A stretch of 64,000 nucleotides of DNA, from NCBI RefSeq assembly GCF_017357105.1, contig NZ_CP100395.1, positions 1-64,000 on the forward strand, in the 5' to 3' direction. Under the pieces are notes generated by a model. The model was not told the DNA's origin and did not search any database. It was given only the letters and a program-made list of their open reading frames with translations. The DNA is from Natronosalvus caseinilyticus. GTDB taxonomy: Archaea; Halobacteriota; Halobacteria; Halobacteriales; Natrialbaceae. Below are positions 1 through 64,000 of this stretch, one piece after another. Position 1 is the first letter of the stretch, and each line of letters opens with the position of its first letter. Both the position numbers and the translations under genes were made by a program.

Positions 1-160
1 AACGAGAGGCACTCGTCGTGCAATTCTGGCTGAATATTGACTCAGAACGCGAGCGGGAATACTCGGCGTGCGCTTCGATCACGAGGAGGTCGTCCTGTGG
101 ATGTCTCGCTGCCGTTGGCCGCTCGATGGGATATAATCTACTGGAACTGTCTGACAAGCT

Positions 161-191
161 TTTATATCTTGCCCGTACAAACCAGTTTGTA
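161..191 (+). promoter_or_regulatory. parA promoter and palindromic operator
   Basis: TTTATA at 161-166 lies 25-30 nt before the parA ATG, the spacing of a haloarchaeal TATA box on a leaderless transcript. The perfect inverted repeat TACAAACCAGTTTGTA (176-191) covers the presumed start of transcription and the first base of the start codon. A protein bound there would block initiation, so autoregulation by the downstream parA or its partner is likely. The repeat is seen directly; its role is inferred. Confidence 0.6.
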
Positions 192-991
192 TGACACAGA
201 CGGCAAAGATAGCAGTGACAAACCAAAAGGGTGGCGTCGGAAAGACGACCGTCGCGATCAACGTCGCCGGGGCACTCAACGCACGCGGGAGAAACGTACT
301 GTTCGTCGACATCGATCCACAGGGTAACGCGACCGAGGATCTCGGAATGCCAGAGGCGTACGATAAGGAACCGCCGAGCCTGTTCGACTGTCTCACCGAC
401 GCGGAGAAGCGAGAATACGTCACCCAGATCATTCAAGAGCATCCCGAGATGGACGTCCTGCCGTCGAATATCGACATGACGGCTGCCGAACCCGAACTGA
501 CGCTCTCGAGGCGCGGTGGCGAACAACTCGATATCCTGCTCGAATACGTCGAGGACGACTACGATTACATCATTGTGGACTCGCCTCCAAACCTTGGGAA
601 TCTCACCGATAATGCGCTATACGCTACCCAGAATATTCTGATTCCGGCACTCGCCGAATCGACGAGTAAGCGCGCGTTCGAGCTCCTCTTCGATCACGTC
701 GAGATGCTTGAGTTAGACTACGAGATCGAGATCAGCGAGGTCGGCGTCGTCGCGAACCGTATCGACGTGCGAAAGAACCAGGCACTAGAGATGGTCGAGT
801 GGATCGATGCTGCGTTCGACGATGTTCCTGTGTGGCGCGTCCGTGAGCGAGCGGACGTCCAGTACGCGCTCGAGGAGGGCGTGTCCCTTCTCGAGTACAA
901 TCCAGAGAGCGATATGTGCGACGTCTTTTTGGATATCGCGGACGGTTTGGATAGCCAATTCGGTTTTGAAGAAACAGAGGTGCGAGCATGA
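191..991 (+). CDS. parA: ParA-family partition ATPase
   Basis: Predicted ParA/Soj-type ATPase of 266 residues that would segregate the replicon by ATP-dependent binding to nucleoid DNA. The deviant Walker A motif KGGVGKTT spans residues 13-20 with the signature first Lys. The A-prime motif DIDPQGN starts near residue 40, and the Walker B region IIVDSPPNLG lies near 127. Length is normal for plasmid ParA proteins without an N-terminal regulatory domain. A TATA box and a palindrome precede the ATG. The stop codon overlaps the next ATG (ATGA, 988-991), so the two genes are translationally coupled as in typical par operons. One copy of the partition-like repeat ACGGTTTGGA lies within the gene at 942-951. 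The assignment is firm; which protein binds the centromere is inferred. Confidence 0.93.
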   Translation: MTQTAKIAVTNQKGGVGKTTVAINVAGALNARGRNVLFVDIDPQGNATEDLGMPEAYDKEPPSLFDCLTDAEKREYVTQIIQEHPEMDVLPSNIDMTAAEPELTLSRRGGEQLDILLEYVEDDYDYIIVDSPPNLGNLTDNALYATQNILIPALAESTSKRAFELLFDHVEMLELDYEIEISEVGVVANRIDVRKNQALEMVEWIDAAFDDVPVWRVRERADVQYALEEGVSLLEYNPESDMCDVFLDIADGLDSQFGFEETEVRA

Positions 992-1401
992 GCGATCGAG
1001 CCAACCGGCTTCGAGAGCGCCGAAACAAATCCAAAGAGGCCGTCCAGTCCAAAGCGGACAAGACGGACGAACCGTCCGAAACGCCACGGCCGTCAAAACA
1101 ATCAAAACCGTCCAAACCGTCACAGACAGACAAACCAGGCGAGATGGAAGAGACGGGCGAGACGGACAAACCGTCTATCAAAGACGAACAGGTTGGGACG
1201 TATCTGTACCTCCCGGAAGCGCAGAAAAAGGAGATGGGCCTCCAGTACAAGATTCTAAGCGCGGAGTACGAGCGCGAGTTCGGTAAAGAACTCGAGAAGA
1301 ACCGTCACTTCTACCCGCTGGTCATCGAGCACGGTTTGGACGGTTTGGACGGTTTGGACGTACAAGAGGTACGTGACCTACTGGACGGTTTGGACTACTG
1401 A
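988..1401 (+). CDS. ParA partner, probable centromere-binding protein
   Basis: A 137-residue protein coupled to parA by a 4-nt overlap, the usual place for a ParB-like partner. It has no recognisable classical ParB domain. Residues 1-60 are low-complexity and charged, with repeated Lys-Pro-Ser/Thr blocks (KPSKPSQ). Residues 65 onward contain TYLYLPEAQKKEM and a probable helical region. The tail carries GLDGLDGLD and ends LLDGLDY. The coding DNA is itself iterated: ACGGTTTGGA occurs at 1331, 1340, 1349 and 1385, and its complement at 1111-1120. Position and repeats argue for a DNA-binding centromere protein. The family is not recognised. Confidence 0.7.
   Translation: MSDRANRLRERRNKSKEAVQSKADKTDEPSETPRPSKQSKPSKPSQTDKPGEMEETGETDKPSIKDEQVGTYLYLPEAQKKEMGLQYKILSAEYEREFGKELEKNRHFYPLVIEHGLDGLDGLDVQEVRDLLDGLDY
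1331..1394 (+). repeat. Iterated ACGGTTTGGA, possible parS-like centromere
   Basis: Three copies of ACGGTTTGGA follow one another with a 9-nt period (1331, 1340, 1349) and a fourth starts at 1385, all inside the 3' end of the ParA-partner gene. Another copy is at 942-951 in parA, and an inverted copy (TCCAAACCGT) at 1111-1120. The repeat encodes Gly-Leu-Asp, so protein-level repetition is the alternative explanation. However, the copies in parA and on the opposite strand are read in other contexts. Confidence 0.5.
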
Positions 1402-1648
1402 TTTCGAGTTCGTTGTTTTGCGTCGATCTTTTCGAACTGGCCAGTAATATCCCAAGTTAACGCATTCGTGCTATTACGAACACAAGAACCGCTAAAAATA
1501 CTATGATTAGCGCCATAGGGATGTAAGGAGTATAGCAACCGATTAGTGCCCAGATGTCCGTTCCAGCGGCTGTCCCACATTCATAGAATGACATTGATAA
1601 TAGTATATTCGGATATCTAATGAAACTAGTCCGATAATTCCTGCCGAA

Positions 1649-1828
1649 CTACCCCTCCTCTTCGTCCTGCTCTCGAGTCCGCGCTTTACTTCCCGCTTCG
1701 GTCGCAGGCCAGTCTTTCCGTCGGAACTCACCAGGATGTTCGGTGTTGACGTGCTCGGCCAGCTCGGCAGCGCCGCCAGTCGAGTGCGAGCAGTCCGTTG
1801 ACGGGCAGACGAACGATCGTGGAGTCAC
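1649..1828 (-). CDS. Small C2H2-like zinc-finger protein
   Basis: A 59-residue protein starting at GTG (1828). Cys8 and Cys13 (FVCPSTDC) followed by His26 and His31 (EHVNTEH) form a C-x4-C-x12-H-x4-H zinc finger. The C-terminal third is charged and ends in EQDEEEG. An in-frame stop a few bases before the GTG fixes the upstream limit. It lies just downstream of two other short minus-strand genes (1836-2023 and 2048-2224), suggesting a small operon. Small zinc-finger proteins of this kind are common in haloarchaeal accessory DNA and often regulate or support protein contacts. The target here is unknown. Confidence 0.6.
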   Translation of the reverse strand: MTPRSFVCPSTDCSHSTGGAAELAEHVNTEHPGEFRRKDWPATEAGSKARTREQDEEEG

Positions 1829-1835
1829 GAATTAG

Positions 1836-2023
1836 CTACTGCTCGAGTAGTTCATCGACAAACTTCTCCGCGTCAATAAAGCCGTCTGCTTTCCCTTCGA
1901 AATAGTGCCATCTTTTCGAATCTGTCTCGAACTCGCTACTCGTTTTAGATGCCAATTCTCTCTCTCTTCCTGAAGCTTCTCCTTGAGTTGCTCGAGTTGT
2001 CGCTCATGCTTCGATCTACACAT
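1836..2023 (-). pseudogene. Small coiled-coil gene, frameshifted in a GA run
   Basis: Starting at ATG 2023 the frame opens with MCRSKHERQLEQLKEKLQEE, a convincing coiled-coil start, then loses protein character. In a second frame the downstream half reads plausibly as SEFETDSKRWHYFEGKADGF and ends FVDELLEQ at a stop codon at 1836-1838. The frames meet in the GAGAGAGAGA run near 1955-1965, where slippage is expected. The simplest reading is a 60-65 residue protein broken by a frameshift, or by a sequencing error in the run. It is not a family I can name. Confidence 0.4.
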
Positions 2024-2047
2024 ACTAACGTCAGAGAATAAGCTATC

Positions 2048-2224
2048 CTACCGCTTCGTCGACGACATAATCTCGAGCCACGGGTCTCGACTGGCCTCCT
2101 CGATCCGCTCGAGGGCGTGGCGCTCGCAGTAGTACTCGATGCCCTGGGTGACCCGACGTCGGTTTTTGACGTTGAACCGGTAGCCCGAGATCCGGTCGCA
2201 GTCACGCCACTCGCACGAGAGCAT
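2048..2224 (-). CDS. Small Cys/His zinc-binding protein
   Basis: A 58-residue protein starting MLSCEWRDCD; this internal ATG (2224) is preferred because upstream residues are low-quality. Cys4, Cys9, Cys33 and His36 (C-x4-C ... CERH) suggest one zinc site. The fold around a strand-rich middle and the YYCERHA motif resemble small haloarchaeal zinc proteins of unknown role. It is the first of three short minus-strand genes. Function unknown. Confidence 0.6.
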   Translation of the reverse strand: MLSCEWRDCDRISGYRFNVKNRRRVTQGIEYYCERHALERIEEASRDPWLEIMSSTKR

Positions 2225-2554
2225 ACGCGCTCGTTCACTGTACTGGATAGAAACAGTCCACCTCGGTGCGAAAGTGGAAGTAGCAGGCAACGGTGGGAAA
2301 CCATACTGGCCCGAATTATGGCGGTGTGAAGGGTGTGATCAGATCTATGGCGGTAGGGTCGTTTCGGGCGGTTATGCACCTTCGGGTGTCGTCCCGTGCC
2401 GTCAGTCGTAGCCGGTGGTTGGCGCTGTTTGGCGATTCATCAGCTTGCGGCGAACTCATGGGTAAAACATCGCCCGATGAGAACTGCTTGGATCTGTTAA
2501 TGGGACCAATAAGAAACAGCCGATCAAAACCGCCGAAAGGCAGATTGATTCGGA
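2225..2554. other. Gene-poor spacer
   Basis: Only open frames of poor protein character occur on either strand (Arg/Ser-rich, with no conserved motif). No convincing gene, hairpin or repeat was seen in this stretch. Confidence 0.5.
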
Positions 2555-2746
2555 TTAGTTGGATTCGAAATTGTCTCGAGCGAGGCTTGATCTCTCGGGA
2601 AGGCATTCAGATGCGACTTGAAACTCCTCTTTCCGAATGCGACCGTCCTCCTCAAGTTTATTCAATAGATACCGAGCCGAATTTCGATGAATATCGAGGT
2701 CCTCAGTGACCTCTCCGGTTTGAATTGCAAGCCAGCCATCTGGCAT
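2555..2746 (-). CDS. Small winged-helix-like protein
   Basis: A 63-residue frame with a helix-turn-helix-like core (TGEVTEDLDIHRNSARYLLN) followed by KLEEDGRIRKEEF, a typical recognition helix and wing. This is the pattern of short haloarchaeal DNA-binding proteins. The tail after residue 45 is unremarkable. It is the right size for a plasmid regulator, or for a fragment of a larger one. It lies 42 nt downstream of another winged-helix gene on the same strand, so they may be cotranscribed. Confidence 0.5.
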   Translation of the reverse strand: MPDGWLAIQTGEVTEDLDIHRNSARYLLNKLEEDGRIRKEEFQVASECLPERSSLARDNFESN

Positions 2747-2788
2747 ATTGGTAATAGTAGTGGGATGTTATTGTCTCGGCTCGGCCAA

Positions 2789-3160
2789 TTAGCCATCTAT
2801 TTCGATATTCTGACAAGTTTCCACGATCTGGTCGAGTAGTGGCGAAAAGTTTCGGCTGCGAATATCACCAGTCCGCCGATCAAACTCGATGGCGCCGATC
2901 TCAACTAGTTTCGGAAGATCAGTATGAACCAAGTTTATTTGCATCTGTTCTCGAATCTCGTTGGAGACTTCGGTGGTCGGGACGCTCTCAATTTCTGCTG
3001 ACATTTCTATCGCAAGAGTCTCTACATCGGTAACTTCGACCGCGAGAAGATGATAAAGGAGATCTCGCCTACGTTGGTTGGAGAGAACGGCGAGGAGTTT
3101 GTCGAGCTGACGGCGGGTTTCATCACTCGCGGATGGTGAACCTCCTCTATCGTTATCCAT
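2789..3160 (-). CDS. Winged-helix protein, DUF7344-like
   Basis: A 123-residue protein with the haloarchaeal signature LLAVLSNQRRRDLLYHLL at residues 22-39, a long middle helix, HTDLPKLVEIGAIEFDRRTG (wing and strand) and a C-terminal dimerisation helix. This matches the DUF7344 winged-helix proteins, which are abundant, mostly uncharacterised haloarchaeal transcription regulators. It is transcribed away from the HalOD1/CHAT gene pair starting at 3269, so the 108-nt spacer probably holds both promoters, and it may regulate that module. DNA-binding is confident; the target is inferred from position only. Confidence 0.75.
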   Translation of the reverse strand: MDNDRGGSPSASDETRRQLDKLLAVLSNQRRRDLLYHLLAVEVTDVETLAIEMSAEIESVPTTEVSNEIREQMQINLVHTDLPKLVEIGAIEFDRRTGDIRSRNFSPLLDQIVETCQNIEIDG

Positions 3161-3268
3161 TGGGGGTAAAACGCCGTCACCGACTATAAATCAGAGGACA
3201 TCGGGCAGCCAATGAGCTTCGTGTGAACTGACCGAATGATACTCAACTCTTGATCGCGATTACTTTGC

Positions 3269-4504
3269 ATGGATACCGAAAAGCGGGGGATGCGTTGGCC
3301 GTTTTTGACCGCTGGGCGGTCACTCCCGTCGCAGCCCTTTGACCCTGACGTAGAACGTGCAGCCACTGTGCTCGTCCCGCCAGCTGCGGCGGCAATGGGA
3401 GCTGATCCATTCACCATATCTACATTGAACGATCGGATCGACCCGGATAGTGTTGATCGTATTCTCGCAAACTTTCCAACCGATTCGCAGTCGGGTGTTC
3501 GAATAGCAATCGAGGTGTCGTGGGACGGTGCCTCCGTGTTAGTTCGTGATGATGGACACATAGAAGAATACCCGACCGATCAATCGTCGGACCACAGAGA
3601 AGCTGCGGTAACGCTCAAGCATGACTGGCAGGGGAGGAGTTCCCTCCTCTGGTCGGTTAGTCAGGCAATCGCGACCAAATCGGCTAAGTCCCCAGCTGAG
3701 ATCAGTGAGCTGCTTCGGAAGTGGCTTGATCCGGACGCCCTCGATCGCCTTCTTCAACCACTTTTCGATGAAACAGAGCGTCACGACAGTCGTCTTTTCC
3801 TCTCGGTCGATGGACACGAGGCCGTGATCGGTCCTGATGGGAAGATCGTTGTCGAGCCATCACTCGCAGCCCTCAAGCGGGCAGGGGCGACACTCCTCGT
3901 TGTTGGTACCGTTCCTGAACAGGAGTTGGACCGAGCCGCTGCGACGTTGCTCGGCGACCCTGATGCTGCTCGCGCTCCCGTGTTCATCCACCATGGACAA
4001 GATCTCGAGACCGCCCGCCGTCGCCTGTCGATGACGGGTCTGGCTGCGTCAAATGCCACGGCCTTAGTTGATCAATCAACTGCGAGGGCAGGAACAGCAG
4101 CAGCCTCTGACGGGCCCAATACCGATGGCGGTCACGGGCTGACGATTGTCCCAGTTTCGGGCGGAATAAAAGCCTTTCCTGATATTGTTCACGAAACCAT
4201 TTCGGCGATTAACCCAAGCGTGCCAGGAGAACTGAGAGTTAGCGTTGATTCCGTCCGCGCCATGCTCGGTTCAAGTGACCTCAAGCAAACCAGCGGGGTT
4301 CTCAAAGAGATCAGTCATATGGTTCATGATCACAACGGAGTAGGCCACTTCCTGCTCCCGATCGAGGCAGACAGCGACGAAGTTGAAGCGCTCGCACCGA
4401 TATTCGATGCGGTCGTCGAACTTCGTATGGGTGACGTCGGCATTGAGCAGCAGTGGCGGCTCACAGCGACCGGGTATGAGACGCCCTGGTTCTCTCTTGG
4501 ATGA
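3269..4504 (+). CDS. Tandem HalOD1 / DUF7504-like signalling protein
   Basis: A 411-residue protein that reads as three parts. Residues 45-105 and 125-200 each follow the HalOD1 output-domain pattern: an Asp-Pro-Asp segment (IDPDSVDRIL; LDPDALDRLL), then strands with VSWDGASVLV or SVDGHEAVIG and a closing acidic strand. Residues 210-411 resemble haloarchaeal DUF7504 proteins: a Rossmann-like half starting ATLLVVGT and a C-terminal LAPIFDAVVELRMG ... WRLTATGYETPWFSL. No Walker A was seen, so this half may be a degenerate RecA-like fold. The gene overlaps the CHAT protease gene by ATGA (4501-4504), so the two products are almost certainly partners. HalOD1 domains are known as output domains of haloarchaeal signalling proteins. 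The role of this protein as sensor or adaptor of the protease is inferred. Confidence 0.65.
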   Translation: MDTEKRGMRWPFLTAGRSLPSQPFDPDVERAATVLVPPAAAAMGADPFTISTLNDRIDPDSVDRILANFPTDSQSGVRIAIEVSWDGASVLVRDDGHIEEYPTDQSSDHREAAVTLKHDWQGRSSLLWSVSQAIATKSAKSPAEISELLRKWLDPDALDRLLQPLFDETERHDSRLFLSVDGHEAVIGPDGKIVVEPSLAALKRAGATLLVVGTVPEQELDRAAATLLGDPDAARAPVFIHHGQDLETARRRLSMTGLAASNATALVDQSTARAGTAAASDGPNTDGGHGLTIVPVSGGIKAFPDIVHETISAINPSVPGELRVSVDSVRAMLGSSDLKQTSGVLKEISHMVHDHNGVGHFLLPIEADSDEVEALAPIFDAVVELRMGDVGIEQQWRLTATGYETPWFSLG

Positions 4505-6573
4505 CAGTCGAGATTCGCGAGTGCGACGAGAAGTCTGGGATCAGCGTCATCGACCACATTGAAGGCCGACGGTTTTCGCTGTCGATTCAGCCGGCGGTCA
4601 CGCTAGAAATGGGCTCGGAGAACCGGTTTCGGGCTCCAATTGACGATGCTGTTTCATGTCAGGTCGAGGAACTCGAGCTGCCGTATGTAGTAGCAGTCCT
4701 AGTTCGTGATGCGAGCGGGGAGATGGTGGCCGAGTGTCACGACTTCGCTTGGGAAGAACTGCCTGATGCCGAATATGAAATCGAGATCGCAGCCCCAATC
4801 AAGCTCTATCTGCGGGTGTCGGGGCAAGTGACCATACGCTCGTCGAGCGATACAATGTATCTCTCGTTCGGTGAAGTGACTTCGGTTGACCTGGCAGCCC
4901 GATCGTACCACGATCAGCCAGCGGCGACGGTCACAACAACAGCTGCTCCCGAAGATCTGATGGCGGCTATTTCGACGTTTGGATCGGCGCTCAAGACGAC
5001 CAGTCCGGAGCGATCGTTTCCGTCCCTTCGGGGACATCCCCCCGCGATCGAGCTTGGTGAATCACTGTCAATTCCAGAGGCAGTCGCTCCACCCGAAACA
5101 GGCTTGCAAATCGAGGTACCCCCTACCCGCTCAGCCGTGTACTCCGTCGCGACATTGGCTCACTATCTCGGCGCTCGCGTCGTACCAGGTGAGACTGCCC
5201 GCCTGCTTGCCGATGACACTACCGTCCGATCTCTGGAGGGGCCAGACGGTCTCCAGGGAGCCGTCACTGAAACATTACAGCAGATGTTCTTGCTCGATTG
5301 TGTCGTCCGGACAGTAGGGCGGTATCCGTTAGACCTCCACGAACGTCGGGAACTCACAGAACGAGTGGATATCCCGCTTCGAGACCTCTATGACGCGCCG
5401 ATCTCTGAGCGCGTCACTCGTTATCTGGACATCCCCTCTGAATCGGTACTGGATCTGGTTCCGACGTGGTACTTGTCGACGCATCTGTCGCCAGCACCGG
5501 CTTCGACGGAATTTCTCCCGTATGCGGCGAACGCATTGTCGACCATCAGCGTTGAGCAACGGGAACCGATCGACCCCCACCCAATCTCTCCACCAGGATA
5601 TGAGGAATTCGTCAGGTCTACAATATCGCCGACTGACACAGCCAATTCGTCGCCGGAATTATCATATGTTCGGGTTTCAGCCACCGATACACTCGAACGC
5701 GCTTGGTTCGGCGAGGGGCGTTCTGTGAATGCGAACGATCTGCACTTAGGCGGTGTCCGGAACCGATTTGACTCTCAAGCAACCGGTGACCCCATCAATA
5801 TCGGCGTTGTTTGTAATGATGATCAAATGGGTGCCGAGGTGGGCGATGGCGATCTCTACGGTGACCGCGAGGAACTTCCATTTACAGTGACCGTCCACAG
5901 GAGTCTCGCCCGCGATGATCTACGGGCCCTACTCGCAACAGATCTCGATTTCCTCCATTATATCGGCCACGTGGAGCATGGCGGATTCGTCTGTCGCGAT
6001 GGGGTGCTCAACGCATCCGATCTTGCTACCGTGGGTGTCGATACGTTCTTCTTGAATGGGTGCCGGTCCTACAATCAGGGATTGGCTCTCATCGAAGGGG
6101 GAAGCATCGGTGGGATCGTAACCCACGGCGCAGTCGATAACACAAACGCGACTGCCATCGGCCAGCTCGTTGCGGGGCTACTCAATGCCGGCTATTCACT
6201 TAGATCGGCTCTTACAGTTGTGGGGCATCGCTATACCGTCGAAGGGCGCTATACCGTTATCGGTGATGGTGGCGTCCAGGTCGCGCAATCCGAGAACGGG
6301 ACACCGAATCTCTTGCGGGTCGTCCGGCCACCGGACGACGAGGGATATGAGCTTCGGATAGCGACGTATCCAACGCTTGGGCCGGCAATGGGTGCCTGTT
6401 ACACGCCCTATGTTCCCAGCGTTGACCAACATTTTCTCGTCGGTGGTGAACTTCCGCCAATCAGGCTATCGCTGCCAGAAATCGTCAATCTCCTCTCTCT
6501 TGAGAGAGTTCCAGCGATTGTGGACGACGAGTTTCACTGGTCAACTGATGTCACTTCTGCCGACCTTCCTTAG
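4501..6573 (+). CDS. CHAT-domain caspase-like protease
   Basis: A 690-residue protein. The C-terminal 250 residues have the caspase/CHAT arrangement: DFLHYIGHVEHGGF with catalytic His near 490, then TFFLNGCRSYNQG with catalytic Cys near 521, followed by GGIVTHGAVDNTNATAIGQ, the typical glycine-rich strand and helix after the Cys. The N-terminal 150 residues are beta-rich and may be a separate sandwich domain; residues 200-320 are mostly helical. No signal peptide or membrane segment was seen. CHAT proteases are known effectors in bacterial defence systems (for example the TPR-CHAT protease of type III-E CRISPR), where they cleave a partner after activation. Here the fused translation with the HalOD1 protein suggests that it is the activator. 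The catalytic dyad is seen; substrate and trigger are unknown. Confidence 0.8.
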   Translation: MTVEIRECDEKSGISVIDHIEGRRFSLSIQPAVTLEMGSENRFRAPIDDAVSCQVEELELPYVVAVLVRDASGEMVAECHDFAWEELPDAEYEIEIAAPIKLYLRVSGQVTIRSSSDTMYLSFGEVTSVDLAARSYHDQPAATVTTTAAPEDLMAAISTFGSALKTTSPERSFPSLRGHPPAIELGESLSIPEAVAPPETGLQIEVPPTRSAVYSVATLAHYLGARVVPGETARLLADDTTVRSLEGPDGLQGAVTETLQQMFLLDCVVRTVGRYPLDLHERRELTERVDIPLRDLYDAPISERVTRYLDIPSESVLDLVPTWYLSTHLSPAPASTEFLPYAANALSTISVEQREPIDPHPISPPGYEEFVRSTISPTDTANSSPELSYVRVSATDTLERAWFGEGRSVNANDLHLGGVRNRFDSQATGDPINIGVVCNDDQMGAEVGDGDLYGDREELPFTVTVHRSLARDDLRALLATDLDFLHYIGHVEHGGFVCRDGVLNASDLATVGVDTFFLNGCRSYNQGLALIEGGSIGGIVTHGAVDNTNATAIGQLVAGLLNAGYSLRSALTVVGHRYTVEGRYTVIGDGGVQVAQSENGTPNLLRVVRPPDDEGYELRIATYPTLGPAMGACYTPYVPSVDQHFLVGGELPPIRLSLPEIVNLLSLERVPAIVDDEFHWSTDVTSADLP

Positions 6574-6701
6574 CCGATAGTGGACCCGTTGCCGGCGGCT
6601 ACGGTGCCTGCCTGGGACAGGAGGAGGCATATCGTAAACAATACGCCCATTAGTCGTGGGTTATCGGCTAGAGTTGCGGTGAGAGAACTGTTTTCTGCCA
6701 T
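6570..6701 (-). CDS. 43-residue membrane peptide, DUF7503-like
   Basis: A short frame encoding MAENSSLTATLADNPRLMG, then a hydrophobic stretch VLFTICLLLSQAG and the tail TVAAGNGSTIG. This pattern, ADNPRLMGVLF...LLSQAG followed by a Gly/Asn tail, is a recurrent haloarchaeal small protein that I associate with DUF7503. It could be one membrane helix or a cleaved signal peptide (AxA near the end of the hydrophobic part). It runs toward the CHAT gene and overlaps its stop codon by 4 nt. Function unknown; its place next to a protease makes it a possible substrate or membrane partner, which is speculation. Confidence 0.7.
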   Translation of the reverse strand: MAENSSLTATLADNPRLMGVLFTICLLLSQAGTVAAGNGSTIG

Positions 6702-6873
6702 TGCGTCCGTTCGTTGCGACCTGGATCTCATGGACTTTCGGGTGTACATTTGAACTCAAGTAATACCCCACTACTCCACCGGCTACCCGATCATAACAAA
6801 TAATATACTATTTCTTAGACGAGTTTGACACAGTAACTTTACTAGGGTCGCCGCCGTCGGTCGAGCACGAACC

Positions 6874-7998
6874 ATGGAACCCGACGAGGGCGACGCTACA
6901 CCCGGGGAAACACCGGTCGAGACGGCGATCCAGCAGTACCTCGACAGCGTCGAGGCTGGCAACTCCCGGAAGAACTTCGCGTCGACCCTCGCGACGTGGC
7001 GCACCTGGCTGCGCGAGGAGCGCGGTGTGACGAACCTCGAGGATCTGAACGTCCTCGATTGCCGCCGATACGCACGGCACCTCAAGAAACGGGCCCGCGA
7101 CGGCGATCTAAAAGCGAGTACCGCAACTACCTACTACGCGTACGTCCGCGCATTCCTCACGTTCTGTGTCGCCGACGAACTCCTCGATACGAATCCGGCG
7201 AAGGCCAAGCGCGCCACCGACGAGCTCCCCGAGGACCTCGGTGACGCCGACCGGCAGTTCTGGCGGGAAAAGGAGCGGCAGGCGATCATGCGCTACGTCG
7301 ACGATCGTGTCGACCACGCTCTTGACGAAGAAGCGGACGTGAGTCGTGAGCGGGCCTTTCGCGACCGAGCAGTCGTCTATCTCCTGGGACTCTCTGGTGT
7401 TCGCGGCGCGGAGGTGTTCGCTGAACCCTCAGACGACAAGCGGAACGGCATCACCTGGGGAGACGTCCAACTCAACGCCGGCGCTGTCCGCGTCCTCGGG
7501 AAGTCACGAGAATACGAGTATGCCCAGCTTCCCGAGCGGGCCGCAACGACATTAGAGCGGTACAGGACTGTCCTAGATCCCCCAACCGATGAATGGCCGG
7601 TCTTTCCCAGTGGACACGCCCCGTCGAAATATCGCGCCGTTCGCGAGCAGCTGGCCCACGAGGGAATTTCGGACGGCGAGATCGAGACCATCCTCGAACG
7701 CAACGATATCGATACAGTGCTCCGAGAATATGAGGTCATTCCACCAGCGCTATCGACGAACAGTGCTCGCAACTTGATGAAGCGGCTGTGTGATAGTGCT
7801 GACCTCGATGTCGACGGTGACTACCTGAAGCCACACGGTGCCCGTCGAGGGCTTGGTCACGAGCTCTACGCGAGCGGCCACGCCGAACTCGCCCAATCAG
7901 CACTCCGACACGCGAGCATCGAGACGACCCACGAGTCGTACTCCGACATCCAAGCAGCTGAAACCGCGAAGCAAGTCGACGATCTCCTCAAGGACTGA
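6874..7998 (+). CDS. Tyrosine recombinase / integrase
   Basis: A 374-residue XerC/D-like or phage-type recombinase. Residues 10-110 form the SAM-like core-binding domain (IQQYLDSVEAGNSRKNFAST). The catalytic domain has Arg in LLGLSGVRGAEVF, Lys in VLGKSREYEYAQL, HGARR for the H-x-x-R box, the second His in LRHASIETTHESY, and Tyr as nucleophile in that last motif. All catalytic residues are therefore present. TATA-like sequence precedes the ATG. The stop codon is followed one base later by the first copy of the TTAACCAACA inverted repeat (8000-8040), the position where an integrase recognition site would be expected. Replicon dimer resolution, integration and cassette movement are all possible roles. 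Confidence 0.9.
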   Translation: MEPDEGDATPGETPVETAIQQYLDSVEAGNSRKNFASTLATWRTWLREERGVTNLEDLNVLDCRRYARHLKKRARDGDLKASTATTYYAYVRAFLTFCVADELLDTNPAKAKRATDELPEDLGDADRQFWREKERQAIMRYVDDRVDHALDEEADVSRERAFRDRAVVYLLGLSGVRGAEVFAEPSDDKRNGITWGDVQLNAGAVRVLGKSREYEYAQLPERAATTLERYRTVLDPPTDEWPVFPSGHAPSKYRAVREQLAHEGISDGEIETILERNDIDTVLREYEVIPPALSTNSARNLMKRLCDSADLDVDGDYLKPHGARRGLGHELYASGHAELAQSALRHASIETTHESYSDIQAAETAKQVDDLLKD

Positions 7999-7999
7999 A

Positions 8000-8040
8000 T
8001 TAACCAACACTATTCCAATTGTATCGAGACTGTTGGTTAA
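8000..8040. repeat. TTAACCAACA inverted repeat, copy 1
   Basis: Arms TTAACCAACA (8000-8009) and TGTTGGTTAA (8031-8040) separated by 21 bases of unrelated sequence, directly behind the recombinase gene. It is one of six copies in the window with nearly the same spacing and unrelated spacers. It could be a protein-binding or recombination site, or a transcription terminator stem. Confidence 0.8.
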
Positions 8041-8067
8041 AGCAGAAGGGGAGTCTCCTGACCATGT

Positions 8068-8095
8068 ATTAATCCTAATATTAAGATTAATTCTA
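8068..8095. repeat. AT-rich TTAATCTTAAGATTAA-like motif, copy 1
   Basis: The sequence reads ATTAATCCTAATATTAAGAT followed by TAATTCTA, two overlapping TTAAnnTTAA-type palindromes in a G+C-rich setting, 28 nt after the first inverted repeat. Related to five other sites in the window. Confidence 0.55.
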
Positions 8096-8312
8096 GAAAC
8101 AACCGGTCAGCTGTAGTGACTCAGCTATCATTGGTTACGGATGGAAGCGTGAGAACTCCCAAGCTTTGTTGAACACTTGAGGTCTGAAAGGTTGCCGGAG
8201 TCGTGCTGAACGTAGAGCGCTATCGGGTACGAAGGCGGGACGATGTGCCTGGTGACTATATCGCTAAATACAGCGAAATATCTATTTCTCACACCAATGA
8301 TACTCTGGCAAG

Positions 8313-8663
8313 ATGCCAGGTATGGACCACGGTGTCAAACGAGGTTTCGGGATGATTGTCGAGACCGTCGTTGTTGCCCTCCTGATTAGTGAACTCGTTC
8401 CTTTGCTGGTTGAGCAAGGTATGCTCCCATCAGGTATCTTCTGGTGGGTGATTCCTGTTTCAATTGTGAGTGCGGTAATGACTGTAGATGCGTCCCGATA
8501 CTGGTCGTTCGGCTACCTCGCAGGCGTCTGTATCGGAATCTATCTCGCTATCCCAATCTTCCTCGAAGCAGGGTTATTGAGTCCACTTGACATACTGATT
8601 TACGGAGGTCTCGCACTTGCGGCAGTTGGCCTCCGAGTCAAGATTCACAGTTCGGGATTCTGA
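8313..8663 (+). CDS. Small integral membrane protein
   Basis: A 116-residue hydrophobic protein with about four membrane segments: near 17-35 (IVETVVVALLISELVPLL), 43-58 (FWWVIPVSIVSAVM), 68-88 (GYLAGVCIGIYLAIPIFL) and 92-108 (LDILIYGGLALAAVGL). No motif identifies a transporter or enzyme. ATG at 8313 or 8322 are both possible. It is flanked by copies of the AT-rich motif (8068 and 8854). Function unknown. Confidence 0.7.
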   Translation: MPGMDHGVKRGFGMIVETVVVALLISELVPLLVEQGMLPSGIFWWVIPVSIVSAVMTVDASRYWSFGYLAGVCIGIYLAIPIFLEAGLLSPLDILIYGGLALAAVGLRVKIHSSGF

Positions 8664-9122
8664 CCAGCTGCCTGTCCAGTAGTTACATAGAACCCGGTTA
8701 ATTCTTCCCTCGTGATGAATCGGACTACGCTAATCGCTCTCCTTTCTCTTCTTGCGACAGCCTTGTATTTCGTGGAAAATTTGTGTTAGTCATTTATGGT
8801 ATCAACAGAGCCAACCCCAGCACCATACTTGTTTCTATGAGCCCCTCAGAAATGTTTAATGTTAATATTAGAATTAAGGACAACACAGCCCATTCATAGT
8901 CTCACAGCAAGGCGTCGAGATAACGGTAGCTTAGAGCGACCATGGTAGCTCAGAGAGAACAGTCATCCGGGAAGACACCATGAATACCAACTTAGGTGAA
9001 AAGGCGCTCGCAGCCATTCACCATCGCTTCCAACAGTCGCAGTGACGGATGTGGCGCTCGAAGTGCCAGCCAACCTGAAGGCAGCGAAAAATCACTCTCT
9101 TCGAGACCCACCTAACAGACCG
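8664..9122. other. Spacer with AT-rich motif; no firm gene
   Basis: Contains the second AT-rich motif (8854-8880) and two very short frames: 8715-8789 (MNRTTLIALLSLLATALYF plus five residues, hydrophobic) and one of 21 codons starting at 8981. Both are too short to call as genes without expression data. Confidence 0.4.
8854..8880. repeat. AT-rich TTAATCTTAAGATTAA-like motif, copy 2
   Basis: TTTAATGTTAATATTAGAAT followed by TAAGGA: a TTAA-centred degenerate palindrome like copies 1 and 3, in otherwise balanced sequence. Confidence 0.5.
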
Positions 9123-9599
9123 CTAGGGGACCTCAGCCTCTTCCATATCCGGTTCGTCGAATTCGAGTGCCTCTCTCACGGCTTTGGGAAGCGTGGGTCG
9201 CGGTGCGTCCTCGTGGCGCTGCACCCGCTCGGATTTTTTCGTTTCCTCGTAGACAGCGCGTGCAATAGGGACGCCCCGCAGGAAATTATGTTCGTAGAGG
9301 ATCTCAACCCCGCGCTCGGTCGGTCCCCAGAACTTTGACGGGAGATCTCGCGTCGACACGTTGGGTTCGTGCACGAAGACGTCAAGGATTCCTGCCTCTT
9401 GGAGCGTCTCGAGTTGGTCGAGGATGGCCGCCTCGTTCTTCGGAATCATGTAGTCGAGTTCGGCCAACGACGCGAGGTGTGCTGGGTGACCGAGGATCAA
9501 CTGCAAGATGAGGTGGCGCGTCTCCTGGGAGAGCAGCTCACGCATTCGCTGCTGCTCTGCGAAGGAATCCTCGAACCCTTCGGGGGCCGTATCGCTCAT
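9123..9599 (-). CDS. Winged-helix (ArsR-like) regulator
   Basis: About 158 residues from the ATG at 9599 (MSDTAPEGFEDS). The core RMRELLSQETRHLILQLILG, LASLAELDYMIPKNEAAILD (recognition helix) and LETLQEAGILDVFVHEPN (wing) is the haloarchaeal winged-helix pattern of ArsR/DUF7342-type proteins. The tail, with FWGPTERGVEILYEHNFLRG, is shared by such regulators. It diverges from the gene at 9715, leaving a 115-nt shared promoter region, so it probably controls that gene or itself. DNA-binding is likely; the ligand is unknown. Confidence 0.75.
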   Translation of the reverse strand: MSDTAPEGFEDSFAEQQRMRELLSQETRHLILQLILGHPAHLASLAELDYMIPKNEAAILDQLETLQEAGILDVFVHEPNVSTRDLPSKFWGPTERGVEILYEHNFLRGVPIARAVYEETKKSERVQRHEDAPRPTLPKAVREALEFDEPDMEEAEVP

Positions 9600-9714
9600 A
9601 CTGTAGAGTAGTGGACTCGACTGCATAACGGTTTGGGTTGAACAAGTCAATTAAATCGCCAAAACACTGAGTCAGTTAGAAACGCCTTTTACCCAGCCAG
9701 TACTGTTCCCGCTT

Positions 9715-10497
9715 ATGAGTGCTCCGTCAGTTCCCCCGAACTCGGGCGAGATTATGAGGGCTGTGCAGCAGGCCTTACGAGGGCTCGATGTCGGATCGGC
9801 GGAGGCTGTGCAAATCCTTTCGTGGGCAAACAAAGAGACGCCGGCAATCTACGACCGTGATCAAACCGCGTATCTCGTCCTCGGGAGCTACCGTGATCCG
9901 TATCTCCGACGCGTACGGGCAGTCAACGACCGGCTAAACCGCCGATACGGAACATATGCCTTCCTCATTGGAGACCTCTCAGACATCGACCTCCCTCGAC
10001 TTCCGGAGTTCCGCGTGAAGTTCCATATCACGGCGACACTCTGTGATTACGTGGCTGCTGTGTTCGAGCAAGATGCGGGCGGTGAGATCAACGAACTCGG
10101 CAAACTGGGCGAAACCGAGTACTTCGAAAAGGCGTACGCCTTCCCACGCGCATACCAGTGGGAAACGGAAGATCACCTTACTGACGAACGTGATGTAGTC
10201 GCTGCTGCTGCGCAGATCAGAGCTGCCACCGACATCGATGGCGAGACAGAGACTGCAGAACTCGAGGCGCTCGTCGAACGAGCAAACCAAGCTGGAATCG
10301 ACATCTCGGTCGATGCGGTGAGGACCAAGCTTGAGGAACACGATATCGAGGTTCCATCGTACAGCTGGGTGCATCTGAACGACTTCCGTCTCTTCGAACT
10401 CCACGGGCGATGTTGTCCCTGGACGACTGAGGAAGAGTTACTCGACGCTACAGATGATCTTCCAGGATCACCGAGACCAGGGTGGGAACAGCGGTGA
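9715..10497 (+). CDS. Unknown protein, possible TIR/deoxyribosyltransferase-like fold
   Basis: A 260-residue protein not assigned to a named family. Residues 45-145 have a Rossmannoid rhythm: AYLVLGSYRDPYLRRVRAVN, YGTYAFLIGDLSDID, KFHITATLCDYVAAVFEQDA, then GGEINELGKLGE. A strand ending in a Gly-Glu segment after a region of the type C-D-x-V-x-x-V is reminiscent of nucleoside 2-deoxyribosyltransferase and TIR-like NAD-cleaving domains, in which a Glu is catalytic. Residues 150-215 are helical. No signal peptide. It is paired divergently with a winged-helix regulator and followed by an AT-rich motif. The fold guess is tentative and rests on pattern only. Confidence 0.5.
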   Translation: MSAPSVPPNSGEIMRAVQQALRGLDVGSAEAVQILSWANKETPAIYDRDQTAYLVLGSYRDPYLRRVRAVNDRLNRRYGTYAFLIGDLSDIDLPRLPEFRVKFHITATLCDYVAAVFEQDAGGEINELGKLGETEYFEKAYAFPRAYQWETEDHLTDERDVVAAAAQIRAATDIDGETETAELEALVERANQAGIDISVDAVRTKLEEHDIEVPSYSWVHLNDFRLFELHGRCCPWTTEEELLDATDDLPGSPRPGWEQR

Positions 10498-10503
10498 GGT
10501 TGG

Positions 10504-10530
10504 TTTTAATATTAATTCTAATCTTAAGAG
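10504..10530. repeat. AT-rich TTAATCTTAAGATTAA-like motif, copy 3
   Basis: TTTTAATATTAATTCTAATC followed by TTAAGAG, starting 7 nt after the preceding gene's stop codon. It shares the TTAATATTAATTCTAA core with the reverse complement of copy 1 and of copy 2. Confidence 0.55.
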
Positions 10531-10773
10531 CAGGTTTCCGTTGTTGATCGGCAGTAGCGCCCCCAATCGAAAGTCATCCTGTCCGAGAGAGAATCCGGAT
10601 TTCCCTCTGATAGATATTTTCGGTGCAAACCATAGTTTTGTGCGAAACCTCAACAGTGGTTGGTAGATGCAGCATGCTAAATACAGAACGCAAGTCTGTC
10701 ACTAGCCGTTCGCTCTCAGGCAAGGAGCAAGCCTGATAGATCCTCAGTTCTGTTAATATCGATGAGAACCGCG

Positions 10774-12156
10774 CTATGTTGACTCTGCCGCGCTGAACGC
10801 TCGAAGCCGCCCATCGGAGGCACCGATGAAGACGTACCCATTAGCGACCGCTGGTGATGATTTCACGTAGGGGCCATCTCCACGATCGCTTTCAAACGTC
10901 ACCCGCCACGCATTCTCGCCAGCAGTGGTAACAGCCGAGAGGCCATCCCGGCATCCCACATAGATGACTCCGTCCGCAACCGCTGGGGACGAACGGGTGT
11001 CGGTCTCGAGCTCAGCCGTCCACTGTCGCTCACCGCTTGCTGCGTCGAGCGCGTATAACTGTCCGCGGGTCACGCCAGAACACTCAGACTCACCACCTCC
11101 AACAGTAAGACAGGTCCGCACCGACGATGCTGCCACGTAGACCACCCCATCAGCAACGGCTGGCGACGTTCGAAGACTTACGTCGTCGATCCCAACGGAC
11201 CACCGTGTCTCTCCAGTCGATCCATCAAGCGCCCAGACCTCTGCGGGCGGACCCGAATCACTGGTGGTGGGTGCGCCATAGTAGACGACGTCGTCGACGA
11301 CGGCTGGCGAGGAGTCGGGGTGGGTCGGAATGTCTCGCGTCCAGACTTCCTCTCCCGTTTCACTATCCAACGCGTACACCCCGCTCTCCCCGCCAAAGTA
11401 GACCCGCCCATCGGCAACGGCGGGCGAAGAACTAATGTTCTCTTTCTCGCTGAATTCGCGGTACTGCCACTTTCGTTCGCCCGTCTCTGCATCCAACGCG
11501 AGAAACGCACAGGCTTCGAACGTCTCTTCGTCTTCGGGACCCCTCACGACCAACGGGCCGTCACCGATTGTCCCGACATAGATTGTGTCGTCAACGATAA
11601 CTGGGGACGAAGAGCCGAACCGATGTCCTATCTCCTGGCTCCAGAGTTCATCACCGGATTCGGCGTCGAGTGCGTAGAACTGTTTGCCCCACGTGCCGAC
11701 AAAGAGCATGCCGTCCCCAAGCGCAAGGGCGGATGACGCGTATCCAGCCGGCTCGAACTGCCAGACGTTGTCACCGGTTTCGATGTCGATCGCGTGAATC
11801 AACCCTGGGTTGCCGCTGCCGGGTACGTAGACCGTACCATCCCCGACGATTGGAGAGGTATTCATCGTGGGCGTCCCGGCAGTGTATCGCCACGCGAGTT
11901 CCGGCTCGTCTGTGCCTGGCCCGGCAACTGTCGAGACGTATCCGGTGTTCCGGGGATTGGCACCGAACTGAGGCCACGTATCATCGAGGGAGTTGGCGGC
12001 TTCAGGACTGTTCCCATCGGACTGTGGTGTGCCGGCACGAGACTGGGGGTCTTTCGACGGAGCGCTACCGAGACATCCAGCAATCGCAATCGCCGAGACT
12101 CCGGCAGTTGTTTTGAGGAACCCGCGTCGTGTGGAGGGAGGTTGTGAGGGGGACAT
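10774..12156 (-). CDS. Tat lipoprotein with PQQ-type beta-propeller
   Basis: About 460 residues from the ATG at 12156 (MSPSQPPSTRRGFLKTTAG). The twin-arginine motif RRGFLK and lipobox AIAGC predict Tat export and lipid anchoring at the outer face of the cytoplasmic membrane. The rest is a repeat propeller: blades with ALDAESGDELWSQEIG, ALDAETGERKWQYREF, ALDSETGEEVWTRDIP, ALDGSTGETRWSVGID and ALDAASGERQWTAELE, each preceded by a DGxVYVG-like strand. This is the PQQ/BamB-like repeat found in many haloarchaeal surface proteins; no quinone-enzyme active site is evident. It is the first of seventeen lipoprotein genes. Probable role: protein-protein scaffold or binding protein at the cell surface. 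Confidence 0.85.
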   Translation of the reverse strand: MSPSQPPSTRRGFLKTTAGVSAIAIAGCLGSAPSKDPQSRAGTPQSDGNSPEAANSLDDTWPQFGANPRNTGYVSTVAGPGTDEPELAWRYTAGTPTMNTSPIVGDGTVYVPGSGNPGLIHAIDIETGDNVWQFEPAGYASSALALGDGMLFVGTWGKQFYALDAESGDELWSQEIGHRFGSSSPVIVDDTIYVGTIGDGPLVVRGPEDEETFEACAFLALDAETGERKWQYREFSEKENISSSPAVADGRVYFGGESGVYALDSETGEEVWTRDIPTHPDSSPAVVDDVVYYGAPTTSDSGPPAEVWALDGSTGETRWSVGIDDVSLRTSPAVADGVVYVAASSVRTCLTVGGGESECSGVTRGQLYALDAASGERQWTAELETDTRSSPAVADGVIYVGCRDGLSAVTTAGENAWRVTFESDRGDGPYVKSSPAVANGYVFIGASDGRLRAFSAAEST

Positions 12157-12473
12157 CGCGTGCGAGTCAGTACACTGTTCACAAATAAATACATTTTCGA
12201 GAGACAAATAGCAGTTTCAGCTTTTAGATTGATAATTTGAGAAAGACAGCGTTGGTAGTGGTAGAACACTTAAGCGAGGATCGGTTCCGAGGGATATACT
12301 GGATGGAGGTCGCGACTGGTGCACGGGAGAGTCTATCATAGAAACACTCCCAGGATATTGCTTTCACCCTCAAGTCAGGATGAATCAGTCGCTCAGTGAA
12401 TATGCTTAGTGAGCGACGAAGGGTCACGTGGGGATGGTTCTACAAGCGGAACACGGAGAGTTTGTTGAAATTT
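12157..12473. other. Intergenic region with a divergent promoter
   Basis: Holds the promoter of the minus-strand propeller gene. No repeat family or convincing frame was seen in the remainder. Confidence 0.4.
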
Positions 12474-13070
12474 TTAATCGAGACTGGTGTGACGCTGTTC
12501 TATAATAACCTTCCGAGACCAATCGAACGAATCATCATCTGATTGGAGTATAATTGTGATTTTGCTCGGAAGGGAGGCCGCTACGTCTTCGTATTGATAC
12601 TCAGTAGGGGGACACCTGACGAGAGTCCCACTTTGGTTTGTTTCGGATCGGATTATCAATGTTATACGTCCTTCAGACACACTGGATGAAAGCCAGTTCT
12701 TTTCGTCATTGACATCATCTAAATCCGTCTCTTCTTCCACTTGCGTGAATATAGTAACAAGAGCGATTTGCTCGCATTCCTGCTCTGCATCCTTAATTTC
12801 ATCTACTTTAATAGTTTCCTCGATTGGATCGGCCTTTCCGTACCCTGATTTAGGCTCGAGCGAGCCGGCGCAATCATCATTCTCGTCTTGTGAATCGCTC
12901 TCTGACGCGTTCTCCTCAGTATTAGTCTGGTTATCTGTTTCCTCAGGGCCAGTCTGGTTATGAGAATCTTCTTCATCTGTGTTGGGAGTTTCGTTAGAGT
13001 CACTGAGACACCCAGCAAATGGGGCAACGAAACCACCACCGGACACCGCGAGAAGTCTACGTCGGTTCAT
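12474..13070 (-). CDS. Tat lipoprotein, unknown function
   Basis: A 198-residue protein with MNRRRLLAVSGGGF and lipobox FAGCLSD (Cys near 21). Residues 25-70 are an acidic Asn/Glu/Thr-rich linker, typical of haloarchaeal surface lipoproteins. The remaining 130 residues form a compact domain containing EQECEQIALVTIFTQVEEE and SGTLVRCPPTEYQYEDVAAS. Two conserved-looking Cys may form a disulfide. A TATA-like CTTATAT lies about 35 nt upstream, so it is independently transcribed. No enzymatic motif. Confidence 0.75.
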   Translation of the reverse strand: MNRRRLLAVSGGGFVAPFAGCLSDSNETPNTDEEDSHNQTGPEETDNQTNTEENASESDSQDENDDCAGSLEPKSGYGKADPIEETIKVDEIKDAEQECEQIALVTIFTQVEEETDLDDVNDEKNWLSSSVSEGRITLIIRSETNQSGTLVRCPPTEYQYEDVAASLPSKITIILQSDDDSFDWSRKVIIEQRHTSLD

Positions 13071-13321
13071 ATCAGATTATAAGTGGGAACGATATAAGTG
13101 CTTTCTCCAGACTCAAATACTGGTTTCAGTGGCTTTCTGAATATTTAGGCACGATCACTGCTTCCCCTGAACTAATCGATCATCGAGAACGGCAACGAGG
13201 GTTGTGAGCGTTTCTATGACACGCTGCGGGATGGAAACCGGTCATCGAGGGTAGGTGCTCCTCAGAGCAGGAAAGAGGGCCAGCTACCTGCTACGCCACA
13301 TACACAAAGGTGAAAAGAGGG

Positions 13322-13957
13322 TCAGCGATAGGAGAGAAACAGAGAAAAACCCCAGTCGTTGCCTTGCTCGCCCATATCCTGAGTCTCAAACCGATATTCT
13401 CCTTCCTCAAGACACTCAGAATTGCCAAGCGAGGAATACACATCGTACTCTCTAGAGATTTCTTCGCACGGTTCTACCGTTACAACGTCTTCTACGTCTG
13501 AAATATCATATCCCCCCTCCACTTCCCAGCAGCCATTTTGTGGGTCGTCTGGAACGTCCATCCCGGAATACTCATCTGGATCAATAAACAGCATCGAGTC
13601 GATTTCGGTGTGGTGACCGGCTACTGGCGGAAACGGTTGCAGCATGAGGAAGGTCAGTGTCTGCTCTTCATCACTGTCGTTCATCACGGTGATCCGAAAT
13701 CTCGCGGGCGCTTCGTCGCCGAAGTGTCGAAGGAGATCGACAGAGACCTTCACGTGATCTACACCCGACTCTTCGGCTTCGAGTGTCACGGTGGGGAAAC
13801 TCTCTCCCGGCTCGTTTTCGACCTCAACATCATCCTCGATAGCGCCACATGGTTGATCAGAACGTCCATCGTCGTCTGTGGCACTACCCTCGCTTAGACA
13901 CCCTGCGAAAGCCGAGAACGAGATACCCGCCCCGGCAAGCAACGCTCGTCGTTTCAT
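13322..13957 (-). CDS. Tat lipoprotein, Ig-like family A
   Basis: A 211-residue protein: MKRRALLAGAGISFSAFAGC gives the twin-arginine signal and lipobox. The mature part has HVKVSVDLLRHFGDEAPARF, RITVMNDSDEEQTLTFLMLQ and a C-terminal ECLEEGEYRFETQ. It resembles the product at 19822-20454 (VSIDVELLEERTTDSQPVQL, QLQIHITNEGSERAF, YFETGTYRWEQ), so the two are paralogs. The pattern fits an Ig-like/beta-sandwich surface domain. TATA-like CTTATAT precedes the ATG at about -27. Function unknown. Confidence 0.75.
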   Translation of the reverse strand: MKRRALLAGAGISFSAFAGCLSEGSATDDDGRSDQPCGAIEDDVEVENEPGESFPTVTLEAEESGVDHVKVSVDLLRHFGDEAPARFRITVMNDSDEEQTLTFLMLQPFPPVAGHHTEIDSMLFIDPDEYSGMDVPDDPQNGCWEVEGGYDISDVEDVVTVEPCEEISREYDVYSSLGNSECLEEGEYRFETQDMGEQGNDWGFSLFLSYR

Positions 13958-14131
13958 ACATAATTCAAATTTCAGAACAATATAAGTCTTCTAGAAGCTC
14001 AATCATGTCTTTCACCTTTGTGATCTACCCAATTCAAATCTACTCAATAGCTGGTTCACTGGCTTCCCATGTGGAAAACGAAACCGTTGAGCTGAACTCA
14101 CCCTTTGAGTCGGTTACGCCAATAAAGAGAG

Positions 14132-14581
14132 TCAACTCAGAACCTGATCATACAGAATCAATTCATCTAGTTCAACGTAGCCGATGTTTGAGCTAATATA
14201 TAGTCTTGAGTAGCGAGAGTCCGATCCATCGGAGTATGGATATCCACCAATATCTCTTAGATCGCGGAACATTTTACGGAAATGCTTCGTGTCTTCACAA
14301 GCGACTGCACTCCCTCTTGCATCATAAAAATCGAAAAGTGTTTTCGACAACTCATGAAGGGCAGAATAGTCAACCACTACTGAGTTAGGGCGAGTCTCAG
14401 TAACAGGCTCATGCAATTCCATAGATGCATCCGGATATTCGCACTCACCTTCTTCGCTTAGTGCTTCAGGTTCGGTTTCCAGGGTATGCCCGCTCGAATT
14501 GTCTTTGGCTCGTGAAAGGCAGCCAGAAATACTCCCAACAGAAGCAAGCCCGATCCCTCGTAACAACGAGCGTCGGTTCAT
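14132..14581 (-). CDS. Tat lipoprotein, unknown function
   Basis: A 149-residue protein with MNRRSLLRGIGLASVGSISG then Cys at the lipobox (SGCLSRA). The mature domain starts with an acidic stretch and ECEYPDASMELHEPV, and continues ALHELSKTLFDFYDARGSAV. It is moderately AT-rich in codon choice compared with genes outside the lipoprotein region. TATA-like GATATATG about 30 nt upstream. A copy of intergenic repeat A lies upstream (14733-14812). No family recognised. Confidence 0.7.
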   Translation of the reverse strand: MNRRSLLRGIGLASVGSISGCLSRAKDNSSGHTLETEPEALSEEGECEYPDASMELHEPVTETRPNSVVVDYSALHELSKTLFDFYDARGSAVACEDTKHFRKMFRDLRDIGGYPYSDGSDSRYSRLYISSNIGYVELDELILYDQVLS

Positions 14582-14732
14582 ACTGATGGTTTGCTAACCA
14601 CTCACATATATCTTAGCTTAGCTAAAACATCTATTTGACTACTGTGTTCAATCGCCATGAATCTGGCACAAACTGAACGGTAACGGCTCCTGTGGACTCA
14701 CTGGTCAACTAACCACTTCATCGGTCAGTTCA

Positions 14733-14812
14733 AAGGTAAGCAGAGAGATTGGTTTCATCAATTTTGTTCGTCGGAGGTACTGTCGATCTCGAACGATCAA
14801 CTATCAGTACAG
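14733..14812. repeat. Intergenic repeat family A, copy 1
   Basis: About 80 nt with the shared blocks AGAGATTGGTTTCATC and CTGTCGATCTCGAACGATCA, then TATCAGTACAGAG. It recurs at 15330, 16291 and 21941, always upstream of a minus-strand lipoprotein gene. Confidence 0.75.
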
Positions 14813-14821
14813 AGGGTGTCC

Positions 14822-15259
14822 TTAGCAGGCGTACCACGAATCGATCGAGTGATCTGATTGTAATGTAATTCCGATATCTTCGCCATCACAGTCAATGTCC
14901 AAATCAGGTGCATACTCCCACGTAGCGGAGTTACCTTCTGGAGTGAAAACCGCCACCGTTGACGGAGTCGTTTCGATAGCAGCAGTTGAATCAAGATGAT
15001 CGGGGTCAAGTTCGTATACCCGACTAAACAACAGTTCTCCCTCATCATCTTCTACCCGAACACCTATCATTGCGAGTTCTCCCGTTTGATTCTCAACCAT
15101 AATTTCAATTGAGTCGCCTTCTCCTCCCGTATCATTAGTTAAGACGAGATCGTTACATCCCGAAACTGAGGTCGAGGCTATGACTCCCGTCAAAGCAAGT
15201 ATTTTTCGCCGAGAAACGCTTTCAGTATGAGTAGAGGGTGTTGCGGGCAGTTCGGCCAT
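14822..15259 (-). CDS. Tat lipoprotein, small beta-sandwich family B
   Basis: A 145-residue protein. The signal has a longer N-region: SVSRRKILALTGVIASTSVS then GCND, with Cys near 36. The mature part, IEIMVENQTGELAMIGVRVE, VYELDPDHLDSTAAIETTPS and the tail DCDGEDIGITLQSD, matches the pattern of the products at 16430 and 22075: a beta-sandwich on which an acidic/Cys tail follows a strand of the type YEY/YTI. These look like small surface domains resembling FxLD-type or Ig-like lipoproteins. Function unknown. Confidence 0.75.
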   Translation of the reverse strand: MAELPATPSTHTESVSRRKILALTGVIASTSVSGCNDLVLTNDTGGEGDSIEIMVENQTGELAMIGVRVEDDEGELLFSRVYELDPDHLDSTAAIETTPSTVAVFTPEGNSATWEYAPDLDIDCDGEDIGITLQSDHSIDSWYAC

Positions 15260-15329
15260 TAGTTATTTATTTATCAATACAGAGGTAAATAGTTTCGCTC
15301 ACTATCTCTGCTCGTGTACTCAATAGACG

Positions 15330-15409
15330 GGTAAACTGAGAGATTGGTTTCATCGGATTCGTTCACCTGAGACCCTGTTGATCTCGAATGGTCAAATAAT
15401 CAGCGCAGA
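15330..15409. repeat. Intergenic repeat family A, copy 2
   Basis: Contains GAGATTGGTTTCATCGGATT and GAGACCCTGTTGATCTCGAA, then TGGTCAAATAATCAG. Close to copies 3 and 4 in order and spacing. Located about 70 nt upstream of the 14822-15259 gene start. Confidence 0.8.
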
Positions 15410-15434
15410 ATACGCACACATCACTCGCCGGGAC

Positions 15435-16208
15435 CTACGCGTCTTGTAGTCGAAAATATTGAAAATCCACTTCGGATACATCACCGGGGTCGCATCGAAG
15501 ATACGGGGAGTAGAAAGTATACGTCTCCATTGGCTCCAGTTCTCTCACAAAACCTTGGTCGGTGTGTACCAGTGTGTTATCGTCAATGTGTGATTTGACC
15601 CGCATGTAGATCTGTCTAACACTTTCAGCCTCCGTGTTTTGAATCGTCGCAGCGAAGCCATAGACCTCGTTATTACCGCTTGTGCCGAGAACTCCCCATC
15701 CCTTCTCGAGGAGTTCAAGCCCTTCTTTGGTCGAGGGGCCAGGGCCGCTATTAGCACCATCCGGTAAGGTCAATTGGTAGTTGTCTATCTCAGATGAGTC
15801 CCCCTCGGAGGTCACGATCATGAACTCGTAGGGCTCGCCAGAGAATCCATAGATGTTGTGCCGCGTCTCAGTGAGTACGCCTGTTCCAGAAAAGAACGTC
15901 GCATCTATCCACTGGAGATAGCCCCCTTCATACCGGCCACGAACACCGTATCGACCCGTGTCATCCTGGAAAAACTCGTGGTTCGTAATCGTTCCCAACT
16001 CGCTATCCCCTTCGATAGTCGAATCAATAGTTCCCCCCGAAGCGCAAATTGGTGTCTCGGACTCATCAAACGTAGCTGTCGCTACTTCGGTTCCAGTGAA
16101 GTTTTCAGGAGAACGAAGGTTGCCTTCACTAGTTGGAGCACTGAGACACCCAACGAGAGAGATAGAGAAGGTGGTTCCCGTTGTAGCAAGGAATTTCCGA
16201 CGCTTCAT
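15435..16208 (-). CDS. Tat lipoprotein, paralog of the 25088 gene
   Basis: A 257-residue protein: MKRRKFLATTGTTFSISLVG then Cys of the lipobox. Mature motifs ETPICASGG, NHEFFQDDTGRYGVRGRYEG and TYTFYSPYLRCDPGDVSEVD recur in the gene at 25088-25876 (FTPICAEGESL; DHEFFRDVESGRYGVRGRVS; VYFPYPRCDP), so the two are clear paralogs over their full length. Two FxLD-like halves separated by a G-rich turn, each with one Cys, suggest paired beta-sandwich domains. A copy of repeat A lies immediately upstream. Ligand unknown. Confidence 0.8.
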   Translation of the reverse strand: MKRRKFLATTGTTFSISLVGCLSAPTSEGNLRSPENFTGTEVATATFDESETPICASGGTIDSTIEGDSELGTITNHEFFQDDTGRYGVRGRYEGGYLQWIDATFFSGTGVLTETRHNIYGFSGEPYEFMIVTSEGDSSEIDNYQLTLPDGANSGPGPSTKEGLELLEKGWGVLGTSGNNEVYGFAATIQNTEAESVRQIYMRVKSHIDDNTLVHTDQGFVRELEPMETYTFYSPYLRCDPGDVSEVDFQYFRLQDA

Positions 16209-16290
16209 GTCAATATCGATGCAGGCTATCGTTAAATGTGTTCTCTACGGTCAAACTAGCCTTTGACCTAACTCAATTGCACAGTCCGCA

Positions 16291-16370
16291 GGTAAGCGGA
16301 GATATTTGTATCATCGGATTCGTTCGGTCGAGACCCTGTCGATCTCGAACGGTCAAATGATCAGTAAAGG
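16291..16370. repeat. Intergenic repeat family A, copy 3
   Basis: Contains TCATCGGATTCGTTCGGTCG and CCTGTCGATCTCGAACGGTC, then AAATGATCAG. Homology with copy 4 extends leftward to about 16248 (TTTGACCTAACTC versus TTTGACCTACTCC). It lies between two divergent lipoprotein genes. Confidence 0.8.
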
Positions 16371-16429
16371 AACTGGACATAGTGCTTGTCCATAAAACAT
16401 TTATCAATGCGATTACGATTGGATGGTAT

Positions 16430-16852
16430 ATGGATACACCTCATTTGTCTCGCCGGCATATCATCGGAACTGTGGCTCTTTCAGCTTTCGCGGGCTGTAC
16501 AGCCTCCAGCTCCGAATCCGGAATCCAAATCGGGAACATTATGATCGGTAACTGGCGAGATGATCCGGTCACTATTACGCTCCGTCTTGATCGAGAGGGA
16601 AGTACAGTCTTTGAAGAGGCTATCGAGATCGATGATGATGGGGAAAACCTCATCGAGCAGTCATGGGATGCTGACCCCGGTGAGTATACTATTATGTATT
16701 CGACGGAGGCGGAAGGACGAATCTACAATTTGTCTCTTCCAGAAGATGTGGAAAGTGCAAATGGAGACTGTATCGACATTCAGATTCACTGCCGAGCAGA
16801 CCTGACTGATATCGTTTTCAGAGACGATAGCCCACCGTGGGGCAAATGTTGA
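16430..16852 (+). CDS. Tat lipoprotein, small beta-sandwich family B
   Basis: About 140 residues from ATG 16430 (MDTPHLSRRHIIGTVALSAF), chosen because the RR motif then sits correctly; lipobox AGCTAS. The mature part, IMIGNWRDDPVTITLRLD, EQSWDADPGEYTIMY and a short Cys-containing tail, is paralogous to the gene at 22075. Both are flanked by repeat A upstream and repeat B downstream, so gene and flanks were duplicated as one unit. Probably an Ig-like surface domain; function unknown. Confidence 0.78.
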   Translation: MDTPHLSRRHIIGTVALSAFAGCTASSSESGIQIGNIMIGNWRDDPVTITLRLDREGSTVFEEAIEIDDDGENLIEQSWDADPGEYTIMYSTEAEGRIYNLSLPEDVESANGDCIDIQIHCRADLTDIVFRDDSPPWGKC

Positions 16853-16870
16853 AGTGATCGTTCAATAAGC

Positions 16871-16945
16871 AGTTGTGTGTATCGGTTGATTCCACACTCG
16901 TGAGTGAAATGAACGACTTCGTTTTGCTGCGCCCAGGCGGAGTTA
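16871..16945. repeat. Intergenic repeat family B, copy 1
   Basis: About 75 nt with TTCCACACTCGTGAGTGAAA, then GAACGACTTCGTTTTGCTGC and GCCCAGGCGGAGT. It recurs 19-40 nt after the stop codons of the genes ending at 22512 and 23397. In this copy the shared block begins 18 nt after the preceding stop. Confidence 0.75.
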
Positions 16946-17074
16946 CCAATTATAGCGCTCAGTTCGTTTTGGGTTTGATCAGTTCCCTTCGAAAATATTT
17001 TCATACACGTGCCGAAGGAGAAGGCTCGTACAGTCGAGCAGAAGATTTTTATTAACTTTCATACAGGTGGTTAT

Positions 17075-17551
17075 ATGGCTTCGCTGACGCGCCGGAAAAT
17101 TCTCCAGTGGGGTGGTGTTCCCTTCGTTCTCGGGGCTAGTGGTTGTACATCGCTTGGGGTTGGATCGCCAAAGGAACCCCGCTTAACGAGGCTCACCGTT
17201 TCGAATCACGACTTCGAAGCACACACGGTTTACGCTTTAATAGTTGACGACGATGAGCCAGTGTTTTGGGGCGCAATGGACGTAGAAGCCGCCGATCCCG
17301 ATTCAAATCATATCGGAGGAGGGGGTTTTGAAGGCTATTCGGCTGAATCGGGGGCCTATGTGCTCTATGCATGGCGAGACGACCAACCCCAATCGGACTG
17401 GAAACGGTCCGACTTCAGTGAGTATGATGGTTCCTGTTTTGCATTGAATATCCAAATTGGAACTGTCTCCGGTGACCGCACTGGAGAGGTTAGTCTGTGG
17501 TCGGGGAGTACCCTTTGTGGTGACGAACGTTCAGGTGAACACGGGAACTGA
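17075..17551 (+). CDS. Tat lipoprotein, family B-like
   Basis: About 158 residues from ATG 17075 (MASLTRRKILQWGGVPFVLG), lipobox GASGCTS. The mature domain has LTVSNHDFEAHTVYALIVDD, GGGGFEGYSAESGAYVLYAW and DGSCFALNIQIG, with the same order of strands and Cys as the family B genes at 14822, 16430 and 22075 but with longer loops. AT-rich TTTTTATTA at about -30 serves as promoter. Function unknown. Confidence 0.75.
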   Translation: MASLTRRKILQWGGVPFVLGASGCTSLGVGSPKEPRLTRLTVSNHDFEAHTVYALIVDDDEPVFWGAMDVEAADPDSNHIGGGGFEGYSAESGAYVLYAWRDDQPQSDWKRSDFSEYDGSCFALNIQIGTVSGDRTGEVSLWSGSTLCGDERSGEHGN

Positions 17552-17734
17552 TTATATAGAACTAGACGGGTTTGCCCATACCGAGAGGGTTTCGTGATAA
17601 GCTCACAGCGCGTATGTTGAGTGAGATTCTCCCCGATCTCCAAAGTAGCGATTGCTCAACACAGGGAGTCCAGTTACGATCCGATACTGGAAGCCTACCG
17701 AATATTTATTGGTCAAAAGATTAATCAGATATAC

Positions 17735-18913
17735 ATGTCGCCCTCTCCAGATGTTCGACCGACAGTCAGTAGGCGAGCGGTCCTCGTTGCAAGCGCACTC
17801 GGAACGTCGGCTCTCGCTGGCTGTCTCGGCCAACTTGAAGCGACTGAGGGTAATTCGACCGAGATGGCGGGCGAGTGGCCGACGTATCGGTTCGACTCGC
17901 GGAATAGTGGCTACAACCCCGACAGCAACGGGATTCGGGACGTAGAGCACGATTGGACGCACGATATACGCGGAACGCCGGGTCTTGCTGACGGAGAGAT
18001 GTATCTCAACGGTAGCCGCCGCGACCCCGAAACAGGGACGGTCCAGTCGTCAGTCTCCCTGGAACTAGCTGTACAGGGACAGCCGACCGTCACCGACGAC
18101 TACGTGTTCGTCACGGATATCAGATATCTATACTGCCTTACGGCTGACGCTGAAGAGGTCGTGTGGGAAAGCGAGAAGGTGGAGGGAATCTTCGGTGGGT
18201 CTCCGACCGTCGACGGAGAAACGGTGTTCGTAGTCCACGGTGGCGGGGCCAACGATTACGATGGAACTCGCGTTCGTGCGTTCGACGTCGCTTCGGGGGA
18301 CGAACGCTGGCAGTACGATGCGGACGGTCGATCGACACCGGCAGTCGTCGACGGGACAGTGTACGTCAGCGGCCAGGACGGGTTGCATGCCATCGACGCC
18401 GAATCAGGGGACGAACGGTTCGTCGTCCCTGAGCCTATTTCGGACTGGTCGTCGCCAGCCGCCACGGCGGACCTCGTGTACGTAGTGACGGCGGATCACG
18501 ACCACGAGGAGGAACTTATCGCAGTCGAGACGGCAGACGGAACGGTTCGCTGGCGGACGGCTGCCGCAGACGGAATGGCGCGTTCCGGAAGCGCACCAGT
18601 CGTGGCCGGAAAACTCGTTTACGCCACCACGGACGAGGAACTCGTGGCGCTTGATCACGCCGACGGCACGGTGGCGACGAGGTTCGGCAGCGGCGTCCCA
18701 GTCGCTCGCGCCGGAGACGTCCTCTACGCGACGAAAGATGGGCGAGTGTACGCCTACGACGCCGAGAGCGGAGACCGTCTCTGGACGTACACGACCGACG
18801 AGGTGCGGGGATCAGACACGGTCTCGCAGTTCGTTACCGGACTGACCCCGGGCGACGAAACCGTGTACGTACAAGCGGCTGACGGATTTCACAGACTGGT
18901 CTCCTCACCGTGA
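17735..18913 (+). CDS. Tat lipoprotein with PQQ-type beta-propeller
   Basis: About 392 residues from ATG 17735 (MSPSPDVRPTVSRRAVLVAS), lipobox ALAGCLG. The ATG at 17621 would put a 38-residue extension before the Tat signal, so the internal start is preferred; TATTTATT lies about 33 nt upstream of it. Propeller blades: WPTYRFDSRNSGYNPDSNG (the usual entry motif), AFDVASGDERWQYDADGRST, GLHAIDAESGDERFVVPEPI, AVETADGTVRWRTAAADG and AYDAESGDRLWTYTTDEV. Related to the genes at 10774 and 23706. Extracytoplasmic, membrane anchored; no catalytic residues seen. Confidence 0.85.
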   Translation: MSPSPDVRPTVSRRAVLVASALGTSALAGCLGQLEATEGNSTEMAGEWPTYRFDSRNSGYNPDSNGIRDVEHDWTHDIRGTPGLADGEMYLNGSRRDPETGTVQSSVSLELAVQGQPTVTDDYVFVTDIRYLYCLTADAEEVVWESEKVEGIFGGSPTVDGETVFVVHGGGANDYDGTRVRAFDVASGDERWQYDADGRSTPAVVDGTVYVSGQDGLHAIDAESGDERFVVPEPISDWSSPAATADLVYVVTADHDHEEELIAVETADGTVRWRTAAADGMARSGSAPVVAGKLVYATTDEELVALDHADGTVATRFGSGVPVARAGDVLYATKDGRVYAYDAESGDRLWTYTTDEVRGSDTVSQFVTGLTPGDETVYVQAADGFHRLVSSP

Positions 18914-19076
18914 CTGTTGGTTGTTGGTGAGCGCGTTATAGCACCGTCCTCACAGGATTGTTTTCGCCTTCCCTCTCAATGAACCAGCTGTTAGATAGGG
19001 GTGGCGATAGACCACATACAGATCATGCGTTTACTCGGGAGAACGTATATACACCAGTGCAGATGATCTCAGTGTA

Positions 19077-19640
19077 ATGAACAGACGTTCCGTTCTCGCT
19101 GGCGTTGGACTGTCTGTCTCGAGTGCTCTCGTCGGGTGTCTCGTCCAATCTGACGAGGAAACTAACGCGGAGACCGATGGGGATATTCGCCGTCGAGCCT
19201 GCTCGCACGCACCCGACGAAACCGATCAGGTGAGTCACAACGTTACCAGAACCAGATTTCATTTCCTCCGAGAGCAATATGCACCGTTGACCCTCGTTAC
19301 TGCACGTGACCAGCTAGAATCGAGGATTGATCCCGAACAGCGGGAAGACGGAGACGTTGACACCATTTTCGAGGACATTCGTTTCGACGAACATGTGGTT
19401 CTCATCTGGGAGACGAGCGAACGAATCACCACTGACCACGTCGAGTTTCTCGGCGTTGCCAGGCCCAACGACGAGGAATTTCGGGCGTATGGTTGCAACT
19501 ACAGACTTGGAGGGGGTGGGCAGCAGGAAACCTATTATTCGTTCATCATCACAGTTAGTGTAGATGAGACTCTACAGCGAGCGGAGCTTCGCATTCAAAA
19601 TGAGGATGGAAATACGAGGACACTAACCACAGAGCAATAA
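19077..19640 (+). CDS. Tat lipoprotein, unknown function
   Basis: A 187-residue protein with MNRRSVLAGVGLSVSSALVG then Cys of the lipobox. The mature part starts RRRACSHAPDETDQVSHNVT and contains a domain RFDEHVVLIWETSERITTDH followed by VEFLGVARPNDEEFRAYGC. A distant likeness to the product at 21352-21867 (KTDFDQSYLLVVQNMMQSAR, WLELQRINQRGE) is visible in order of strands. TATA-like GTATATACA lies about 30-35 nt before the ATG. Function unknown. Confidence 0.75.
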   Translation: MNRRSVLAGVGLSVSSALVGCLVQSDEETNAETDGDIRRRACSHAPDETDQVSHNVTRTRFHFLREQYAPLTLVTARDQLESRIDPEQREDGDVDTIFEDIRFDEHVVLIWETSERITTDHVEFLGVARPNDEEFRAYGCNYRLGGGGQQETYYSFIITVSVDETLQRAELRIQNEDGNTRTLTTEQ

Positions 19641-19821
19641 GGCGACTGACCAGCAACCGGGCTCCATTTGAATTCGTTCTGTTCTCAATTGTCGCTTTCT
19701 TCTAGCAAAGCTCGAACCCACTTAATAAGCATCTGTGGTGAGCACGCATGAGTCACGCTCGAACTCTTTGACGCTAGGGTTAGAATGGTAGCAAAAAGTC
19801 CGAAGGAATCCGGTGGAGGAG

Positions 19822-20454
19822 TCAGGGTTCTGCAACGGCTATCTCGAACCCCCAGTCAAACAACAAATCGGCGGCAGTTGAACTACTCTTTGTGTCGGGA
19901 TCATTCCAGACGGAAACTTGTTGTTCCCATCGATAGGTGCCAGTCTCAAAGTAGCCCCCGACACGGTAATCATCCCACAGTTCGTACTGAGTTGTGAGTG
20001 ATTCATCGGGCTCAAATGGCCGTGGTGGGCATCCCTGGTTGGAAAACCCACGGTACTCATCGGCGCTTCGATCTTCCGTCCATTTCCCTTCGTCCCGCTC
20101 AATTCGATCGGCGTGTCCAGGTGAATAGAGCCAGAGCCCTTCGGGGGTATCGCTTCCGCCTTTCGATCGATTAAAGAGACTACAACTACCGTCTCCAACG
20201 GAGAAGGCTCGCTCTGACCCTTCGTTCGTAATGTGAATTTGCAGCTGTACTGGTTGTGAATCTGTAGTTCTCTCCTCGAGAAGTTCAACATCGATCGAAA
20301 CGTGAGAGTCAGCCGGAGTCGAATCCTGGTCGTGAATACTCACTTCCCGTTGAGAAGTTCCACTCCCGGAAGCAGCGGGTATCTGGCCAAGACACCCAGA
20401 AACGCTCACGACAGAGGCCGATCCAACTCCGTAAAGAAACGAACGTCGATTCAT
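19822..20454 (-). CDS. Tat lipoprotein, Ig-like family A
   Basis: About 210 residues from ATG 20454 (MNRRSFLYGVGSASVVSVSG), then lipobox Cys. Paralog of the 13322-13957 product: a strand VSIDVELLEERTTDSQPVQL, LQIHITNEGSERAFSVGDGS and C-terminal GYFETGTYRWEQQVSV. The longer frame starting at 20478 adds eight residues before the Tat motif and is less likely. AATTATATG at about -30 is the probable TATA box. Function unknown; probably a surface-exposed Ig-like domain. Confidence 0.78.
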   Translation of the reverse strand: MNRRSFLYGVGSASVVSVSGCLGQIPAASGSGTSQREVSIHDQDSTPADSHVSIDVELLEERTTDSQPVQLQIHITNEGSERAFSVGDGSCSLFNRSKGGSDTPEGLWLYSPGHADRIERDEGKWTEDRSADEYRGFSNQGCPPRPFEPDESLTTQYELWDDYRVGGYFETGTYRWEQQVSVWNDPDTKSSSTAADLLFDWGFEIAVAEP

Positions 20455-20593
20455 ATTGATTATCAGTTGACCAGTCACATATAATTTGGGCTAACTGAAA
20501 CGCTGATTTGGTCGATGTGCAGCAGAAATTGAGTAACTGACTAGCAGATATGGCGTATAGGACGTTGTCCGTAGGTTTCGGCGCCGATTTTAA

Positions 20594-21070
20594 TCATGGT
20601 TCGTTCGGCCCACTTACTGTTACCGACTTCGCAGACGGGTCACCAGATTGATTGACAGTCACCGATTTTGGTAATCGCTCTCTCATTGTGACCACCAAAC
20701 GATAAGCATCGACACTCTCGTCGAGTGAACAATTATTCTGAGAGCGAGCAGTGTCACTACTCCCAACGCTCACAGTAAGGCGCTCTGCGTCTACGTCGTA
20801 GGAGATATCTTTCAAACTGACTTGATTGCACTCACTTGACCCGACGTAGAGAGCCCCCCGGACAGTGATCTTCAATGAATCCAAGTCGAACGAAACAACT
20901 GGATGCTCAGTTGGACCGGGCATCCGCTCGAAGCCTTCACTTTCTGGTTCATAGATAGTAAACGTGTGATTTTTGATTCGTTGAGAACTGGTCTGTGGAT
21001 CAATATTAAGGGCTAGACAGCCACCGGAGCACACGACGGAAGCTATCGAGAGGAGAGCACGGCGTTTCAT
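20594..21070 (-). CDS. Tat lipoprotein, unknown function
   Basis: A 158-residue protein with MKRRALLSIASVVCSGGCLA; the RR motif is intact and the lipobox is SGGC. The mature part has FTIYEPESEGFERMPGPTEH, VVSFDLDSLKITVRGALYVG and a Cys pair (SSECNQ, QNNCS), suggesting a small disulfide-stabilised beta domain. TATA-like GTTATATAT about 28 nt upstream. No family recognised. Confidence 0.72.
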   Translation of the reverse strand: MKRRALLSIASVVCSGGCLALNIDPQTSSQRIKNHTFTIYEPESEGFERMPGPTEHPVVSFDLDSLKITVRGALYVGSSECNQVSLKDISYDVDAERLTVSVGSSDTARSQNNCSLDESVDAYRLVVTMRERLPKSVTVNQSGDPSAKSVTVSGPNEP

Positions 21071-21351
21071 AGTGCTAGTAAAGTGGTGGATATATAACTA
21101 GTTATTGGCGGTCTGGTATAGCGTAGCTGGGGGATGCGTTAACGGAGTTGAAAACAGAACTCTTGCCGTACCGATATCCGAACAGCCGTTGTAGAGTCAC
21201 TGACAACCATTTAGCTTGAACCAACTTCTCCTTTTCATTAGTAGACAGCATAGAGCGACTCATAGACATCCGTACTGGCCATTAACATCATTATATTAAT
21301 TTGCTTGAATAGGTGATGAATTTGGCTGATCAGACAATCATTACAGTGTAT

Positions 21352-21867
21352 TCATGCATCGATCGGGTCTGAATCAATTGTTACGTTCAGTTCAGTAGGA
21401 ACACCTTTTGGGTCAGTTACTCGAATCAAGAGTGAGTGAACGGTTGCATCATCGACATAGTCTTCATCTGGCGATTCGGTTACGACATCAACCTCAACGC
21501 TCTCTCCTCTCTGGTTAATCCGCTGGAGTTCTAACCACCGTGCACTCTGCATCATGTTCTGGACAACCAGAAGATACGATTGGTCAAAATCAGTTTTGTG
21601 AGTGAATTCCTCTACAGCATCATCATCTTCGACTATTTTCTTGCCGACCGCTTTCTTCTCAGTGATGATCGTATAGTAATTGGAGGGAGGTTCCTCACGT
21701 TCCCTATGCTGATACCATAGCCCCTTCTCAAGAATATCCTTTGGCCAATGTTCTGTTTCAACAGTCATACCCTCTGGAGCACTCGGCTCAGTTTCACTAC
21801 TCAAACACCCACCTACTAGAGTGGACAGTACAACTGTGGACCGCCCGAGATATTCACGTCGATCCAT
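21352..21867 (-). CDS. Tat lipoprotein, unknown function
   Basis: About 171 residues from ATG 21867 (MDRREYLGRSTVVLSTLVGG), lipobox GGCLSS. The longer frame would start 15 residues earlier, before the RR motif, without improving the signal. The mature domain has KGLWYQHREREEPPSNYYTI, KTDFDQSYLLVVQNMMQS and DDATVHSLLIRVTDPKGVPT. CTATAAC at about -29. Repeat A copy 4 lies upstream. Possibly a distant relative of the gene at 19077. Confidence 0.72.
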   Translation of the reverse strand: MDRREYLGRSTVVLSTLVGGCLSSETEPSAPEGMTVETEHWPKDILEKGLWYQHREREEPPSNYYTIITEKKAVGKKIVEDDDAVEEFTHKTDFDQSYLLVVQNMMQSARWLELQRINQRGESVEVDVVTESPDEDYVDDATVHSLLIRVTDPKGVPTELNVTIDSDPIDA

Positions 21868-21906
21868 AACAATAAGTATAGATGTTAAGTTATAGACCCT
21901 TCGTAT

Positions 21907-22018
21907 GGTCAAAGAACTGTTTGACCTACTCCGTTCGCAGGTACGCTAAGAGATTGGTGTCATCGGTTTCGTTAATCCGAGACGCTGTCGATCTCGAACA
22001 GCCAAATGATCAGTACAG
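21907..22018. repeat. Intergenic repeat family A, copy 4 (extended)
   Basis: Contains GAGATTGGTGTCATCGGTTT, GAGACGCTGTCGATCTCGAA and CCAAATGATCAGTACAG. It includes the leftward extension TTTGACCTACTCCGTTCGCA that is shared only with copy 3. It separates divergent genes, as copy 3 does. Confidence 0.8.
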
Positions 22019-22074
22019 TCCCACAGATACCGTCAAGGAAGAATATATGTAACTCGGTAATGGTTATTTCTTGT

Positions 22075-22512
22075 ATGAATTCGCTCTCAGTATCTCGGCG
22101 TCACGTGCTTGCCACGATTGGCGGAGTTTCTACGACGGGGTGTTTAGATTCGATCCCGTTCGCTTCAGAGACGGGGACTCGCATTGGGAGTCTCCTCGTT
22201 GATAACGTAACCGACGAATCCCAAACTGTGCTCCTCCAACTGCAACGCGAGAGCGAAATAGTCTATGATAGCGAGATACTGGTCGCTGAAGACGACCATG
22301 AGATCATCGACCCGTCCTGGTCAACGGAACCAGCCGAGTATACGCTTCTATATGCTGCTGATGGCGAATTGGGTATGATTTCAATTCCAGATGATGTTGA
22401 AGACACAATCGACAGACAGGGGTGTAACCATATCTGGGTTACTTTCGGTGGGCATTCTGACTTTCACATCCAGGTGTTCGATGGTGGAGGTCAGCCGGAC
22501 TTGAAATGCTGA
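22075..22512 (+). CDS. Tat lipoprotein, small beta-sandwich family B
   Basis: About 145 residues from ATG 22075 (MNSLSVSRRHVLATIGGVST), lipobox TTGCLDS. The mature part, RIGSLLVDNVTDESQTVLLQ, LQRESEIVYDSEIL and PSWSTEPAEYTLLYAADGE, aligns by eye with the product at 16430 (IGNIMIGNWRDDPVTITLRL; EQSWDADPGEYTIMYSTEAE). Flanked by repeat A (before) and repeat B (after), as is its paralog, which shows duplication of a whole cassette. GAATATATG is the TATA-like element. Confidence 0.78.
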   Translation: MNSLSVSRRHVLATIGGVSTTGCLDSIPFASETGTRIGSLLVDNVTDESQTVLLQLQRESEIVYDSEILVAEDDHEIIDPSWSTEPAEYTLLYAADGELGMISIPDDVEDTIDRQGCNHIWVTFGGHSDFHIQVFDGGGQPDLKC

Positions 22513-22539
22513 ATGCCGTTCCACGCGTATCTCTTCAAT

Positions 22540-22608
22540 TGTATCAATTGCTTCCACACGCATGAATGAAATGAACGACTCTGTTTTGCTGCATCCAGGG
22601 GGAGTCGT
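22540..22608. repeat. Intergenic repeat family B, copy 2
   Basis: GCTTCCACACGCATGAATGA, then GAACGACTCTGTTTTGCTGC and ATCCAGGGGGAGTCG; nearly the same as copy 1 over about 60 nt. Lies behind the 22075-22512 gene. Confidence 0.78.
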
Positions 22609-22704
22609 GAATCGCTCAGTATCGAGCAGGAAGGTTTTGAGAGGATAAGAATTCACAATTCTGCTGGGGGAAGATCTATAAATATGCTAATTAGAATCCA
22701 AATA

Positions 22705-23397
22705 ATGAATCGCCGGAAAGTCCTGACCGGAATCAGCACAGGTGCTCTTCTCGGGGTTGGTGGCTGTCTCGAGACAGACACTTCGTTTCTTGATGAAACG
22801 TCTGATGACAGCGGAGACGGGAATAGCGTACCGGGCTGCACGCAAAAAGAGACGTGGAGTGACGGTGGAAATGCAACCCCAGAGGACCCTGACCCGGCAT
22901 CGATCGCAGGCCGCCACGATTGTTCGAGTACCCGGCGTCCAGAGCCGACTGGAGAGGTATGTACGACCTTCACTCCCGTGATCAGCGGTGAAGAACGTAC
23001 GATTCACAGTGCTGGCATCGAACCGTACCCGGAGCCGCCATCATCGTTTGACGAGGAAACGCTTGTATCGTACGTGTCCGAGTACGAGAACGCGTACTTC
23101 CACAATTCGATGGTGGAAAAGTACCGGGACGAGCTACGAGGTGCCGGAATCCGCGTCGAGGAGGACGAGACGCGAATCAAACAGACCGAGAACGCCATAA
23201 CTCTCGTCTATATCCGGTTCTTTACCAGTACAAGCACTCTCAGCGATGGCACCACCCCTTCTGTTGGTGATGGTGCTGGCGCTGCCGGGTATGGCATCGA
23301 CGAAACGGGCATCGTCCGTACAGAAGCCAGATACAGTGTTAGCGAAGAGGAGATGCCCGACCCCGTTGAAAGTGGTACGCTCCTCGAATGCTTTTGA
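22705..23397 (+). CDS. Tat lipoprotein, unknown function
   Basis: About 230 residues from ATG 22705 (MNRRKVLTGISTGALLGVGG), lipobox GGCLETD. Residues 25-75 are a low-complexity acidic/Pro linker with two Cys (PGCTQ, HDCSS). The C-terminal domain holds ETLVSYVSEYENAYFHNSMV, EKYRDELRGAGIRVEEDETR and a Gly-rich segment SVGDGAGAAGYGIDETGIVR. The mixed helical domain differs from the other lipoproteins here. Followed by repeat B copy 3. Function unknown. Confidence 0.75.
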   Translation: MNRRKVLTGISTGALLGVGGCLETDTSFLDETSDDSGDGNSVPGCTQKETWSDGGNATPEDPDPASIAGRHDCSSTRRPEPTGEVCTTFTPVISGEERTIHSAGIEPYPEPPSSFDEETLVSYVSEYENAYFHNSMVEKYRDELRGAGIRVEEDETRIKQTENAITLVYIRFFTSTSTLSDGTTPSVGDGAGAAGYGIDETGIVRTEARYSVSEEEMPDPVESGTLLECF

Positions 23398-23409
23398 ACA
23401 ATTCACATT

Positions 23410-23480
23410 CGTACGGATCAGTTGGTTCCGCACTGAGTGAGTAGAACGAGCGACTTTGTTGTGCTGCACACCGTTTCAGG
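23410..23480. repeat. Intergenic repeat family B, copy 3
   Basis: TTCCGCACTGAGTGAGTAGA, then ACGAGCGACTTTGTTGTGCT and GCACACCG; a more diverged copy of family B, again just behind a plus-strand lipoprotein gene. Confidence 0.65.
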
Positions 23481-23705
23481 ATGTAGATTACGGTAAACCA
23501 ATAGCCTACTAACAAGTCAAGAAGGAATAGTTCTTTCATTAGACTCCTCTCTTGTAGATACCCCCTCTGTGGAATTGCCGTTCACTACACGTGCGATTGA
23601 TCGGTTTTGTCTGAACAGTGCTGGATCACAAACCATATCTCGGAGTTAAAGAAATCCGACATGTGCCACACAAGATATTCATATCTTAACTAGATAAACC
23701 CAATC

Positions 23706-24932
23706 ATGGATCGACGGACGGCGCTCGGTGTGACGGGCGTGATCGGGAGTTCGGTGCTGGGTGGATGCCTCGGTGGGTTCACCGACAATGGTTCCGATAC
23801 CGGGTACCAGTGGCGCTACGACACAGGCGGGGAACTCGATGCCGTATCGCAGGGCGTAGTATTCGCTCGGGAGCGTTCCAACGGGCAGATCGTCGCACTC
23901 GATGCCACGACTGGCGAGCGCCGGTGGGTCTACGGGGAAGCAGGAGGGATGGACGCCTACTCGGAACTCGCCGTTACGGAAACGGGCATCTACTTCGGCT
24001 ACTGCACCGACGACGACTGTATCGGCCTGTATGGGCTCGATACGGATGGCGAAGAGCGGTGGCGTGCCGACACGGTGGGGACCGGGCGCACCAGCCCGTT
24101 CGTCGTCGACGGAACCGTCTACGTCGCCAGTGATGTCGGCGTCGTGCGAGCATTCGACGCGAAAACTGGTGAGGGCCTGTGGACCGACGGGATCGACGAA
24201 TCGGACGAGACCACTAGTGGTTCCAGAATCGTCGACATCGCCGACGCCGTCTACGTCGAGAAAAACGCTGCTCTCGTCGTGATCGAGCGGGACGAGGGGA
24301 GTACGCGCTGGCGATACCAGCCCGATAATGGAGACGCGCAGATCATCGATGCGGCGGTTTCGAACGGCGTCGCGTACGTCGTGACCGGAGAGTATGTTGT
24401 CGCGGTCGTCGACGGCAACGAGGTGTGGCGTCAGCCTTTCGAAGCGGACGATGTGCAGACGGAAATTGCGGGAATCGCATCGAACCGGTTGTTCGTGCTC
24501 ACTAACACCGATCGACACGAGTCGCGTCTGTATGCGTTCGACGTTGCGACCGGCGAGCGAGACCTGGTGTTGGAATCGCTCGAGCACCCGGACGAGGAGT
24601 CAGATCCGTTCGTGGACGTCCACGACGGAGTGGTGTACGTCGGCACGGACCGATTCCGTGCCCTCGAGGCGGCGACCGGCCACGAACACTGGAGTGTGAC
24701 GGTCGATGGTGGCCCGATCCGAGCAATGACCATCGTCGAAGCGAAAGGTGCAGGAGATCACACTGTGTTCGTCCGTGCTGGGGCGAATCGACTAATCGGT
24801 GTTGATTCGGGCGGTGAGCGAACGTGGGAGGGGACCGTTGATGGGATGATTCGGAACTATCTAGTTGGCGAATCCGTGTTTGTGGCGACGGACGAAGGAA
24901 TCTACGCACTCGAAGGGCAGGACGACTCCTGA
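23706..24932 (+). CDS. Tat lipoprotein with PQQ-type beta-propeller
   Basis: A 408-residue protein: MDRRTALGVTGVIGSSVLGG and lipobox Cys. Propeller blades include ALDATTGERRWVYGEAGG, GLDTDGEERWRADTVG, AFDAKTGEGLWTDGIDES and ALEAATGHEHWSVTVDGG, each with the Gly-Glu-x-x-Trp turn. The last blade ends GMIRNYLVGESVFVATDEGI. It is more G+C-rich than neighbouring lipoprotein genes. AT-rich TATTCATATC lies about 30 nt upstream. Third propeller lipoprotein of the array. Confidence 0.85.
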   Translation: MDRRTALGVTGVIGSSVLGGCLGGFTDNGSDTGYQWRYDTGGELDAVSQGVVFARERSNGQIVALDATTGERRWVYGEAGGMDAYSELAVTETGIYFGYCTDDDCIGLYGLDTDGEERWRADTVGTGRTSPFVVDGTVYVASDVGVVRAFDAKTGEGLWTDGIDESDETTSGSRIVDIADAVYVEKNAALVVIERDEGSTRWRYQPDNGDAQIIDAAVSNGVAYVVTGEYVVAVVDGNEVWRQPFEADDVQTEIAGIASNRLFVLTNTDRHESRLYAFDVATGERDLVLESLEHPDEESDPFVDVHDGVVYVGTDRFRALEAATGHEHWSVTVDGGPIRAMTIVEAKGAGDHTVFVRAGANRLIGVDSGGERTWEGTVDGMIRNYLVGESVFVATDEGIYALEGQDDS

Positions 24933-25087
24933 TAGACAACGGCGGTACTGCGCGCCGGTGGCTCTCCTCGAGCATTAGTATGAAAGTGCTTCGTTCAGTC
25001 AAGACTATGCATCTCACAGGTGTACCTACAACCCCTCTTTTAGTTCCCCAAATAACTATTTCCGACAGGGTTTCAATAACTTAACAA

Positions 25088-25876
25088 ATGAGACGACGAC
25101 GGTATCTACATGGATTGATCACGGTGCCAACTGCTGGCGTAGCGGGGTGTCTTTCACGTGATTCAATACCGGATGATGGATCTGATTTGACCCCCGAGGA
25201 TGACCGGGACGTCAAGACGGTTGCCGCGGAGACGTTCGACGACGATTTCACCCCGATCTGTGCCGAAGGTGAATCGCTCGAATCGGATGTCGAGGGATTT
25301 TACGCGGAGCTTGTTACTGACCACGAATTTTTCAGAGATGTCGAGAGCGGTCGGTACGGTGTTCGGGGTCGAGTCTCGACTTGGGATAGTGGAAATATTC
25401 CGAAGGTTACAGCAGAGTTTTCCGACGGTTCGTTCGATTGGGATCGAGGTTACGGGCTCGACGAAGGAGAGACGTACCTGTTCACAGTGGTGAGTTCTGA
25501 GGGAGATCCTGACGCGATAGACGGGTACACGCTCACCGTCGAAGGAGGTGGGGTAGACGATATCGGGATCGCCTCCAAGGAGTACGTGACGATCGATGGG
25601 GAGTGGGGGCAGATTGGAACGTACGATGACGCTCCGGTGTATGGATACGCTGGGACAGTTACTAACGATCACACAGAGGACGTTAGACTGTTCCCCCGCA
25701 TGAAGGCGTATCTCGACGAAACGACGGTGGCCTACGCTGGCCAAAGTACAGAAACAAGTGTCGATCTTGCTTTAGGAGACACACAAACAGTCTACTTCCC
25801 CTATCCACGATGCGATCCCGCGAAAATTGACCACGTTGAAGGATGGCTCGAGTGGGCGACGATGATTTACCCGTAG
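25088..25876 (+). CDS. Tat lipoprotein, paralog of the 15435 gene
   Basis: A 262-residue protein with MRRRRYLHGLITVPTAGVAG then lipobox Cys. It shares FTPICAEGESL, DHEFFRDVESGRYGVRGRVS, VTNDHTEDVRLFPRMKAYLD and TQTVYFPYPRCDPAKIDHVE with the product at 15435-16208. The paralogs lie about 9 kb apart on opposite strands. Two Cys occur at equivalent positions. Last gene of the lipoprotein array. Confidence 0.8.
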   Translation: MRRRRYLHGLITVPTAGVAGCLSRDSIPDDGSDLTPEDDRDVKTVAAETFDDDFTPICAEGESLESDVEGFYAELVTDHEFFRDVESGRYGVRGRVSTWDSGNIPKVTAEFSDGSFDWDRGYGLDEGETYLFTVVSSEGDPDAIDGYTLTVEGGGVDDIGIASKEYVTIDGEWGQIGTYDDAPVYGYAGTVTNDHTEDVRLFPRMKAYLDETTVAYAGQSTETSVDLALGDTQTVYFPYPRCDPAKIDHVEGWLEWATMIYP

Positions 25877-26282
25877 CTCGCTTCGCTGAAGAATCTCTCT
25901 CTCGAGGGCCGTCAACCCCCAATCAGTCTCCCGCAATAGTGTTGATCAACGGGCATAATTCACAACCCAGATTTGATTGGGTGACACAATCAGTAAGCAT
26001 CTCTACTGAACGGCTGATTCATTAGACTAACCAGGCACCAAACTCGATCACCGCGCTGAACTCATCCTCTTTATGCAGCACGCCTATTTCAACATCTCAG
26101 TGACCAGCTACGTTGGAAAGTATGAGGATTTGCGCTAATACCAGGTCCCCATTGAAACGGCGCCGTCCGTTCAGAACAAAAGCGCGATTAATCTTAACTT
26201 TAAGATTAAACCAACACCGAACCCATTATCAATAGTCTTGAGTGACGATTTTCGTTCCACTATTCGACTTAACGGGTACTTC
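25877..26282. other. Boundary spacer between lipoprotein array and helicase pair
   Basis: Contains one AT-rich motif (26186-26212) and no convincing frame. The lipoprotein array ends here and base composition returns to the higher G+C of the rest of the window. Confidence 0.4.
26186..26212. repeat. AT-rich TTAATCTTAAGATTAA-like motif, copy 4
   Basis: GATTAATCTTAACTTTAAGA followed by TTAAACC: the two halves TTAATCTTAA and TTAAGATTAA form an inverted repeat, as in the perfect 16-nt form at copy 5. Confidence 0.6.
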
Positions 26283-29165
26283 CTACTGAGAAGTGGCTTG
26301 GAGTGATTCCGCATCAGACACCGCCTTCACGACATCGACGAGGTCTCCCTGTGAGAGTGGATTGATCTCTTCGCGAACGCCATCGGCGGTGTAGAAGATC
26401 GACGCAGAAATCTCGTGCTCAGGATACAGCTCCCGGAGCACGTGATAGTAGATACTGAGTTGTTTCCGATACTCGGCTTCCGCGTGTCGACCACGATCAG
26501 TCTTGTAGTCGACTACTTCGACGCGGTCAGGCCGAACGTGGATGAGGTCGATGATCCCGGAGATCATCACGCGAGTCCCGTCGACATTGAGTGGAAGATA
26601 GGCGTCTTCCTCGACGAGCAGGTCACCCGATAGGCTATCGAGGAATGACATGACGTGCTGTTTGTCGTCCCAGCCAGGGTCGTCAGGTTCCAGTTCGACT
26701 TCCTCACCTCGCGCGTACGCTTCCGCGAAGTCGTGGACGTCGGTGCCGAACGCCTTCCCCATACCATCGTCGACGTCCTTGAAGACGTCTTCACGCATCA
26801 GTGAATGCGGTGAGTGTCCGACCGGTCCCTCCGGTGTCGGTACCGTAATCAGCAACTCTGTCTGCTCAGTTTCGTCGAGGGTGTCTGCATCGGGTTCAGT
26901 GTCCCACGCTTCGATGTCGACTGGGAGTTCTTCGAGGAACGTGTTCGGATCCTCCCCGGCCGAGAATATCACGTGGCTCTCAGCGCGCGTAATTGCCACG
27001 TATAGCAGTCGGCGTTCTTCGTCGTACTCTCGAGGCAGACACCGACGGAGGACGTCAGTCCGCCAGTCATCGTACACGTGGGGGAGGCCATCAGCCTCGG
27101 CGTAGCGTTTCCGCTGTCGGAGTCCGACCGGATCCTGAAACGTGATCGTTCCACTCCCTCCGCCCGATGGCGGGAATCGCCCGCTGTTCATGTTCGCGAG
27201 AACGACGATCGGATGTTCGAGCCCCTTCGCTGCGTGAATCGTCTGGACTGTGACCGAGTTCGCACCGGCGTTCGCGTGGACGTCGTGGGTGCTCCCGGCT
27301 TCGATGCCGCGCTCGATGAACCGGATAAGGTCTCCCCGGGTTAGCGTCGTCGCGGTGTGTACTGACTGAATCGTGTGGAGGACGACGTCGGCCGTGGCAC
27401 CGTCGTACCCGTGCCGCGAGAAGACGCGTTCTGCCACCCCGCCGAGCGTTTCCAGTTCTGCCAGCTTCTTGCGGAACGAGCGCATGTTCTCGGGATATGC
27501 CTCGGTCTCCAGGACGTGTTTGATCTCGTCGAGTGTGTAGCCTGCTTCCTCGAGGACGACCGCCCAGCCACGGTCGGTGTCGGATTCGAGGATGCGGAGC
27601 CACGCCAGCAGTAGTTTCGCCTGAGGGGTTCGGAACAGCTCGATCCCACCCTCGTACGCCATCGGCAGTCCGTATTCCTCGGCGGTCTGCAGCAGGTCGC
27701 GGCCGAACTCTCGTGTTCGCGTAAGAACAGCGACGTCTCGAAACTCGGGTGTCCGGAGCGACCCGTCATCGGCCTCAACCTGGTAGGCGTCGTTGCTGAC
27801 GATCTCCTGTATCTTTGCGACCACCGACTCGTGTTCCTCCGGGCTCGCGATCGCTTCGATCTGTGTGTTCTCGTGCTCGGCGTTCGTCGAGAGTGAGACG
27901 ATTCGATCCTGGACGGCCTCGACATCGACGTCGTCCCGGTTCGCCGCCGGAACGAGTAGTCCGTGCTCCGAGAAGTCAAGGATCTCCTGGGTAGACCGAT
28001 AATTCTCGATAAGCTCGATGGTGTGAATCGGCCGGGTGTCGAAGGTGACCCGTTCGTGGTCGGCGTTCAGTTCGTCGACGAACCGATTGAGCCGGTCCTC
28101 GAAGGCAGTGATGTTCTCAACTTCGGCGTACTGGAAGCCGTAGATACTTTGCTTCCAGTCGCCGACGACACAAAGGTTGTTCGTGCCCGCGAGCAGCAGT
28201 GTCAGTTTGAACTGGATCTCGCTGGAGTCCTGGAACTCGTCAACCATCGCGTAGTCGAACGCAATGGACTCACGAAGTGCGTGGTCCTCACAGAGCAGAA
28301 CGAACGCGAACAGTTGGAGGAAGCCGAAGTTGAGGTAGTTCCGGCCGAGCGCGAATTCGAGGTACTCGTAGTAGACGTCGTGGACGAATGCCTTGAGACC
28401 CTCCCGGTCAGTATCGAACACCATCCGAGCAACAGGATCGGGGACGCTCTTCGTGCCCTGTCCGCGAATCTCGGTTTTCTCAGGGGCGTCTGGCAGGTAG
28501 CATTTGTTCTTCTCATAGCGGTTGAGCTTCGAGCGAAGCCGTGACTGCTTGCTCCCGCCATTCTGTGGCTCATTTACCTCGTCGAACAGCGATTTGAACG
28601 CCTCAAAGTCGCCGTCGAGATACCGTTCGCCGTTCCGATACCAGCCGTCGGCTGTCGGGAACACGCCCTTTGAGGCGAGTTGTGAGACGAGACCGAGGAG
28701 TTCAGTCGGATTCGAGACGATACGGAAGTAGTCATCGTACTCGGGATGGTCGTCGCTGAACCGGCCGATGAACTCCCCGAACAGGGCTTCCTCGACAAGG
28801 TCGTTCTCGACGATGCGCGTCGAGCCCGTGATGCGGTCGTCGAGCCCGAGGTGCGTCGGCGCGGCATAGCCGTGCTCCTGGAGGAGATCGTGGCAGAGCG
28901 CGTGGAACGTCTGGATCGGCGCGTCTGCGAGATCGCGCATCCCGTACTCGCAGTGGCCGACGATCCGGTCCTTCATCTCGGTTGCAGCGTTGTTCGTGAA
29001 CGTCACCAGCAGCACGTCCTCAGGGGCGACGTCGTCCTCGTCGACGATGTTGGCATAGCGGCGCGTGATGGTGAACGTCTTGCCCGTTCCCGCGCCGGCG
29101 TCGACGAGGTATAAACCGTCGGTGCTGTCGATGAGGTCCTGCTGTTGTGGATTCGGTTCAGTCAT
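26283..29165 (-). CDS. UvrD/RecB-type helicase-nuclease (AddA-like)
   Basis: About 960 residues from ATG 29165 (MTEPNPQQQDLIDSTDG); the longer frame reaches into the upstream gene. Superfamily 1 helicase motifs in order: VDAGAGTGKTFTITRRYANI (motif I), YAMVDEFQDSSEIQ (II), VVGDWKQSIYGFQYAEVE (III), IENYRST (IV), VQTIHAAKGLEHPIVV (V) and LLYVAITRAESHVIF (VI). A C-terminal PD-(D/E)XK nuclease follows: FGTDVHDFAEAY, ISGIIDLIHVRP and VEVVDYKTDRGRHAEAEYRK, with Asp, Asp-Tyr-Lys and downstream Gln/Tyr residues. The arrangement is that of AddA/RecB enzymes processing double-strand ends. It overlaps the AddB-like gene by 8 nt. Role: recombination repair or degradation of foreign linear DNA. Confidence 0.88.
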   Translation of the reverse strand: MTEPNPQQQDLIDSTDGLYLVDAGAGTGKTFTITRRYANIVDEDDVAPEDVLLVTFTNNAATEMKDRIVGHCEYGMRDLADAPIQTFHALCHDLLQEHGYAAPTHLGLDDRITGSTRIVENDLVEEALFGEFIGRFSDDHPEYDDYFRIVSNPTELLGLVSQLASKGVFPTADGWYRNGERYLDGDFEAFKSLFDEVNEPQNGGSKQSRLRSKLNRYEKNKCYLPDAPEKTEIRGQGTKSVPDPVARMVFDTDREGLKAFVHDVYYEYLEFALGRNYLNFGFLQLFAFVLLCEDHALRESIAFDYAMVDEFQDSSEIQFKLTLLLAGTNNLCVVGDWKQSIYGFQYAEVENITAFEDRLNRFVDELNADHERVTFDTRPIHTIELIENYRSTQEILDFSEHGLLVPAANRDDVDVEAVQDRIVSLSTNAEHENTQIEAIASPEEHESVVAKIQEIVSNDAYQVEADDGSLRTPEFRDVAVLTRTREFGRDLLQTAEEYGLPMAYEGGIELFRTPQAKLLLAWLRILESDTDRGWAVVLEEAGYTLDEIKHVLETEAYPENMRSFRKKLAELETLGGVAERVFSRHGYDGATADVVLHTIQSVHTATTLTRGDLIRFIERGIEAGSTHDVHANAGANSVTVQTIHAAKGLEHPIVVLANMNSGRFPPSGGGSGTITFQDPVGLRQRKRYAEADGLPHVYDDWRTDVLRRCLPREYDEERRLLYVAITRAESHVIFSAGEDPNTFLEELPVDIEAWDTEPDADTLDETEQTELLITVPTPEGPVGHSPHSLMREDVFKDVDDGMGKAFGTDVHDFAEAYARGEEVELEPDDPGWDDKQHVMSFLDSLSGDLLVEEDAYLPLNVDGTRVMISGIIDLIHVRPDRVEVVDYKTDRGRHAEAEYRKQLSIYYHVLRELYPEHEISASIFYTADGVREEINPLSQGDLVDVVKAVSDAESLQATSQ

Positions 29166-31740
29166 GGTCAAGAAGGAGGTCGCGGTTGTCCACGCGACGG
29201 TAGTTCGGTTCACCGGCGAGCCCGTTCACAGGGAAGCGTTCTTCGCCAGCCCGTCGCTGATTCAGTTCCGTTATACGCTCGGTGACGAACGTCTCGAAGG
29301 CGTCGAGATCCTCTTCGAAGTAGTTTCGACTCCGAACTCGTGCCAGCTGGCGAAGTAGCTGTTTACAGCCCGACGAGACGTATTTGTACTCGCCGACACA
29401 CTCCTGCAGTCGGGTTTGCATCGCCTGCCCGAACTCGGAGTCGATGAGTTCGTCACTGTCGCGTGTCGCCGGTAGCGGGGCCGTCTCGAACGCGGACTGG
29501 TAATCAGCGTACTCCATCTTCGAGAGCGTCTTCTGGCAGTTCTTCGCCCCATCATCGCGAAGCGCTTCGAACATGGCCCGCGACCGGGCGTGCTCCTCGA
29601 ACGGGGTCGGGTGATATTCGATGGTGGTCAGCGTCTCATCTAAGTCCGCCTCGCCGGCGACGACGTCGTCGAGCGTCTCGAGAAAGTGGAAGAACGTGAA
29701 CTGCAGGCGCTCTCCTGGGCGCTCGCTACGGCGGTGGGCGAGATAGAGAAGTGCCTGGAAGTTCGGCGTATCGCTTGGTGGATCGAGCGCGGAGTTCTTG
29801 ACGACGCGGGACGCCCGTTTCCGACGCCCACTCTTGTAGTCGAGGAGGTGAGTCGGACCATGAACGAGGTCGATCTTGCCTTTCAGTCCGAGATTTTCGT
29901 TTTCGAACCAGCGCTCCGTGAACGGTGAATCGACTGCTCTGCCAAAATGGTCCGCGAAGAAATTCTGCCCCCACCCGCTATTCGGAGTGAGCAGGTCGTC
30001 GCCCTCCGGGGTGCGTTCGTCGAGTAGCTCGACGATGGTTTCGAGTCCGATCCGGTACCTGGTACGGCGCGTTGGACGGTCGACGCGCCGAACGAATGAT
30101 CCCGCCTCCTCGAGAATCACGTCCACAAGGTCTTCGATGGTCTCCTCGTCGATCAAATCGGGATGGTTGACATAGAACTCGGCGAAGTCGTGGAAGAGAT
30201 TCCCCTCCTTGAAGTAGTCTTTATCAGGGCCGTCGACAAGCCGGCTGAAGAGGTAATCACGGGGGCTGTTGACGTACGTACTCAGACTGGACTGGCTGAC
30301 GGTATCGATCTGCGTCGTTGAGACGTCAAGCGATTCTTTCTCGAACCCGTTTCGTGCCGCACTGAAGGCCCGTCCGAGAGTCACTGAGGCGAGATCGCTG
30401 AAGCGTTCGAAGTCGTCCTCGATGAGATCCTCGAAGTAGAGACACGGCGTCGCGGGCGACCCACCGATGGTGTCCTGAACGAGATAATACTGTTCGGTGC
30501 CGTTCTGGAGGAGAAGCTGAAACTGCGTCAGGTTCCGAGTGAATTCGGCGTCACGGTCGACCCACGGGCGACGAGGTGGAGAGTGAGTCCACGTTTCGTC
30601 GAGGCCGAGATAGAATACGACGGGGCGGTCCACGTAGGCCGCGGATTTTGCGTCGGCCAGGAGAACCCCTTCGTGTTCGCGGTCGACAGGGACTTCGTAG
30701 CTCTGGAGGTAGAATTCAAGCCGATCGATGTCCTGTCTGGTGACCGCGTCAGTCGCGATCCCGAGCGCCTCGAGTTCATCTCGGAACGCATCGAGGCTGA
30801 TTTCGGCCTGTCGTTCGTACACTGTAAGTGCTCCAGCGAACGTGGTCTCGCCGATCTTCGCGCTGAACTCCTGGAACCACCTGAGACTGTCGGCGTCGAC
30901 ATCCTGTAGCCGTTTGTCGTCGTGTTCGATGTCGACAGCGATCCCGAGCTGGGAGAGGACGGAACGAATTGTTCTCACGCGCGTCTCCGTCCCGCGAGTG
31001 ACGGCGCGAAGGAACTGGACGAATCCGCGGTGGTGCTGTTCGTCGGCGAATCCAGGGCCACCGATAAACGGAATGTCGGCGGCTTCGAGCGCACTCTCGA
31101 CGAGTGTTGGGTATTCACTGCCGCGATCCACGACGACGGCAACGTCTTCTGCGTTGTCAGAGGAAACGATGTCGAGTACAGCATCAACGATTGCTGTACT
31201 TGAGTCGAAAATGTGGAACGGCGGTCGGTCGAATGCGGCATCGGTGAACGGATCGAACGTATCGTACTGCGCGGGGAGAATCGATCGTTCGAGGGTCGTG
31301 AGTTGGTCGTGGCCGACGACAGCGACGTCTTTGCTGTCGTCGATCTGGTACTCGCCGAGTCGGCGGGAGGTCGTGTCGAGCGTTGAGAGCTGTTCGACGG
31401 TAGTCTCCGTCGCGGCGTCGGTGTAGGCGTCGTAGTCGAGAACAGCGTCAACGCTGCCCTGATGCTCCCAACATTGGAGCGTGTTGCCTATCGCGTATGC
31501 AGCCTGCTTCCACTCGAGGTCGGTAGTCGTTACGAGTTCGAGAAAGGCGCTCCGGTCCTCGGCGCGTTCGCGGCGGCCCGCTGCGAGTCGACGTGGCGTG
31601 ATGGCAAATACACCGAGATGAGCCCGATCAAGACGTCGGTTCAACCCACTGGCAAGCGGTGCATCAGGAACGATGACGAGGTCATAGTCACGGACTTCGT
31701 CGTAGAGGGACTCAAATGATTTTGCCCGCGTAACTGGCAC
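29158..31740 (-). CDS. AddB-like nuclease subunit
   Basis: An 860-residue partner of the AddA-like helicase, first gene of a two-gene operon. The N-terminal half has an inactive helicase-like fold (YDLVIVPDAPLASGLNRRLD; VFYLGLDETWTHSPPRR) without a Walker A motif. The C-terminal third is a PD-(D/E)XK nuclease: GNLFHDFAEFYVNHPD, LGLKGKIDLVHGPTHLLDYK and SGRRKR, followed by FQALLYLAHRRS. In bacterial AddB this domain is bracketed by four Cys binding an Fe-S cluster. The first Cys position reads YVNSPRDYLFSRL here, with Ser in its place, so a cluster is unlikely. The stop lies within the next gene's start region. Confident as a helicase/nuclease pair; AddB is the closest label. Confidence 0.75.
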   Translation of the reverse strand: MPVTRAKSFESLYDEVRDYDLVIVPDAPLASGLNRRLDRAHLGVFAITPRRLAAGRRERAEDRSAFLELVTTTDLEWKQAAYAIGNTLQCWEHQGSVDAVLDYDAYTDAATETTVEQLSTLDTTSRRLGEYQIDDSKDVAVVGHDQLTTLERSILPAQYDTFDPFTDAAFDRPPFHIFDSSTAIVDAVLDIVSSDNAEDVAVVVDRGSEYPTLVESALEAADIPFIGGPGFADEQHHRGFVQFLRAVTRGTETRVRTIRSVLSQLGIAVDIEHDDKRLQDVDADSLRWFQEFSAKIGETTFAGALTVYERQAEISLDAFRDELEALGIATDAVTRQDIDRLEFYLQSYEVPVDREHEGVLLADAKSAAYVDRPVVFYLGLDETWTHSPPRRPWVDRDAEFTRNLTQFQLLLQNGTEQYYLVQDTIGGSPATPCLYFEDLIEDDFERFSDLASVTLGRAFSAARNGFEKESLDVSTTQIDTVSQSSLSTYVNSPRDYLFSRLVDGPDKDYFKEGNLFHDFAEFYVNHPDLIDEETIEDLVDVILEEAGSFVRRVDRPTRRTRYRIGLETIVELLDERTPEGDDLLTPNSGWGQNFFADHFGRAVDSPFTERWFENENLGLKGKIDLVHGPTHLLDYKSGRRKRASRVVKNSALDPPSDTPNFQALLYLAHRRSERPGERLQFTFFHFLETLDDVVAGEADLDETLTTIEYHPTPFEEHARSRAMFEALRDDGAKNCQKTLSKMEYADYQSAFETAPLPATRDSDELIDSEFGQAMQTRLQECVGEYKYVSSGCKQLLRQLARVRSRNYFEEDLDAFETFVTERITELNQRRAGEERFPVNGLAGEPNYRRVDNRDLLLDHD

Positions 31741-31904
31741 GGCAACAACAACTCAGCCAATAAGTCATATAACTATCGCCAAATGTGTAATTGTTGGTTA
31801 TCACAGGGTTTCGAATAGGGACAGGTCGGTTGCTATACCACAATCTCCTATGTGTGGAAAGAAGAGCGTCGGGAAGTAGAAGTCAGTCTTAATCGAGAGT
31901 CTAG

Positions 31905-31947
31905 TTTAACCAACAAACCTAAGCCATTGAGCCCGTTTGTTGGTTAA
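31905..31947. repeat. TTAACCAACA inverted repeat, copy 2
   Basis: TTAACCAACAAAC (31906-31918) and GTTTGTTGGTTAA (31935-31947) form a perfect 13-bp inverted repeat, the longest arms of the family. By the common 10-nt arms the spacer is 22 nt. A half-site TGTTGGTTA lies at 31792-31800. Copy 2 ends 9 nt before the ATG of the following gene. Confidence 0.85.
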
Positions 31948-31956
31948 GCCGATTCC

Positions 31957-32280
31957 ATGTCGTACTCACAACCAACGATCCCACCCGAGATACCCGAAGA
32001 AGTAGCGTCCTCACTCGAGGAGTGTAATGCGGAAACGCTCCGGTCTATTGCCAAGTATGCTGATGCACTCGCAGAATATCGAGAGCGAGAGGCGCGATTG
32101 AACGAGGCTGATGATAAAGACGATTCTCAAGAACGTCCTGAGGGCCTGCCTGAAGACGTCCCTACGAAAGCCACACTGACGGAGAAGGAAATCAACGGGA
32201 ATCGGTATTACTACTGGCAGTGGCGAGAGGGTGACAAAATCAAATCTCAGTACAAGGGTCCAGTGAACCCGAGTTCGTAA
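31957..32280 (+). CDS. Small protein, DUF6788-like
   Basis: A 107-residue protein. Residues 1-50 contain a helical segment (LEECNAETLRSIAKYADALA), then an acidic linker. The C-terminus KEINGNRYYYWQWREGDKIK SQYKGPV fits the haloarchaeal DUF6788 pattern (NG-x-YYYxxWREG). The function of such proteins is unknown; they occur widely in archaeal accessory DNA, often beside mobile elements. The gene is bracketed closely on both sides by inverted-repeat copies 2 and 3, so gene plus sites form a compact 420-nt unit. Confidence 0.65.
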   Translation: MSYSQPTIPPEIPEEVASSLEECNAETLRSIAKYADALAEYREREARLNEADDKDDSQERPEGLPEDVPTKATLTEKEINGNRYYYWQWREGDKIKSQYKGPVNPSS

Positions 32281-32283
32281 GGA

Positions 32284-32324
32284 TTAACCACCAGTCAGGG
32301 GTTGCTGGCGTGACTGTTGGTTAA
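32284..32324. repeat. TTAACCAACA inverted repeat, copy 3
   Basis: Arms TTAACCACCA (32284-32293, one mismatch) and TGTTGGTTAA (32315-32324) with a 21-nt unrelated spacer, starting 3 nt after the preceding stop codon. Confidence 0.8.
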
Positions 32325-32451
32325 CCACATCGTCTCCTTTCCACAGGTACCAGTATCCATTTCTTGCAGTATGATGGATGTCTTTCCCGTTTTCGAGCGA
32401 ATCAGATCTCGAGAGATTCTCGATTTCGAGAGTGGCCGAACCACCGGATGT

Positions 32452-32488
32452 TAATCTTAAGATTAATATTCAAATTAGATTTAAGTTG
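32452..32488. repeat. AT-rich motif, copy 5, in front of the AAA ATPase gene
   Basis: A perfect palindrome TTAATCTTAAGATTAA (32452-32467) followed by ATTCAAATTAGATTTAAG. It ends about 20 nt before the ATG at 32509, so it covers the promoter and could act as operator or centromere-like site. Confidence 0.7.
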
Positions 32489-32508
32489 GTTCAGTATGTG
32501 GAGCCACT

Positions 32509-33438
32509 ATGAGCGACCAATTCACGGAGGCCCTCGATCAAACAGAGAAGACACAGGAAGACTATGCGAATCAACTCGGCATCAAGCCAGAGCGGATTCC
32601 ATTCACGGCTGAAACACTTCCTGACGCGAGTATTGCGGTACGTGCGAATCAAGATCTACTCAATGAAGTCGCGAGCCACATCCTGAATCGAGCGGGTCAT
32701 ATCTCGATTATCGATGAACGGGGCGCTGGGAAATCTCACTTCCGTGACCTCGTGTACGATGCTCTTTCAGAGGGCCCGCGGAGTGAGGAGTTCCGAGTCG
32801 CTCGAATACGCGAGGTCGAGTCAATTACAACACGTCGCTTCTATACGCGTCTTCTCGACGAACTCAGTGAGTACGATGACCTCGAGATTCCAGAGTCATA
32901 CCCCCACGCTACAGATGAAGTTCGACAGATCGTCGAGGAGGTTGCCGACCAGCTCGAGGCCCTCAATATCGCGTGTATTATTCAGGTCGACCAGCTCGAG
33001 GATGCAGCTCGGAATACGCGAACCTTCGAGCAGTTACTGGCTGCGTTGCAGAGCGTCGGTGACCTCGGAGAAAGTGAACCCGTATTCATTCTCTTCCTGT
33101 TCGGAACGGAACGTGCGGGTGGTCGAATCGACGAACTGCGTGAGACACTCAGTTCTCGGCTCGTCGCGAAGGATCGGACGCTGGAACGGTTTGGGTTTGC
33201 AGAAACTGAGGAACTCATCGCCAGGTGGCTTGCCTGGGCCCGTGAGGAAGAGTACGATTCTGGATACCCGTCCGACCCCTACACGGCGAGTGCCATCGAC
33301 ACGGTCGTCGAGGTCAGCGATGGAACCCCACGGGATACTCGACAGAAGTGCTATCACGCATTCCGGGCTGGTGCACAGCAGTTCGCAGCCGAACAAGGCG
33401 TCGAAATCACGAATGAGACGCTAGACGAATATCTTTAA
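32509..33438 (+). CDS. AAA ATPase, Orc1/Cdc6-like
   Basis: A 309-residue AAA-type ATPase. The P-loop reads IIDERGAGKSHFRDL: Gly-Lys-Ser is intact but the leading Gly is Asp. Walker B is CIIQVDQLEDA, with Gln-Val before Asp-Gln rather than the usual DE. A sensor-like region follows (PVFILFLFGTERAGGRI), then SSRLVAKDRTLERFGFAETE and a lid domain with SDGTPRDTRQKCYHAF. No C-terminal winged helix as in replication Orc proteins. The gene pairs with a ribbon-helix-helix-like protein gene (33463); both have the same AT-rich motif at the promoter. Replicon maintenance or partition is plausible. ATP hydrolysis needs testing given the altered motifs. Confidence 0.7.
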   Translation: MSDQFTEALDQTEKTQEDYANQLGIKPERIPFTAETLPDASIAVRANQDLLNEVASHILNRAGHISIIDERGAGKSHFRDLVYDALSEGPRSEEFRVARIREVESITTRRFYTRLLDELSEYDDLEIPESYPHATDEVRQIVEEVADQLEALNIACIIQVDQLEDAARNTRTFEQLLAALQSVGDLGESEPVFILFLFGTERAGGRIDELRETLSSRLVAKDRTLERFGFAETEELIARWLAWAREEEYDSGYPSDPYTASAIDTVVEVSDGTPRDTRQKCYHAFRAGAQQFAAEQGVEITNETLDEYL

Positions 33439-33458
33439 TATTAAGCTTAAGAATAAGG
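33433..33458. repeat. AT-rich motif, copy 6, between ATPase and RHH genes
   Basis: CTTTAATATTAAGCTTAAGA followed by ATAAGG spans the stop codon of the ATPase gene and ends 5 nt before the next ATG. It contains the palindrome TTAAGCTTAA. Confidence 0.6.
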
Positions 33459-33462
33459 GCAT

Positions 33463-33777
33463 ATGAGCAACGATAATCCGTTCGGCGAGGCGATGGATGA
33501 CGCAGCGGAGGAAAAGAATCGAGTGGACCAACAAGGTTCGTCGGATTTCGATACCGAACCCTACTATGACGCCCTCAACACTGGGGTAAAGGATCACACA
33601 ATAGGTGTTTCCGTGAGCGAAGAGATGCATCAGTTCTGGCGTGAACTCCAGGATACGGATGATATCGACGTCGACCCGGCGCAGTCTATTCGGAATCATC
33701 TCGAGAATCTCGCGCATCGACATCCCGACGTGTTCGAACGAGCCATGCGGAAGCTCGAGATCGATCGGGAGATGTGA
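33463..33777 (+). CDS. Ribbon-helix-helix-like small protein
   Basis: A 104-residue acidic protein. Residues 1-40 are disordered. Residues 45-100 read as strand HTIGVSVSEE, helix MHQFWRELQD, then SIRNHLENLAHRHPDVFERA, the strand-helix-helix order of RHH DNA-binding proteins. It follows the AAA ATPase by 24 nt. With the AT-rich site between them the arrangement resembles plasmid partition or addiction operons, in which the second gene binds upstream repeats. Family not firmly identified. Confidence 0.6.
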   Translation: MSNDNPFGEAMDDAAEEKNRVDQQGSSDFDTEPYYDALNTGVKDHTIGVSVSEEMHQFWRELQDTDDIDVDPAQSIRNHLENLAHRHPDVFERAMRKLEIDREM

Positions 33778-33787
33778 CCACCTGAAG

Positions 33788-33826
33788 TAACCAACAGAGA
33801 ATCAATACCAGCCGGTTGTTGGTTAA
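33788..33826. repeat. TTAACCAACA inverted repeat, copy 4
   Basis: Arms TAACCAACA (33788-33796) and TGTTGGTTAA (33817-33826) with a 20-nt unrelated spacer, 10 nt after the preceding stop codon. Confidence 0.8.
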
Positions 33827-34029
33827 CGAGTTCATCTGACCGATTACAGTACTGAGTTGAGAAAACGGCGATATTACCTGAATTGAGGCGCTAAGGCTCC
33901 TTCCTCAACGAGTGAGCGAAGCGAGCGAGTAGGGAGGGGATACAGCGCCGCACGGTTCTCAAACACGTTCAGCCCACAGACCCACACAATCGAAACAACT
34001 ATACGCATAATGCACATAATGCGCATGTA

Positions 34030-34149
34030 GTGAGACGGAAGAACATCACCATCCGCGAAGACCAAGCCGAGTGGGTCGAGGAGAACCACCTCAACCTTTC
34101 GTCGTTCGTTCGCGGGGCACTCGACGAACTCATCGAAGAACGCTCGTAG
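34030..34149 (+). CDS. Small ribbon-helix-helix protein before tnpB
   Basis: A 39-residue protein starting at GTG 34030 and ending one base before the tnpB ATG. The sequence RRKNITIREDQAEWVEENHL followed by NLSSFVRGALDELIEE has the strand (KNITIRE), helix (QAEWVEE) and second helix (SSFVRGALDELIEE) of RHH domains. Such mini-proteins commonly precede tnpB in haloarchaeal elements. Probably represses or tunes the element; partner DNA not known. The direct repeat CATAATGCACATAATGCGCA lies just upstream and may be its operator. Confidence 0.65.
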   Translation: MRRKNITIREDQAEWVEENHLNLSSFVRGALDELIEERS

Positions 34150-35370
34150 ATGAACTACAACTACAGGTATCGACTCCGACCGTCCGACGCTCTCGAAGAG
34201 CGGTTAGCGTGGACTGTCGATACCTGTAGACAGGTCTACAACCACTTCCTTCACCGACTCAACCGCACTGACGACACCTCGGCGTACTCCGAGCAGAAGC
34301 TCCTACCGAGTCTCAAGAAGTGGTGGGATGACCTGAAACAAGTTCACTCGAAAGTCCTACAGAAAGTTGTGCAGCGGTTGTATGACAACCTTTCGACGCT
34401 CCGAGGACGCAAGGAGAACGGCTACCGCGTCGGGACGCTCAAGTGGAAAGCACCAGGCGAGTACCGCAGTTTCACCTACAGTCAATCCGGCTTCAAGCTC
34501 AAGAACACGAGCGGTCGGACAAAACTGTGGCTCTCGAAACTCGGAGACATACCCACCACCTTCCACCGCGACCTACCCGACGCCGCCGACATCAAGACCG
34601 TCACCGTCAAACGCGAACCCACCGGTACGTGGTACGCCATCCTCGGCGTCGAAACCCCCGACGACCCGCCGGAGAAGCCCGAGAATCCTGAGCGATGCGT
34701 CGGTATTGACGTAGGGATTATCAAGTACGCTCACGACACTGACGGGACTACTGTTGAATCGCTCGACTTGAGCAATGAACGCGAGCGGTTGGAACGTGCA
34801 CAGCGCAACCTCTCACGGAAGGAACACGGGTCTGCGAATTGGGAGCAACAACGTCACGTCGTGGCCGAACGCCACACCGAGTTGAAGAACAAGCGCCGCG
34901 ACTTCTTGCACAAGTTGTCGAACTACTACGCCCACGAATACGACCTCGTGGCCGTAGAGGACTTGGACGCAAAGGGGTTGGTGGAACTACCGGGCAACTC
35001 GCGGAACCGCGCAGGTGCGGCGTGGGGGACGTTCCTACAGATGCTTGAATACAAGTGCGAGCGCGAAGGAACGTACTTCGTTGCCGTGAATCCACGCGGG
35101 ACGACCAAGGAGTGCGCGTCCTGTGGCGTTTCGACTGAGAAACCGCTATGGGTCCGCGAACACTCCTGTCCCGCTTGCGGGTTCGAGGCAGATAGAGACG
35201 CGAACGCAGCGTGGAACATTCTTTCTCGCGGCATCAAGCAGTTAGGAGCGGGACGCTCCGAATCACCGCCTGTGGAGACTGCGCTCCCTGTGGATACGTC
35301 CGTATCTGCAAAGCGCGTCGTCGAAACAGGAAGCCCCACCCTCAAGCGCGAGCCGTCAGGTGAGCGGTAG
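34150..35370 (+). CDS. tnpB: TnpB RNA-guided nuclease
   Basis: A 406-residue TnpB with all features of an active enzyme. RuvC residues: Asp187 in CVGIDVGIIKYAHD, Glu270 in DLVAVEDLDAKG and Asp350 in FEADRDANAAWNIL. The zinc ribbon has CASC and CPAC (two CxxC). The N-terminal domain opens MNYNYRYRLRPSDALEERLA, as in haloarchaeal IS1341-type proteins. TnpB cuts DNA at sites matching its omega RNA, promoting retention of the element. It follows the RHH gene without a gap. No tnpA nearby, so movement needs a transposase in trans. Confidence 0.93.
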   Translation: MNYNYRYRLRPSDALEERLAWTVDTCRQVYNHFLHRLNRTDDTSAYSEQKLLPSLKKWWDDLKQVHSKVLQKVVQRLYDNLSTLRGRKENGYRVGTLKWKAPGEYRSFTYSQSGFKLKNTSGRTKLWLSKLGDIPTTFHRDLPDAADIKTVTVKREPTGTWYAILGVETPDDPPEKPENPERCVGIDVGIIKYAHDTDGTTVESLDLSNERERLERAQRNLSRKEHGSANWEQQRHVVAERHTELKNKRRDFLHKLSNYYAHEYDLVAVEDLDAKGLVELPGNSRNRAGAAWGTFLQMLEYKCEREGTYFVAVNPRGTTKECASCGVSTEKPLWVREHSCPACGFEADRDANAAWNILSRGIKQLGAGRSESPPVETALPVDTSVSAKRVVETGSPTLKREPSGER

Positions 35371-35376
35371 GTGGGG
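35334..35376 (+). ncRNA. Putative 3' end of omega RNA / right-end hairpin
   Basis: CCCCACC ... GGTGGGG stem with a 29-nt apical region inside the tnpB 3' end. In IS200/IS605 TnpB elements the guide RNA overlaps this end and its guide is the flanking DNA. The expected guide is thus the first bases after about 35384, inside the 3' end of the orc1/cdc6 gene. The stem is seen; the RNA itself is inferred from the family. Confidence 0.45.
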
Positions 35377-35380
35377 TAGT

Positions 35381-36652
35381 TCACATCAGTCGCTTCGCAG
35401 ACGCAATTTCAACTAGGTCCTCAACGACATCATCAATGCGGTCGTCTTCACCGAGGATATCGAGAGTAGCTTCGAGATCTGTTTTCAGCTCGAACCGGTA
35501 GTGAGACCCACCCTGAATACCCGTGTTTCGAGTTTCAGCGAGGAGGAATCCCTGCATTCCGAGACTTTGGAGATGGTCACGGACGCGACGCTCAACGAGT
35601 TGATTCCCATCTAGCCGGTCGACGATTGATTTGTACTTCTGGAATACTTGGCGCGTCCGGGCCGGCGTCTCTTCGTCAATCTCGAGTGCCACGACAGAGA
35701 GAAGGGCGAACTGATCCTGTGTCGTCAGACTTCGCATCCCTTCCTCAATTCGTTTCCGTTCGAGGATATCGCGAGCTTCGCGTACGTGTTGTTCAACTAC
35801 GCCCTCATCATCACGGTTGAGCGCTAATTCGCCCGCTTTATACAAGAGACGAATTGCCTGTCGAGCGCTGCCTTCGTCTTGGGCAGCGAATGCTGAACAC
35901 AACGGAATAACCTCGCCATCGAGAACACCATCAACGAAAGCACGTTCCGCACGCCGCTCCAGAATTGTCGTCAACTGATTGGCGTTGTACGGAGCAAATT
36001 CGATTTCAGAATCGTAGAGGGAGTCTTTGACCTTCGGCGAAAGATTATCACGGAATTGGAGATTGTTGCTAATCCCGATCACACTCACCCATTGATCCTC
36101 GATGTGGCCGTTTTTCCGCGCTCTCGGGAGCTCATACAGGAGTTCGTCGTTACTTCCGATTGCATCGATCTCGTCGATGACGATGATGACGGTGTCTTCG
36201 AGATTGCTGATTTCTTGATAGAGGAGGTCGAACATCGATTGTTGGTCGATACCACTCGGCTTCTTCGTCCCCCCACGGATCTCCTTGATGAGATGCGCAC
36301 AGAGTTGATAGCTCGTTGTTTGATTGTTCGCGCTCGTCTTGATGACACTTAGATTGAGTTCATCACTACTGTCGGCGTACTCTTGGAGCAACTCGATTTC
36401 GTGGTCGATAGCAACGGTTTTTCCTTGGCCGGTTTTCCCGTAGAGAAATAGATTGTGTGCGTTCACCCCTCTTGTTGCGGGGGCGAGTGCGTTCCTAATC
36501 TCCTCGAGCTCAGGTTCTCTCTCGGGGAGCTTCTCAGGTTGCCAATCTTCTTTCAAGACACTTTCATCGGCGAAGATCTCAATCGACGTGCCGTAGGGAT
36601 TGCTGTCAAGTGTCTTGTAGGGATTCTCTGAGTTCGTTTCATCACCGGCCAT
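35381..36652 (-). CDS. Orc1/Cdc6 replication initiator (copy 1)
   Basis: About 423 residues from ATG 36652 (MAGDETNSENPYKTLDSNPY), preferred because the ORF extension upstream is only five residues. Walker A LYGKTGQGKTVAIDHEIE and Walker B IIVIDEIDAIGSNDE are intact, with sensor GISNNLQFRDNLSPKV and a C-terminal winged helix (TTQDQFALLSVVALEIDEET, LGMQGFLLAETRNTGIQGGS). It would bind the repeats in the adjacent 500-nt intergenic region and load the replicative helicase. Its stop codon sits at the right end of the TnpB element, so the last codons may have been altered by that insertion. Confidence 0.9.
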   Translation of the reverse strand: MAGDETNSENPYKTLDSNPYGTSIEIFADESVLKEDWQPEKLPEREPELEEIRNALAPATRGVNAHNLFLYGKTGQGKTVAIDHEIELLQEYADSSDELNLSVIKTSANNQTTSYQLCAHLIKEIRGGTKKPSGIDQQSMFDLLYQEISNLEDTVIIVIDEIDAIGSNDELLYELPRARKNGHIEDQWVSVIGISNNLQFRDNLSPKVKDSLYDSEIEFAPYNANQLTTILERRAERAFVDGVLDGEVIPLCSAFAAQDEGSARQAIRLLYKAGELALNRDDEGVVEQHVREARDILERKRIEEGMRSLTTQDQFALLSVVALEIDEETPARTRQVFQKYKSIVDRLDGNQLVERRVRDHLQSLGMQGFLLAETRNTGIQGGSHYRFELKTDLEATLDILGEDDRIDDVVEDLVEIASAKRLM

Positions 36653-37155
36653 GTTATGCGACACCAATAGTATGGAAGTCTAATAAAACCCCCTTGTCCG
36701 GAGCGTCCAGTGTGTCCGCATAGCCGGATTGGTTTATACCCCCTCCCCCCACTGCGTCCGCATAATGGCGGACCAAGAAACCGCTCCCTCGCAGAGATCC
36801 GGCAAAAGACTTAGACTAAGGAAAGAACTAAATGCTCCGGGGGATACTTGGACCGTAGTAGTTAGTTTCTTGTGAATGGATGAGTCACATCTAGTGAGAA
36901 ACCGACGCAAGACAGAGCGTCTGACGCTCTTGCGGCCTAATTATGCGGACGTGGTGGGGGGTGATGAAACGTCGTCTCAAACATCTCCGAGTGATTTATG
37001 CGGACATGGTGGGGGGCGAGGGCTCTTTTTCTTCTATATCTGTAACTGCTCTTCGGGGAATTATGCGGACATAGGGGGGTGTCCCCCTGTATCGATATGT
37101 CGGTACAAATCCTCCAGCTTGTTTGGAAGAGAGTGGAACCCCTTCCGATGACTGG
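36653..37155. other. Replication origin with origin recognition boxes
   Basis: Three direct repeats of the form TTATGCGGACNTGGTGGGGG start at 36941, 36996 and 37061 (the last is shorter, TTATGCGGACATAGGGGGG). One full inverted copy lies at 36744-36766 (CCCCCCACTGCGTCCGCATA) and a weak one near 36711. Inverted boxes with G-runs bracketing a spacer of about 170 nt, beside an orc1/cdc6 gene, match the plan of archaeal origins. The spacer 36767-36940 is only moderately AT-rich, but holds runs such as GGAAAGAACTAAATG that could unwind. Confidence 0.8.
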
Positions 37156-39321
37156 TCATTTAGACTTAGCACCTGCGAACTCTGTCAGATCCAACTCCTG
37201 TGTCTCGGCGAGTTCCCGCCGAATATCTGTTCGATCCCACCCGAGCGGGGAGAGAATGCTTTCAACAGCACGGATGAGCTGGGTTTCGTAGTACGACGAG
37301 TCGTACGCATCGAACTCTTCGTGGGCGAGGGCGACACGCTCCCGCGAGGTTTTCTCGTCGTTGACGACTACATACTTGATATCTTGGCCAGGATAAACTG
37401 CGAGATCCTGGTCGCGAGCACGCTTCAGGGCCGCGACGTTCTGGGTGTTCTGTGTATAGCCCTCAAGGGGTTTGGAGACTCGGTTCCGCTCGACGAGCTG
37501 CTCCATCGGCACCCCACCCCCATGGAGTGTTTTGATTGCCCGTTTGAGGCAACCAAGGACGGCTCTTGGGGATCGAGTTGCGTCGAGCCGTTCGAGACAC
37601 TCCCGCTGGACCTTCTCGATGAACGACGGTGTCGACCGCTGTCGGGATTCAATGCCACGGATTTTGAACTCGTCTTCGCCAGCGACCTTTCCGAAATACT
37701 TCGTCAACGCACCGGCGTCACTCTCGCGTTGGGGCACGAACGCCACCCAATCGTAGTGGGCTTCGTACTCGAGACGAATGTCGACTGCTTCGGTGATCTC
37801 GGTCGCAAGCGCGTCTATATTCTCTCGCTGATCGTCGTCGACGTCCGGATCCGGTGTCACCCAAATCGAATCGACAATGCCGTGGACGACACGCCAGCCA
37901 CCAGCTTCGAGGCGTTGCTTCGCCGTCAACAGAATTTCGCGAGCGAATGCGTTGATCGCCTCATGACACTCAATTCTCCCATATTTCGCATTGTTAAATC
38001 CTTGGTACCCGAAGCAGGCGACGAGTATCCATTTCAGGGCTCCCGACCGCCCTTCGAGTTCTTCGAGGCGTTCCTCGCCAGGGTCGTCCCGTTCTTGTTC
38101 GCGACGGATCGCGGCCTTGATCTCCTCACGCGCATCGATAATCGGCTGGAGGACATCGACGAGGTAGCTGCGTTCGTCACAGATCGAATAGCCGAGGCCG
38201 GGAACATCGTCGCGGCCGCGATGGCACTCACACCGGATCACGTCGGGTGACACGTTCCGCGTGCAGATGATATTCGGGTACAAGGATGAGAAGTCGAGTT
38301 CATGGACATCCTCGTGGAGTCCGACCTCCGGCGCGAAGATGAACCCACCACGGTCAGCGTCGTGGAGCATCCCCATCGATTTGTACGCCTCGTGCCGCCA
38401 GGAGTTCCACGGAACGAGGACTTTTCGCTCGTGGGCTTCGCAGACCTGGATAGCTGTGAGAACGTTGCCAATTGACGCCCAGGCTGCCTCCTGAATCGGT
38501 TTGCGTGACCGCGAGACGAGGTCGAGGACGCCATCAATATTGGTCTCGCCGAAAAAGAAGGTGTTACTCTCGTCGATGATTGCTCGCCCAGGCACGTTGT
38601 ATCGCGCCGGGGAGTGCCCGACCCGTCCGTAGCTTGCGTAGGTCGATCGACTCGCGAGTTGCTGGTAATCGACGCCACCCCATCGACTCAGCGAGAAGTC
38701 GTCGACGCCGGCGCTGGTAGCCATCCCGTACAGGGTCGGAATGATCTGGCTCGTCGAGCAGACGAGGACATCCGGGTCGTGTTGCTCGAGCGCCGCCTGG
38801 ACTGCCGTCAGGATGTCTGCTGGCGGGCCTGTAACCGTATCGCCGCCGACGGACAGTTCAGTGTACACGTCGCCACTCGTCTCCGTTATCGGGACGCTGA
38901 GTCGGAGTGTGGAGAGGTCGCTCGCCGGCAACGGGTTTACCTCGTTCTCGAGACAGTACCTGAACTCTCGTGAAAGGTCGACGTTGAAGCAGGCGAGATC
39001 CCCAACCGGATAGTCGGACAACTGGCGTGCCTGCCGGGCGAGGGTCGTCACGCGGTCAATGTGACCGACGTCGACGGCGAGAACGTCCTCCTCGTCGCGA
39101 CGGAAGCCGGTCCGCCGGGAGACTACCTCGGTCGCGACAACATCCGGGTGACGCTCGTAGACCGTTCGAAGGTTCGTGAGGTCGATATCTACATCGGGTG
39201 AGCGTGGGGCTACATAGAAACGCGGTGTGTAGTCGTCACGTTCGGTTACGACGGCACCGTTGGCTACTGATTCCCATTCAAGGATGCGGCCGTCATCGAG
39301 GTAGTCGATTGTGAACGGCAT
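37156..39321 (-). CDS. Family B DNA polymerase, variant type without proofreading motifs
   Basis: 721 residues from ATG 39321 (MPFTIDYLDDGRILEWESVA). Longer frames overlap the next gene. Palm motifs are clear: motif A DFSSLYPNIICTRN near residue 343, motif B KWILVACFGYQGFNNAKYG near 437, and motif C GGWRVVHGIVDSIWV near 479. Motif C has GIVDS instead of the usual DTDS, keeping only the second Asp. The exonuclease region lacks the DxE motif. Length is short for replicative PolB. Such polymerases sit with a small protein and a RecA-like gene in haloarchaeal plasmids; repair or translesion synthesis is plausible. Located beside the origin. Confidence 0.88.
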   Translation of the reverse strand: MPFTIDYLDDGRILEWESVANGAVVTERDDYTPRFYVAPRSPDVDIDLTNLRTVYERHPDVVATEVVSRRTGFRRDEEDVLAVDVGHIDRVTTLARQARQLSDYPVGDLACFNVDLSREFRYCLENEVNPLPASDLSTLRLSVPITETSGDVYTELSVGGDTVTGPPADILTAVQAALEQHDPDVLVCSTSQIIPTLYGMATSAGVDDFSLSRWGGVDYQQLASRSTYASYGRVGHSPARYNVPGRAIIDESNTFFFGETNIDGVLDLVSRSRKPIQEAAWASIGNVLTAIQVCEAHERKVLVPWNSWRHEAYKSMGMLHDADRGGFIFAPEVGLHEDVHELDFSSLYPNIICTRNVSPDVIRCECHRGRDDVPGLGYSICDERSYLVDVLQPIIDAREEIKAAIRREQERDDPGEERLEELEGRSGALKWILVACFGYQGFNNAKYGRIECHEAINAFAREILLTAKQRLEAGGWRVVHGIVDSIWVTPDPDVDDDQRENIDALATEITEAVDIRLEYEAHYDWVAFVPQRESDAGALTKYFGKVAGEDEFKIRGIESRQRSTPSFIEKVQRECLERLDATRSPRAVLGCLKRAIKTLHGGGVPMEQLVERNRVSKPLEGYTQNTQNVAALKRARDQDLAVYPGQDIKYVVVNDEKTSRERVALAHEEFDAYDSSYYETQLIRAVESILSPLGWDRTDIRRELAETQELDLTEFAGAKSK

Positions 39322-39323
39322 GG

Positions 39324-39629
39324 CTACTCGTTTCCATCGCGCGGGTCGACCTCCGGGTCGTATTCGGCTTCGCGCGCTTCCTCGAGATCGTCGAGGCGAT
39401 CTTCGAGGCTGTCGAGTCGCGCTTCCTGTTCGAGATCGATGCTGAGGAGCGCCGGCATGAACGGGTTCTGGTGGTTCAAAAGCCCACTCGCGTCGGCGTG
39501 CTCGCGGGCGTAGGTGAACAGCTGATCGAACCGTGGTTGGTCGCGACGACGAAGCGCGCGACGGAAGTCCGACCAACGGTCCTCGATGACTCGTAGTGCG
39601 TCCCGGTACGTCGGATTGGTCCGCCCCAT
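39324..39629 (-). CDS. Small protein conserved beside the polymerase gene, DUF8156-like
   Basis: 101 residues from ATG 39629 (MGRTNPTYRDALRVIEDRWS). Helical throughout: RRALRRRDQPRFDQLFTYAR, LNHQNPFMPALLSIDLEQEA and an acidic coiled tail (LDSLEDRLDDLEEAREAEYD). It lies between the polymerase and the RecA-like gene with gaps of 2 nt, so it is probably a subunit or regulator of the polymerase. No catalytic motif. Confidence 0.7.
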   Translation of the reverse strand: MGRTNPTYRDALRVIEDRWSDFRRALRRRDQPRFDQLFTYAREHADASGLLNHQNPFMPALLSIDLEQEARLDSLEDRLDDLEEAREAEYDPEVDPRDGNE

Positions 39630-39631
39630 CG

Positions 39632-40600
39632 CTATCGCCCTCCAGCACCGACAGTACCAGTCCACGCATCGAGGAGTGGGTTTGCGGTGAGCGATGCGAT
39701 CGATCCGTCGGCAATCACACCCAGCCCGATGTCATCAGTGGCATCAGTCGGGGACGGGGGTGCAGCTGGTTCCAGCCCGACCTGTTTCGCACGAGCACCG
39801 AGCAGCTGCCGCCAGTAGGCAAACGTCGTCTGGTAGTACGCACCGCCGTCGACGGGATAGATGAGCGTTTCGAACTCGTCACCGACGAACCGTGGCCCCA
39901 TCTGCGTTTGCTCACACTCTAAGTGGTGCTCAGCTGCCGTTGCGACAGATGCCGTGAACTCATCGGGCTTGGTTCGGGTAACGAGAATAGGGACGTCGTA
40001 TCCCTCGGCGTAGGTAGCGAGTCGTGCGAGCGTACGCGCTTGGAGTGTCGCTGCATGGGTTTCTCCAAGCGTATCGTCGGCACGGTACTGCGCGTCGACG
40101 GCTGGAGCGACGATGAGTGAAGGGGTGTACCGAGTTGGTTCATCGTCGCGTCCAGGTGACCGGGAATTCGTCGCGCCGGCGTCTGTGGTCGTGGTCTGTC
40201 GGACGTACTGATTTACTGCCTTTGGGAGATCGCAGACCGCTCCATAATGCTGATAGGCAGTGAAGCCCCGCGCAACGTGGATACGGTCGAGCAGTCGTTG
40301 GCTGGGCGATATCTGCGCGAGGGCGGTTGTCGTTGCGTGACCGTTAGCATCAACCCAGAATGCGGGTCCGTCGTGCATGAGCAAGTGATCGAGGACGAGG
40401 GACTGGAGTATCGGGACCCCACGGCCACCGTCGATATCCAGGAGTGTGATGCCGTCGTCGAGCGAGGGAAGCAGGATGTTCTCGTCCCCTGGATCAGCTT
40501 TGTCGACGAGATTCTGATTCCGATCTGCCCCCCGTGATGGCCGATTTACCGCCAACTGCTTCGACGACGTGTTCGACGTCGGCGTGGAATCTTCGAACAT
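39632..40600 (-). CDS. RecA/RadB-like protein of the polymerase operon
   Basis: About 322 residues from ATG 40600 (MFEDSTPTSNTSSKQLAVNR); a TTG two codons earlier is also possible. The middle has a RecA-like strand order: GITLLDIDGGRGVPILQSLV, FWVDANGHATTTALAQISPS, TPSLIVAPAVDAQYRADDTL and VPILVTRTKPDEFT. A true P-loop is missing (DGGRGVPIL), so ATP binding is doubtful. First gene of a three-gene operon with the small protein and the polymerase; the operon may handle damaged or foreign DNA ends. Function inferred from association. Confidence 0.6.
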   Translation of the reverse strand: MFEDSTPTSNTSSKQLAVNRPSRGADRNQNLVDKADPGDENILLPSLDDGITLLDIDGGRGVPILQSLVLDHLLMHDGPAFWVDANGHATTTALAQISPSQRLLDRIHVARGFTAYQHYGAVCDLPKAVNQYVRQTTTTDAGATNSRSPGRDDEPTRYTPSLIVAPAVDAQYRADDTLGETHAATLQARTLARLATYAEGYDVPILVTRTKPDEFTASVATAAEHHLECEQTQMGPRFVGDEFETLIYPVDGGAYYQTTFAYWRQLLGARAKQVGLEPAAPPSPTDATDDIGLGVIADGSIASLTANPLLDAWTGTVGAGGR

Positions 40601-40902
40601 GCTCAACTATATGCTAACCAACCCGATAAGCCGCGGCGTGTCGCTTCCGCGTTTCAGGAAAGAGTGTGGGCTCGGGAACTACAGCGGCGCAGTCATACGG
40701 TTTTACCGATTTGAATCACCATTTCCAGGAACGCTTCCGGAATCGTCAGATCCTATCCACATGGTTAACCAACGCCAGCGGGTTCTGGGATCATCTGTTG
40801 GTTAATCATGTCGTGTCACGATCCTCGAGAGTCACAAAGTGGTCATACTTTCTCTGCTGACCGTGACATACGTTCAAGACTGTCCCCCGCGAATCTCTGT
40901 GT
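40601..40902. other. Divergent promoter region with inverted repeat
   Basis: Holds the promoters of the polymerase operon (minus) and the SRAP gene (plus), one half-site CTAACCAAC at 40614-40622 and inverted-repeat copy 5. No gene is evident. Confidence 0.5.
40765..40805. repeat. TTAACCAACA inverted repeat, copy 5
   Basis: Arms TTAACCAACG (40765-40774, last base differs) and TGTTGGTTAA (40796-40805) with a 21-nt unrelated spacer, about 100 nt upstream of the SRAP gene. Confidence 0.8.
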
Positions 40903-41592
40903 ATGTGTGGACGAAATTCCCTTTTCGTCTCTCAGGACGACCTAGAGACCCGGTTCAATGCTGAGGTTGTCGCCGACGGCGGATACACACCACGCTACAA
41001 TATCGCTCCGGGCGATGATTTGGAAGTCATCACGAACGAGGCAGACGACGAGATCGACCGATATCACTGGGGATTGATTCCCTTCTGGTCGAATGAACCG
41101 CAAGAGGGAATCATCAACGCTCGCTCGGAGACAGCGGACGAGAAGCGTGTCTTCAAACGTGCTTGGGAATCCCGGCCCTGTCTTGTCCTTTCATCGGGGT
41201 TCTATGAGTGGAAATCGGCAAATGGTGGCCCGAAGCAGCCGTATCGGATTCATCGAGAAAACGGCCCAGTGTTTGCAATGGCCGGTCTCTGGGACGTGTG
41301 GGAGGGCGAAGCGGACACGATTACGTGTGTGACAATTCTAACGACCGAACCAAACGACCTGATGGAACCGATCCACGACCGGATGCCGGTCGTTCTGCCG
41401 GAAAGCGCTGAGACCGAATGGCTCTCTGCTGGCCCAGACGCCCGCAAGGAACTCTGTCAGCCCTATCCAGAAAATGACTTGGCGGCGTACGAGATCTCGA
41501 CACGGGTCAATAATCCCGGAAACAACGACCCCACCGTCATAGAAGCGCTCGAACACGAGCAATCCGGACTAGGAGAGTTTAGCTCCGGATAA
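40903..41592 (+). CDS. SRAP (HMCES/YedK-like) DNA abasic-site protein
   Basis: A 229-residue SOS-response-associated peptidase-family protein. It covalently binds abasic sites in single-stranded DNA through Cys2 and shields them. The catalytic residues are present: Met-Cys at the start (MCGRNSLFV), Asn in RYNIAPG, Glu in LSSGFYEWK and His in IHDRMPVVLP. Length is typical (about 220 residues). It follows inverted-repeat copy 5. In haloarchaeal mobile DNA it is frequently linked with replication or repair genes, as it is here with the polymerase operon. Confidence 0.93.
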   Translation: MCGRNSLFVSQDDLETRFNAEVVADGGYTPRYNIAPGDDLEVITNEADDEIDRYHWGLIPFWSNEPQEGIINARSETADEKRVFKRAWESRPCLVLSSGFYEWKSANGGPKQPYRIHRENGPVFAMAGLWDVWEGEADTITCVTILTTEPNDLMEPIHDRMPVVLPESAETEWLSAGPDARKELCQPYPENDLAAYEISTRVNNPGNNDPTVIEALEHEQSGLGEFSSG

Positions 41593-41778
41593 TCTCATAT
41601 GCATCTCGTGCCCAAACTCAACTATTCCAGTCGGATGGACATCCCATTCACCGACCGAGCCTGATCCACCGCTTTCGTGGACGTCATATCCTTCTCCTCG
41701 TAGAAACGCCATCGAGAGATCCTCGAAAGTATGGCCGTCAATTTTGTCGAGAGCGAACTCCAGTTGGTCCATACACAA
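41569..41778 (-). pseudogene. Remnant of a restriction endonuclease-like gene
   Basis: A 69-residue frame with the start of a Mrr/DUF-type restriction nuclease: DGHTFEDLSMAFLRGEGYDV followed by HESGGSGSVGEWDV, the region where such nucleases have a Gly-rich loop and first catalytic Asp. The rest of the nuclease domain (the conserved Glu-x-Lys) is absent, so the gene is truncated. It overlaps the SRAP 3' end by 24 nt, suggesting a deletion junction. Probably inactive. Confidence 0.5.
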
Positions 41779-41808
41779 TTGGTTGATTCTAGCTTACGAA
41801 GGCATTCG

Positions 41809-42837
41809 TCATTGAGTGGCTGATGCGGTCGTCGAATCGACGAGGGAGTATTCTCGATCTCGACTCGTACCCTCCGCCTTGAGGAGATTGTACTGCGCCA
41901 TCTTCGAGAGATACGTTCGGACGGTCCGTTTCGTCCGGGGATCATCAACCTCCTCAGTGTAGCGGTCGTGGATGTCGCTTGGCCCAAGCGGGCCGTGCTC
42001 ACGGACGATATCGTAGACGATTCGCTGGTGGGGTGTGAGCGAATCGAGGCTCTTCTGCTTAATCTGGGCCCGAGCATCGGTCGCAGCATCGAGGAGAATG
42101 TCGTCGGTAATCCGCCCGGTGTTCTCGCGATCCGCCTTACTGGCCGCCGAGCGGAGGATTCCGATGGCGAGACGGGCATCACCAGCGGCTGCGTCCGCAA
42201 TCCGGTAGAGCTGATCGTTGGTGATGACATCCTGGTCGAGGCCCCACTTCGCGCGAGCCTGCAGGATGTCGTACAGCTGCTCGTCGTGGTAGCTGTCCAT
42301 TCGGACGTGCTCGCTGGAGCGGAGCCGACTCACAAGGCGATCGTCGACGCGGCTGAACAGCTCTTGTTCCTGATTGGCGATACAGATAATCGCAAACTGG
42401 GGGAGACTGTGCAAGTCGTAGATGACGCTTGCATCCTCGAGTTGGTCGGCCTCGTCGAGGATGACGACTCTCCGAGGGCCGTCGTACTGCTGGAGTCGGT
42501 CGACCAGTTCGTCGTGGGGTGTCGACTGGCGATGAATGTCGATGGTTTCTCCGAGCCCATCGAGAATCTGGTAGAGAGTGCGGAATCTGGTGTAGTTGCG
42601 CCAGCAGTTGACGTAGGTGGCCTCGACGTCGAGCACCTCTTCTCGGAGGCGTTCTGTGACAAACTGGGAGATACAGGTTTTCCCGACGCCGCTGGGGCCG
42701 GTGACGATAGCAGTTTCGGCGGGTTCCCCGTTCGTGATCGGTTCGAGAACGGTGGAGAGGTGGTTGACCTCCTGGTCGCGATGCTCGACTTCTCTGGGAA
42801 CAAACCCGGCACGAAGGACGCGAGCATCGCGAATCAT
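41809..42837 (-). CDS. Orc1/Cdc6 initiator-like protein (copy 2)
   Basis: About 342 residues from ATG 42837 (MIRDARVLRAGFVPREVEHR), the typical start of this shorter Orc group; the extension upstream lacks homology. Walker A TGPSGVGKTCISQF and Walker B VVILDEADQLEDAS are intact; sensor 1 (IICIANQEQELFSRVDDRLV) and C-terminal winged helix (HQRIVYDIVREHGPLGPSDI, RTVRTYLSKMAQYNLL) are present. Upstream TTTCCGGAAA palindromes at 42890 and 42972 may be its autoregulatory operator or origin boxes. Some members of this group act as regulators instead of initiators. Confidence 0.88.
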   Translation of the reverse strand: MIRDARVLRAGFVPREVEHRDQEVNHLSTVLEPITNGEPAETAIVTGPSGVGKTCISQFVTERLREEVLDVEATYVNCWRNYTRFRTLYQILDGLGETIDIHRQSTPHDELVDRLQQYDGPRRVVILDEADQLEDASVIYDLHSLPQFAIICIANQEQELFSRVDDRLVSRLRSSEHVRMDSYHDEQLYDILQARAKWGLDQDVITNDQLYRIADAAAGDARLAIGILRSAASKADRENTGRITDDILLDAATDARAQIKQKSLDSLTPHQRIVYDIVREHGPLGPSDIHDRYTEEVDDPRTKRTVRTYLSKMAQYNLLKAEGTSRDREYSLVDSTTASATQ

Positions 42838-43163
42838 GCGGTAGTGACAGACTGATTTCTCGTCAAGACTTATAAGCATGACCGGGTCGTTTCCGGAAAG
42901 TAGTTAGTGTGGCTTCTGAGAGTCGTGACGACCGTACGCAGTCGAGCGGTTTCTGTCTATGAACTCGCCTGTTTCCGGAAACTTCCAGAATTATCTTCTA
43001 TTCCGACGGCTGAGAAATCGAAAACGGCTGTGAACTCACGTAGTGTGGCCTGAAGACCGCTTCTCTCGATTATTTATTCTAGCCGAATCCGTGAAACACC
43101 TTGGTACTAGTCGTGGAACCAAGACACGTGAATACTATAGGGCCGGTCACTAATCGGTACGGT
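42838..43163. promoter_or_regulatory. Promoter region with TTTCCGGAAA palindromes
   Basis: CGTTTCCGGAAAG (42888-42900) and the perfect palindrome GTTTCCGGAAAC (42971-42982), followed by CTTCCAGAA, lie upstream of orc copy 2 on the minus strand. A plausible binding site for the Orc protein or another dimeric regulator. The BREX promoter must lie near 43070-43150 (TTATTTATT at 43070-43078). Confidence 0.5.
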
Positions 43164-43769
43164 ATGTCAACCGGATCACTCAAGGAGACTCTCACAGCTG
43201 TTCAAGACGAGTTGGGATCACTCGGTGTAGAGGATGCGTTAGCGCGTGAAGTGCTCTCGTATCGACTCCTCATCGAACGATTGGGGGAAGACGGCAACAA
43301 TGATTGGTGGGACTCTATTGTATTGACCGAAACCGGACGTGACCGGCTCGAAGAGGTAACGCCCAAGACGGCAACGAGGTCTCGTATTGAACTTGCACAG
43401 CGCATCGGTCGAAAGGTGGAGCAAGAGCACGTTCCCGAAGATTCACTTTCTCTCTTCTATCTCGGGCCGACAGCCGAGTCACAGATCGACGCCGAACTCG
43501 AGAGCGTAGTAGATGAAGAGGGTTCCTTCCAGGTACTCGAATCACTCTCGAAGACGATTAAAGAGCCAGGCTGGTCTGAACGTCTCGTCAGTGACGCTGA
43601 ACCCGTTTCGTCGGCGACAGACTCGACGATACTGCTCGGCGAGGTTAACGATGAAACAGACCTGAAATCACGAAACACACTCCGTGACGTTGCTCGTCGG
43701 TGTGTACTCGCGTATGGTCAGTCGACTGCAGCCACTCTCCGAGTGCCCTACTACGCCATCGACCGATGA
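43164..43769 (+). CDS. brxE: BrxE-like protein
   Basis: 201 residues from ATG 43164 (MSTGSLKETLTAVQDELGSL), the start that removes an unrelated N-terminal tail. SYRLLIERLGEDGNNDWWDS IVLTETGR and the later TAESQIDAELESV follow the pattern RLxIxxLGExxxxxWWxS of BrxE, the first component of type 6 BREX. The stop codon overlaps the brxA start (ATGA). BrxE has no known enzymatic function. Presence beside a type 1 set is unusual. The match is from pattern memory only, so other BREX-associated families are possible. Confidence 0.6.
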   Translation: MSTGSLKETLTAVQDELGSLGVEDALAREVLSYRLLIERLGEDGNNDWWDSIVLTETGRDRLEEVTPKTATRSRIELAQRIGRKVEQEHVPEDSLSLFYLGPTAESQIDAELESVVDEEGSFQVLESLSKTIKEPGWSERLVSDAEPVSSATDSTILLGEVNDETDLKSRNTLRDVARRCVLAYGQSTAATLRVPYYAIDR

Positions 43770-44560
43770 TGAAACAACCAGTAGATCCGGACGACGTTGA
43801 GTACGATTCGTGGATAGCGCACAACACGACGTACATTGAGGAAACAAAGCGCGTTCTCGAGAAATACGTCGAGCACGAATCGTTCGACGCTGTCAAAGAG
43901 CGTGTGATCGAAGAGAATATTCTGAACAAGGATACCCACAAGTATCGGAGAGATGTCTTTCGTGAGATTGCCCGTCGATATATCCCCCGCGAAGACGAGT
44001 ACGTCGAAACGCCGTTGATGCATGTACTTGCTTCAGATGTCGACGATTCCGTCAAAGAGTGGGTTCTCTATTACGAATTTTCCCAGAATAGTCTCATACA
44101 TCGTTTGACAATCGACTTCCTGTACGAGAAATATACGTCGGGAGCGCTTCTTATTCAGGCACCCGAAATCCGGGCGTACATCACCAAGTTAGGGGAGGAT
44201 CACCCCGAGATACAGGACTGGTCGCAGAGTACACTCGAAGAAGCGAGTACGAAGTATCTGAGCTCGCTCAAGAACTTCGGGCTGTTAAAAGGGAGACAGG
44301 AAAAAGAGTTTGCAGTGTTCTACGTGCCAGACGAAGCGATTGCGTACGTTTGCTACCGACTGTACGGGGACGATGCTGAAACCGTCGATGAGCTCGTTTC
44401 ACATCCCGATTGGCGACTCTTTCTCTTTGACGAAGACGAGGTGCGACGGAGACTACAAGGAATTAGTCCACGATACGTCCGTTACGAAAAACGAGGCAGC
44501 ACCGAACGGATCGAACCGGTATTCGACGACATTAACGAGGTTATCGATGACTTCGAGTAA
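43766..44560 (+). CDS. brxA: BrxA (DUF1819)
   Basis: 264 residues from ATG 43766 (MMKQPVDPDDVEYDSW), overlapping brxE by ATGA; the longer frame lies over brxE. Helical DUF1819-type features: RVLEKYVEHESFDAVKERVI, VKEWVLYYEFSQNSLIHRLT, IDFLYEKYTSGALLIQAPEI, and in the C-terminal half a winged-helix-like EASTKYLSSLKNFGLLKGRQ. Known BrxA proteins resemble the NusB fold and bind DNA; the precise role in BREX is unknown. Length matches the family (about 200-270). Confidence 0.85.
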   Translation: MMKQPVDPDDVEYDSWIAHNTTYIEETKRVLEKYVEHESFDAVKERVIEENILNKDTHKYRRDVFREIARRYIPREDEYVETPLMHVLASDVDDSVKEWVLYYEFSQNSLIHRLTIDFLYEKYTSGALLIQAPEIRAYITKLGEDHPEIQDWSQSTLEEASTKYLSSLKNFGLLKGRQEKEFAVFYVPDEAIAYVCYRLYGDDAETVDELVSHPDWRLFLFDEDEVRRRLQGISPRYVRYEKRGSTERIEPVFDDINEVIDDFE

Positions 44561-45110
44561 CGTACAATCGCGAATGGAGGAACTCGAGTCGCTTACGATA
44601 GACAACCGTGAACGGATTGGCCGACGGACAGGTGTGCCGTTCATAGTCTTCACCTACGAGCCAAAAGATGAGCTCTCCGTCGAAGAGACGGTGGAAGCGT
44701 ACGTGAAAAAACTCCGGAACCGGGGACAATCAGTCGAGCTCATCGATATGCGTGATCTCGTCTTTTCTCTCCTCGAAGAGGAACGGATCCTCGATGCTGT
44801 GATCGAGAAAGAGCAGGCTGACGAAGGTGAGTTAAGCGAGGGACTCTCTTCCGTTCTTCTTGGTGGGCGAACTGATGAACAGGGACTCATTGCCGAAACG
44901 ATCAAAAGCCGAATCGGTGATGTCGACACCGCTGTCGTGTACCGAACCGGTATCTTGTATCCCTTTGCAGGGATTTCCTCGATTCTCATGCAGCTGGAGA
45001 ACGAGATCGAGACGCCGTTCGTGGTATTCTATCCGGCGGTCAAGGATGACAAGAGTTTAAAATTCCTCGACAAAACAGAGGGAGCATACTACCGCGCCCG
45101 GGTGATCTAA
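44547..45110 (+). CDS. brxB: BrxB (DUF1788)
   Basis: 187 residues from ATG 44547 (MTSSNVQSRMEELESLTIDN), overlapping the brxA end by 14 nt; an upstream frame is in brxA and not used. DUF1788 pattern: VPFIVFTYEPKDELSVEETV, VELIDMRDLVFSLLEE, TAVVYRTGILYPFAGISSIL, then TPFVVFYPAVKDDKSLKFLD. Probably an NTPase-fold partner of BrxC/PglZ; no Walker A. Length normal for BrxB. Ends one base before brxC starts. Confidence 0.88.
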   Translation: MTSSNVQSRMEELESLTIDNRERIGRRTGVPFIVFTYEPKDELSVEETVEAYVKKLRNRGQSVELIDMRDLVFSLLEEERILDAVIEKEQADEGELSEGLSSVLLGGRTDEQGLIAETIKSRIGDVDTAVVYRTGILYPFAGISSILMQLENEIETPFVVFYPAVKDDKSLKFLDKTEGAYYRARVI

Positions 45111-45111
45111 T

Positions 45112-48100
45112 ATGAGTTCAAACACCATTACGACGATTGAGGACATCTTCTATCGGAAGATCGATAGGCACATCAACCGCGTCGTCAAGGTCGAGCAAGA
45201 CGATACGGAGACAGTTAAACAGGAACTCGACGAGTACGTGCTGACCGGATCTCTCGAACAACACTATCTGAAGATTCTGGAAGCGATTCGGGAGACGGAA
45301 CACAATCCAACTGACGAGACGGGTGTTTGGATCTCTGGTTTCTTTGGATCAGGGAAAAGCCACTTCATGAAGATCCTCGGCTACGTACTGGAGGATAAGA
45401 CCCTTCCCGACGGCCGATCGGCGTCAGATGCGTTCAAACCGCGAGCGCAAGACGAGACGCTAAAGGCGACCGTCGATGCCGTGAGTCGAACGTTCGATTC
45501 TGAAGTGCTGATGTTCCAAATCGGGTCGCGAACAAGCCGGGCGGGGGAAGATTCGATCACCGACGTCATCAACCGCGAGTTCAATCGGAAACGCGGCTAC
45601 GCAGAACTGCCGTGGGTCGCTCGACTCGAGGAGGATCTTGAAAATGAAGGGCGATACGAAGCGTTCAAGGAAGCAGTAGAGGCTGAGGATGGTCGGGTGT
45701 GGGAGGACGTTCGCCAAACTGCGGCGTTCGTCGAGCCGAAGATCGAACAGGGACTTATCGATGCCGTCCCCGACTTCGACGAACAGGACGCGAAAAACGC
45801 GATAACGAACGTCAAAGAGGAGCCTGAGATCACTCCTGCCTCGCTGGCGGAACGAATCCTCAATTACGTCGACCAGAAAGAACGGAAGACCGACCAGGAC
45901 GTTCGCTACTTCGTCTTTCTCGACGAAATCTCGCAGTTCATCGGTGACGACGAACAGATGCTCCTCGAGCTACAGAGCATCGCCGAAGAGTTCGGCCAGC
46001 AGGGCATGGGTAAACTGTGGCTCGGCGTCACGTCACAGGAGAAACTCGAGGAGTTGGTCCCAGGTGTTCTCGCAAAGAACCTCGAGGAATCAAAGGTCGG
46101 TGACCGATTCCCGCATCAAACTGATCTGATCTCCGACAACCTTGAGGACGTCGTCCGCGATCGAATTCTGCAGAAGAAGGGGGAGGCGATCCCGTCGATT
46201 GAGTCGTTGTACGACGAGAATGAGGGGCGATTGAGTGCCAGGTACAAACTCCATTCGTCCCGTCAGATGGAATCCATCGAAGAGGAGTCCTTCGTCGAGT
46301 GCTACCCGTTTCTGCCCTACCAGCTGGAGATCCTCCCTCAGATCTTCGCCGCCCTACGGGGTCGAGGATCAGACGATCGGTTAACGGGGCGAGAACGAAC
46401 ACTCATCGACGTTACACAGAGCGTTTTCAACGAACCACACAACCTACGAAATCGAGAACTGGGATCGCTCGCTACGCTCGACCTGGTGTACGAAGAGATC
46501 GTCGAGGACATCGACGATGACGATCAGCGGACGATCGCTAATGCGGCCCCACAGGAAGTCGACGAGGAGTTAGCACGTCGAGTACTGAAATCACTCTACT
46601 TGCTCCAGCGACTCGACTGGATACCGAATACGGCAGCGAACGTCGCGACGACACTGTACGACGAGATAGGCGACATGAGTGCCCTCGAGAGTCAGATCGA
46701 GGAGGTACTCGAGCAGTTAGTCGAGGAGGGCTACGTCGGCCGAAGCGAGGAAGGATACCGGTTCCTGCAAGAATCGGAACGGAAACTCGAGGACGAAATC
46801 GCCTCGGTCAACGTCAACGAAGGAGAAATCCGGCGTCGATCGAAAGAGTTCGTCCGCGAGAGCCTGGACAACGCCGATACGGTCCGGTACCGAGAACAGG
46901 CGTTTTCCCTCTCGATCGAGGCCGATGGTGAGCAACTTTCGGACAAAGGGTACATTCATCTGCACGCGTACTCTCCCGTTCATCAGCAGTACGAGGAGGT
47001 CGATCCGCGGACGCTGAAAACTCAGAGTTTCGACCAGGGAGACACGATTTACTGGATCGCCGACGACACCGATGCAGACGACATCAAGAGTCGGATCAAA
47101 CGCATTACCCAGATCGAGCAGATCGTCTCCGAGAAGCGAGGCCAGCAAACCAGTTCCGAAGAGCAGGAAGCACTCGACCAGAAGAAGGAAGATCTCACGC
47201 GGATGCGTCGAAGCGTCGAGCGAGATATCGACGCCGGCTTCCAGACGGGGACACTGATCTACCACGGCACCGAGACAAAACTCGAGGAGTCTGGCACGCG
47301 ACTCGATCGAATCGTCCAGGATCCGGCTCGAGACGCAGTTGAACGCGTCTTCACCAAACTCGATGATGGGTTAGGAAGCGTAAGCAACCGAAACATCGAA
47401 GCCCTGTTCGGCGATCTCGAAGGGCGGTCGAACCCGGCAGTGTTCAAAGAGTTGAACGTCGTTATCAACGGCGAATTGAATTCGGAAGCTCGGATCGCGA
47501 GTGAGGTGGCCGACGAGATTGATTCCCGTGAGAAAACCGGCGAAGTGCCAACTGGGAAGGCACTGATCGAGCATTTCGAGGAACCACCGTACGGATGGAG
47601 CCGCGACGTGGTCAGGCTCGCGGCTGCTGTGTTGTTCCGAAACGGGTCGATCATGGCGATATACAAGGAACAAACGTTCGACAGTTACGTCGACGACGGT
47701 GCACAGGAGGTGTTCACGCAGATTTCGAAGTTTCGGGATGCCTCCTTCAAGGAACGTGAGACGGTCGATCCCGAAGTTCGAAACGAAGCGAAACAGACCC
47801 TGGACATCCTGTTCGATAAAAAGGTCAAACAGACCGATCAAGAAGTCGCACAGGGGATTTCGGAGGTCTCGAGTGAGTGGATTGAGAAGTGCAAAGAGCG
47901 GCAGACGAAGCTCGAGGACGCCTTCTTCCCGCTCCGTGATGAGGCAAAGCGACTCGTTACCTTACTTGAAGGGATCCGCAGCAAGGGCACGTCTGCTGCA
48001 AAGATCAACGCGTTCCTCGAACACAAGGACGAACTGGAAGACCTGGTCGATACGGTGAAGAAAATCGTCCAGTTCGATCAGTCTGGCAAACTCGAGAAGT

Positions 48101-48732
48101 ACGCAATCTATCGTGAGTTCCTCGAAAACGAGTGGGAAGAGTTCAAAACGCTCGAACAGACGTCGTCGTTTGTCGAGATTAGCGACGACGTCCACGAGGC
48201 AGCTAGGCAACTCGAGGGTGAGATCGATTCGACGGCGATCATGGAGAACTGGTCGAACGTCGAGACGGACTATCACACGATCGCTAACGCCTACGCTCGG
48301 ACGTACGAGGATCTCTACACGAAACGGTACGAGTTGTACTCCCGTGCAGCCGACGACGTCCGTGCCCTGGGTGCTGACCTCGACAACGACGACCTGGAGA
48401 CGGCGGTCGAGCCGTTGACGAGCCGGATGGGGGATGCATCGATTTCCGTCGACGTTGACGGGCGTTCGCACCTGAATCTCAACCCGAGTCTCAAGCAGTT
48501 GAGTGAGTACCTCCAGACCGTCGACTCCTATCGACGGACGGCTCGGGATCTCGTCGACAAGCTTCGTCCGAAAGACGAGGACGTCACTCACCACCGCGTC
48601 GAACTCGAGGAGTTCTTCGGTGGGGTCGTCGTGAGTGAGGAATCCGACCTCGATGCGCCGATTGATCGGCTTCGGACGGAAGTGCTCGAGTTACTCGAGG
48701 AGGAAGGAGAGGTCGAGGTACACTTCGAGTGA
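45112..48732 (+). CDS. brxC: BrxC/PglY AAA ATPase
   Basis: A 1206-residue ATPase, in the usual size range (1100-1250). Walker A ISGFFGSGKSHFMKILGYVL lies at residues 74-93 (GKS at 81-83) and Walker B YFVFLDEISQFIGDD near 270. The N-terminus NRVVKVEQDDTETVKQELDE matches the BrxC family. Middle and C-terminal parts are helical with a coiled segment (SEEQEALDQKKEDLTRMRRS). BrxC is required for defence and BREX methylation in known systems. It ends 4 nt before the convergent nuclease gene, so transcription may read through on either strand. Confidence 0.93.
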   Translation: MSSNTITTIEDIFYRKIDRHINRVVKVEQDDTETVKQELDEYVLTGSLEQHYLKILEAIRETEHNPTDETGVWISGFFGSGKSHFMKILGYVLEDKTLPDGRSASDAFKPRAQDETLKATVDAVSRTFDSEVLMFQIGSRTSRAGEDSITDVINREFNRKRGYAELPWVARLEEDLENEGRYEAFKEAVEAEDGRVWEDVRQTAAFVEPKIEQGLIDAVPDFDEQDAKNAITNVKEEPEITPASLAERILNYVDQKERKTDQDVRYFVFLDEISQFIGDDEQMLLELQSIAEEFGQQGMGKLWLGVTSQEKLEELVPGVLAKNLEESKVGDRFPHQTDLISDNLEDVVRDRILQKKGEAIPSIESLYDENEGRLSARYKLHSSRQMESIEEESFVECYPFLPYQLEILPQIFAALRGRGSDDRLTGRERTLIDVTQSVFNEPHNLRNRELGSLATLDLVYEEIVEDIDDDDQRTIANAAPQEVDEELARRVLKSLYLLQRLDWIPNTAANVATTLYDEIGDMSALESQIEEVLEQLVEEGYVGRSEEGYRFLQESERKLEDEIASVNVNEGEIRRRSKEFVRESLDNADTVRYREQAFSLSIEADGEQLSDKGYIHLHAYSPVHQQYEEVDPRTLKTQSFDQGDTIYWIADDTDADDIKSRIKRITQIEQIVSEKRGQQTSSEEQEALDQKKEDLTRMRRSVERDIDAGFQTGTLIYHGTETKLEESGTRLDRIVQDPARDAVERVFTKLDDGLGSVSNRNIEALFGDLEGRSNPAVFKELNVVINGELNSEARIASEVADEIDSREKTGEVPTGKALIEHFEEPPYGWSRDVVRLAAAVLFRNGSIMAIYKEQTFDSYVDDGAQEVFTQISKFRDASFKERETVDPEVRNEAKQTLDILFDKKVKQTDQEVAQGISEVSSEWIEKCKERQTKLEDAFFPLRDEAKRLVTLLEGIRSKGTSAAKINAFLEHKDELEDLVDTVKKIVQFDQSGKLEKYAIYREFLENEWEEFKTLEQTSSFVEISDDVHEAARQLEGEIDSTAIMENWSNVETDYHTIANAYARTYEDLYTKRYELYSRAADDVRALGADLDNDDLETAVEPLTSRMGDASISVDVDGRSHLNLNPSLKQLSEYLQTVDSYRRTARDLVDKLRPKDEDVTHHRVELEEFFGGVVVSEESDLDAPIDRLRTEVLELLEEEGEVEVHFE

Positions 48733-48736
48733 TCCG

Positions 48737-49378
48737 TTAGAGGTGTTGGCTGGCGTCCTTCTCGACGGCAGATTTGCGTAGCACGTCGACGTCACCCATG
48801 AGCTGGCGAGTCTGGAACGCATTGTAATTCTCCTGTTCTTTGTGTCGTCTCGGGAGGAGGGCAAATGCGTCGGCGAGATCGAGGGTGGCAATTTCCCGTG
48901 CTTTAGCGTTGGGTGGACGAGCAACGATCCGCCAGAACACGCCATCAGTGGCGAAGGCGATTGCCGGTTCGGCACAATCACTGTTGAGGTATTTGGTGAC
49001 GTTCTCTTGCGCCTCGTCGACGTTGTTCGGTGTCTTGACCTCGCCGAAAACGGTGCAGTCAACCCTACAGTCAAAATTTTGAATACCGAAATCCGGCGTG
49101 AGTCGATCCCACCGTGGGTAGTAGTACGGCTGGGGCCAGTATTCGTATCCGAACGCCTCGAGGGTCGGCCAGATCAGGTGTTCCTCGACGAATCGTTCCG
49201 GCTCTTGGCCGATTTTCGTGCCGTCGATGATTGTATCGTTGGTGGCAACCTGTTCGAAGTGAGCGGGAGCATTTCGTCGGGAGAACTCATCGGCGAAATT
49301 CTCGAGGATTCTGAGCAATCGTTGAGCGAACCACGAATGATCGGTGATACTCGTCGCCTGACTACGTTCCTTCGGCAT
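48737..49378 (-). CDS. PD-(D/E)XK nuclease inserted in BREX
   Basis: About 213 residues from ATG 49378 (MPKERSQATSITDHSW); a start seven codons upstream is possible. Nuclease core: LTPDFGIQNFDCRVDCTVFG EVKTPNN with Asp (PDF) and Glu-Val-Lys, then AQENVTKYLNSDCAEPAIAF and ATDGVFWRIV, the pattern of type I restriction HsdR N-terminal nucleases and related stand-alone proteins. The helical N-terminal region may be a targeting domain. It lies on the opposite strand between brxC and pglX, convergent with brxC (4-nt gap) and divergent from pglX, so it has its own promoter. Likely a separate defence or anti-restriction gene. Confidence 0.72.
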   Translation of the reverse strand: MPKERSQATSITDHSWFAQRLLRILENFADEFSRRNAPAHFEQVATNDTIIDGTKIGQEPERFVEEHLIWPTLEAFGYEYWPQPYYYPRWDRLTPDFGIQNFDCRVDCTVFGEVKTPNNVDEAQENVTKYLNSDCAEPAIAFATDGVFWRIVARPPNAKAREIATLDLADAFALLPRRHKEQENYNAFQTRQLMGDVDVLRKSAVEKDASQHL

Positions 49379-49599
49379 GCTGTGGTCGGCAGTCCTCACG
49401 GAGATTGCAAATACGTTGTTATCATCTATGGCACCAGTGATCTGTTCGAGATCACGGATTCACGTAGCCTCTTTCCGGTCTGTGACCGTAGATGATGAGT
49501 CGACGAAACACTAGTTTCATACGGATGCTGTTTGTGGTAGTGACTATACAGCGCGGGGATGGCTTCGCCGTTCCCGACCTAACGTACAATCAATCTATT

Positions 49600-52500
49600 A
49601 TGGCAGCTACGACCCACCAAAACGGACTCAGCGCAGACGATCGATCGGACATCCGAAGCACCATTCTAAGTGCGCGGTCGACACTCGAGGAGGAATTCGA
49701 ACGCCAGCTCGAGCGCTACGGGATCTACGACGATGATCGTGTCCCGGTGAGTTCGCTCTCGCATCTCTCCGTGGAAGACATCGCAACTCGAAAGGAGATT
49801 GATGCGGCCCTCGAACGGGAACTCGAGGCGACCGACGGACTCTACGGCCGAGCCTACCAGAACTACATCCGCGAGGCGACCAAGGAGTATCTCAATCGCT
49901 TCGTAGGGATGAAGACGATCGAGGCGAGGGAATTAGTGACCGAAACTCTCCGCACGCGGCCGGAGTACGGCGGACGGTCGTACATGCACTACACGGTCGA
50001 TGAGATCGCAGGGGAGTTGACCGATACACCGGACGATGGACTCGGAGTAGCGCTGGATCTTGCCTACCAAGAGATCGGTTCGGAGATTCGAGTGTTGTTC
50101 GACGGCTCGGACTACACCGCCCTTGAGCCGGACTTTGCGATTCGACGGGAGGTACTTGAGGAACTCGACGAACTCGGTGACGACGTATGGCAGTCGGACG
50201 AGGCAATGGGTTGGGTCTACCAGTATTTCGGGGAGAACGAGCGTAAGGAGATCGACGAACGGATCGATTCGGAGAACTACAAGGTACAGGATACGGACGT
50301 GGCGACGAAGACCCAGCTGTTCACGCCGCGCTACATCGTCGAGTGGATGGTCGACAATTCGCTGGGGCGACTGTGGCTCGAGATGCACGGCAACGAGACG
50401 AATATCGACGACGAGGACAAGTGCTTCTACCTCGCGCCGCTCGAGGAGTCGTTGATCGATCGCGAGCCGAAGGACGTCCGCGAGATCAAGGTGCTCGATC
50501 CGGCGTGTGGCAGTGGCCACATGCTGTTCTACGCGTTCGACGTATTGTACGAGATGTACCTCGAGCAGGGTGACGTCCCAGAAAAGCATATCCCGCGCGA
50601 GATCCTCAAGAACAACCTCTACGGGATCGACATCGACGAAGGAGCGGCCCAGATTGCGGCGCTAGCGCTGTATGTGAAAGCCAAGAGCCACGCCCCGGAG
50701 GTGGCCATCGAGGGGATGAATATCGTCTCGGCGAACGCCGTGTTAGTCAATGGTGAGAAGAAACAGGAGGTGCTCGAGCGGGCAGATACCGAGCTGGAAC
50801 GGCGAGTGCTCGAGCAGGTGTGGACGAGTTTCGAGCATATTAGGGAATGGGGGAGTCTTGTTCGAATTGAGGAGCAGATTGAGGAGATCATCGAGGAGGA
50901 ACTCGAGGAGATTGGCTCGACGGGCCAGGCACAGTTTACCAGTGATGGAAAGTTGGCGACGCAGTCCTCGGTGATGTCGTACTCGGGTGAGGAAGAATCG
51001 TGGGAACAGGTGAAAGAGGGGTTGCTCGAGCAGGTTACGGAGTTGGCTGTGGAGGCGCTCGAGCAGAACGATCCTGTCGAAGAAATGTTTGCAGGAGAAG
51101 TCGAGAAATCTGTTCGACTCTTGGACGTCTTTCTCGAGGATTACGAAGTCGTCGTTTCGAACCCGCCGTATCTCGGAAGCGGGAAAATGGGCGAGACGCT
51201 CAAGCAGTACGTGAAAGACAACTATCAAGGAAGCAGAGACCTCTATACAGCGTTTATCGAACGGTGTACGGAGTTTTCGGCTGGCAATCAGTACATCACA
51301 ATGGTTACGCCGGAGAGTTTCATGTTCCTCTATAGCTATCGTGGCCTTCGAAAAGAACTGGTTTCAAACGTTCAGATTATCGAGGGCGCACATCTGTCAC
51401 GATACGGCTTCGATCAAGCCAAAGATTCGTACACTATTCCTTTCGTACTGCGAAATAGTGATCCCTCAGAATTTGATAGCTCGAGATTCTATCGAATGAC
51501 TCACGAGCAAGAGGAATACGCTCATTATGAGGATAAGATCCGCGGGTTAAAAACGATCACCGAGACGCATCGGAGTGGTCAGGAGCATGACGATATCTAT
51601 GTGTTAAACCAGAACTCCTTTGATGAAATACCTCAGACAATCCTTGCCTATTGGTTTGGAAAAAATATACTATTATTATTTGAGAAGCATGAGTTCTTGA
51701 ATCATTATTCAGATGTTTATAGCGGCCTTTCGACCGGAGATAATAAGGTTCACTTGAGGAAGATGTGGGAAGTTCCAACTGATGAAATTGGAGATAAATA
51801 TCAATGGTATGTAAGTAATGGAAGAGATGTAGACTATTATGATTACTTAGATACTGTTGTAAGATGGATAGATGAGGGCCGAAACATAAAAGAGCATGCT
51901 GACAAGCATGGCAAACACTATCAGGGACTCTCAAAAATAGGACACTATTTTGACGTTGGCGTAGTGTTCAGAGACTTCAGTAGCGAATTCACAGCAAAGT
52001 ATCTGCCGAAAAATTGTATCCACAGCAAGAAAGCTTACTATATTGATTCTGTTGAGGTGTCTGATCACTACCTTTTGGCATATCTAAATTCAAGCTTAGC
52101 TAGATATATTATAAAGGGATTAAATCCGAGTATGAATTTTAATCCAAGTGATGCTGAGAATGTCCCTATGAAAAGTAGGATCGCTAATCAGGAAAGAGTG
52201 GAGGAATTAGCAAAGAAGTGCGTTGAAAGACGGAAAAAACAGTTTAGACTTAATGAGGCCTCTTCAGAATTCTCCCCGAATGAATTAGTCAACCATGTAT
52301 TTAACCTACGATATTACGAAGAGAAGAGTAGTGATGTGCAGATCATCAGTGGAATAATTGACAAGATGATTTTCGATGGATACGAAATTGTACCATCGTA
52401 CAGAGATGAGATACACAAGAGTGTTCATCAAAACCTTGCCTCCTACCCCCACATAGTCAACGTAGGCCGTCTCGAAATCAACGAACACGAGTTCCGCGAC

Positions 52501-53328
52501 GAAGTCCCGACGAAGAAACTTCCCGACGACGAGTATGAGGATCTAATCGTCGAGATAGCCGATCTAAAGGACAACGACGTCCGCGAAATCTCCGAAGAGC
52601 TCGAAGTCTCCCCCTACACCGTCACCATGGTGCGGCACGAACACGACCTATACACCCGAGACGAAAAACGCGAAGCAGCTGGCCGTCTCCTCTCCTACTA
52701 CTTCGGCGTCCTTTTCGGCCGTTGGGACAATCTCGAGAACCAAATCCAACCCTCTAAAGATGGCATCCTCGTCTTCGACGATCAGTTCGACGAAAACGTC
52801 ACCGATCGTATCCGCGAATGCATCGAGGCCACCTTCGACGACGTCTACGAAAAGGAAGCCGAGATCGAGGAGTTGCTCAACAAGGATATGACCGACTGGC
52901 TCCGCGAGAATTTCTTCCGCTATTACCACACGAAGGAGTACCGCCGTCGTGGTCAGCGCATCCCCATCTACTGGCACCTCGAGAGCGACGACGGGGCGTT
53001 CAGCTGCTTCCTCTACTACCACGAGATGGATGCCGACACCCTTCCCAAGCTACGAGGGCAGTACGTCGACGCGAAGATTGAAACGCTCGAGAACCGCCTC
53101 GAGAGTATCGAGAGCCGGCTCGACGGCGCCGACGACGATGGACAGCGGGAACTCAATGCCGAACTCGAAGAGGTACAGGAGCAACTCGACGATATACGGG
53201 ACTTTGGGGAACGACTTGACGAACTAATCGACGATGGGTTCGAGCCGGACTTCGAAGCTGGGATCTGGGAGAATATTCAGAAGGTGGATGAGTACGATCT
53301 ACTGCAGACCGAACTGGACAAGCTTTGA
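49600..53328 (+). CDS. pglX: PglX DNA adenine methyltransferase
   Basis: 1242 residues from ATG 49600 (MAATTHQNGLSADDRSDI); the longer frame starting 49492 has an unrelated N-terminus. Motif I is KVLDPACGSGHMLFYAF near residue 298 and the catalytic NPPY is VVSNPPYLGSGKMGE near 520, as in type IIG/BREX m6A methylases. The start ARSTLEEEFERQLERYGIYD and the tail ELEEVQEQLDDIRDFGERLD are conserved in haloarchaeal homologs. The stretch 51480-52460 (residues about 627-953), where the target-recognition domain is expected, is markedly AT-rich with A/T-ending codons, while the flanks are GC-rich. PglX marks host DNA so that BREX spares it. Confidence 0.93.
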   Translation: MAATTHQNGLSADDRSDIRSTILSARSTLEEEFERQLERYGIYDDDRVPVSSLSHLSVEDIATRKEIDAALERELEATDGLYGRAYQNYIREATKEYLNRFVGMKTIEARELVTETLRTRPEYGGRSYMHYTVDEIAGELTDTPDDGLGVALDLAYQEIGSEIRVLFDGSDYTALEPDFAIRREVLEELDELGDDVWQSDEAMGWVYQYFGENERKEIDERIDSENYKVQDTDVATKTQLFTPRYIVEWMVDNSLGRLWLEMHGNETNIDDEDKCFYLAPLEESLIDREPKDVREIKVLDPACGSGHMLFYAFDVLYEMYLEQGDVPEKHIPREILKNNLYGIDIDEGAAQIAALALYVKAKSHAPEVAIEGMNIVSANAVLVNGEKKQEVLERADTELERRVLEQVWTSFEHIREWGSLVRIEEQIEEIIEEELEEIGSTGQAQFTSDGKLATQSSVMSYSGEEESWEQVKEGLLEQVTELAVEALEQNDPVEEMFAGEVEKSVRLLDVFLEDYEVVVSNPPYLGSGKMGETLKQYVKDNYQGSRDLYTAFIERCTEFSAGNQYITMVTPESFMFLYSYRGLRKELVSNVQIIEGAHLSRYGFDQAKDSYTIPFVLRNSDPSEFDSSRFYRMTHEQEEYAHYEDKIRGLKTITETHRSGQEHDDIYVLNQNSFDEIPQTILAYWFGKNILLLFEKHEFLNHYSDVYSGLSTGDNKVHLRKMWEVPTDEIGDKYQWYVSNGRDVDYYDYLDTVVRWIDEGRNIKEHADKHGKHYQGLSKIGHYFDVGVVFRDFSSEFTAKYLPKNCIHSKKAYYIDSVEVSDHYLLAYLNSSLARYIIKGLNPSMNFNPSDAENVPMKSRIANQERVEELAKKCVERRKKQFRLNEASSEFSPNELVNHVFNLRYYEEKSSDVQIISGIIDKMIFDGYEIVPSYRDEIHKSVHQNLASYPHIVNVGRLEINEHEFRDEVPTKKLPDDEYEDLIVEIADLKDNDVREISEELEVSPYTVTMVRHEHDLYTRDEKREAAGRLLSYYFGVLFGRWDNLENQIQPSKDGILVFDDQFDENVTDRIRECIEATFDDVYEKEAEIEELLNKDMTDWLRENFFRYYHTKEYRRRGQRIPIYWHLESDDGAFSCFLYYHEMDADTLPKLRGQYVDAKIETLENRLESIESRLDGADDDGQRELNAELEEVQEQLDDIRDFGERLDELIDDGFEPDFEAGIWENIQKVDEYDLLQTELDKL

Positions 53329-53368
53329 GCGAATAACCGCTCCAATTAGAAATTGGGTGGTGCTTTTG

Positions 53369-55264
53369 TTAGGCAACCATGAGAAGATGGGCACCGATTA
53401 TGAAGGCAGATAATACTGTAACCATCAGCGGATACGGATTCCATCTCCGTTTTTGATCGACTGTCTCACCCGGCTCATTATTTTCGCCAGTATCGACTTG
53501 TTTTTCCCATGGGAGGGCGACTCGATGATAGCTGTAGGTGTCCGGATCGTAGTACGTTCGCCAACTGAGGTAGACGGTCGTCAGCACAAAGAGTCCGGAG
53601 AACCCTACTTGAACCGAGACGAATTCGTACTCTAGATTCGCAAAGCCCACGAAGAAGAGCCCTGCGAACAGCAATAGCGTATGAAAGAGTCTAATCATAC
53701 GCCGAGACCAGCCAAGGCGTTCGTTCGCATAGCTCAGATACTCATCCGTCCGCCCCTCTAAGTCCTCGAAATCGAAGGCTTGGCCAGAAAAATCCGACAT
53801 CAACTCTTTGTACGTCTCGTAGTCCTTCTTTCCCTTCGACTTCATCTCATCCAGCTCGTCGATTCGCTGATCGACTAAGGGGAAGTAAAAGAGGAGAATA
53901 GCACTGATGACGAACAGCGAAAACGGGATTACGGTGTCAAAGTTACTCCACCGGAGTATGAGAAACAGGTTAGCAACAATTGCACCAAAGAGTGCGAATA
54001 CTAATCGCTGGATTTCGTCCGACAGAGCCGTCGTGGTGTCTGATACTCGTGAGTTTATTTCCGTCATGAACACGTTAGTGTCACGAACGGCATCACTCAG
54101 CTCGGCGAAATTTTTCTCGATTACCTCATTCTCGATAAACTGGTAGCTCTGTTTCACGTCGTCAATATGGTAGGGGAGTTCCGTTATGGTATCACAGTTT
54201 TGAACCATGCTTTGACGCCAAAACTCGACGAACTTGGTTCGATTTTCCCGTCTACTGAATTCCTGATAGAGTTCAGCTAGTTGTGACCCCGCCGTTTCTG
54301 CTATATCATCAGCCAAACAATCGATATCGACTGGATCATCGTCGAGGGCGTTCGGGCCGTATTCTGCATAGAATCGAAACTCCGACGAGGCTGTTACCAC
54401 CTTGTCCGAAAAAACTGCAAACATTGAGTAGAGGAAGGCATCGTTGAATAAGATTCGTAGCGACTCTGACGAGGCGAAGAGCGATGGGGTGATAATTGGG
54501 GCATTGTGAAAATACGATGTGTTGTCCTTAGTAACGGACATCTTGCTTCGGTACGAGTCGAACTGGCTCGAGAGAAGATCCGGTGTCGCTGAAAGTTGAA
54601 ACACAGGGAAATGTATGGTTCCATGGATTTTCCGATCGGACCTGTTCTCGTAGTAGACCAGAACAGGCATCTTTTCTGGATCAAACAATCCAGCTGGCCC
54701 CTCGGTGAAGGAATGCTCTGCTAACCACTCGCTGAGATTGGAAATGTCGTACCAGAACAGCTGGTTTAGTCGATCTGGAACAACTGTCCAGTTCTCCTTG
54801 TTTGAAACCCAAACGTCCAATATTTCGTTCTTATTGATTAAGACCGAGAAATCTATTTCGTACTCTCTTGAGTCATGAACTTTCCAGAGTAAACTGACCA
54901 GATTGAAGACTAGTTCACCGACTCGATTATTGCGATCGTGAGCCGCTATTTCTGTCTTGTAGGATGAAGCTTGAATACTGGAATGCTTTGCTAACTCTTC
55001 GAAGCCGTCATCACTGAGATCGATACCACGGCGCCCAGTATGAAACAATGGCTTGCTGTACCCGTCAGCGTTAACGTCAATGCTACAGTCCGTCACTAGA
55101 TCTGGATAGGCGAGTATATTTGAGAGGAGACTTCCGACCTGTCCACGCCGCAACAAGCCAATCTTTACCGTCGCGGTAATGTCACCTGGTTCTTCCTCGA
55201 TAGCGCCGTTCCGATGAAGGGGGTCAAACGAGTCGAGAAACTCCTCAACGTCCTCTATATTCAT
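53369..55264 (-). CDS. Unknown membrane protein, second gene of a nested pair
   Basis: A 631-residue protein. Residues 1-390 are soluble and of unknown fold, with an aromatic middle (EWLAEHSFTEGPAGLFDPEK). Residues 395-430 form a coiled region (DTNVFMTEINSRVSDTTTAL). About five membrane helices follow: LVFALFGAIVANLFLILRW, IPFSLFVISAILLFYFPLV, LFHTLLLFAGLFFVGFAN, VGFSGLFVLTTVYLSW and MVTVLSAFIIGAHLLMVA. The middle helices are separated by a charged cytoplasmic-type loop of about 55 residues. The start overlaps the upstream gene (ATGA). The topology (soluble sensor, coiled coil, membrane tail) is that of abortive-infection membrane effectors. Unrecognised family. Confidence 0.7.
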   Translation of the reverse strand: MNIEDVEEFLDSFDPLHRNGAIEEEPGDITATVKIGLLRRGQVGSLLSNILAYPDLVTDCSIDVNADGYSKPLFHTGRRGIDLSDDGFEELAKHSSIQASSYKTEIAAHDRNNRVGELVFNLVSLLWKVHDSREYEIDFSVLINKNEILDVWVSNKENWTVVPDRLNQLFWYDISNLSEWLAEHSFTEGPAGLFDPEKMPVLVYYENRSDRKIHGTIHFPVFQLSATPDLLSSQFDSYRSKMSVTKDNTSYFHNAPIITPSLFASSESLRILFNDAFLYSMFAVFSDKVVTASSEFRFYAEYGPNALDDDPVDIDCLADDIAETAGSQLAELYQEFSRRENRTKFVEFWRQSMVQNCDTITELPYHIDDVKQSYQFIENEVIEKNFAELSDAVRDTNVFMTEINSRVSDTTTALSDEIQRLVFALFGAIVANLFLILRWSNFDTVIPFSLFVISAILLFYFPLVDQRIDELDEMKSKGKKDYETYKELMSDFSGQAFDFEDLEGRTDEYLSYANERLGWSRRMIRLFHTLLLFAGLFFVGFANLEYEFVSVQVGFSGLFVLTTVYLSWRTYYDPDTYSYHRVALPWEKQVDTGENNEPGETVDQKRRWNPYPLMVTVLSAFIIGAHLLMVA

Positions 55265-56241
55265 AGATACTCAGATAACGCATTTTCGAGGTCCTCGTAC
55301 TCGTCGAGTTCCGGGAGTTCTTGGTTGCGGTTTCCATCACTTGCTTCCACATCGATTCGTCCACCGACGAAGATTACGAAATAGGTGCCGTCCTTTTTCG
55401 CTAACCGAACGTTCCTTTCGACGAGATCCTCGACGTCTACGGAGAGTGAATCTCCACCAATTTCGATACTAATCCGTCCGTCCATTGCGATATCGCCTTC
55501 GACTCTGCTCGTCAAATCCGAAAATTCGGATGTGGATTGCACGCTAGCTATTGGACTCCTTCCCTCTGATATATCCTGGACCAACTCCTCGTCCTCCGTC
55601 TTGCTATCGGCTAATCGAACGAAATTGGTCCAATACGACGCTGGATCGGATCCAGCAGCTCTCTGGTAGACTTTTGCTTCGTCAAGATGTAACTGTTCGA
55701 CAGAAAGGTCGTATCTAGGATGAATTATCCCCTTGTGAGTGTTTTCTTGGATAACACTTCGCGCTTCCCTGAGAATTTCAGAAGGGTCCGTCTGATAAGC
55801 GTCATCGAGATAGGGTGTTTTGATAATCCCAGCGAAGTTCTCTCCATCGTAAGTATAGGAAATGATGAGGAGCAAGTCTGACCGAGATTGGGACTCTTCC
55901 AGGTACCATTCCGCCAGTGCTTCCGAATTTGCATCAAAATTCGCACTGTGGCGAAGTTCCTCGAGAACTGTTCTCGTTACAAAGCCATTGCTCCGTTCTA
56001 CATCCACCTCCTCGGTGTATTCGTGAATCCTTGCAGATTTACTATTACCATATTCAGGTGTTTTTGATCTTTCTCCTATGGTCGGGTCTTCGATTAAATT
56101 CTCTATGAGGTTCTGAGTCACCTCTCGGACTGTCTCATTATCTTCGGTTCGAATATCCTCCGAGTCAAGTATCGCCAATTGGTCTAGTAAGTCATCTTGC
56201 TTGACACACCGATATATTGCAACCCCGTTGATATCCACCAT
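55261..56241 (-). CDS. Unknown protein, first gene of a nested pair (DUF4868/KwaB-like?)
   Basis: 326 residues from ATG 56241 (MVDINGVAIYRCVKQDDL); the longer frame begins at TTG. Pattern: ETVREVTQNLIENLIEDPTI, DLLLIISYTYDGENFAGIIK TPYLDD, then VIQENTHKGIIHPRYDLSVE and C-terminal DGTYFVIFVGGRIDVEAS. The segment with Gly-Ile-Ile-x-Pro is faintly like 37-kDa nucleoid-associated/DUF4868 proteins, which include KwaB of the Kiwa defence pair; KwaB is also paired with a membrane protein. No other supporting motif, so the label is tentative. Located opposite to the BREX genes between pglX and pglZ and overlapping the membrane protein gene by 4 nt. Confidence 0.55.
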   Translation of the reverse strand: MVDINGVAIYRCVKQDDLLDQLAILDSEDIRTEDNETVREVTQNLIENLIEDPTIGERSKTPEYGNSKSARIHEYTEEVDVERSNGFVTRTVLEELRHSANFDANSEALAEWYLEESQSRSDLLLIISYTYDGENFAGIIKTPYLDDAYQTDPSEILREARSVIQENTHKGIIHPRYDLSVEQLHLDEAKVYQRAAGSDPASYWTNFVRLADSKTEDEELVQDISEGRSPIASVQSTSEFSDLTSRVEGDIAMDGRISIEIGGDSLSVDVEDLVERNVRLAKKDGTYFVIFVGGRIDVEASDGNRNQELPELDEYEDLENALSEYL

Positions 56242-56824
56242 GCCAATCAACTCGTAGAATGTTGTTAAATATCCTACGGATACGATCTAATTGATTGTAT
56301 ATGAGAACCCCTTTTACCAAACACGCGCTCTATCCCTCGCTAGCTGGACGGGGTGGTCAGTGAACAACTACAGGAACGTATTTGAAACTACTTCTAACTT
56401 GATCGAGCTGAACCTCAAGGTCGTCAATGGTTGACGGAACATCTATATACTCTGAGAGCGGTCGAGATTTTCGGTGCCCACTGTATGTCGCCGGCGTCAT
56501 GTCCTCACCTACGACACAGAGGAAAGTTCGCTCTCGAGTTCTCCTGAGTCCTGTCCTTCGTAAACCCGCGAAGGACTGCAGATGAGGACTACCTCGTGCT
56601 ATCTGTACTCGTCGGTACTGCGGCATCTTTACTGGTGGCAAAATACGCAGAATTGAGACGTTTGATTCAATAGTCGGACCAATAGACCCATCAAAACCCT
56701 ATTCTCAAAACGCCGCATGCGTCCTCGACCGAACTACCCGACTATTATAGTAGCAGTCACTCAATGACGGGTAAGTGAGAGTCATGGGAAGACGACAACC
56801 GGTACGTGTCCGGGTGATCTTGTA
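56242..56824. other. Spacer upstream of pglZ and of the nested pair
   Basis: Must hold promoters for pglZ-brxL (plus) and for the nested pair (minus). A minus-strand frame at 56357-56641 has one plausible segment (RPLSEYIDVPSTIDDLEVQL) but no homology I can name, so it may be a decayed gene. No repeat of the other families was found. Confidence 0.4.
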
Positions 56825-59263
56825 ATGGCCGATACGGTCACGCAGATCATCACCGAACTCGAGGAGAAGTTCGAGCGCCATCCCGTCTGGGTCTGGTACG
56901 ACTCGAGCGAAAAGTACGGGAACGTCATCGACGAGATCGAAGCCGCGATGGAAGATCGTGGCGTCAACGTCGCCCGATACGATGGGAGCTTCCTCGATCT
57001 TAAACGCCGGCTCTGGGAGGAAGACAACGACATCGACGAGCAGTGGCTGTTCTACGTTCCGAAGTGGCGTGACGACGCCGACTGGTTCATGGACGTTCAC
57101 CGGCTTGGCCGTCAATACCGACCTGGTGCGACCGTTGGCGACCGACCCGCCTCAAAATACCTCGTTGGCAAAGAGGCTCGAATCCCGGAGGAGTACGCCA
57201 ACTGGGGGCAAAATGAAACCCAACTGAGCCGGGCGTTCTTCTGCGTCCTGTTCGACACACCCAATCATTCCCCGCGAGACTACCTCGTCGAGTATCTTGC
57301 CGATCCGGACGCATACCGTGACACGATCGAAGAACACGGCCAGGCACACGAGTGGACGCACCTCCTCGAGGAAACCTACGGGATTGCAGCCGGTCTGGAC
57401 GCCGAGGAAATCGCAACCGAATTGCTCTTCGGCGAACTCGAACACACCTCCCCCACCGACCGCTACTCGCGGCTTGCAGCCGACGAGACGAGAGAAGCAG
57501 CTCGTTTCTGTGAGTACTGGCAGAAGATCGATACCGCGACCTACCTCGAGTACGCGGCCGTGGTGAGCGACGATCGAAACCTCACCGAGGAAGTCATCGC
57601 TTCGGATGCACTCGAGTGGGAATCCAACGCATTTCGGCAGATCGACGATGGACTCGTCCGGCTCTGTCTGAATCGCCTCCTAGACGCCGACTACGACGAA
57701 CTTCCAGCGCTCGCAACTGACCTCGAACCCGTCGTCGAACGCCGACAGAACGGCTTCTGGTACGATGAGGGCCACGCAGGCTACTGGGATATTCTCGAGC
57801 ACGGTCTCGAAGTACTCCATGAGGCTGGTTCGGCGATCGAAGAAATCGAAGCCGAAGGTTACGATCCACAGGCCCTTGCTGACCGGTACACCGAGGAGTG
57901 GTGGACGATCGACGCTGCCTATCGTCGATACGTTCGGAGCGTTCAGAATAGCCGCCGTGCGGTCGACGAACTCCACGGCGTCCGTGACCGAATTACGGCG
58001 TCGTACGTCTCCTTCCTTCGAACGCTCAACCGGCCGGTCGCCGAAGGGTTGGCCACCGACCCCGTGCTCGGCACACCACAGACCGACTTCTTTGACGCGC
58101 ACGTCGAACGAGAGGAGGGAACCGCCGTTCTCATTTGTGACGGGCTTCGCTACGAATTAGCTCGAGAACTCGAGCAGCGGTTCGAAGCCGACGAGGAGAC
58201 TGACCAACAGACGACGTTCACCTCGGCAGCCCTCCCCTCGATCACGGAAGTCGGAATGGCGACACACCTCCCTGGAGAGCTGTCGCTTGAACTCGATTCG
58301 GATGACGACCTGGTCGTCTCGGTCGATGACACTGAAATGTCGGATAAAGGCGATCGAAAAGCGCGCTTCGCCGATGCTGGTTTTACCGTCGCCGATATCG
58401 ATGATATCCTCGACGACCCCCAGTCGGCTCTGAAAGATGCGGGAACGCCACCGAGAATCGTCTACTCCGGAACAATCGACAAGCTCGGGGAAAGTTTCGA
58501 CGACGACAAAGCATTTGGGCAGGTCGCCGATCACGTTCGCGACGTCGAAGACGTTATTCAGCGCCTCCGTGCGGTCGGGTATACCCGATTCGTCGTTACT
58601 GCAGACCACGGCTTCCTCTACACCGAAGAACTCCCGGATAGGGACAAAGTCGACTCACTCAACGGTGTTGCGTTCACGAAGCGACGGTTTGCTGTCGCTG
58701 ACGCAGATGCGCCGGTTATTCCCGGTGACGAAATCATCGAGTTCGATGACGAACAGCTACAACAGCTCGGCATCGATGCGGCCGATCTTCGGCTGTTTTT
58801 CCCCCGAAGCGTGGCCTGTTTCTATGCTGCCGGTGGAAACATGCGCTACTTCCATGGTGGGATCTCGATGCAAGAGCTTGTCGTCCCCTGTCTGACGGTG
58901 ACAACCGTTGAACGCGAGGATGAAGACGCGCCGATCGAATACGAGGTCACGTTCCCAGAGAGCGTCTCGAATACGATTGTCGACGTGACGATTACGGCCC
59001 GCAGCGGCCAACTGTCGTTCAGCCGAACGCCCACCCTCCGGCTCACTGCGACGGTTGATGGCCGAGAAGTGGCTGAGCCAAAACGCGTTGAGATAAATCA
59101 AGGCGAAAACGAGACCACCATCCGTCTGAAGAGCGGTGAACTTGATGAGGACGCAACCATTTTGTTCGAAGCAATCGATGAGGAAACCCGAGAGACGGTG
59201 GCCACAGGTGAAGCAACGAATAACATCATTATGCGGGAAGACTTCGACTTCGATATTGAATGA
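56825..59263 (+). CDS. pglZ: PglZ alkaline-phosphatase-fold protein
   Basis: An 812-residue PglZ. The N-terminus (ITELEEKFERHPVWVWYDSS) and the middle (NWGQNETQLSRAFFCVLFDT) match haloarchaeal members. The phosphatase-superfamily domain begins GTAVLICDGLRYELARELEQ near residue 430 and has FVVTADHGFLYTEELP near 592 (metal-binding Asp-His) and ACFYAAGGNMRYFHGGIS with a late His. PglZ binds zinc in known systems and is essential for BREX. Length normal (about 800). Overlaps brxL by ATGA (59260-59263). Confidence 0.92.
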   Translation: MADTVTQIITELEEKFERHPVWVWYDSSEKYGNVIDEIEAAMEDRGVNVARYDGSFLDLKRRLWEEDNDIDEQWLFYVPKWRDDADWFMDVHRLGRQYRPGATVGDRPASKYLVGKEARIPEEYANWGQNETQLSRAFFCVLFDTPNHSPRDYLVEYLADPDAYRDTIEEHGQAHEWTHLLEETYGIAAGLDAEEIATELLFGELEHTSPTDRYSRLAADETREAARFCEYWQKIDTATYLEYAAVVSDDRNLTEEVIASDALEWESNAFRQIDDGLVRLCLNRLLDADYDELPALATDLEPVVERRQNGFWYDEGHAGYWDILEHGLEVLHEAGSAIEEIEAEGYDPQALADRYTEEWWTIDAAYRRYVRSVQNSRRAVDELHGVRDRITASYVSFLRTLNRPVAEGLATDPVLGTPQTDFFDAHVEREEGTAVLICDGLRYELARELEQRFEADEETDQQTTFTSAALPSITEVGMATHLPGELSLELDSDDDLVVSVDDTEMSDKGDRKARFADAGFTVADIDDILDDPQSALKDAGTPPRIVYSGTIDKLGESFDDDKAFGQVADHVRDVEDVIQRLRAVGYTRFVVTADHGFLYTEELPDRDKVDSLNGVAFTKRRFAVADADAPVIPGDEIIEFDDEQLQQLGIDAADLRLFFPRSVACFYAAGGNMRYFHGGISMQELVVPCLTVTTVEREDEDAPIEYEVTFPESVSNTIVDVTITARSGQLSFSRTPTLRLTATVDGREVAEPKRVEINQGENETTIRLKSGELDEDATILFEAIDEETRETVATGEATNNIIMREDFDFDIE

Positions 59264-61287
59264 CTCGTCGTGAACTCGATCAAAAGGCGCTCGAGCACTT
59301 TTCTGGGCGTGTCGTCCGGAAAGACCTCGTCCAGGACATCAAATCCGGGGCGAACGTTCCGACGTACGTTCTCGAATACCTCGTTGGACAGTACTGTGCG
59401 ACGGACAGCGAAGCCGCGATCGAAGAGGGGGTCGAAACAGTCAAACAGATCCTGAAAAAGCACTACGTCAGACCTGATGAGGCGGAGTTCATCAAGTCAG
59501 AAGTCCGCGAACGGGGTCGGTACCGTGTCATCGACAAAGTAACCGTCCACCTGGACGAGCGCCAGGATGCATACGTCGGCTCATTCGTCAATCTGAATCT
59601 CACGGACGTGGAGATTAACGAGCACCTCGTCAGCAAACACCCGAAGCTGCTTGGTGGGGGTGTCTGGGCGATAATCGATCTGGAATACATTCCAGACAAC
59701 GTCGGCTCCGAACACAGCCTCTTCGGGATCGACTCGTTCAAACCAATCCAGGTATCGAGCCTCGATCTCGACGAAATCAAAGAGCAACGCAAGAGATTCA
59801 CGCGCGATGAGTGGCGAGATCTGTTGCTTCACAGCATGGGGTATGACCCATCGAGTTTCACCGATCGCGAGAAGATGCTGTTTCTCACCCGTTGTCTCCC
59901 CCTCTGTGAGAACAATTACAATTATGTCGAACTCGGGCCGCGTGGAACTGGGAAGAGCTTCCTGTATCGCGAGATCAGCCCACACTCGATTCTCATCTCT
60001 GGTGGAAAAACGACGGTTGCGAAGTTGTTCTTGAACCTCAATACAGGCCAGATTGGGCTTGTCGGACGGTGGGATGTTGTCGCCTTCGACGAAGTAGGCG
60101 GATTGCGATTCTCCGATGCAGAAGCCGTCCAGATGCTCAAAGATTACATGGAGTCAGGAAGTTTCTCTCGCGGAACAGAGGAACTCACAGCACGTGCGTC
60201 GATGGTCTATGTTGGGAATATCGACCTCGATGTAGAGGGGGTATTGAAAAGTTCACACCTCTTCAAACCCTTCCCGGACGAGATGCAGGATCTCGCACTG
60301 ATCGATCGCTTCCACTACTACCTTCCCGGCTGGGAAATCCCGAAAATGCGATCGGAATTCTTCGATGACCAATTTGGCTTCATCGTTGATTACTACTCCG
60401 AGTTTATGCGCGAGCTCCGGAAAGAATCGCAAGGGGACGCGATCAACGAATACTTCGCATTCGAAGACCACCTGAATCAGCGTGACGAGAAAGCCGTCCG
60501 AAAGACTGTATCAGGTTTTCTCAAGATGCTTCATCCAGACGGGGGATACACAAAGGAAGAACTCCAGGAGTACCTCGAGTTTGCGATGGAAGGCCGACGA
60601 CGGGTGAAAGAGCAACTCAAGCGAATGGGCGGGATGGAGTACAGAGCAGTCAACTTCTCCTACACCGATTTAGATACTCGCGAGGAGATCTTCGTCACCG
60701 TCCCAGAGGAAGCAGAGGAGACACTCATCCCCCAGGGATCCCAACAACCAGGCTCGATATACACAATCGGGAATTCGGAGTCCAGTAATGCGGTCTTCCG
60801 GATTGAAACGCAGGCGCTGCCGGGGAAAGGGAAGAAAAGCATCTCAGGCACCCCTGGCTCTGCAATGAAAGAAGAGTTCCAGACGGCCTACGACTACCTC
60901 AAAGCAAATATGCGGGAGCTCTCTCGAGACGAAACTCTCGACGATCACGATATTAAAATTCAGGTGTTGAACCCTTCAGAGGCATCTGAAGGGACGGCTA
61001 CCAGCGTCGGGTTCTTAGTAGGGATAATCTCCAGTATCCTCGATCGTCCAGTACGGCCTCGGCTTGTCGTACTTGGAAGCATGAGCCTCATGGGTGAACT
61101 CGTCGAAGCGAGTTCGCTCGTCGATAAGCTTCAGCTAGCAGTCGATTCAGGAGCAGGAACCGTACTACTTCCTGCGAAAAATAAAGACAGCTTTAGCAAG
61201 ATTCCAGATGAAATTCTGGATGAGTTAGAACTGGTCTTCTATACTGATCCTATTGAAGCGGCGAGTAAGGCACTCCAGTTGGAATAG
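59260..61287 (+). CDS. brxL: BrxL Lon-like ATPase
   Basis: A 675-residue protein. N-terminal DNA-binding-like part RDLVQDIKSGANVPTYVLEY; AAA module with Walker A VELGPRGTGKSFLYREISPH near residue 226 and Walker B VGRWDVVAFDEVGGLRF; C-terminal Lon-type domain with TATSVGFLVGIISSIL (Ser near 582) and SSLVDKLQLAVDSGAGTVLL (Lys near 620), so a Ser-Lys pair is retained. BrxL, an MCM-like hexamer in known type 1 systems, marks the type 1 BREX subclass. Last gene of the locus. Confidence 0.92.
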   Translation: MTRRELDQKALEHFSGRVVRKDLVQDIKSGANVPTYVLEYLVGQYCATDSEAAIEEGVETVKQILKKHYVRPDEAEFIKSEVRERGRYRVIDKVTVHLDERQDAYVGSFVNLNLTDVEINEHLVSKHPKLLGGGVWAIIDLEYIPDNVGSEHSLFGIDSFKPIQVSSLDLDEIKEQRKRFTRDEWRDLLLHSMGYDPSSFTDREKMLFLTRCLPLCENNYNYVELGPRGTGKSFLYREISPHSILISGGKTTVAKLFLNLNTGQIGLVGRWDVVAFDEVGGLRFSDAEAVQMLKDYMESGSFSRGTEELTARASMVYVGNIDLDVEGVLKSSHLFKPFPDEMQDLALIDRFHYYLPGWEIPKMRSEFFDDQFGFIVDYYSEFMRELRKESQGDAINEYFAFEDHLNQRDEKAVRKTVSGFLKMLHPDGGYTKEELQEYLEFAMEGRRRVKEQLKRMGGMEYRAVNFSYTDLDTREEIFVTVPEEAEETLIPQGSQQPGSIYTIGNSESSNAVFRIETQALPGKGKKSISGTPGSAMKEEFQTAYDYLKANMRELSRDETLDDHDIKIQVLNPSEASEGTATSVGFLVGIISSILDRPVRPRLVVLGSMSLMGELVEASSLVDKLQLAVDSGAGTVLLPAKNKDSFSKIPDEILDELELVFYTDPIEAASKALQLE

Positions 61288-61664
61288 CTCTATGAGAGCT
61301 GTGCGATTAATAAAACTGGATGAAAGCTCGGTATGATATTTGAAATATACGGAATTAATACTCTTCGTAAACTGTTGCTGACAGTGCATGCCCATTACAT
61401 TTTGAGAGGACTCACATCACTATTGGCGCAACTCCATACTCGTGTTCGCGTTGTGTTTTGCGCGCCTGAACAGGGTGCAGGCGCGTCAGAGAAAATGCCT
61501 GCGTGAAAACCCAATGACACAGCGAACGACACGGACTCCCGAACACGGAAAGACGGCATGTTTGAATTCGGCCTGGAAAACCCAACGTCAACAGTATACT
61601 GCTCGCCGGCGTGCGCCATTTCGCACCAGGACCAGGTCCGACTCGAGATCGAGAGGGCACAGTC
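61288..61664. other. Spacer after BREX, with a GC-rich hairpin
   Basis: A perfect stem CGCGCCTG / CAGGCGCG with a 9-nt loop lies at 61461-61485. Frames overlapping it look like chance. No motif of either repeat family was seen. The hairpin may be a terminator or part of a small RNA. Confidence 0.4.
61461..61485. repeat. GC-rich 8-bp inverted repeat
   Basis: CGCGCCTG (61461-61468), loop AACAGGGTG, CAGGCGCG (61478-61485). About 175 nt after brxL. No T-run follows, so a simple T-dependent archaeal terminator is not obvious. Confidence 0.55.
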
Positions 61665-62024
61665 ATGATTCTCGAGGTTCAGCAGACTCGAGGACACCAC
61701 GTTGTACTCGGCGTCGACGAAGAGTTCTGCGAGACAGTCGTTACGGCCTGCGAGCTGCGAAGTGAGTGGTTCGAATCACATGGTGACGAAGAAGTCGGAA
61801 AGCGACTGGACGTGATCGCGACGATCTGGATGGTTGGATGTCGACATGGGCGTGTCCACACCCGAGTAGCGTGGCTGGCACTCGCGGCTGATGCCAGTGA
61901 GTGGTACGCTCAGTCGCTTCAGAGAACTCGAGAGAATGAACTTACTCGTCGAGCGAAAGTCGCGCACCGACAGTTGAGGAGTGTACTCCAAGAGCATCGA
62001 CGAATGATTGGATACGAACTCTGA
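61665..62024 (+). CDS. Conserved-looking small protein of unknown function
   Basis: 119 residues from ATG 61665 (MILEVQQTRGHHVVLGVDEE). Contains a domain-like VTACELRSEWFESHGDEEVG, KRLDVIATIWMVGCRHGRVH and an extended basic C-terminal helix (ENELTRRAKVAHRQLRSVLQ). Ser/Thr-poor and strongly charged. No family recognised. It lies between the BREX locus and inverted-repeat copy 6, and could belong to either module. Confidence 0.6.
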   Translation: MILEVQQTRGHHVVLGVDEEFCETVVTACELRSEWFESHGDEEVGKRLDVIATIWMVGCRHGRVHTRVAWLALAADASEWYAQSLQRTRENELTRRAKVAHRQLRSVLQEHRRMIGYEL

Positions 62025-62237
62025 AGGAGATAAAGGTAGGGCCACTGTCTCGAGGCGCTAACATCGAGATTCTGGAAACAGTGGTGTCTTGTTGAGAATC
62101 GAGTTACCCCCACAGAATGAGTCATCGTACTTCGTGGGCTAACCAATACCATGACTGCCACCAGTGAAATCCTATCGCTTGTCTGTACTGGCTTCGTCCG
62201 CTAACTGGAGACGAAATCGTAGAACCACCAGCTATTG

Positions 62238-62278
62238 TTAACCAACAAAGGATGGTTATCCCGGCGTCTGTTGGTTAA
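62238..62278. repeat. TTAACCAACA inverted repeat, copy 6
   Basis: Arms TTAACCAACA (62238-62247) and TGTTGGTTAA (62269-62278) with a 21-nt unrelated spacer; the arms are identical to copy 1. Located in the gap between BREX and the third orc1/cdc6 gene. Confidence 0.85.
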
Positions 62279-62338
62279 ATACGTGGGGTGAATACACCTC
62301 ATGTGCGATCTGAATTACTGAGAGAAGTCTACAAGGAG

Positions 62339-62442
62339 CACCTCTATCGATTTGTTCTGGAATAATCCGTTAGAGAACGCACCCCCTATCGATTTGTTCA
62401 GGGAAGCCAAGTCGGCAGGGACACACCCCTATCGACTTGTTT
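62339..62442 (+). repeat. Three tandem CACCCCCTATCGATTTGTTC repeats, candidate origin boxes
   Basis: Copies at 62339-62357, 62380-62399 and 62424-62442 share C-rich start, TATCGA core and TTGTT. The TATCGA cores begin at 62345, 62387 and 62430, a period of 42-43 nt or about four helix turns. They face an orc1/cdc6 gene starting 409 nt downstream, so a second origin is likely. Confidence 0.65.
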
Positions 62443-62488
62443 TTCGCACTCACTGAGAATCGTTGCGAGGTTGAGCCTGTACTACCGC

Positions 62489-62791
62489 TCAGAGTTCATC
62501 ACCATGAACGTCGTTAAACCGAGAGTCTTCACGAAAGGTGTCCATGATCGTTACAGGGCTCTCAGCAAACAAGAACTCGAGATAACTGCCTGAGTGTGGG
62601 CCCTGCTTTTGCATTCGGATTCGACGAACGAGTATGTCGATAGCTCCTTCATCTTGTTGACGTACGTTTTTGGTGATACAGTCGACTTTTACACATCGAT
62701 GACGGGGGGTGGGCCGCAGCGATATACTTCGCCACCGGCTCAAGCCAAGAGCTGAAAGAAGGGCGAATATGAGGGGTAGAACAAATGACAT
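62489..62791 (-). CDS. Possible small membrane-anchored protein
   Basis: 100 residues from ATG 62791 (MSFVLPLIFALLSALGLSRW) or somewhat longer from 62839. One hydrophobic segment at the N-terminus, then KVDCITKNVRQQDEGAIDIL and SGSYLEFLFAESPVTIMDTF. The second half looks like real protein sequence, but the basic stretch following the helix is poor. It could be decayed. It lies between the candidate origin repeats and the orc1/cdc6 gene. Confidence 0.35.
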   Translation of the reverse strand: MSFVLPLIFALLSALGLSRWRSISLRPTPRHRCVKVDCITKNVRQQDEGAIDILVRRIRMQKQGPHSGSYLEFLFAESPVTIMDTFREDSRFNDVHGDEL

Positions 62792-62850
62792 GGGGAGATA
62801 TACATCGACGGAGGTCAAGTTTTTTAGTACCCCCGCCATATAGCAGAGGT

Positions 62851-64000
62851 ATGGACGGCAGCAATCAAGGTGGCACTGATCAACCTACGATAGAAGGGGA
62901 AACGACACAATCAGAGACAGAGGAAAAGCCCGACGTCACCCAGGACAATTTCGCTGCCGACAACGCGCCTCTCGGCCTTCCCGAAGGCGCCTCTGACGAG
63001 AGTACGCAGCAGTCGATCCGGGATATGCTCAACGAGGACGGGAGTGGGTCAGTATTCGTCAACCGTGATCTCGTCGAGCCCGACACCATCATCGATGAAG
63101 AGCGGATCGTCGGTCGCGACGATCAACTTGAATCAGTCGTGTCATTCCTGAGGCCGACACTGCAAGGAAACCGGCCGCCGAATATGCTCCTCTACGGCCC
63201 TGCTGGAACTGGGAAGTCACTCATCATCGGTGCTGTGACACAGCAGATCGTCGAACTCTGCAAGTCGAAGGGTGAGAACTTCGGTGTCGTCGATATCAAC
63301 TGCCAGCCGATCAACACTCTTGACCAGGCTGTCTACGAACTCGTCCAGACAGTTGCAAAAGACATTGACGCAAAAGTGGGCGTGCCCGAAACTGGCGTGT
63401 CGACTAAGCGCAAGTACCGACGTCTCTACGAACTTATCAACGAACACTACGACTCGGTCATCTTCATCCTCGACGAGATCGACCTTCTGGTGGGACGCCG
63501 CGCCAACGACGAACCCGCTTACTCGAAATTGCTCTATCAGCTCTCGCGAGCCAGCAACACAAACGAGATCGAGGGACGAGTTTCCGTCGCAGTGCTGACG
63601 AACGATCCGAAGTTCATGGAGGACATCGACGGGCGTGCCGAGAGTTCGTTCAATCCTCGAGACGTCTACTTCCCAGATTACGATGCAAATCAGCTGCGCG
63701 AGATTCTCCGGAATCGTCGCGATGCCTTCCGACCGGATGCACTCTCCGATGACGTAATCCCACTCGTTGCTGCCTTCGCAGCGCAGAGCCACGGGGATGC
63801 TCGGAAAGCCATCGACCTGTTTCGTGGCGCCGGCGACCTTGCCGACGAACGCGGAGACGACAGTGTCGAAGAACACCACGTCCGCGAGTCTCAGGAGGAA
63901 ATCGACAAGGATCGGTCGCTGAAGCTCGTTGAGGGACTCACAACTCAAAAGAAGATCTCGTTGTATGCTACCGCCGCAGTGGCCCATTACTCGAAGCGCT
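62851..64000 (+). CDS. Orc1/Cdc6 replication initiator (copy 3), 3' end outside window
   Basis: The frame is open from ATG 62851 to the window end (383 codons), so the gene is partial at its 3' end. N-terminal 50 residues are acidic and disordered. The AAA module has Walker A LLYGPAGTGKSLIIGAVTQQ, Walker B VIFILDEIDLLVGRRAND, sensor VAVLTNDPKFMEDIDGRAES and lid (SHGDARKAIDLFRGAGDLAD); the winged helix begins QKKISLYATAAVAHYSKR. It is closer to replicative Orc1 proteins than copy 2 is. Repeats at 62339-62442 probably are its binding sites. Confidence 0.92.
   Translation, partial: MDGSNQGGTDQPTIEGETTQSETEEKPDVTQDNFAADNAPLGLPEGASDESTQQSIRDMLNEDGSGSVFVNRDLVEPDTIIDEERIVGRDDQLESVVSFLRPTLQGNRPPNMLLYGPAGTGKSLIIGAVTQQIVELCKSKGENFGVVDINCQPINTLDQAVYELVQTVAKDIDAKVGVPETGVSTKRKYRRLYELINEHYDSVIFILDEIDLLVGRRANDEPAYSKLLYQLSRASNTNEIEGRVSVAVLTNDPKFMEDIDGRAESSFNPRDVYFPDYDANQLREILRNRRDAFRPDALSDDVIPLVAAFAAQSHGDARKAIDLFRGAGDLADERGDDSVEEHHVRESQEEIDKDRSLKLVEGLTTQKKISLYATAAVAHYSKR

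Follow-up and report, generated by a model that had tools for sequence, protein, structure and literature searches.

The seventeen neighbouring genes at positions 10774–25876 of the window (the whole stretch analysed here, the first 64,000 nucleotides of contig NZ_CP100395.1 of Natronosalvus caseinilyticus) are, we think it likely, the decayed remains of a chain of passenger cassettes joined head to tail, each with a single gene and all belonging to an IS5-family transposon of haloarchaea; growth of the chain is inferred to be site specific. Sequence shows transposition with 8-bp duplications for cassettes of this kind, as well as an IS5-family transposase in the autonomous copies, modular boundaries and directional junctions.

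All 17 genes in this stretch of ~15 kb encode an RR Tat signal and a lipobox ending in cysteine, and all 17 open reading frames are present and adjacent, as an earlier note on this DNA had described. Gene 20594, with the signal MKRRALLSIASVVCSGGC, falls outside our first search pattern yet carries both RR and lipobox, and a plain nucleotide motif for the signal peptide gave no matches. The clustering exceeds chance: a strict predictor found only five other lipoproteins among ~145 further gene-like ORFs on the replicon, contig C2, whose 230,191 bp beside a companion chromosome of 4.0 Mb agree with the accessory status that the note had assigned to it. The note had also given each gene its own TATA-like element, which holds for nearly all of them: a strict hexamer starting at −38 to −22 precedes 11 of the 17 genes and is absent from all 34 control windows of the same width, and most of the remaining six have looser A/T-rich variants at this position. 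For the frames that start at 12165 (−), 16430 (+), 17075 (+), 17735 (+), 20454 (−), 21867 (−), 22075 (+) and 22705 (+), an inner ATG is the likelier start.

Among the paralog groups proposed earlier, two stand as they were. The three PQQ-type beta-propellers at 10774–12165 (−; PF13360, 4e-48), 17735–18913 (+) and 23706–24932 (+; PF13360) match PQQ_2 and share 25–29% mutual identity, and the pair 15435–16208 (−) and 25088–25876 (+) is 37% identical (E=5e-45). Family B shrinks to the genes at 16430–16852 (+) and 22075–22512 (+) (36% identity, E=3e-25), since those at 14822–15259 (−) and 17075–17551 (+) are only marginally related to it. The link between 13322–13957 (−) and 19822–20454 (−) is weak (21%, E=8e-4), with a score helped by the signal peptide. 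The other genes lie at 12474–13070 (−), 14132–14581 (−), 19077–19640 (+), 20594–21070 (−), 21352–21867 (−) and 22705–23397 (+). No Pfam or NCBIfam family matched any non-propeller protein of the array, and no PADLOC defence family matched the ten array proteins compared. An AlphaFold model of family B is all-beta and weak (pLDDT 60), with no PDB match below E=0.01; the model of 25088 has a pLDDT of 45, too low for use.

An alignment of five 25088-family copies and their flanks revealed the ends of the mobile unit, which are common to otherwise unrelated units. In order, a unit consists of an outer inverted repeat (TIR; GGCTCTGTTGAAAYCCT... or GGCTCTGTTGAAAYCCTC...), a core (GTGCTGAATACAG), a B-end with ~60 nt conserved, an inner box (CGNTCAGTACAG), the gene with its own promoter, the inner box again, an A-end, the core and the inverted repeat. 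The conserved subterminal stretches B (left) and A (right) form ends of ~85 nt. Isolated units are flanked by 8-bp target duplications, for example TAATGGAC, ATAAATTT, GAAATCCG, GGCGACTC and ACCCGACC, and the duplications at TIR pairs match at 8/8 or 7/8 positions. Those with TAATGGAC or ATAAATTT combine an 8/8 duplication with one passenger gene and no transposase, and an 11.1-kb multi-cassette unit in N. halobius is flanked by the duplication ACTCTAAC. A scan of public genomes for the inverted repeat yielded many more haloarchaeal units with perfect duplications. Across the class these range from short MITE-like units, through units that carry a single passenger, in many cases a lipoprotein gene, to units bearing an IS5-family transposase. 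In one autonomous unit (L269), two cassettes and the transposase lie in that order between the TIRs, with the duplication AAAATTCG; a transposase of this group scores 207.8 bits against the IS5 model NF033579, which has a cut-off of 140. An IS6-family mover, at which GGCTCTGTTG and the 8-bp duplications had hinted, was rejected: the genome's own IS6 element has different ends (GGCACTGTCTAGTT) and the autonomous copies encode IS5. The A-end occurs in 221 of 292 Halobacteria genomes (E <= 1e-4), some Natronosalvus genomes carrying dozens of copies, and in only one sampled genome outside Halobacteria, at threshold. MITE-like units of ~258 bp with a near-identical inverted repeat were also seen at L183 (a Methanoregula MAG), L232 and L233, the one at L232 with the perfect 8-bp duplication GGTATTTC.

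The genes of the array recur singly at unrelated places, with up to 97% DNA identity; DNA searches, covering plasmids first and 125 genomes of the family next, gave single-gene matches at unrelated sites of up to 93%. Each array gene thus acts like a mobile unit of its own. For at least ten of the 17, homologs lie within or next to cassettes recognised by A-ends, B-ends or TIRs. The propeller 17735 shares 93% protein identity with a gene in an N. rutilus plasmid cassette that has A, B and both TIRs, and a 92% copy of 19822 lies in the N. rutilus chromosome with an A-end and a TIR. Copies of 21352 (85%, in a Natrononativus plasmid) and 12474 (76%, L052) are accompanied by an A-end, and the homologs of 14822 (L055 and L057) adjoin B-ends. 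Cassettes with A and B ends hold homologs of 22075 (L107 and L135) and, in the organism's own chromosome, a 70% copy of 22705 (L116). Family 15435/25088 has members in TIR-bounded cassettes; one copy of 25088, ~90–91% identical, is in the organism's own chromosome (L049), and others are in cassettes with A, B and TIRs. For five genes (13322, 14132, 19077, 20594 and 23706) no homolog was found in a clear cassette, the exception being a remote one (51%) for 23706, which also has 83% single-gene homologs (L047 and L048).

The strongest case lies on the same replicon. A TIR-bounded unit at C2:121105-123797, with the perfect 8-bp duplication GAAATCCG, contains a copy of gene 16430 that is 96–98% identical in DNA over window positions 16361–16879 (+) and is interrupted by another IS5-type element (duplication CTATTATG). 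Identity is confined to the stretch between the inner edges of the two cassette ends, a pattern suggesting that gene 16430 was swapped between different ends. This second IS5-type element, with ends GGCCTTGTTTAGACG, also recurs close to one particular point of the A-end (L013 10270, L090 300, L092 2724; L119 17539-19490).

Within the array, profile searches recovered eleven remnants of cassette ends. Left ends on the plus strand comprise B remnants at 10675–10712 (14.4 bits) and 17604–17676 (18.6 bits), and the variant D1, detected as a repeat and by profile, at 14714–14816, 15309–15412, 16270–16373 and 21920–22020, left of genes 14822, 15435, 16430 and 22075 respectively. Right (A) ends on the minus strand are found at 14039–14104 (16.8 bits), 16870–16930 (of 16430; 18.9 bits, repeat D5), 22546–22597 (of 22075; 13.6 bits, repeat D5), 23406–23471 (of 22705; 26.4 bits) and 25997–26081 (of 25088). 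This last end is of full length, scores 43.1 bits and is also matched by covariance model R1. Ten shuffled copies of the replicon (2.3 Mb) gave maxima of 9.4 bits for A and 11.4 bits for B, and no chance match of 13 bits or more; the remnants with 13.6 and 14.4 bits are only slightly above the shuffled maximum. All six left ends are thus on the plus strand and all five right ends on the minus strand, which is what a head-to-tail chain requires. Because the array lacks TIRs and most of the cores, its chain structure is read from these end remnants. Weak signals suggest that the cassette of 12474 may be inverted. The array contains no transposase or recombinase genes, and with few cores and no inverted repeats left it is probably fixed by now. 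A small palindrome, GGTCAAA-N6-TTTGACC, occurs in two copies just left of D1 ends (16246–16270 and 21904–21928), perhaps representing a different type of junction. At 8150–8663, left of a gene for a 116-aa membrane protein (8313), there is a possible TIR with a B-like core (7.5 bits, within noise), where the chain may once have begun.

Chains of cassettes are also present elsewhere in the same genome, in N. rutilus and in others. One A-end and one B-end are found in 107 of 110 units, and at all 39 back-to-back junctions A is joined to B, the cores lying 38 nt apart in 32 of them; A-A and B-B joins are absent from this set. The junction is palindromic, with arms that read CTGTATTCAGCA/TGCTGAATACAG and that covary, 10.9 of 14 positions being complementary as against 10.05 ± 0.18 in shuffles, none of 5000 of which exceeded the observed value. 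A cassette common to two species is ~98% identical between its ends and unrelated outside them. Genes inside cassettes point in mixed directions (23 vs 18). Response regulators, HTH_10 regulators and a methyltransferase are among the cargo, as are cupin, HalOD1 and CPBP proteins in plasmid records with annotation. A chromosomal chain at C1:1126573-1141962 (L099/L100) consists of seven or more cassettes, with a response regulator, HTH_10 and a methyltransferase among their genes, and has one tyrosine recombinase at each end, which makes an integron-like assembly plausible. A third such recombinase lies 54 bp from another cassette. The genome has five loci of this recombinase family (PF00589, PF02899), and three of them are 54 to 136 bp from chain ends; some homologs are far from any chain. 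These XerC/D-like enzymes are candidates for joining the cassettes, linked to the chains by position.

The IS5-type transposition that the target duplications prove might account for the chains too, if these arose by repeated insertion close together and by homologous recombination between conserved ends, with no site-specific recombinase. Ends of ~85 nt could serve as homology, and in two cases, 16430 and a 68-aa cassette, their inner edge marks the point of exchange. Random insertion would, however, also yield A-A and B-B joins, whereas every junction is A-B at a near-constant spacing, and 38 nt cannot accommodate a pair of complete inverted repeats plus a target duplication. We therefore regard this explanation as unlikely, while taking it to be the strongest competitor. 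Far less probable is an origin of the array from lipoprotein genes that were duplicated in tandem on the spot and then diverged. The few true paralog groups (propellers, 15435/25088 and 16430/22075) would fit, as would the flanking sequence that the surroundings of 16430 and 22075 have in common. Most array genes are nevertheless mutually unrelated, and many have their nearest relatives at other sites, with 70–97% identity, against 21–37% protein identity between paralogs within the array. The homologs of array genes in cassettes elsewhere largely refute such an origin. The expansion that the earlier note had mentioned is thus not supported as growth mainly by local paralogy, the closest relatives being single-gene mobile cassettes at other sites in the same or other genomes. 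That one class of protein is gathered at one place might instead point to a conserved cluster serving one surface machine, which we consider very improbable given the mixed strands, the separate promoters and the mostly unrelated sequences. The full array was found in none of the 125 genomes of the family, nor do any two adjacent array genes occur together in any of them. The fixed content and synteny in distant genera that would have spoken against recent change were looked for and not found, in keeping with the note's proposal of a recent and evolving gene content.

As a further alternative, the array could be a true archaeal integron or a CALIN, to which single-gene cassette chains, palindromic junctions and adjacent tyrosine recombinases would all conform. 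Integron attC sites have R′ and R″ boxes (GTTRRRY) and fold into hairpins; the arms of the A/B junction, compared with these boxes by eye, do not correspond. Nor are the genes promoterless and of one direction, since they have their own TATA-like elements and mixed orientation, and the units have transposon ends and target duplications. Against the integron-integrase model TIGR02249, one of the three recombinases scores 17 bits, far below the cut-off of 265, and the other two are not listed. Contradicted on its defining features, this reading too has very little probability. Compared with integron arrays, including those of archaea (PMC9668308), the chains are alike in their single-gene modules, palindromic recombination-like sites and nearby tyrosine recombinase, but differ in lacking an integron integrase and in their junction sequence, promoters, mixed direction and transposon ends. 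The text of that report makes no mention of Halobacteria.

The passenger cassettes preferred here have closer relatives among insertion sequences. Mobile insertion cassettes (MICs or transporter IS) have IS ends around a passenger gene in place of the transposase. Our isolated units resemble them in their IS-type inverted repeats, target duplications, passenger gene and absence of transposase, and differ in carrying many different genes across the class, in their extra subterminal A and B ends and in forming head-to-tail chains. Inverted repeats shared with an IS are present at both ends of isolated copies but not of those in the window array, which would be derived remnants. The IS5-family transposase of the autonomous copies and the 8-bp duplications match the IS5 family, and this length of duplication would fit the haloarchaeal ISH1 subgroup; what sets the present elements apart is that chains of cassettes lie between their transposase and the distal inverted repeat. 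The MITEs, PATEs and SMRs of Haloquadratum are likewise transposase-free repeats mobilised in trans, but are too short to encode a transposase and not described as gene carriers, and PATEs derive from IS605-type elements and produce no target duplication (PMC3119063); the units here carry genes and have 8-bp duplications. No report of class-wide directional cassette chains was found in the open literature searched. Passenger-carrying IS of the MIC kind are already known, and there is a real chance that the class-wide directional chains, the new part, amount to something more.

Considering how such an array might come about, passenger-only units would presumably be moved in trans by the IS5-family transposase of autonomous copies, and chains would lengthen as further cassettes are inserted in a fixed direction and at a specific site, the A/B junction; the tyrosine recombinases next to some chains are candidates for catalysing this step. 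The chain in the window would later have lost most of its cores and repeats and then become fixed. Lipoproteins make up only ~16% of cassette cargo (12 of 74 sampled cassettes), so that an all-lipoprotein chain needs an extra cause; either selection or the repeated capture of cassettes beside genes of the same kind may have supplied it. The outcome would be a set of independently transcribed surface proteins. A bolder proposal, which we put forward tentatively and hold to be somewhat less likely than not to prove right in full, is that haloarchaea possess a gene-capture system independent of integrons. In it, a XerC/D-like tyrosine recombinase would join single-gene cassettes of an IS5-type transposon in a fixed direction at the 38-nt palindromic A/B junction, so that accessory genes of small size (lipoproteins, response regulators, HalOD1 and HTH proteins) are reshuffled throughout the class, and the window would hold a frozen, lipoprotein-only chain. 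Haloarchaeal genomes contain many small orphan genes that vary between close strains, and to our knowledge their spread is largely unexplained; A/B cassettes offer a concrete vehicle for single-gene exchange among these organisms. If it is true that the recombinase makes the directional junctions, modular gene arrays can arise in archaea by a second route, in addition to that of integrons.

Several other features of the window deserve mention. Directly beside the array is a gene for a UvrD-type helicase with a PD-(D/E)XK domain (26283–29213), adjoined by a second PD-(D/E)XK protein (29158–31740), the two forming an AddAB-like pair. An IS605-type TnpB gene is located at 34150, and the stretch 35381–39714 encodes an Orc1/Cdc6 protein and a family B DNA polymerase, probably the replication genes of the replicon. 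A BREX defence system occupies 45112–61287, with BrxC (45112), PglX (49492), PglZ (56825) and BrxL (59260), and two unassigned genes of the opposite strand (53369–55264 and 55261–56250) lie between PglX and PglZ.
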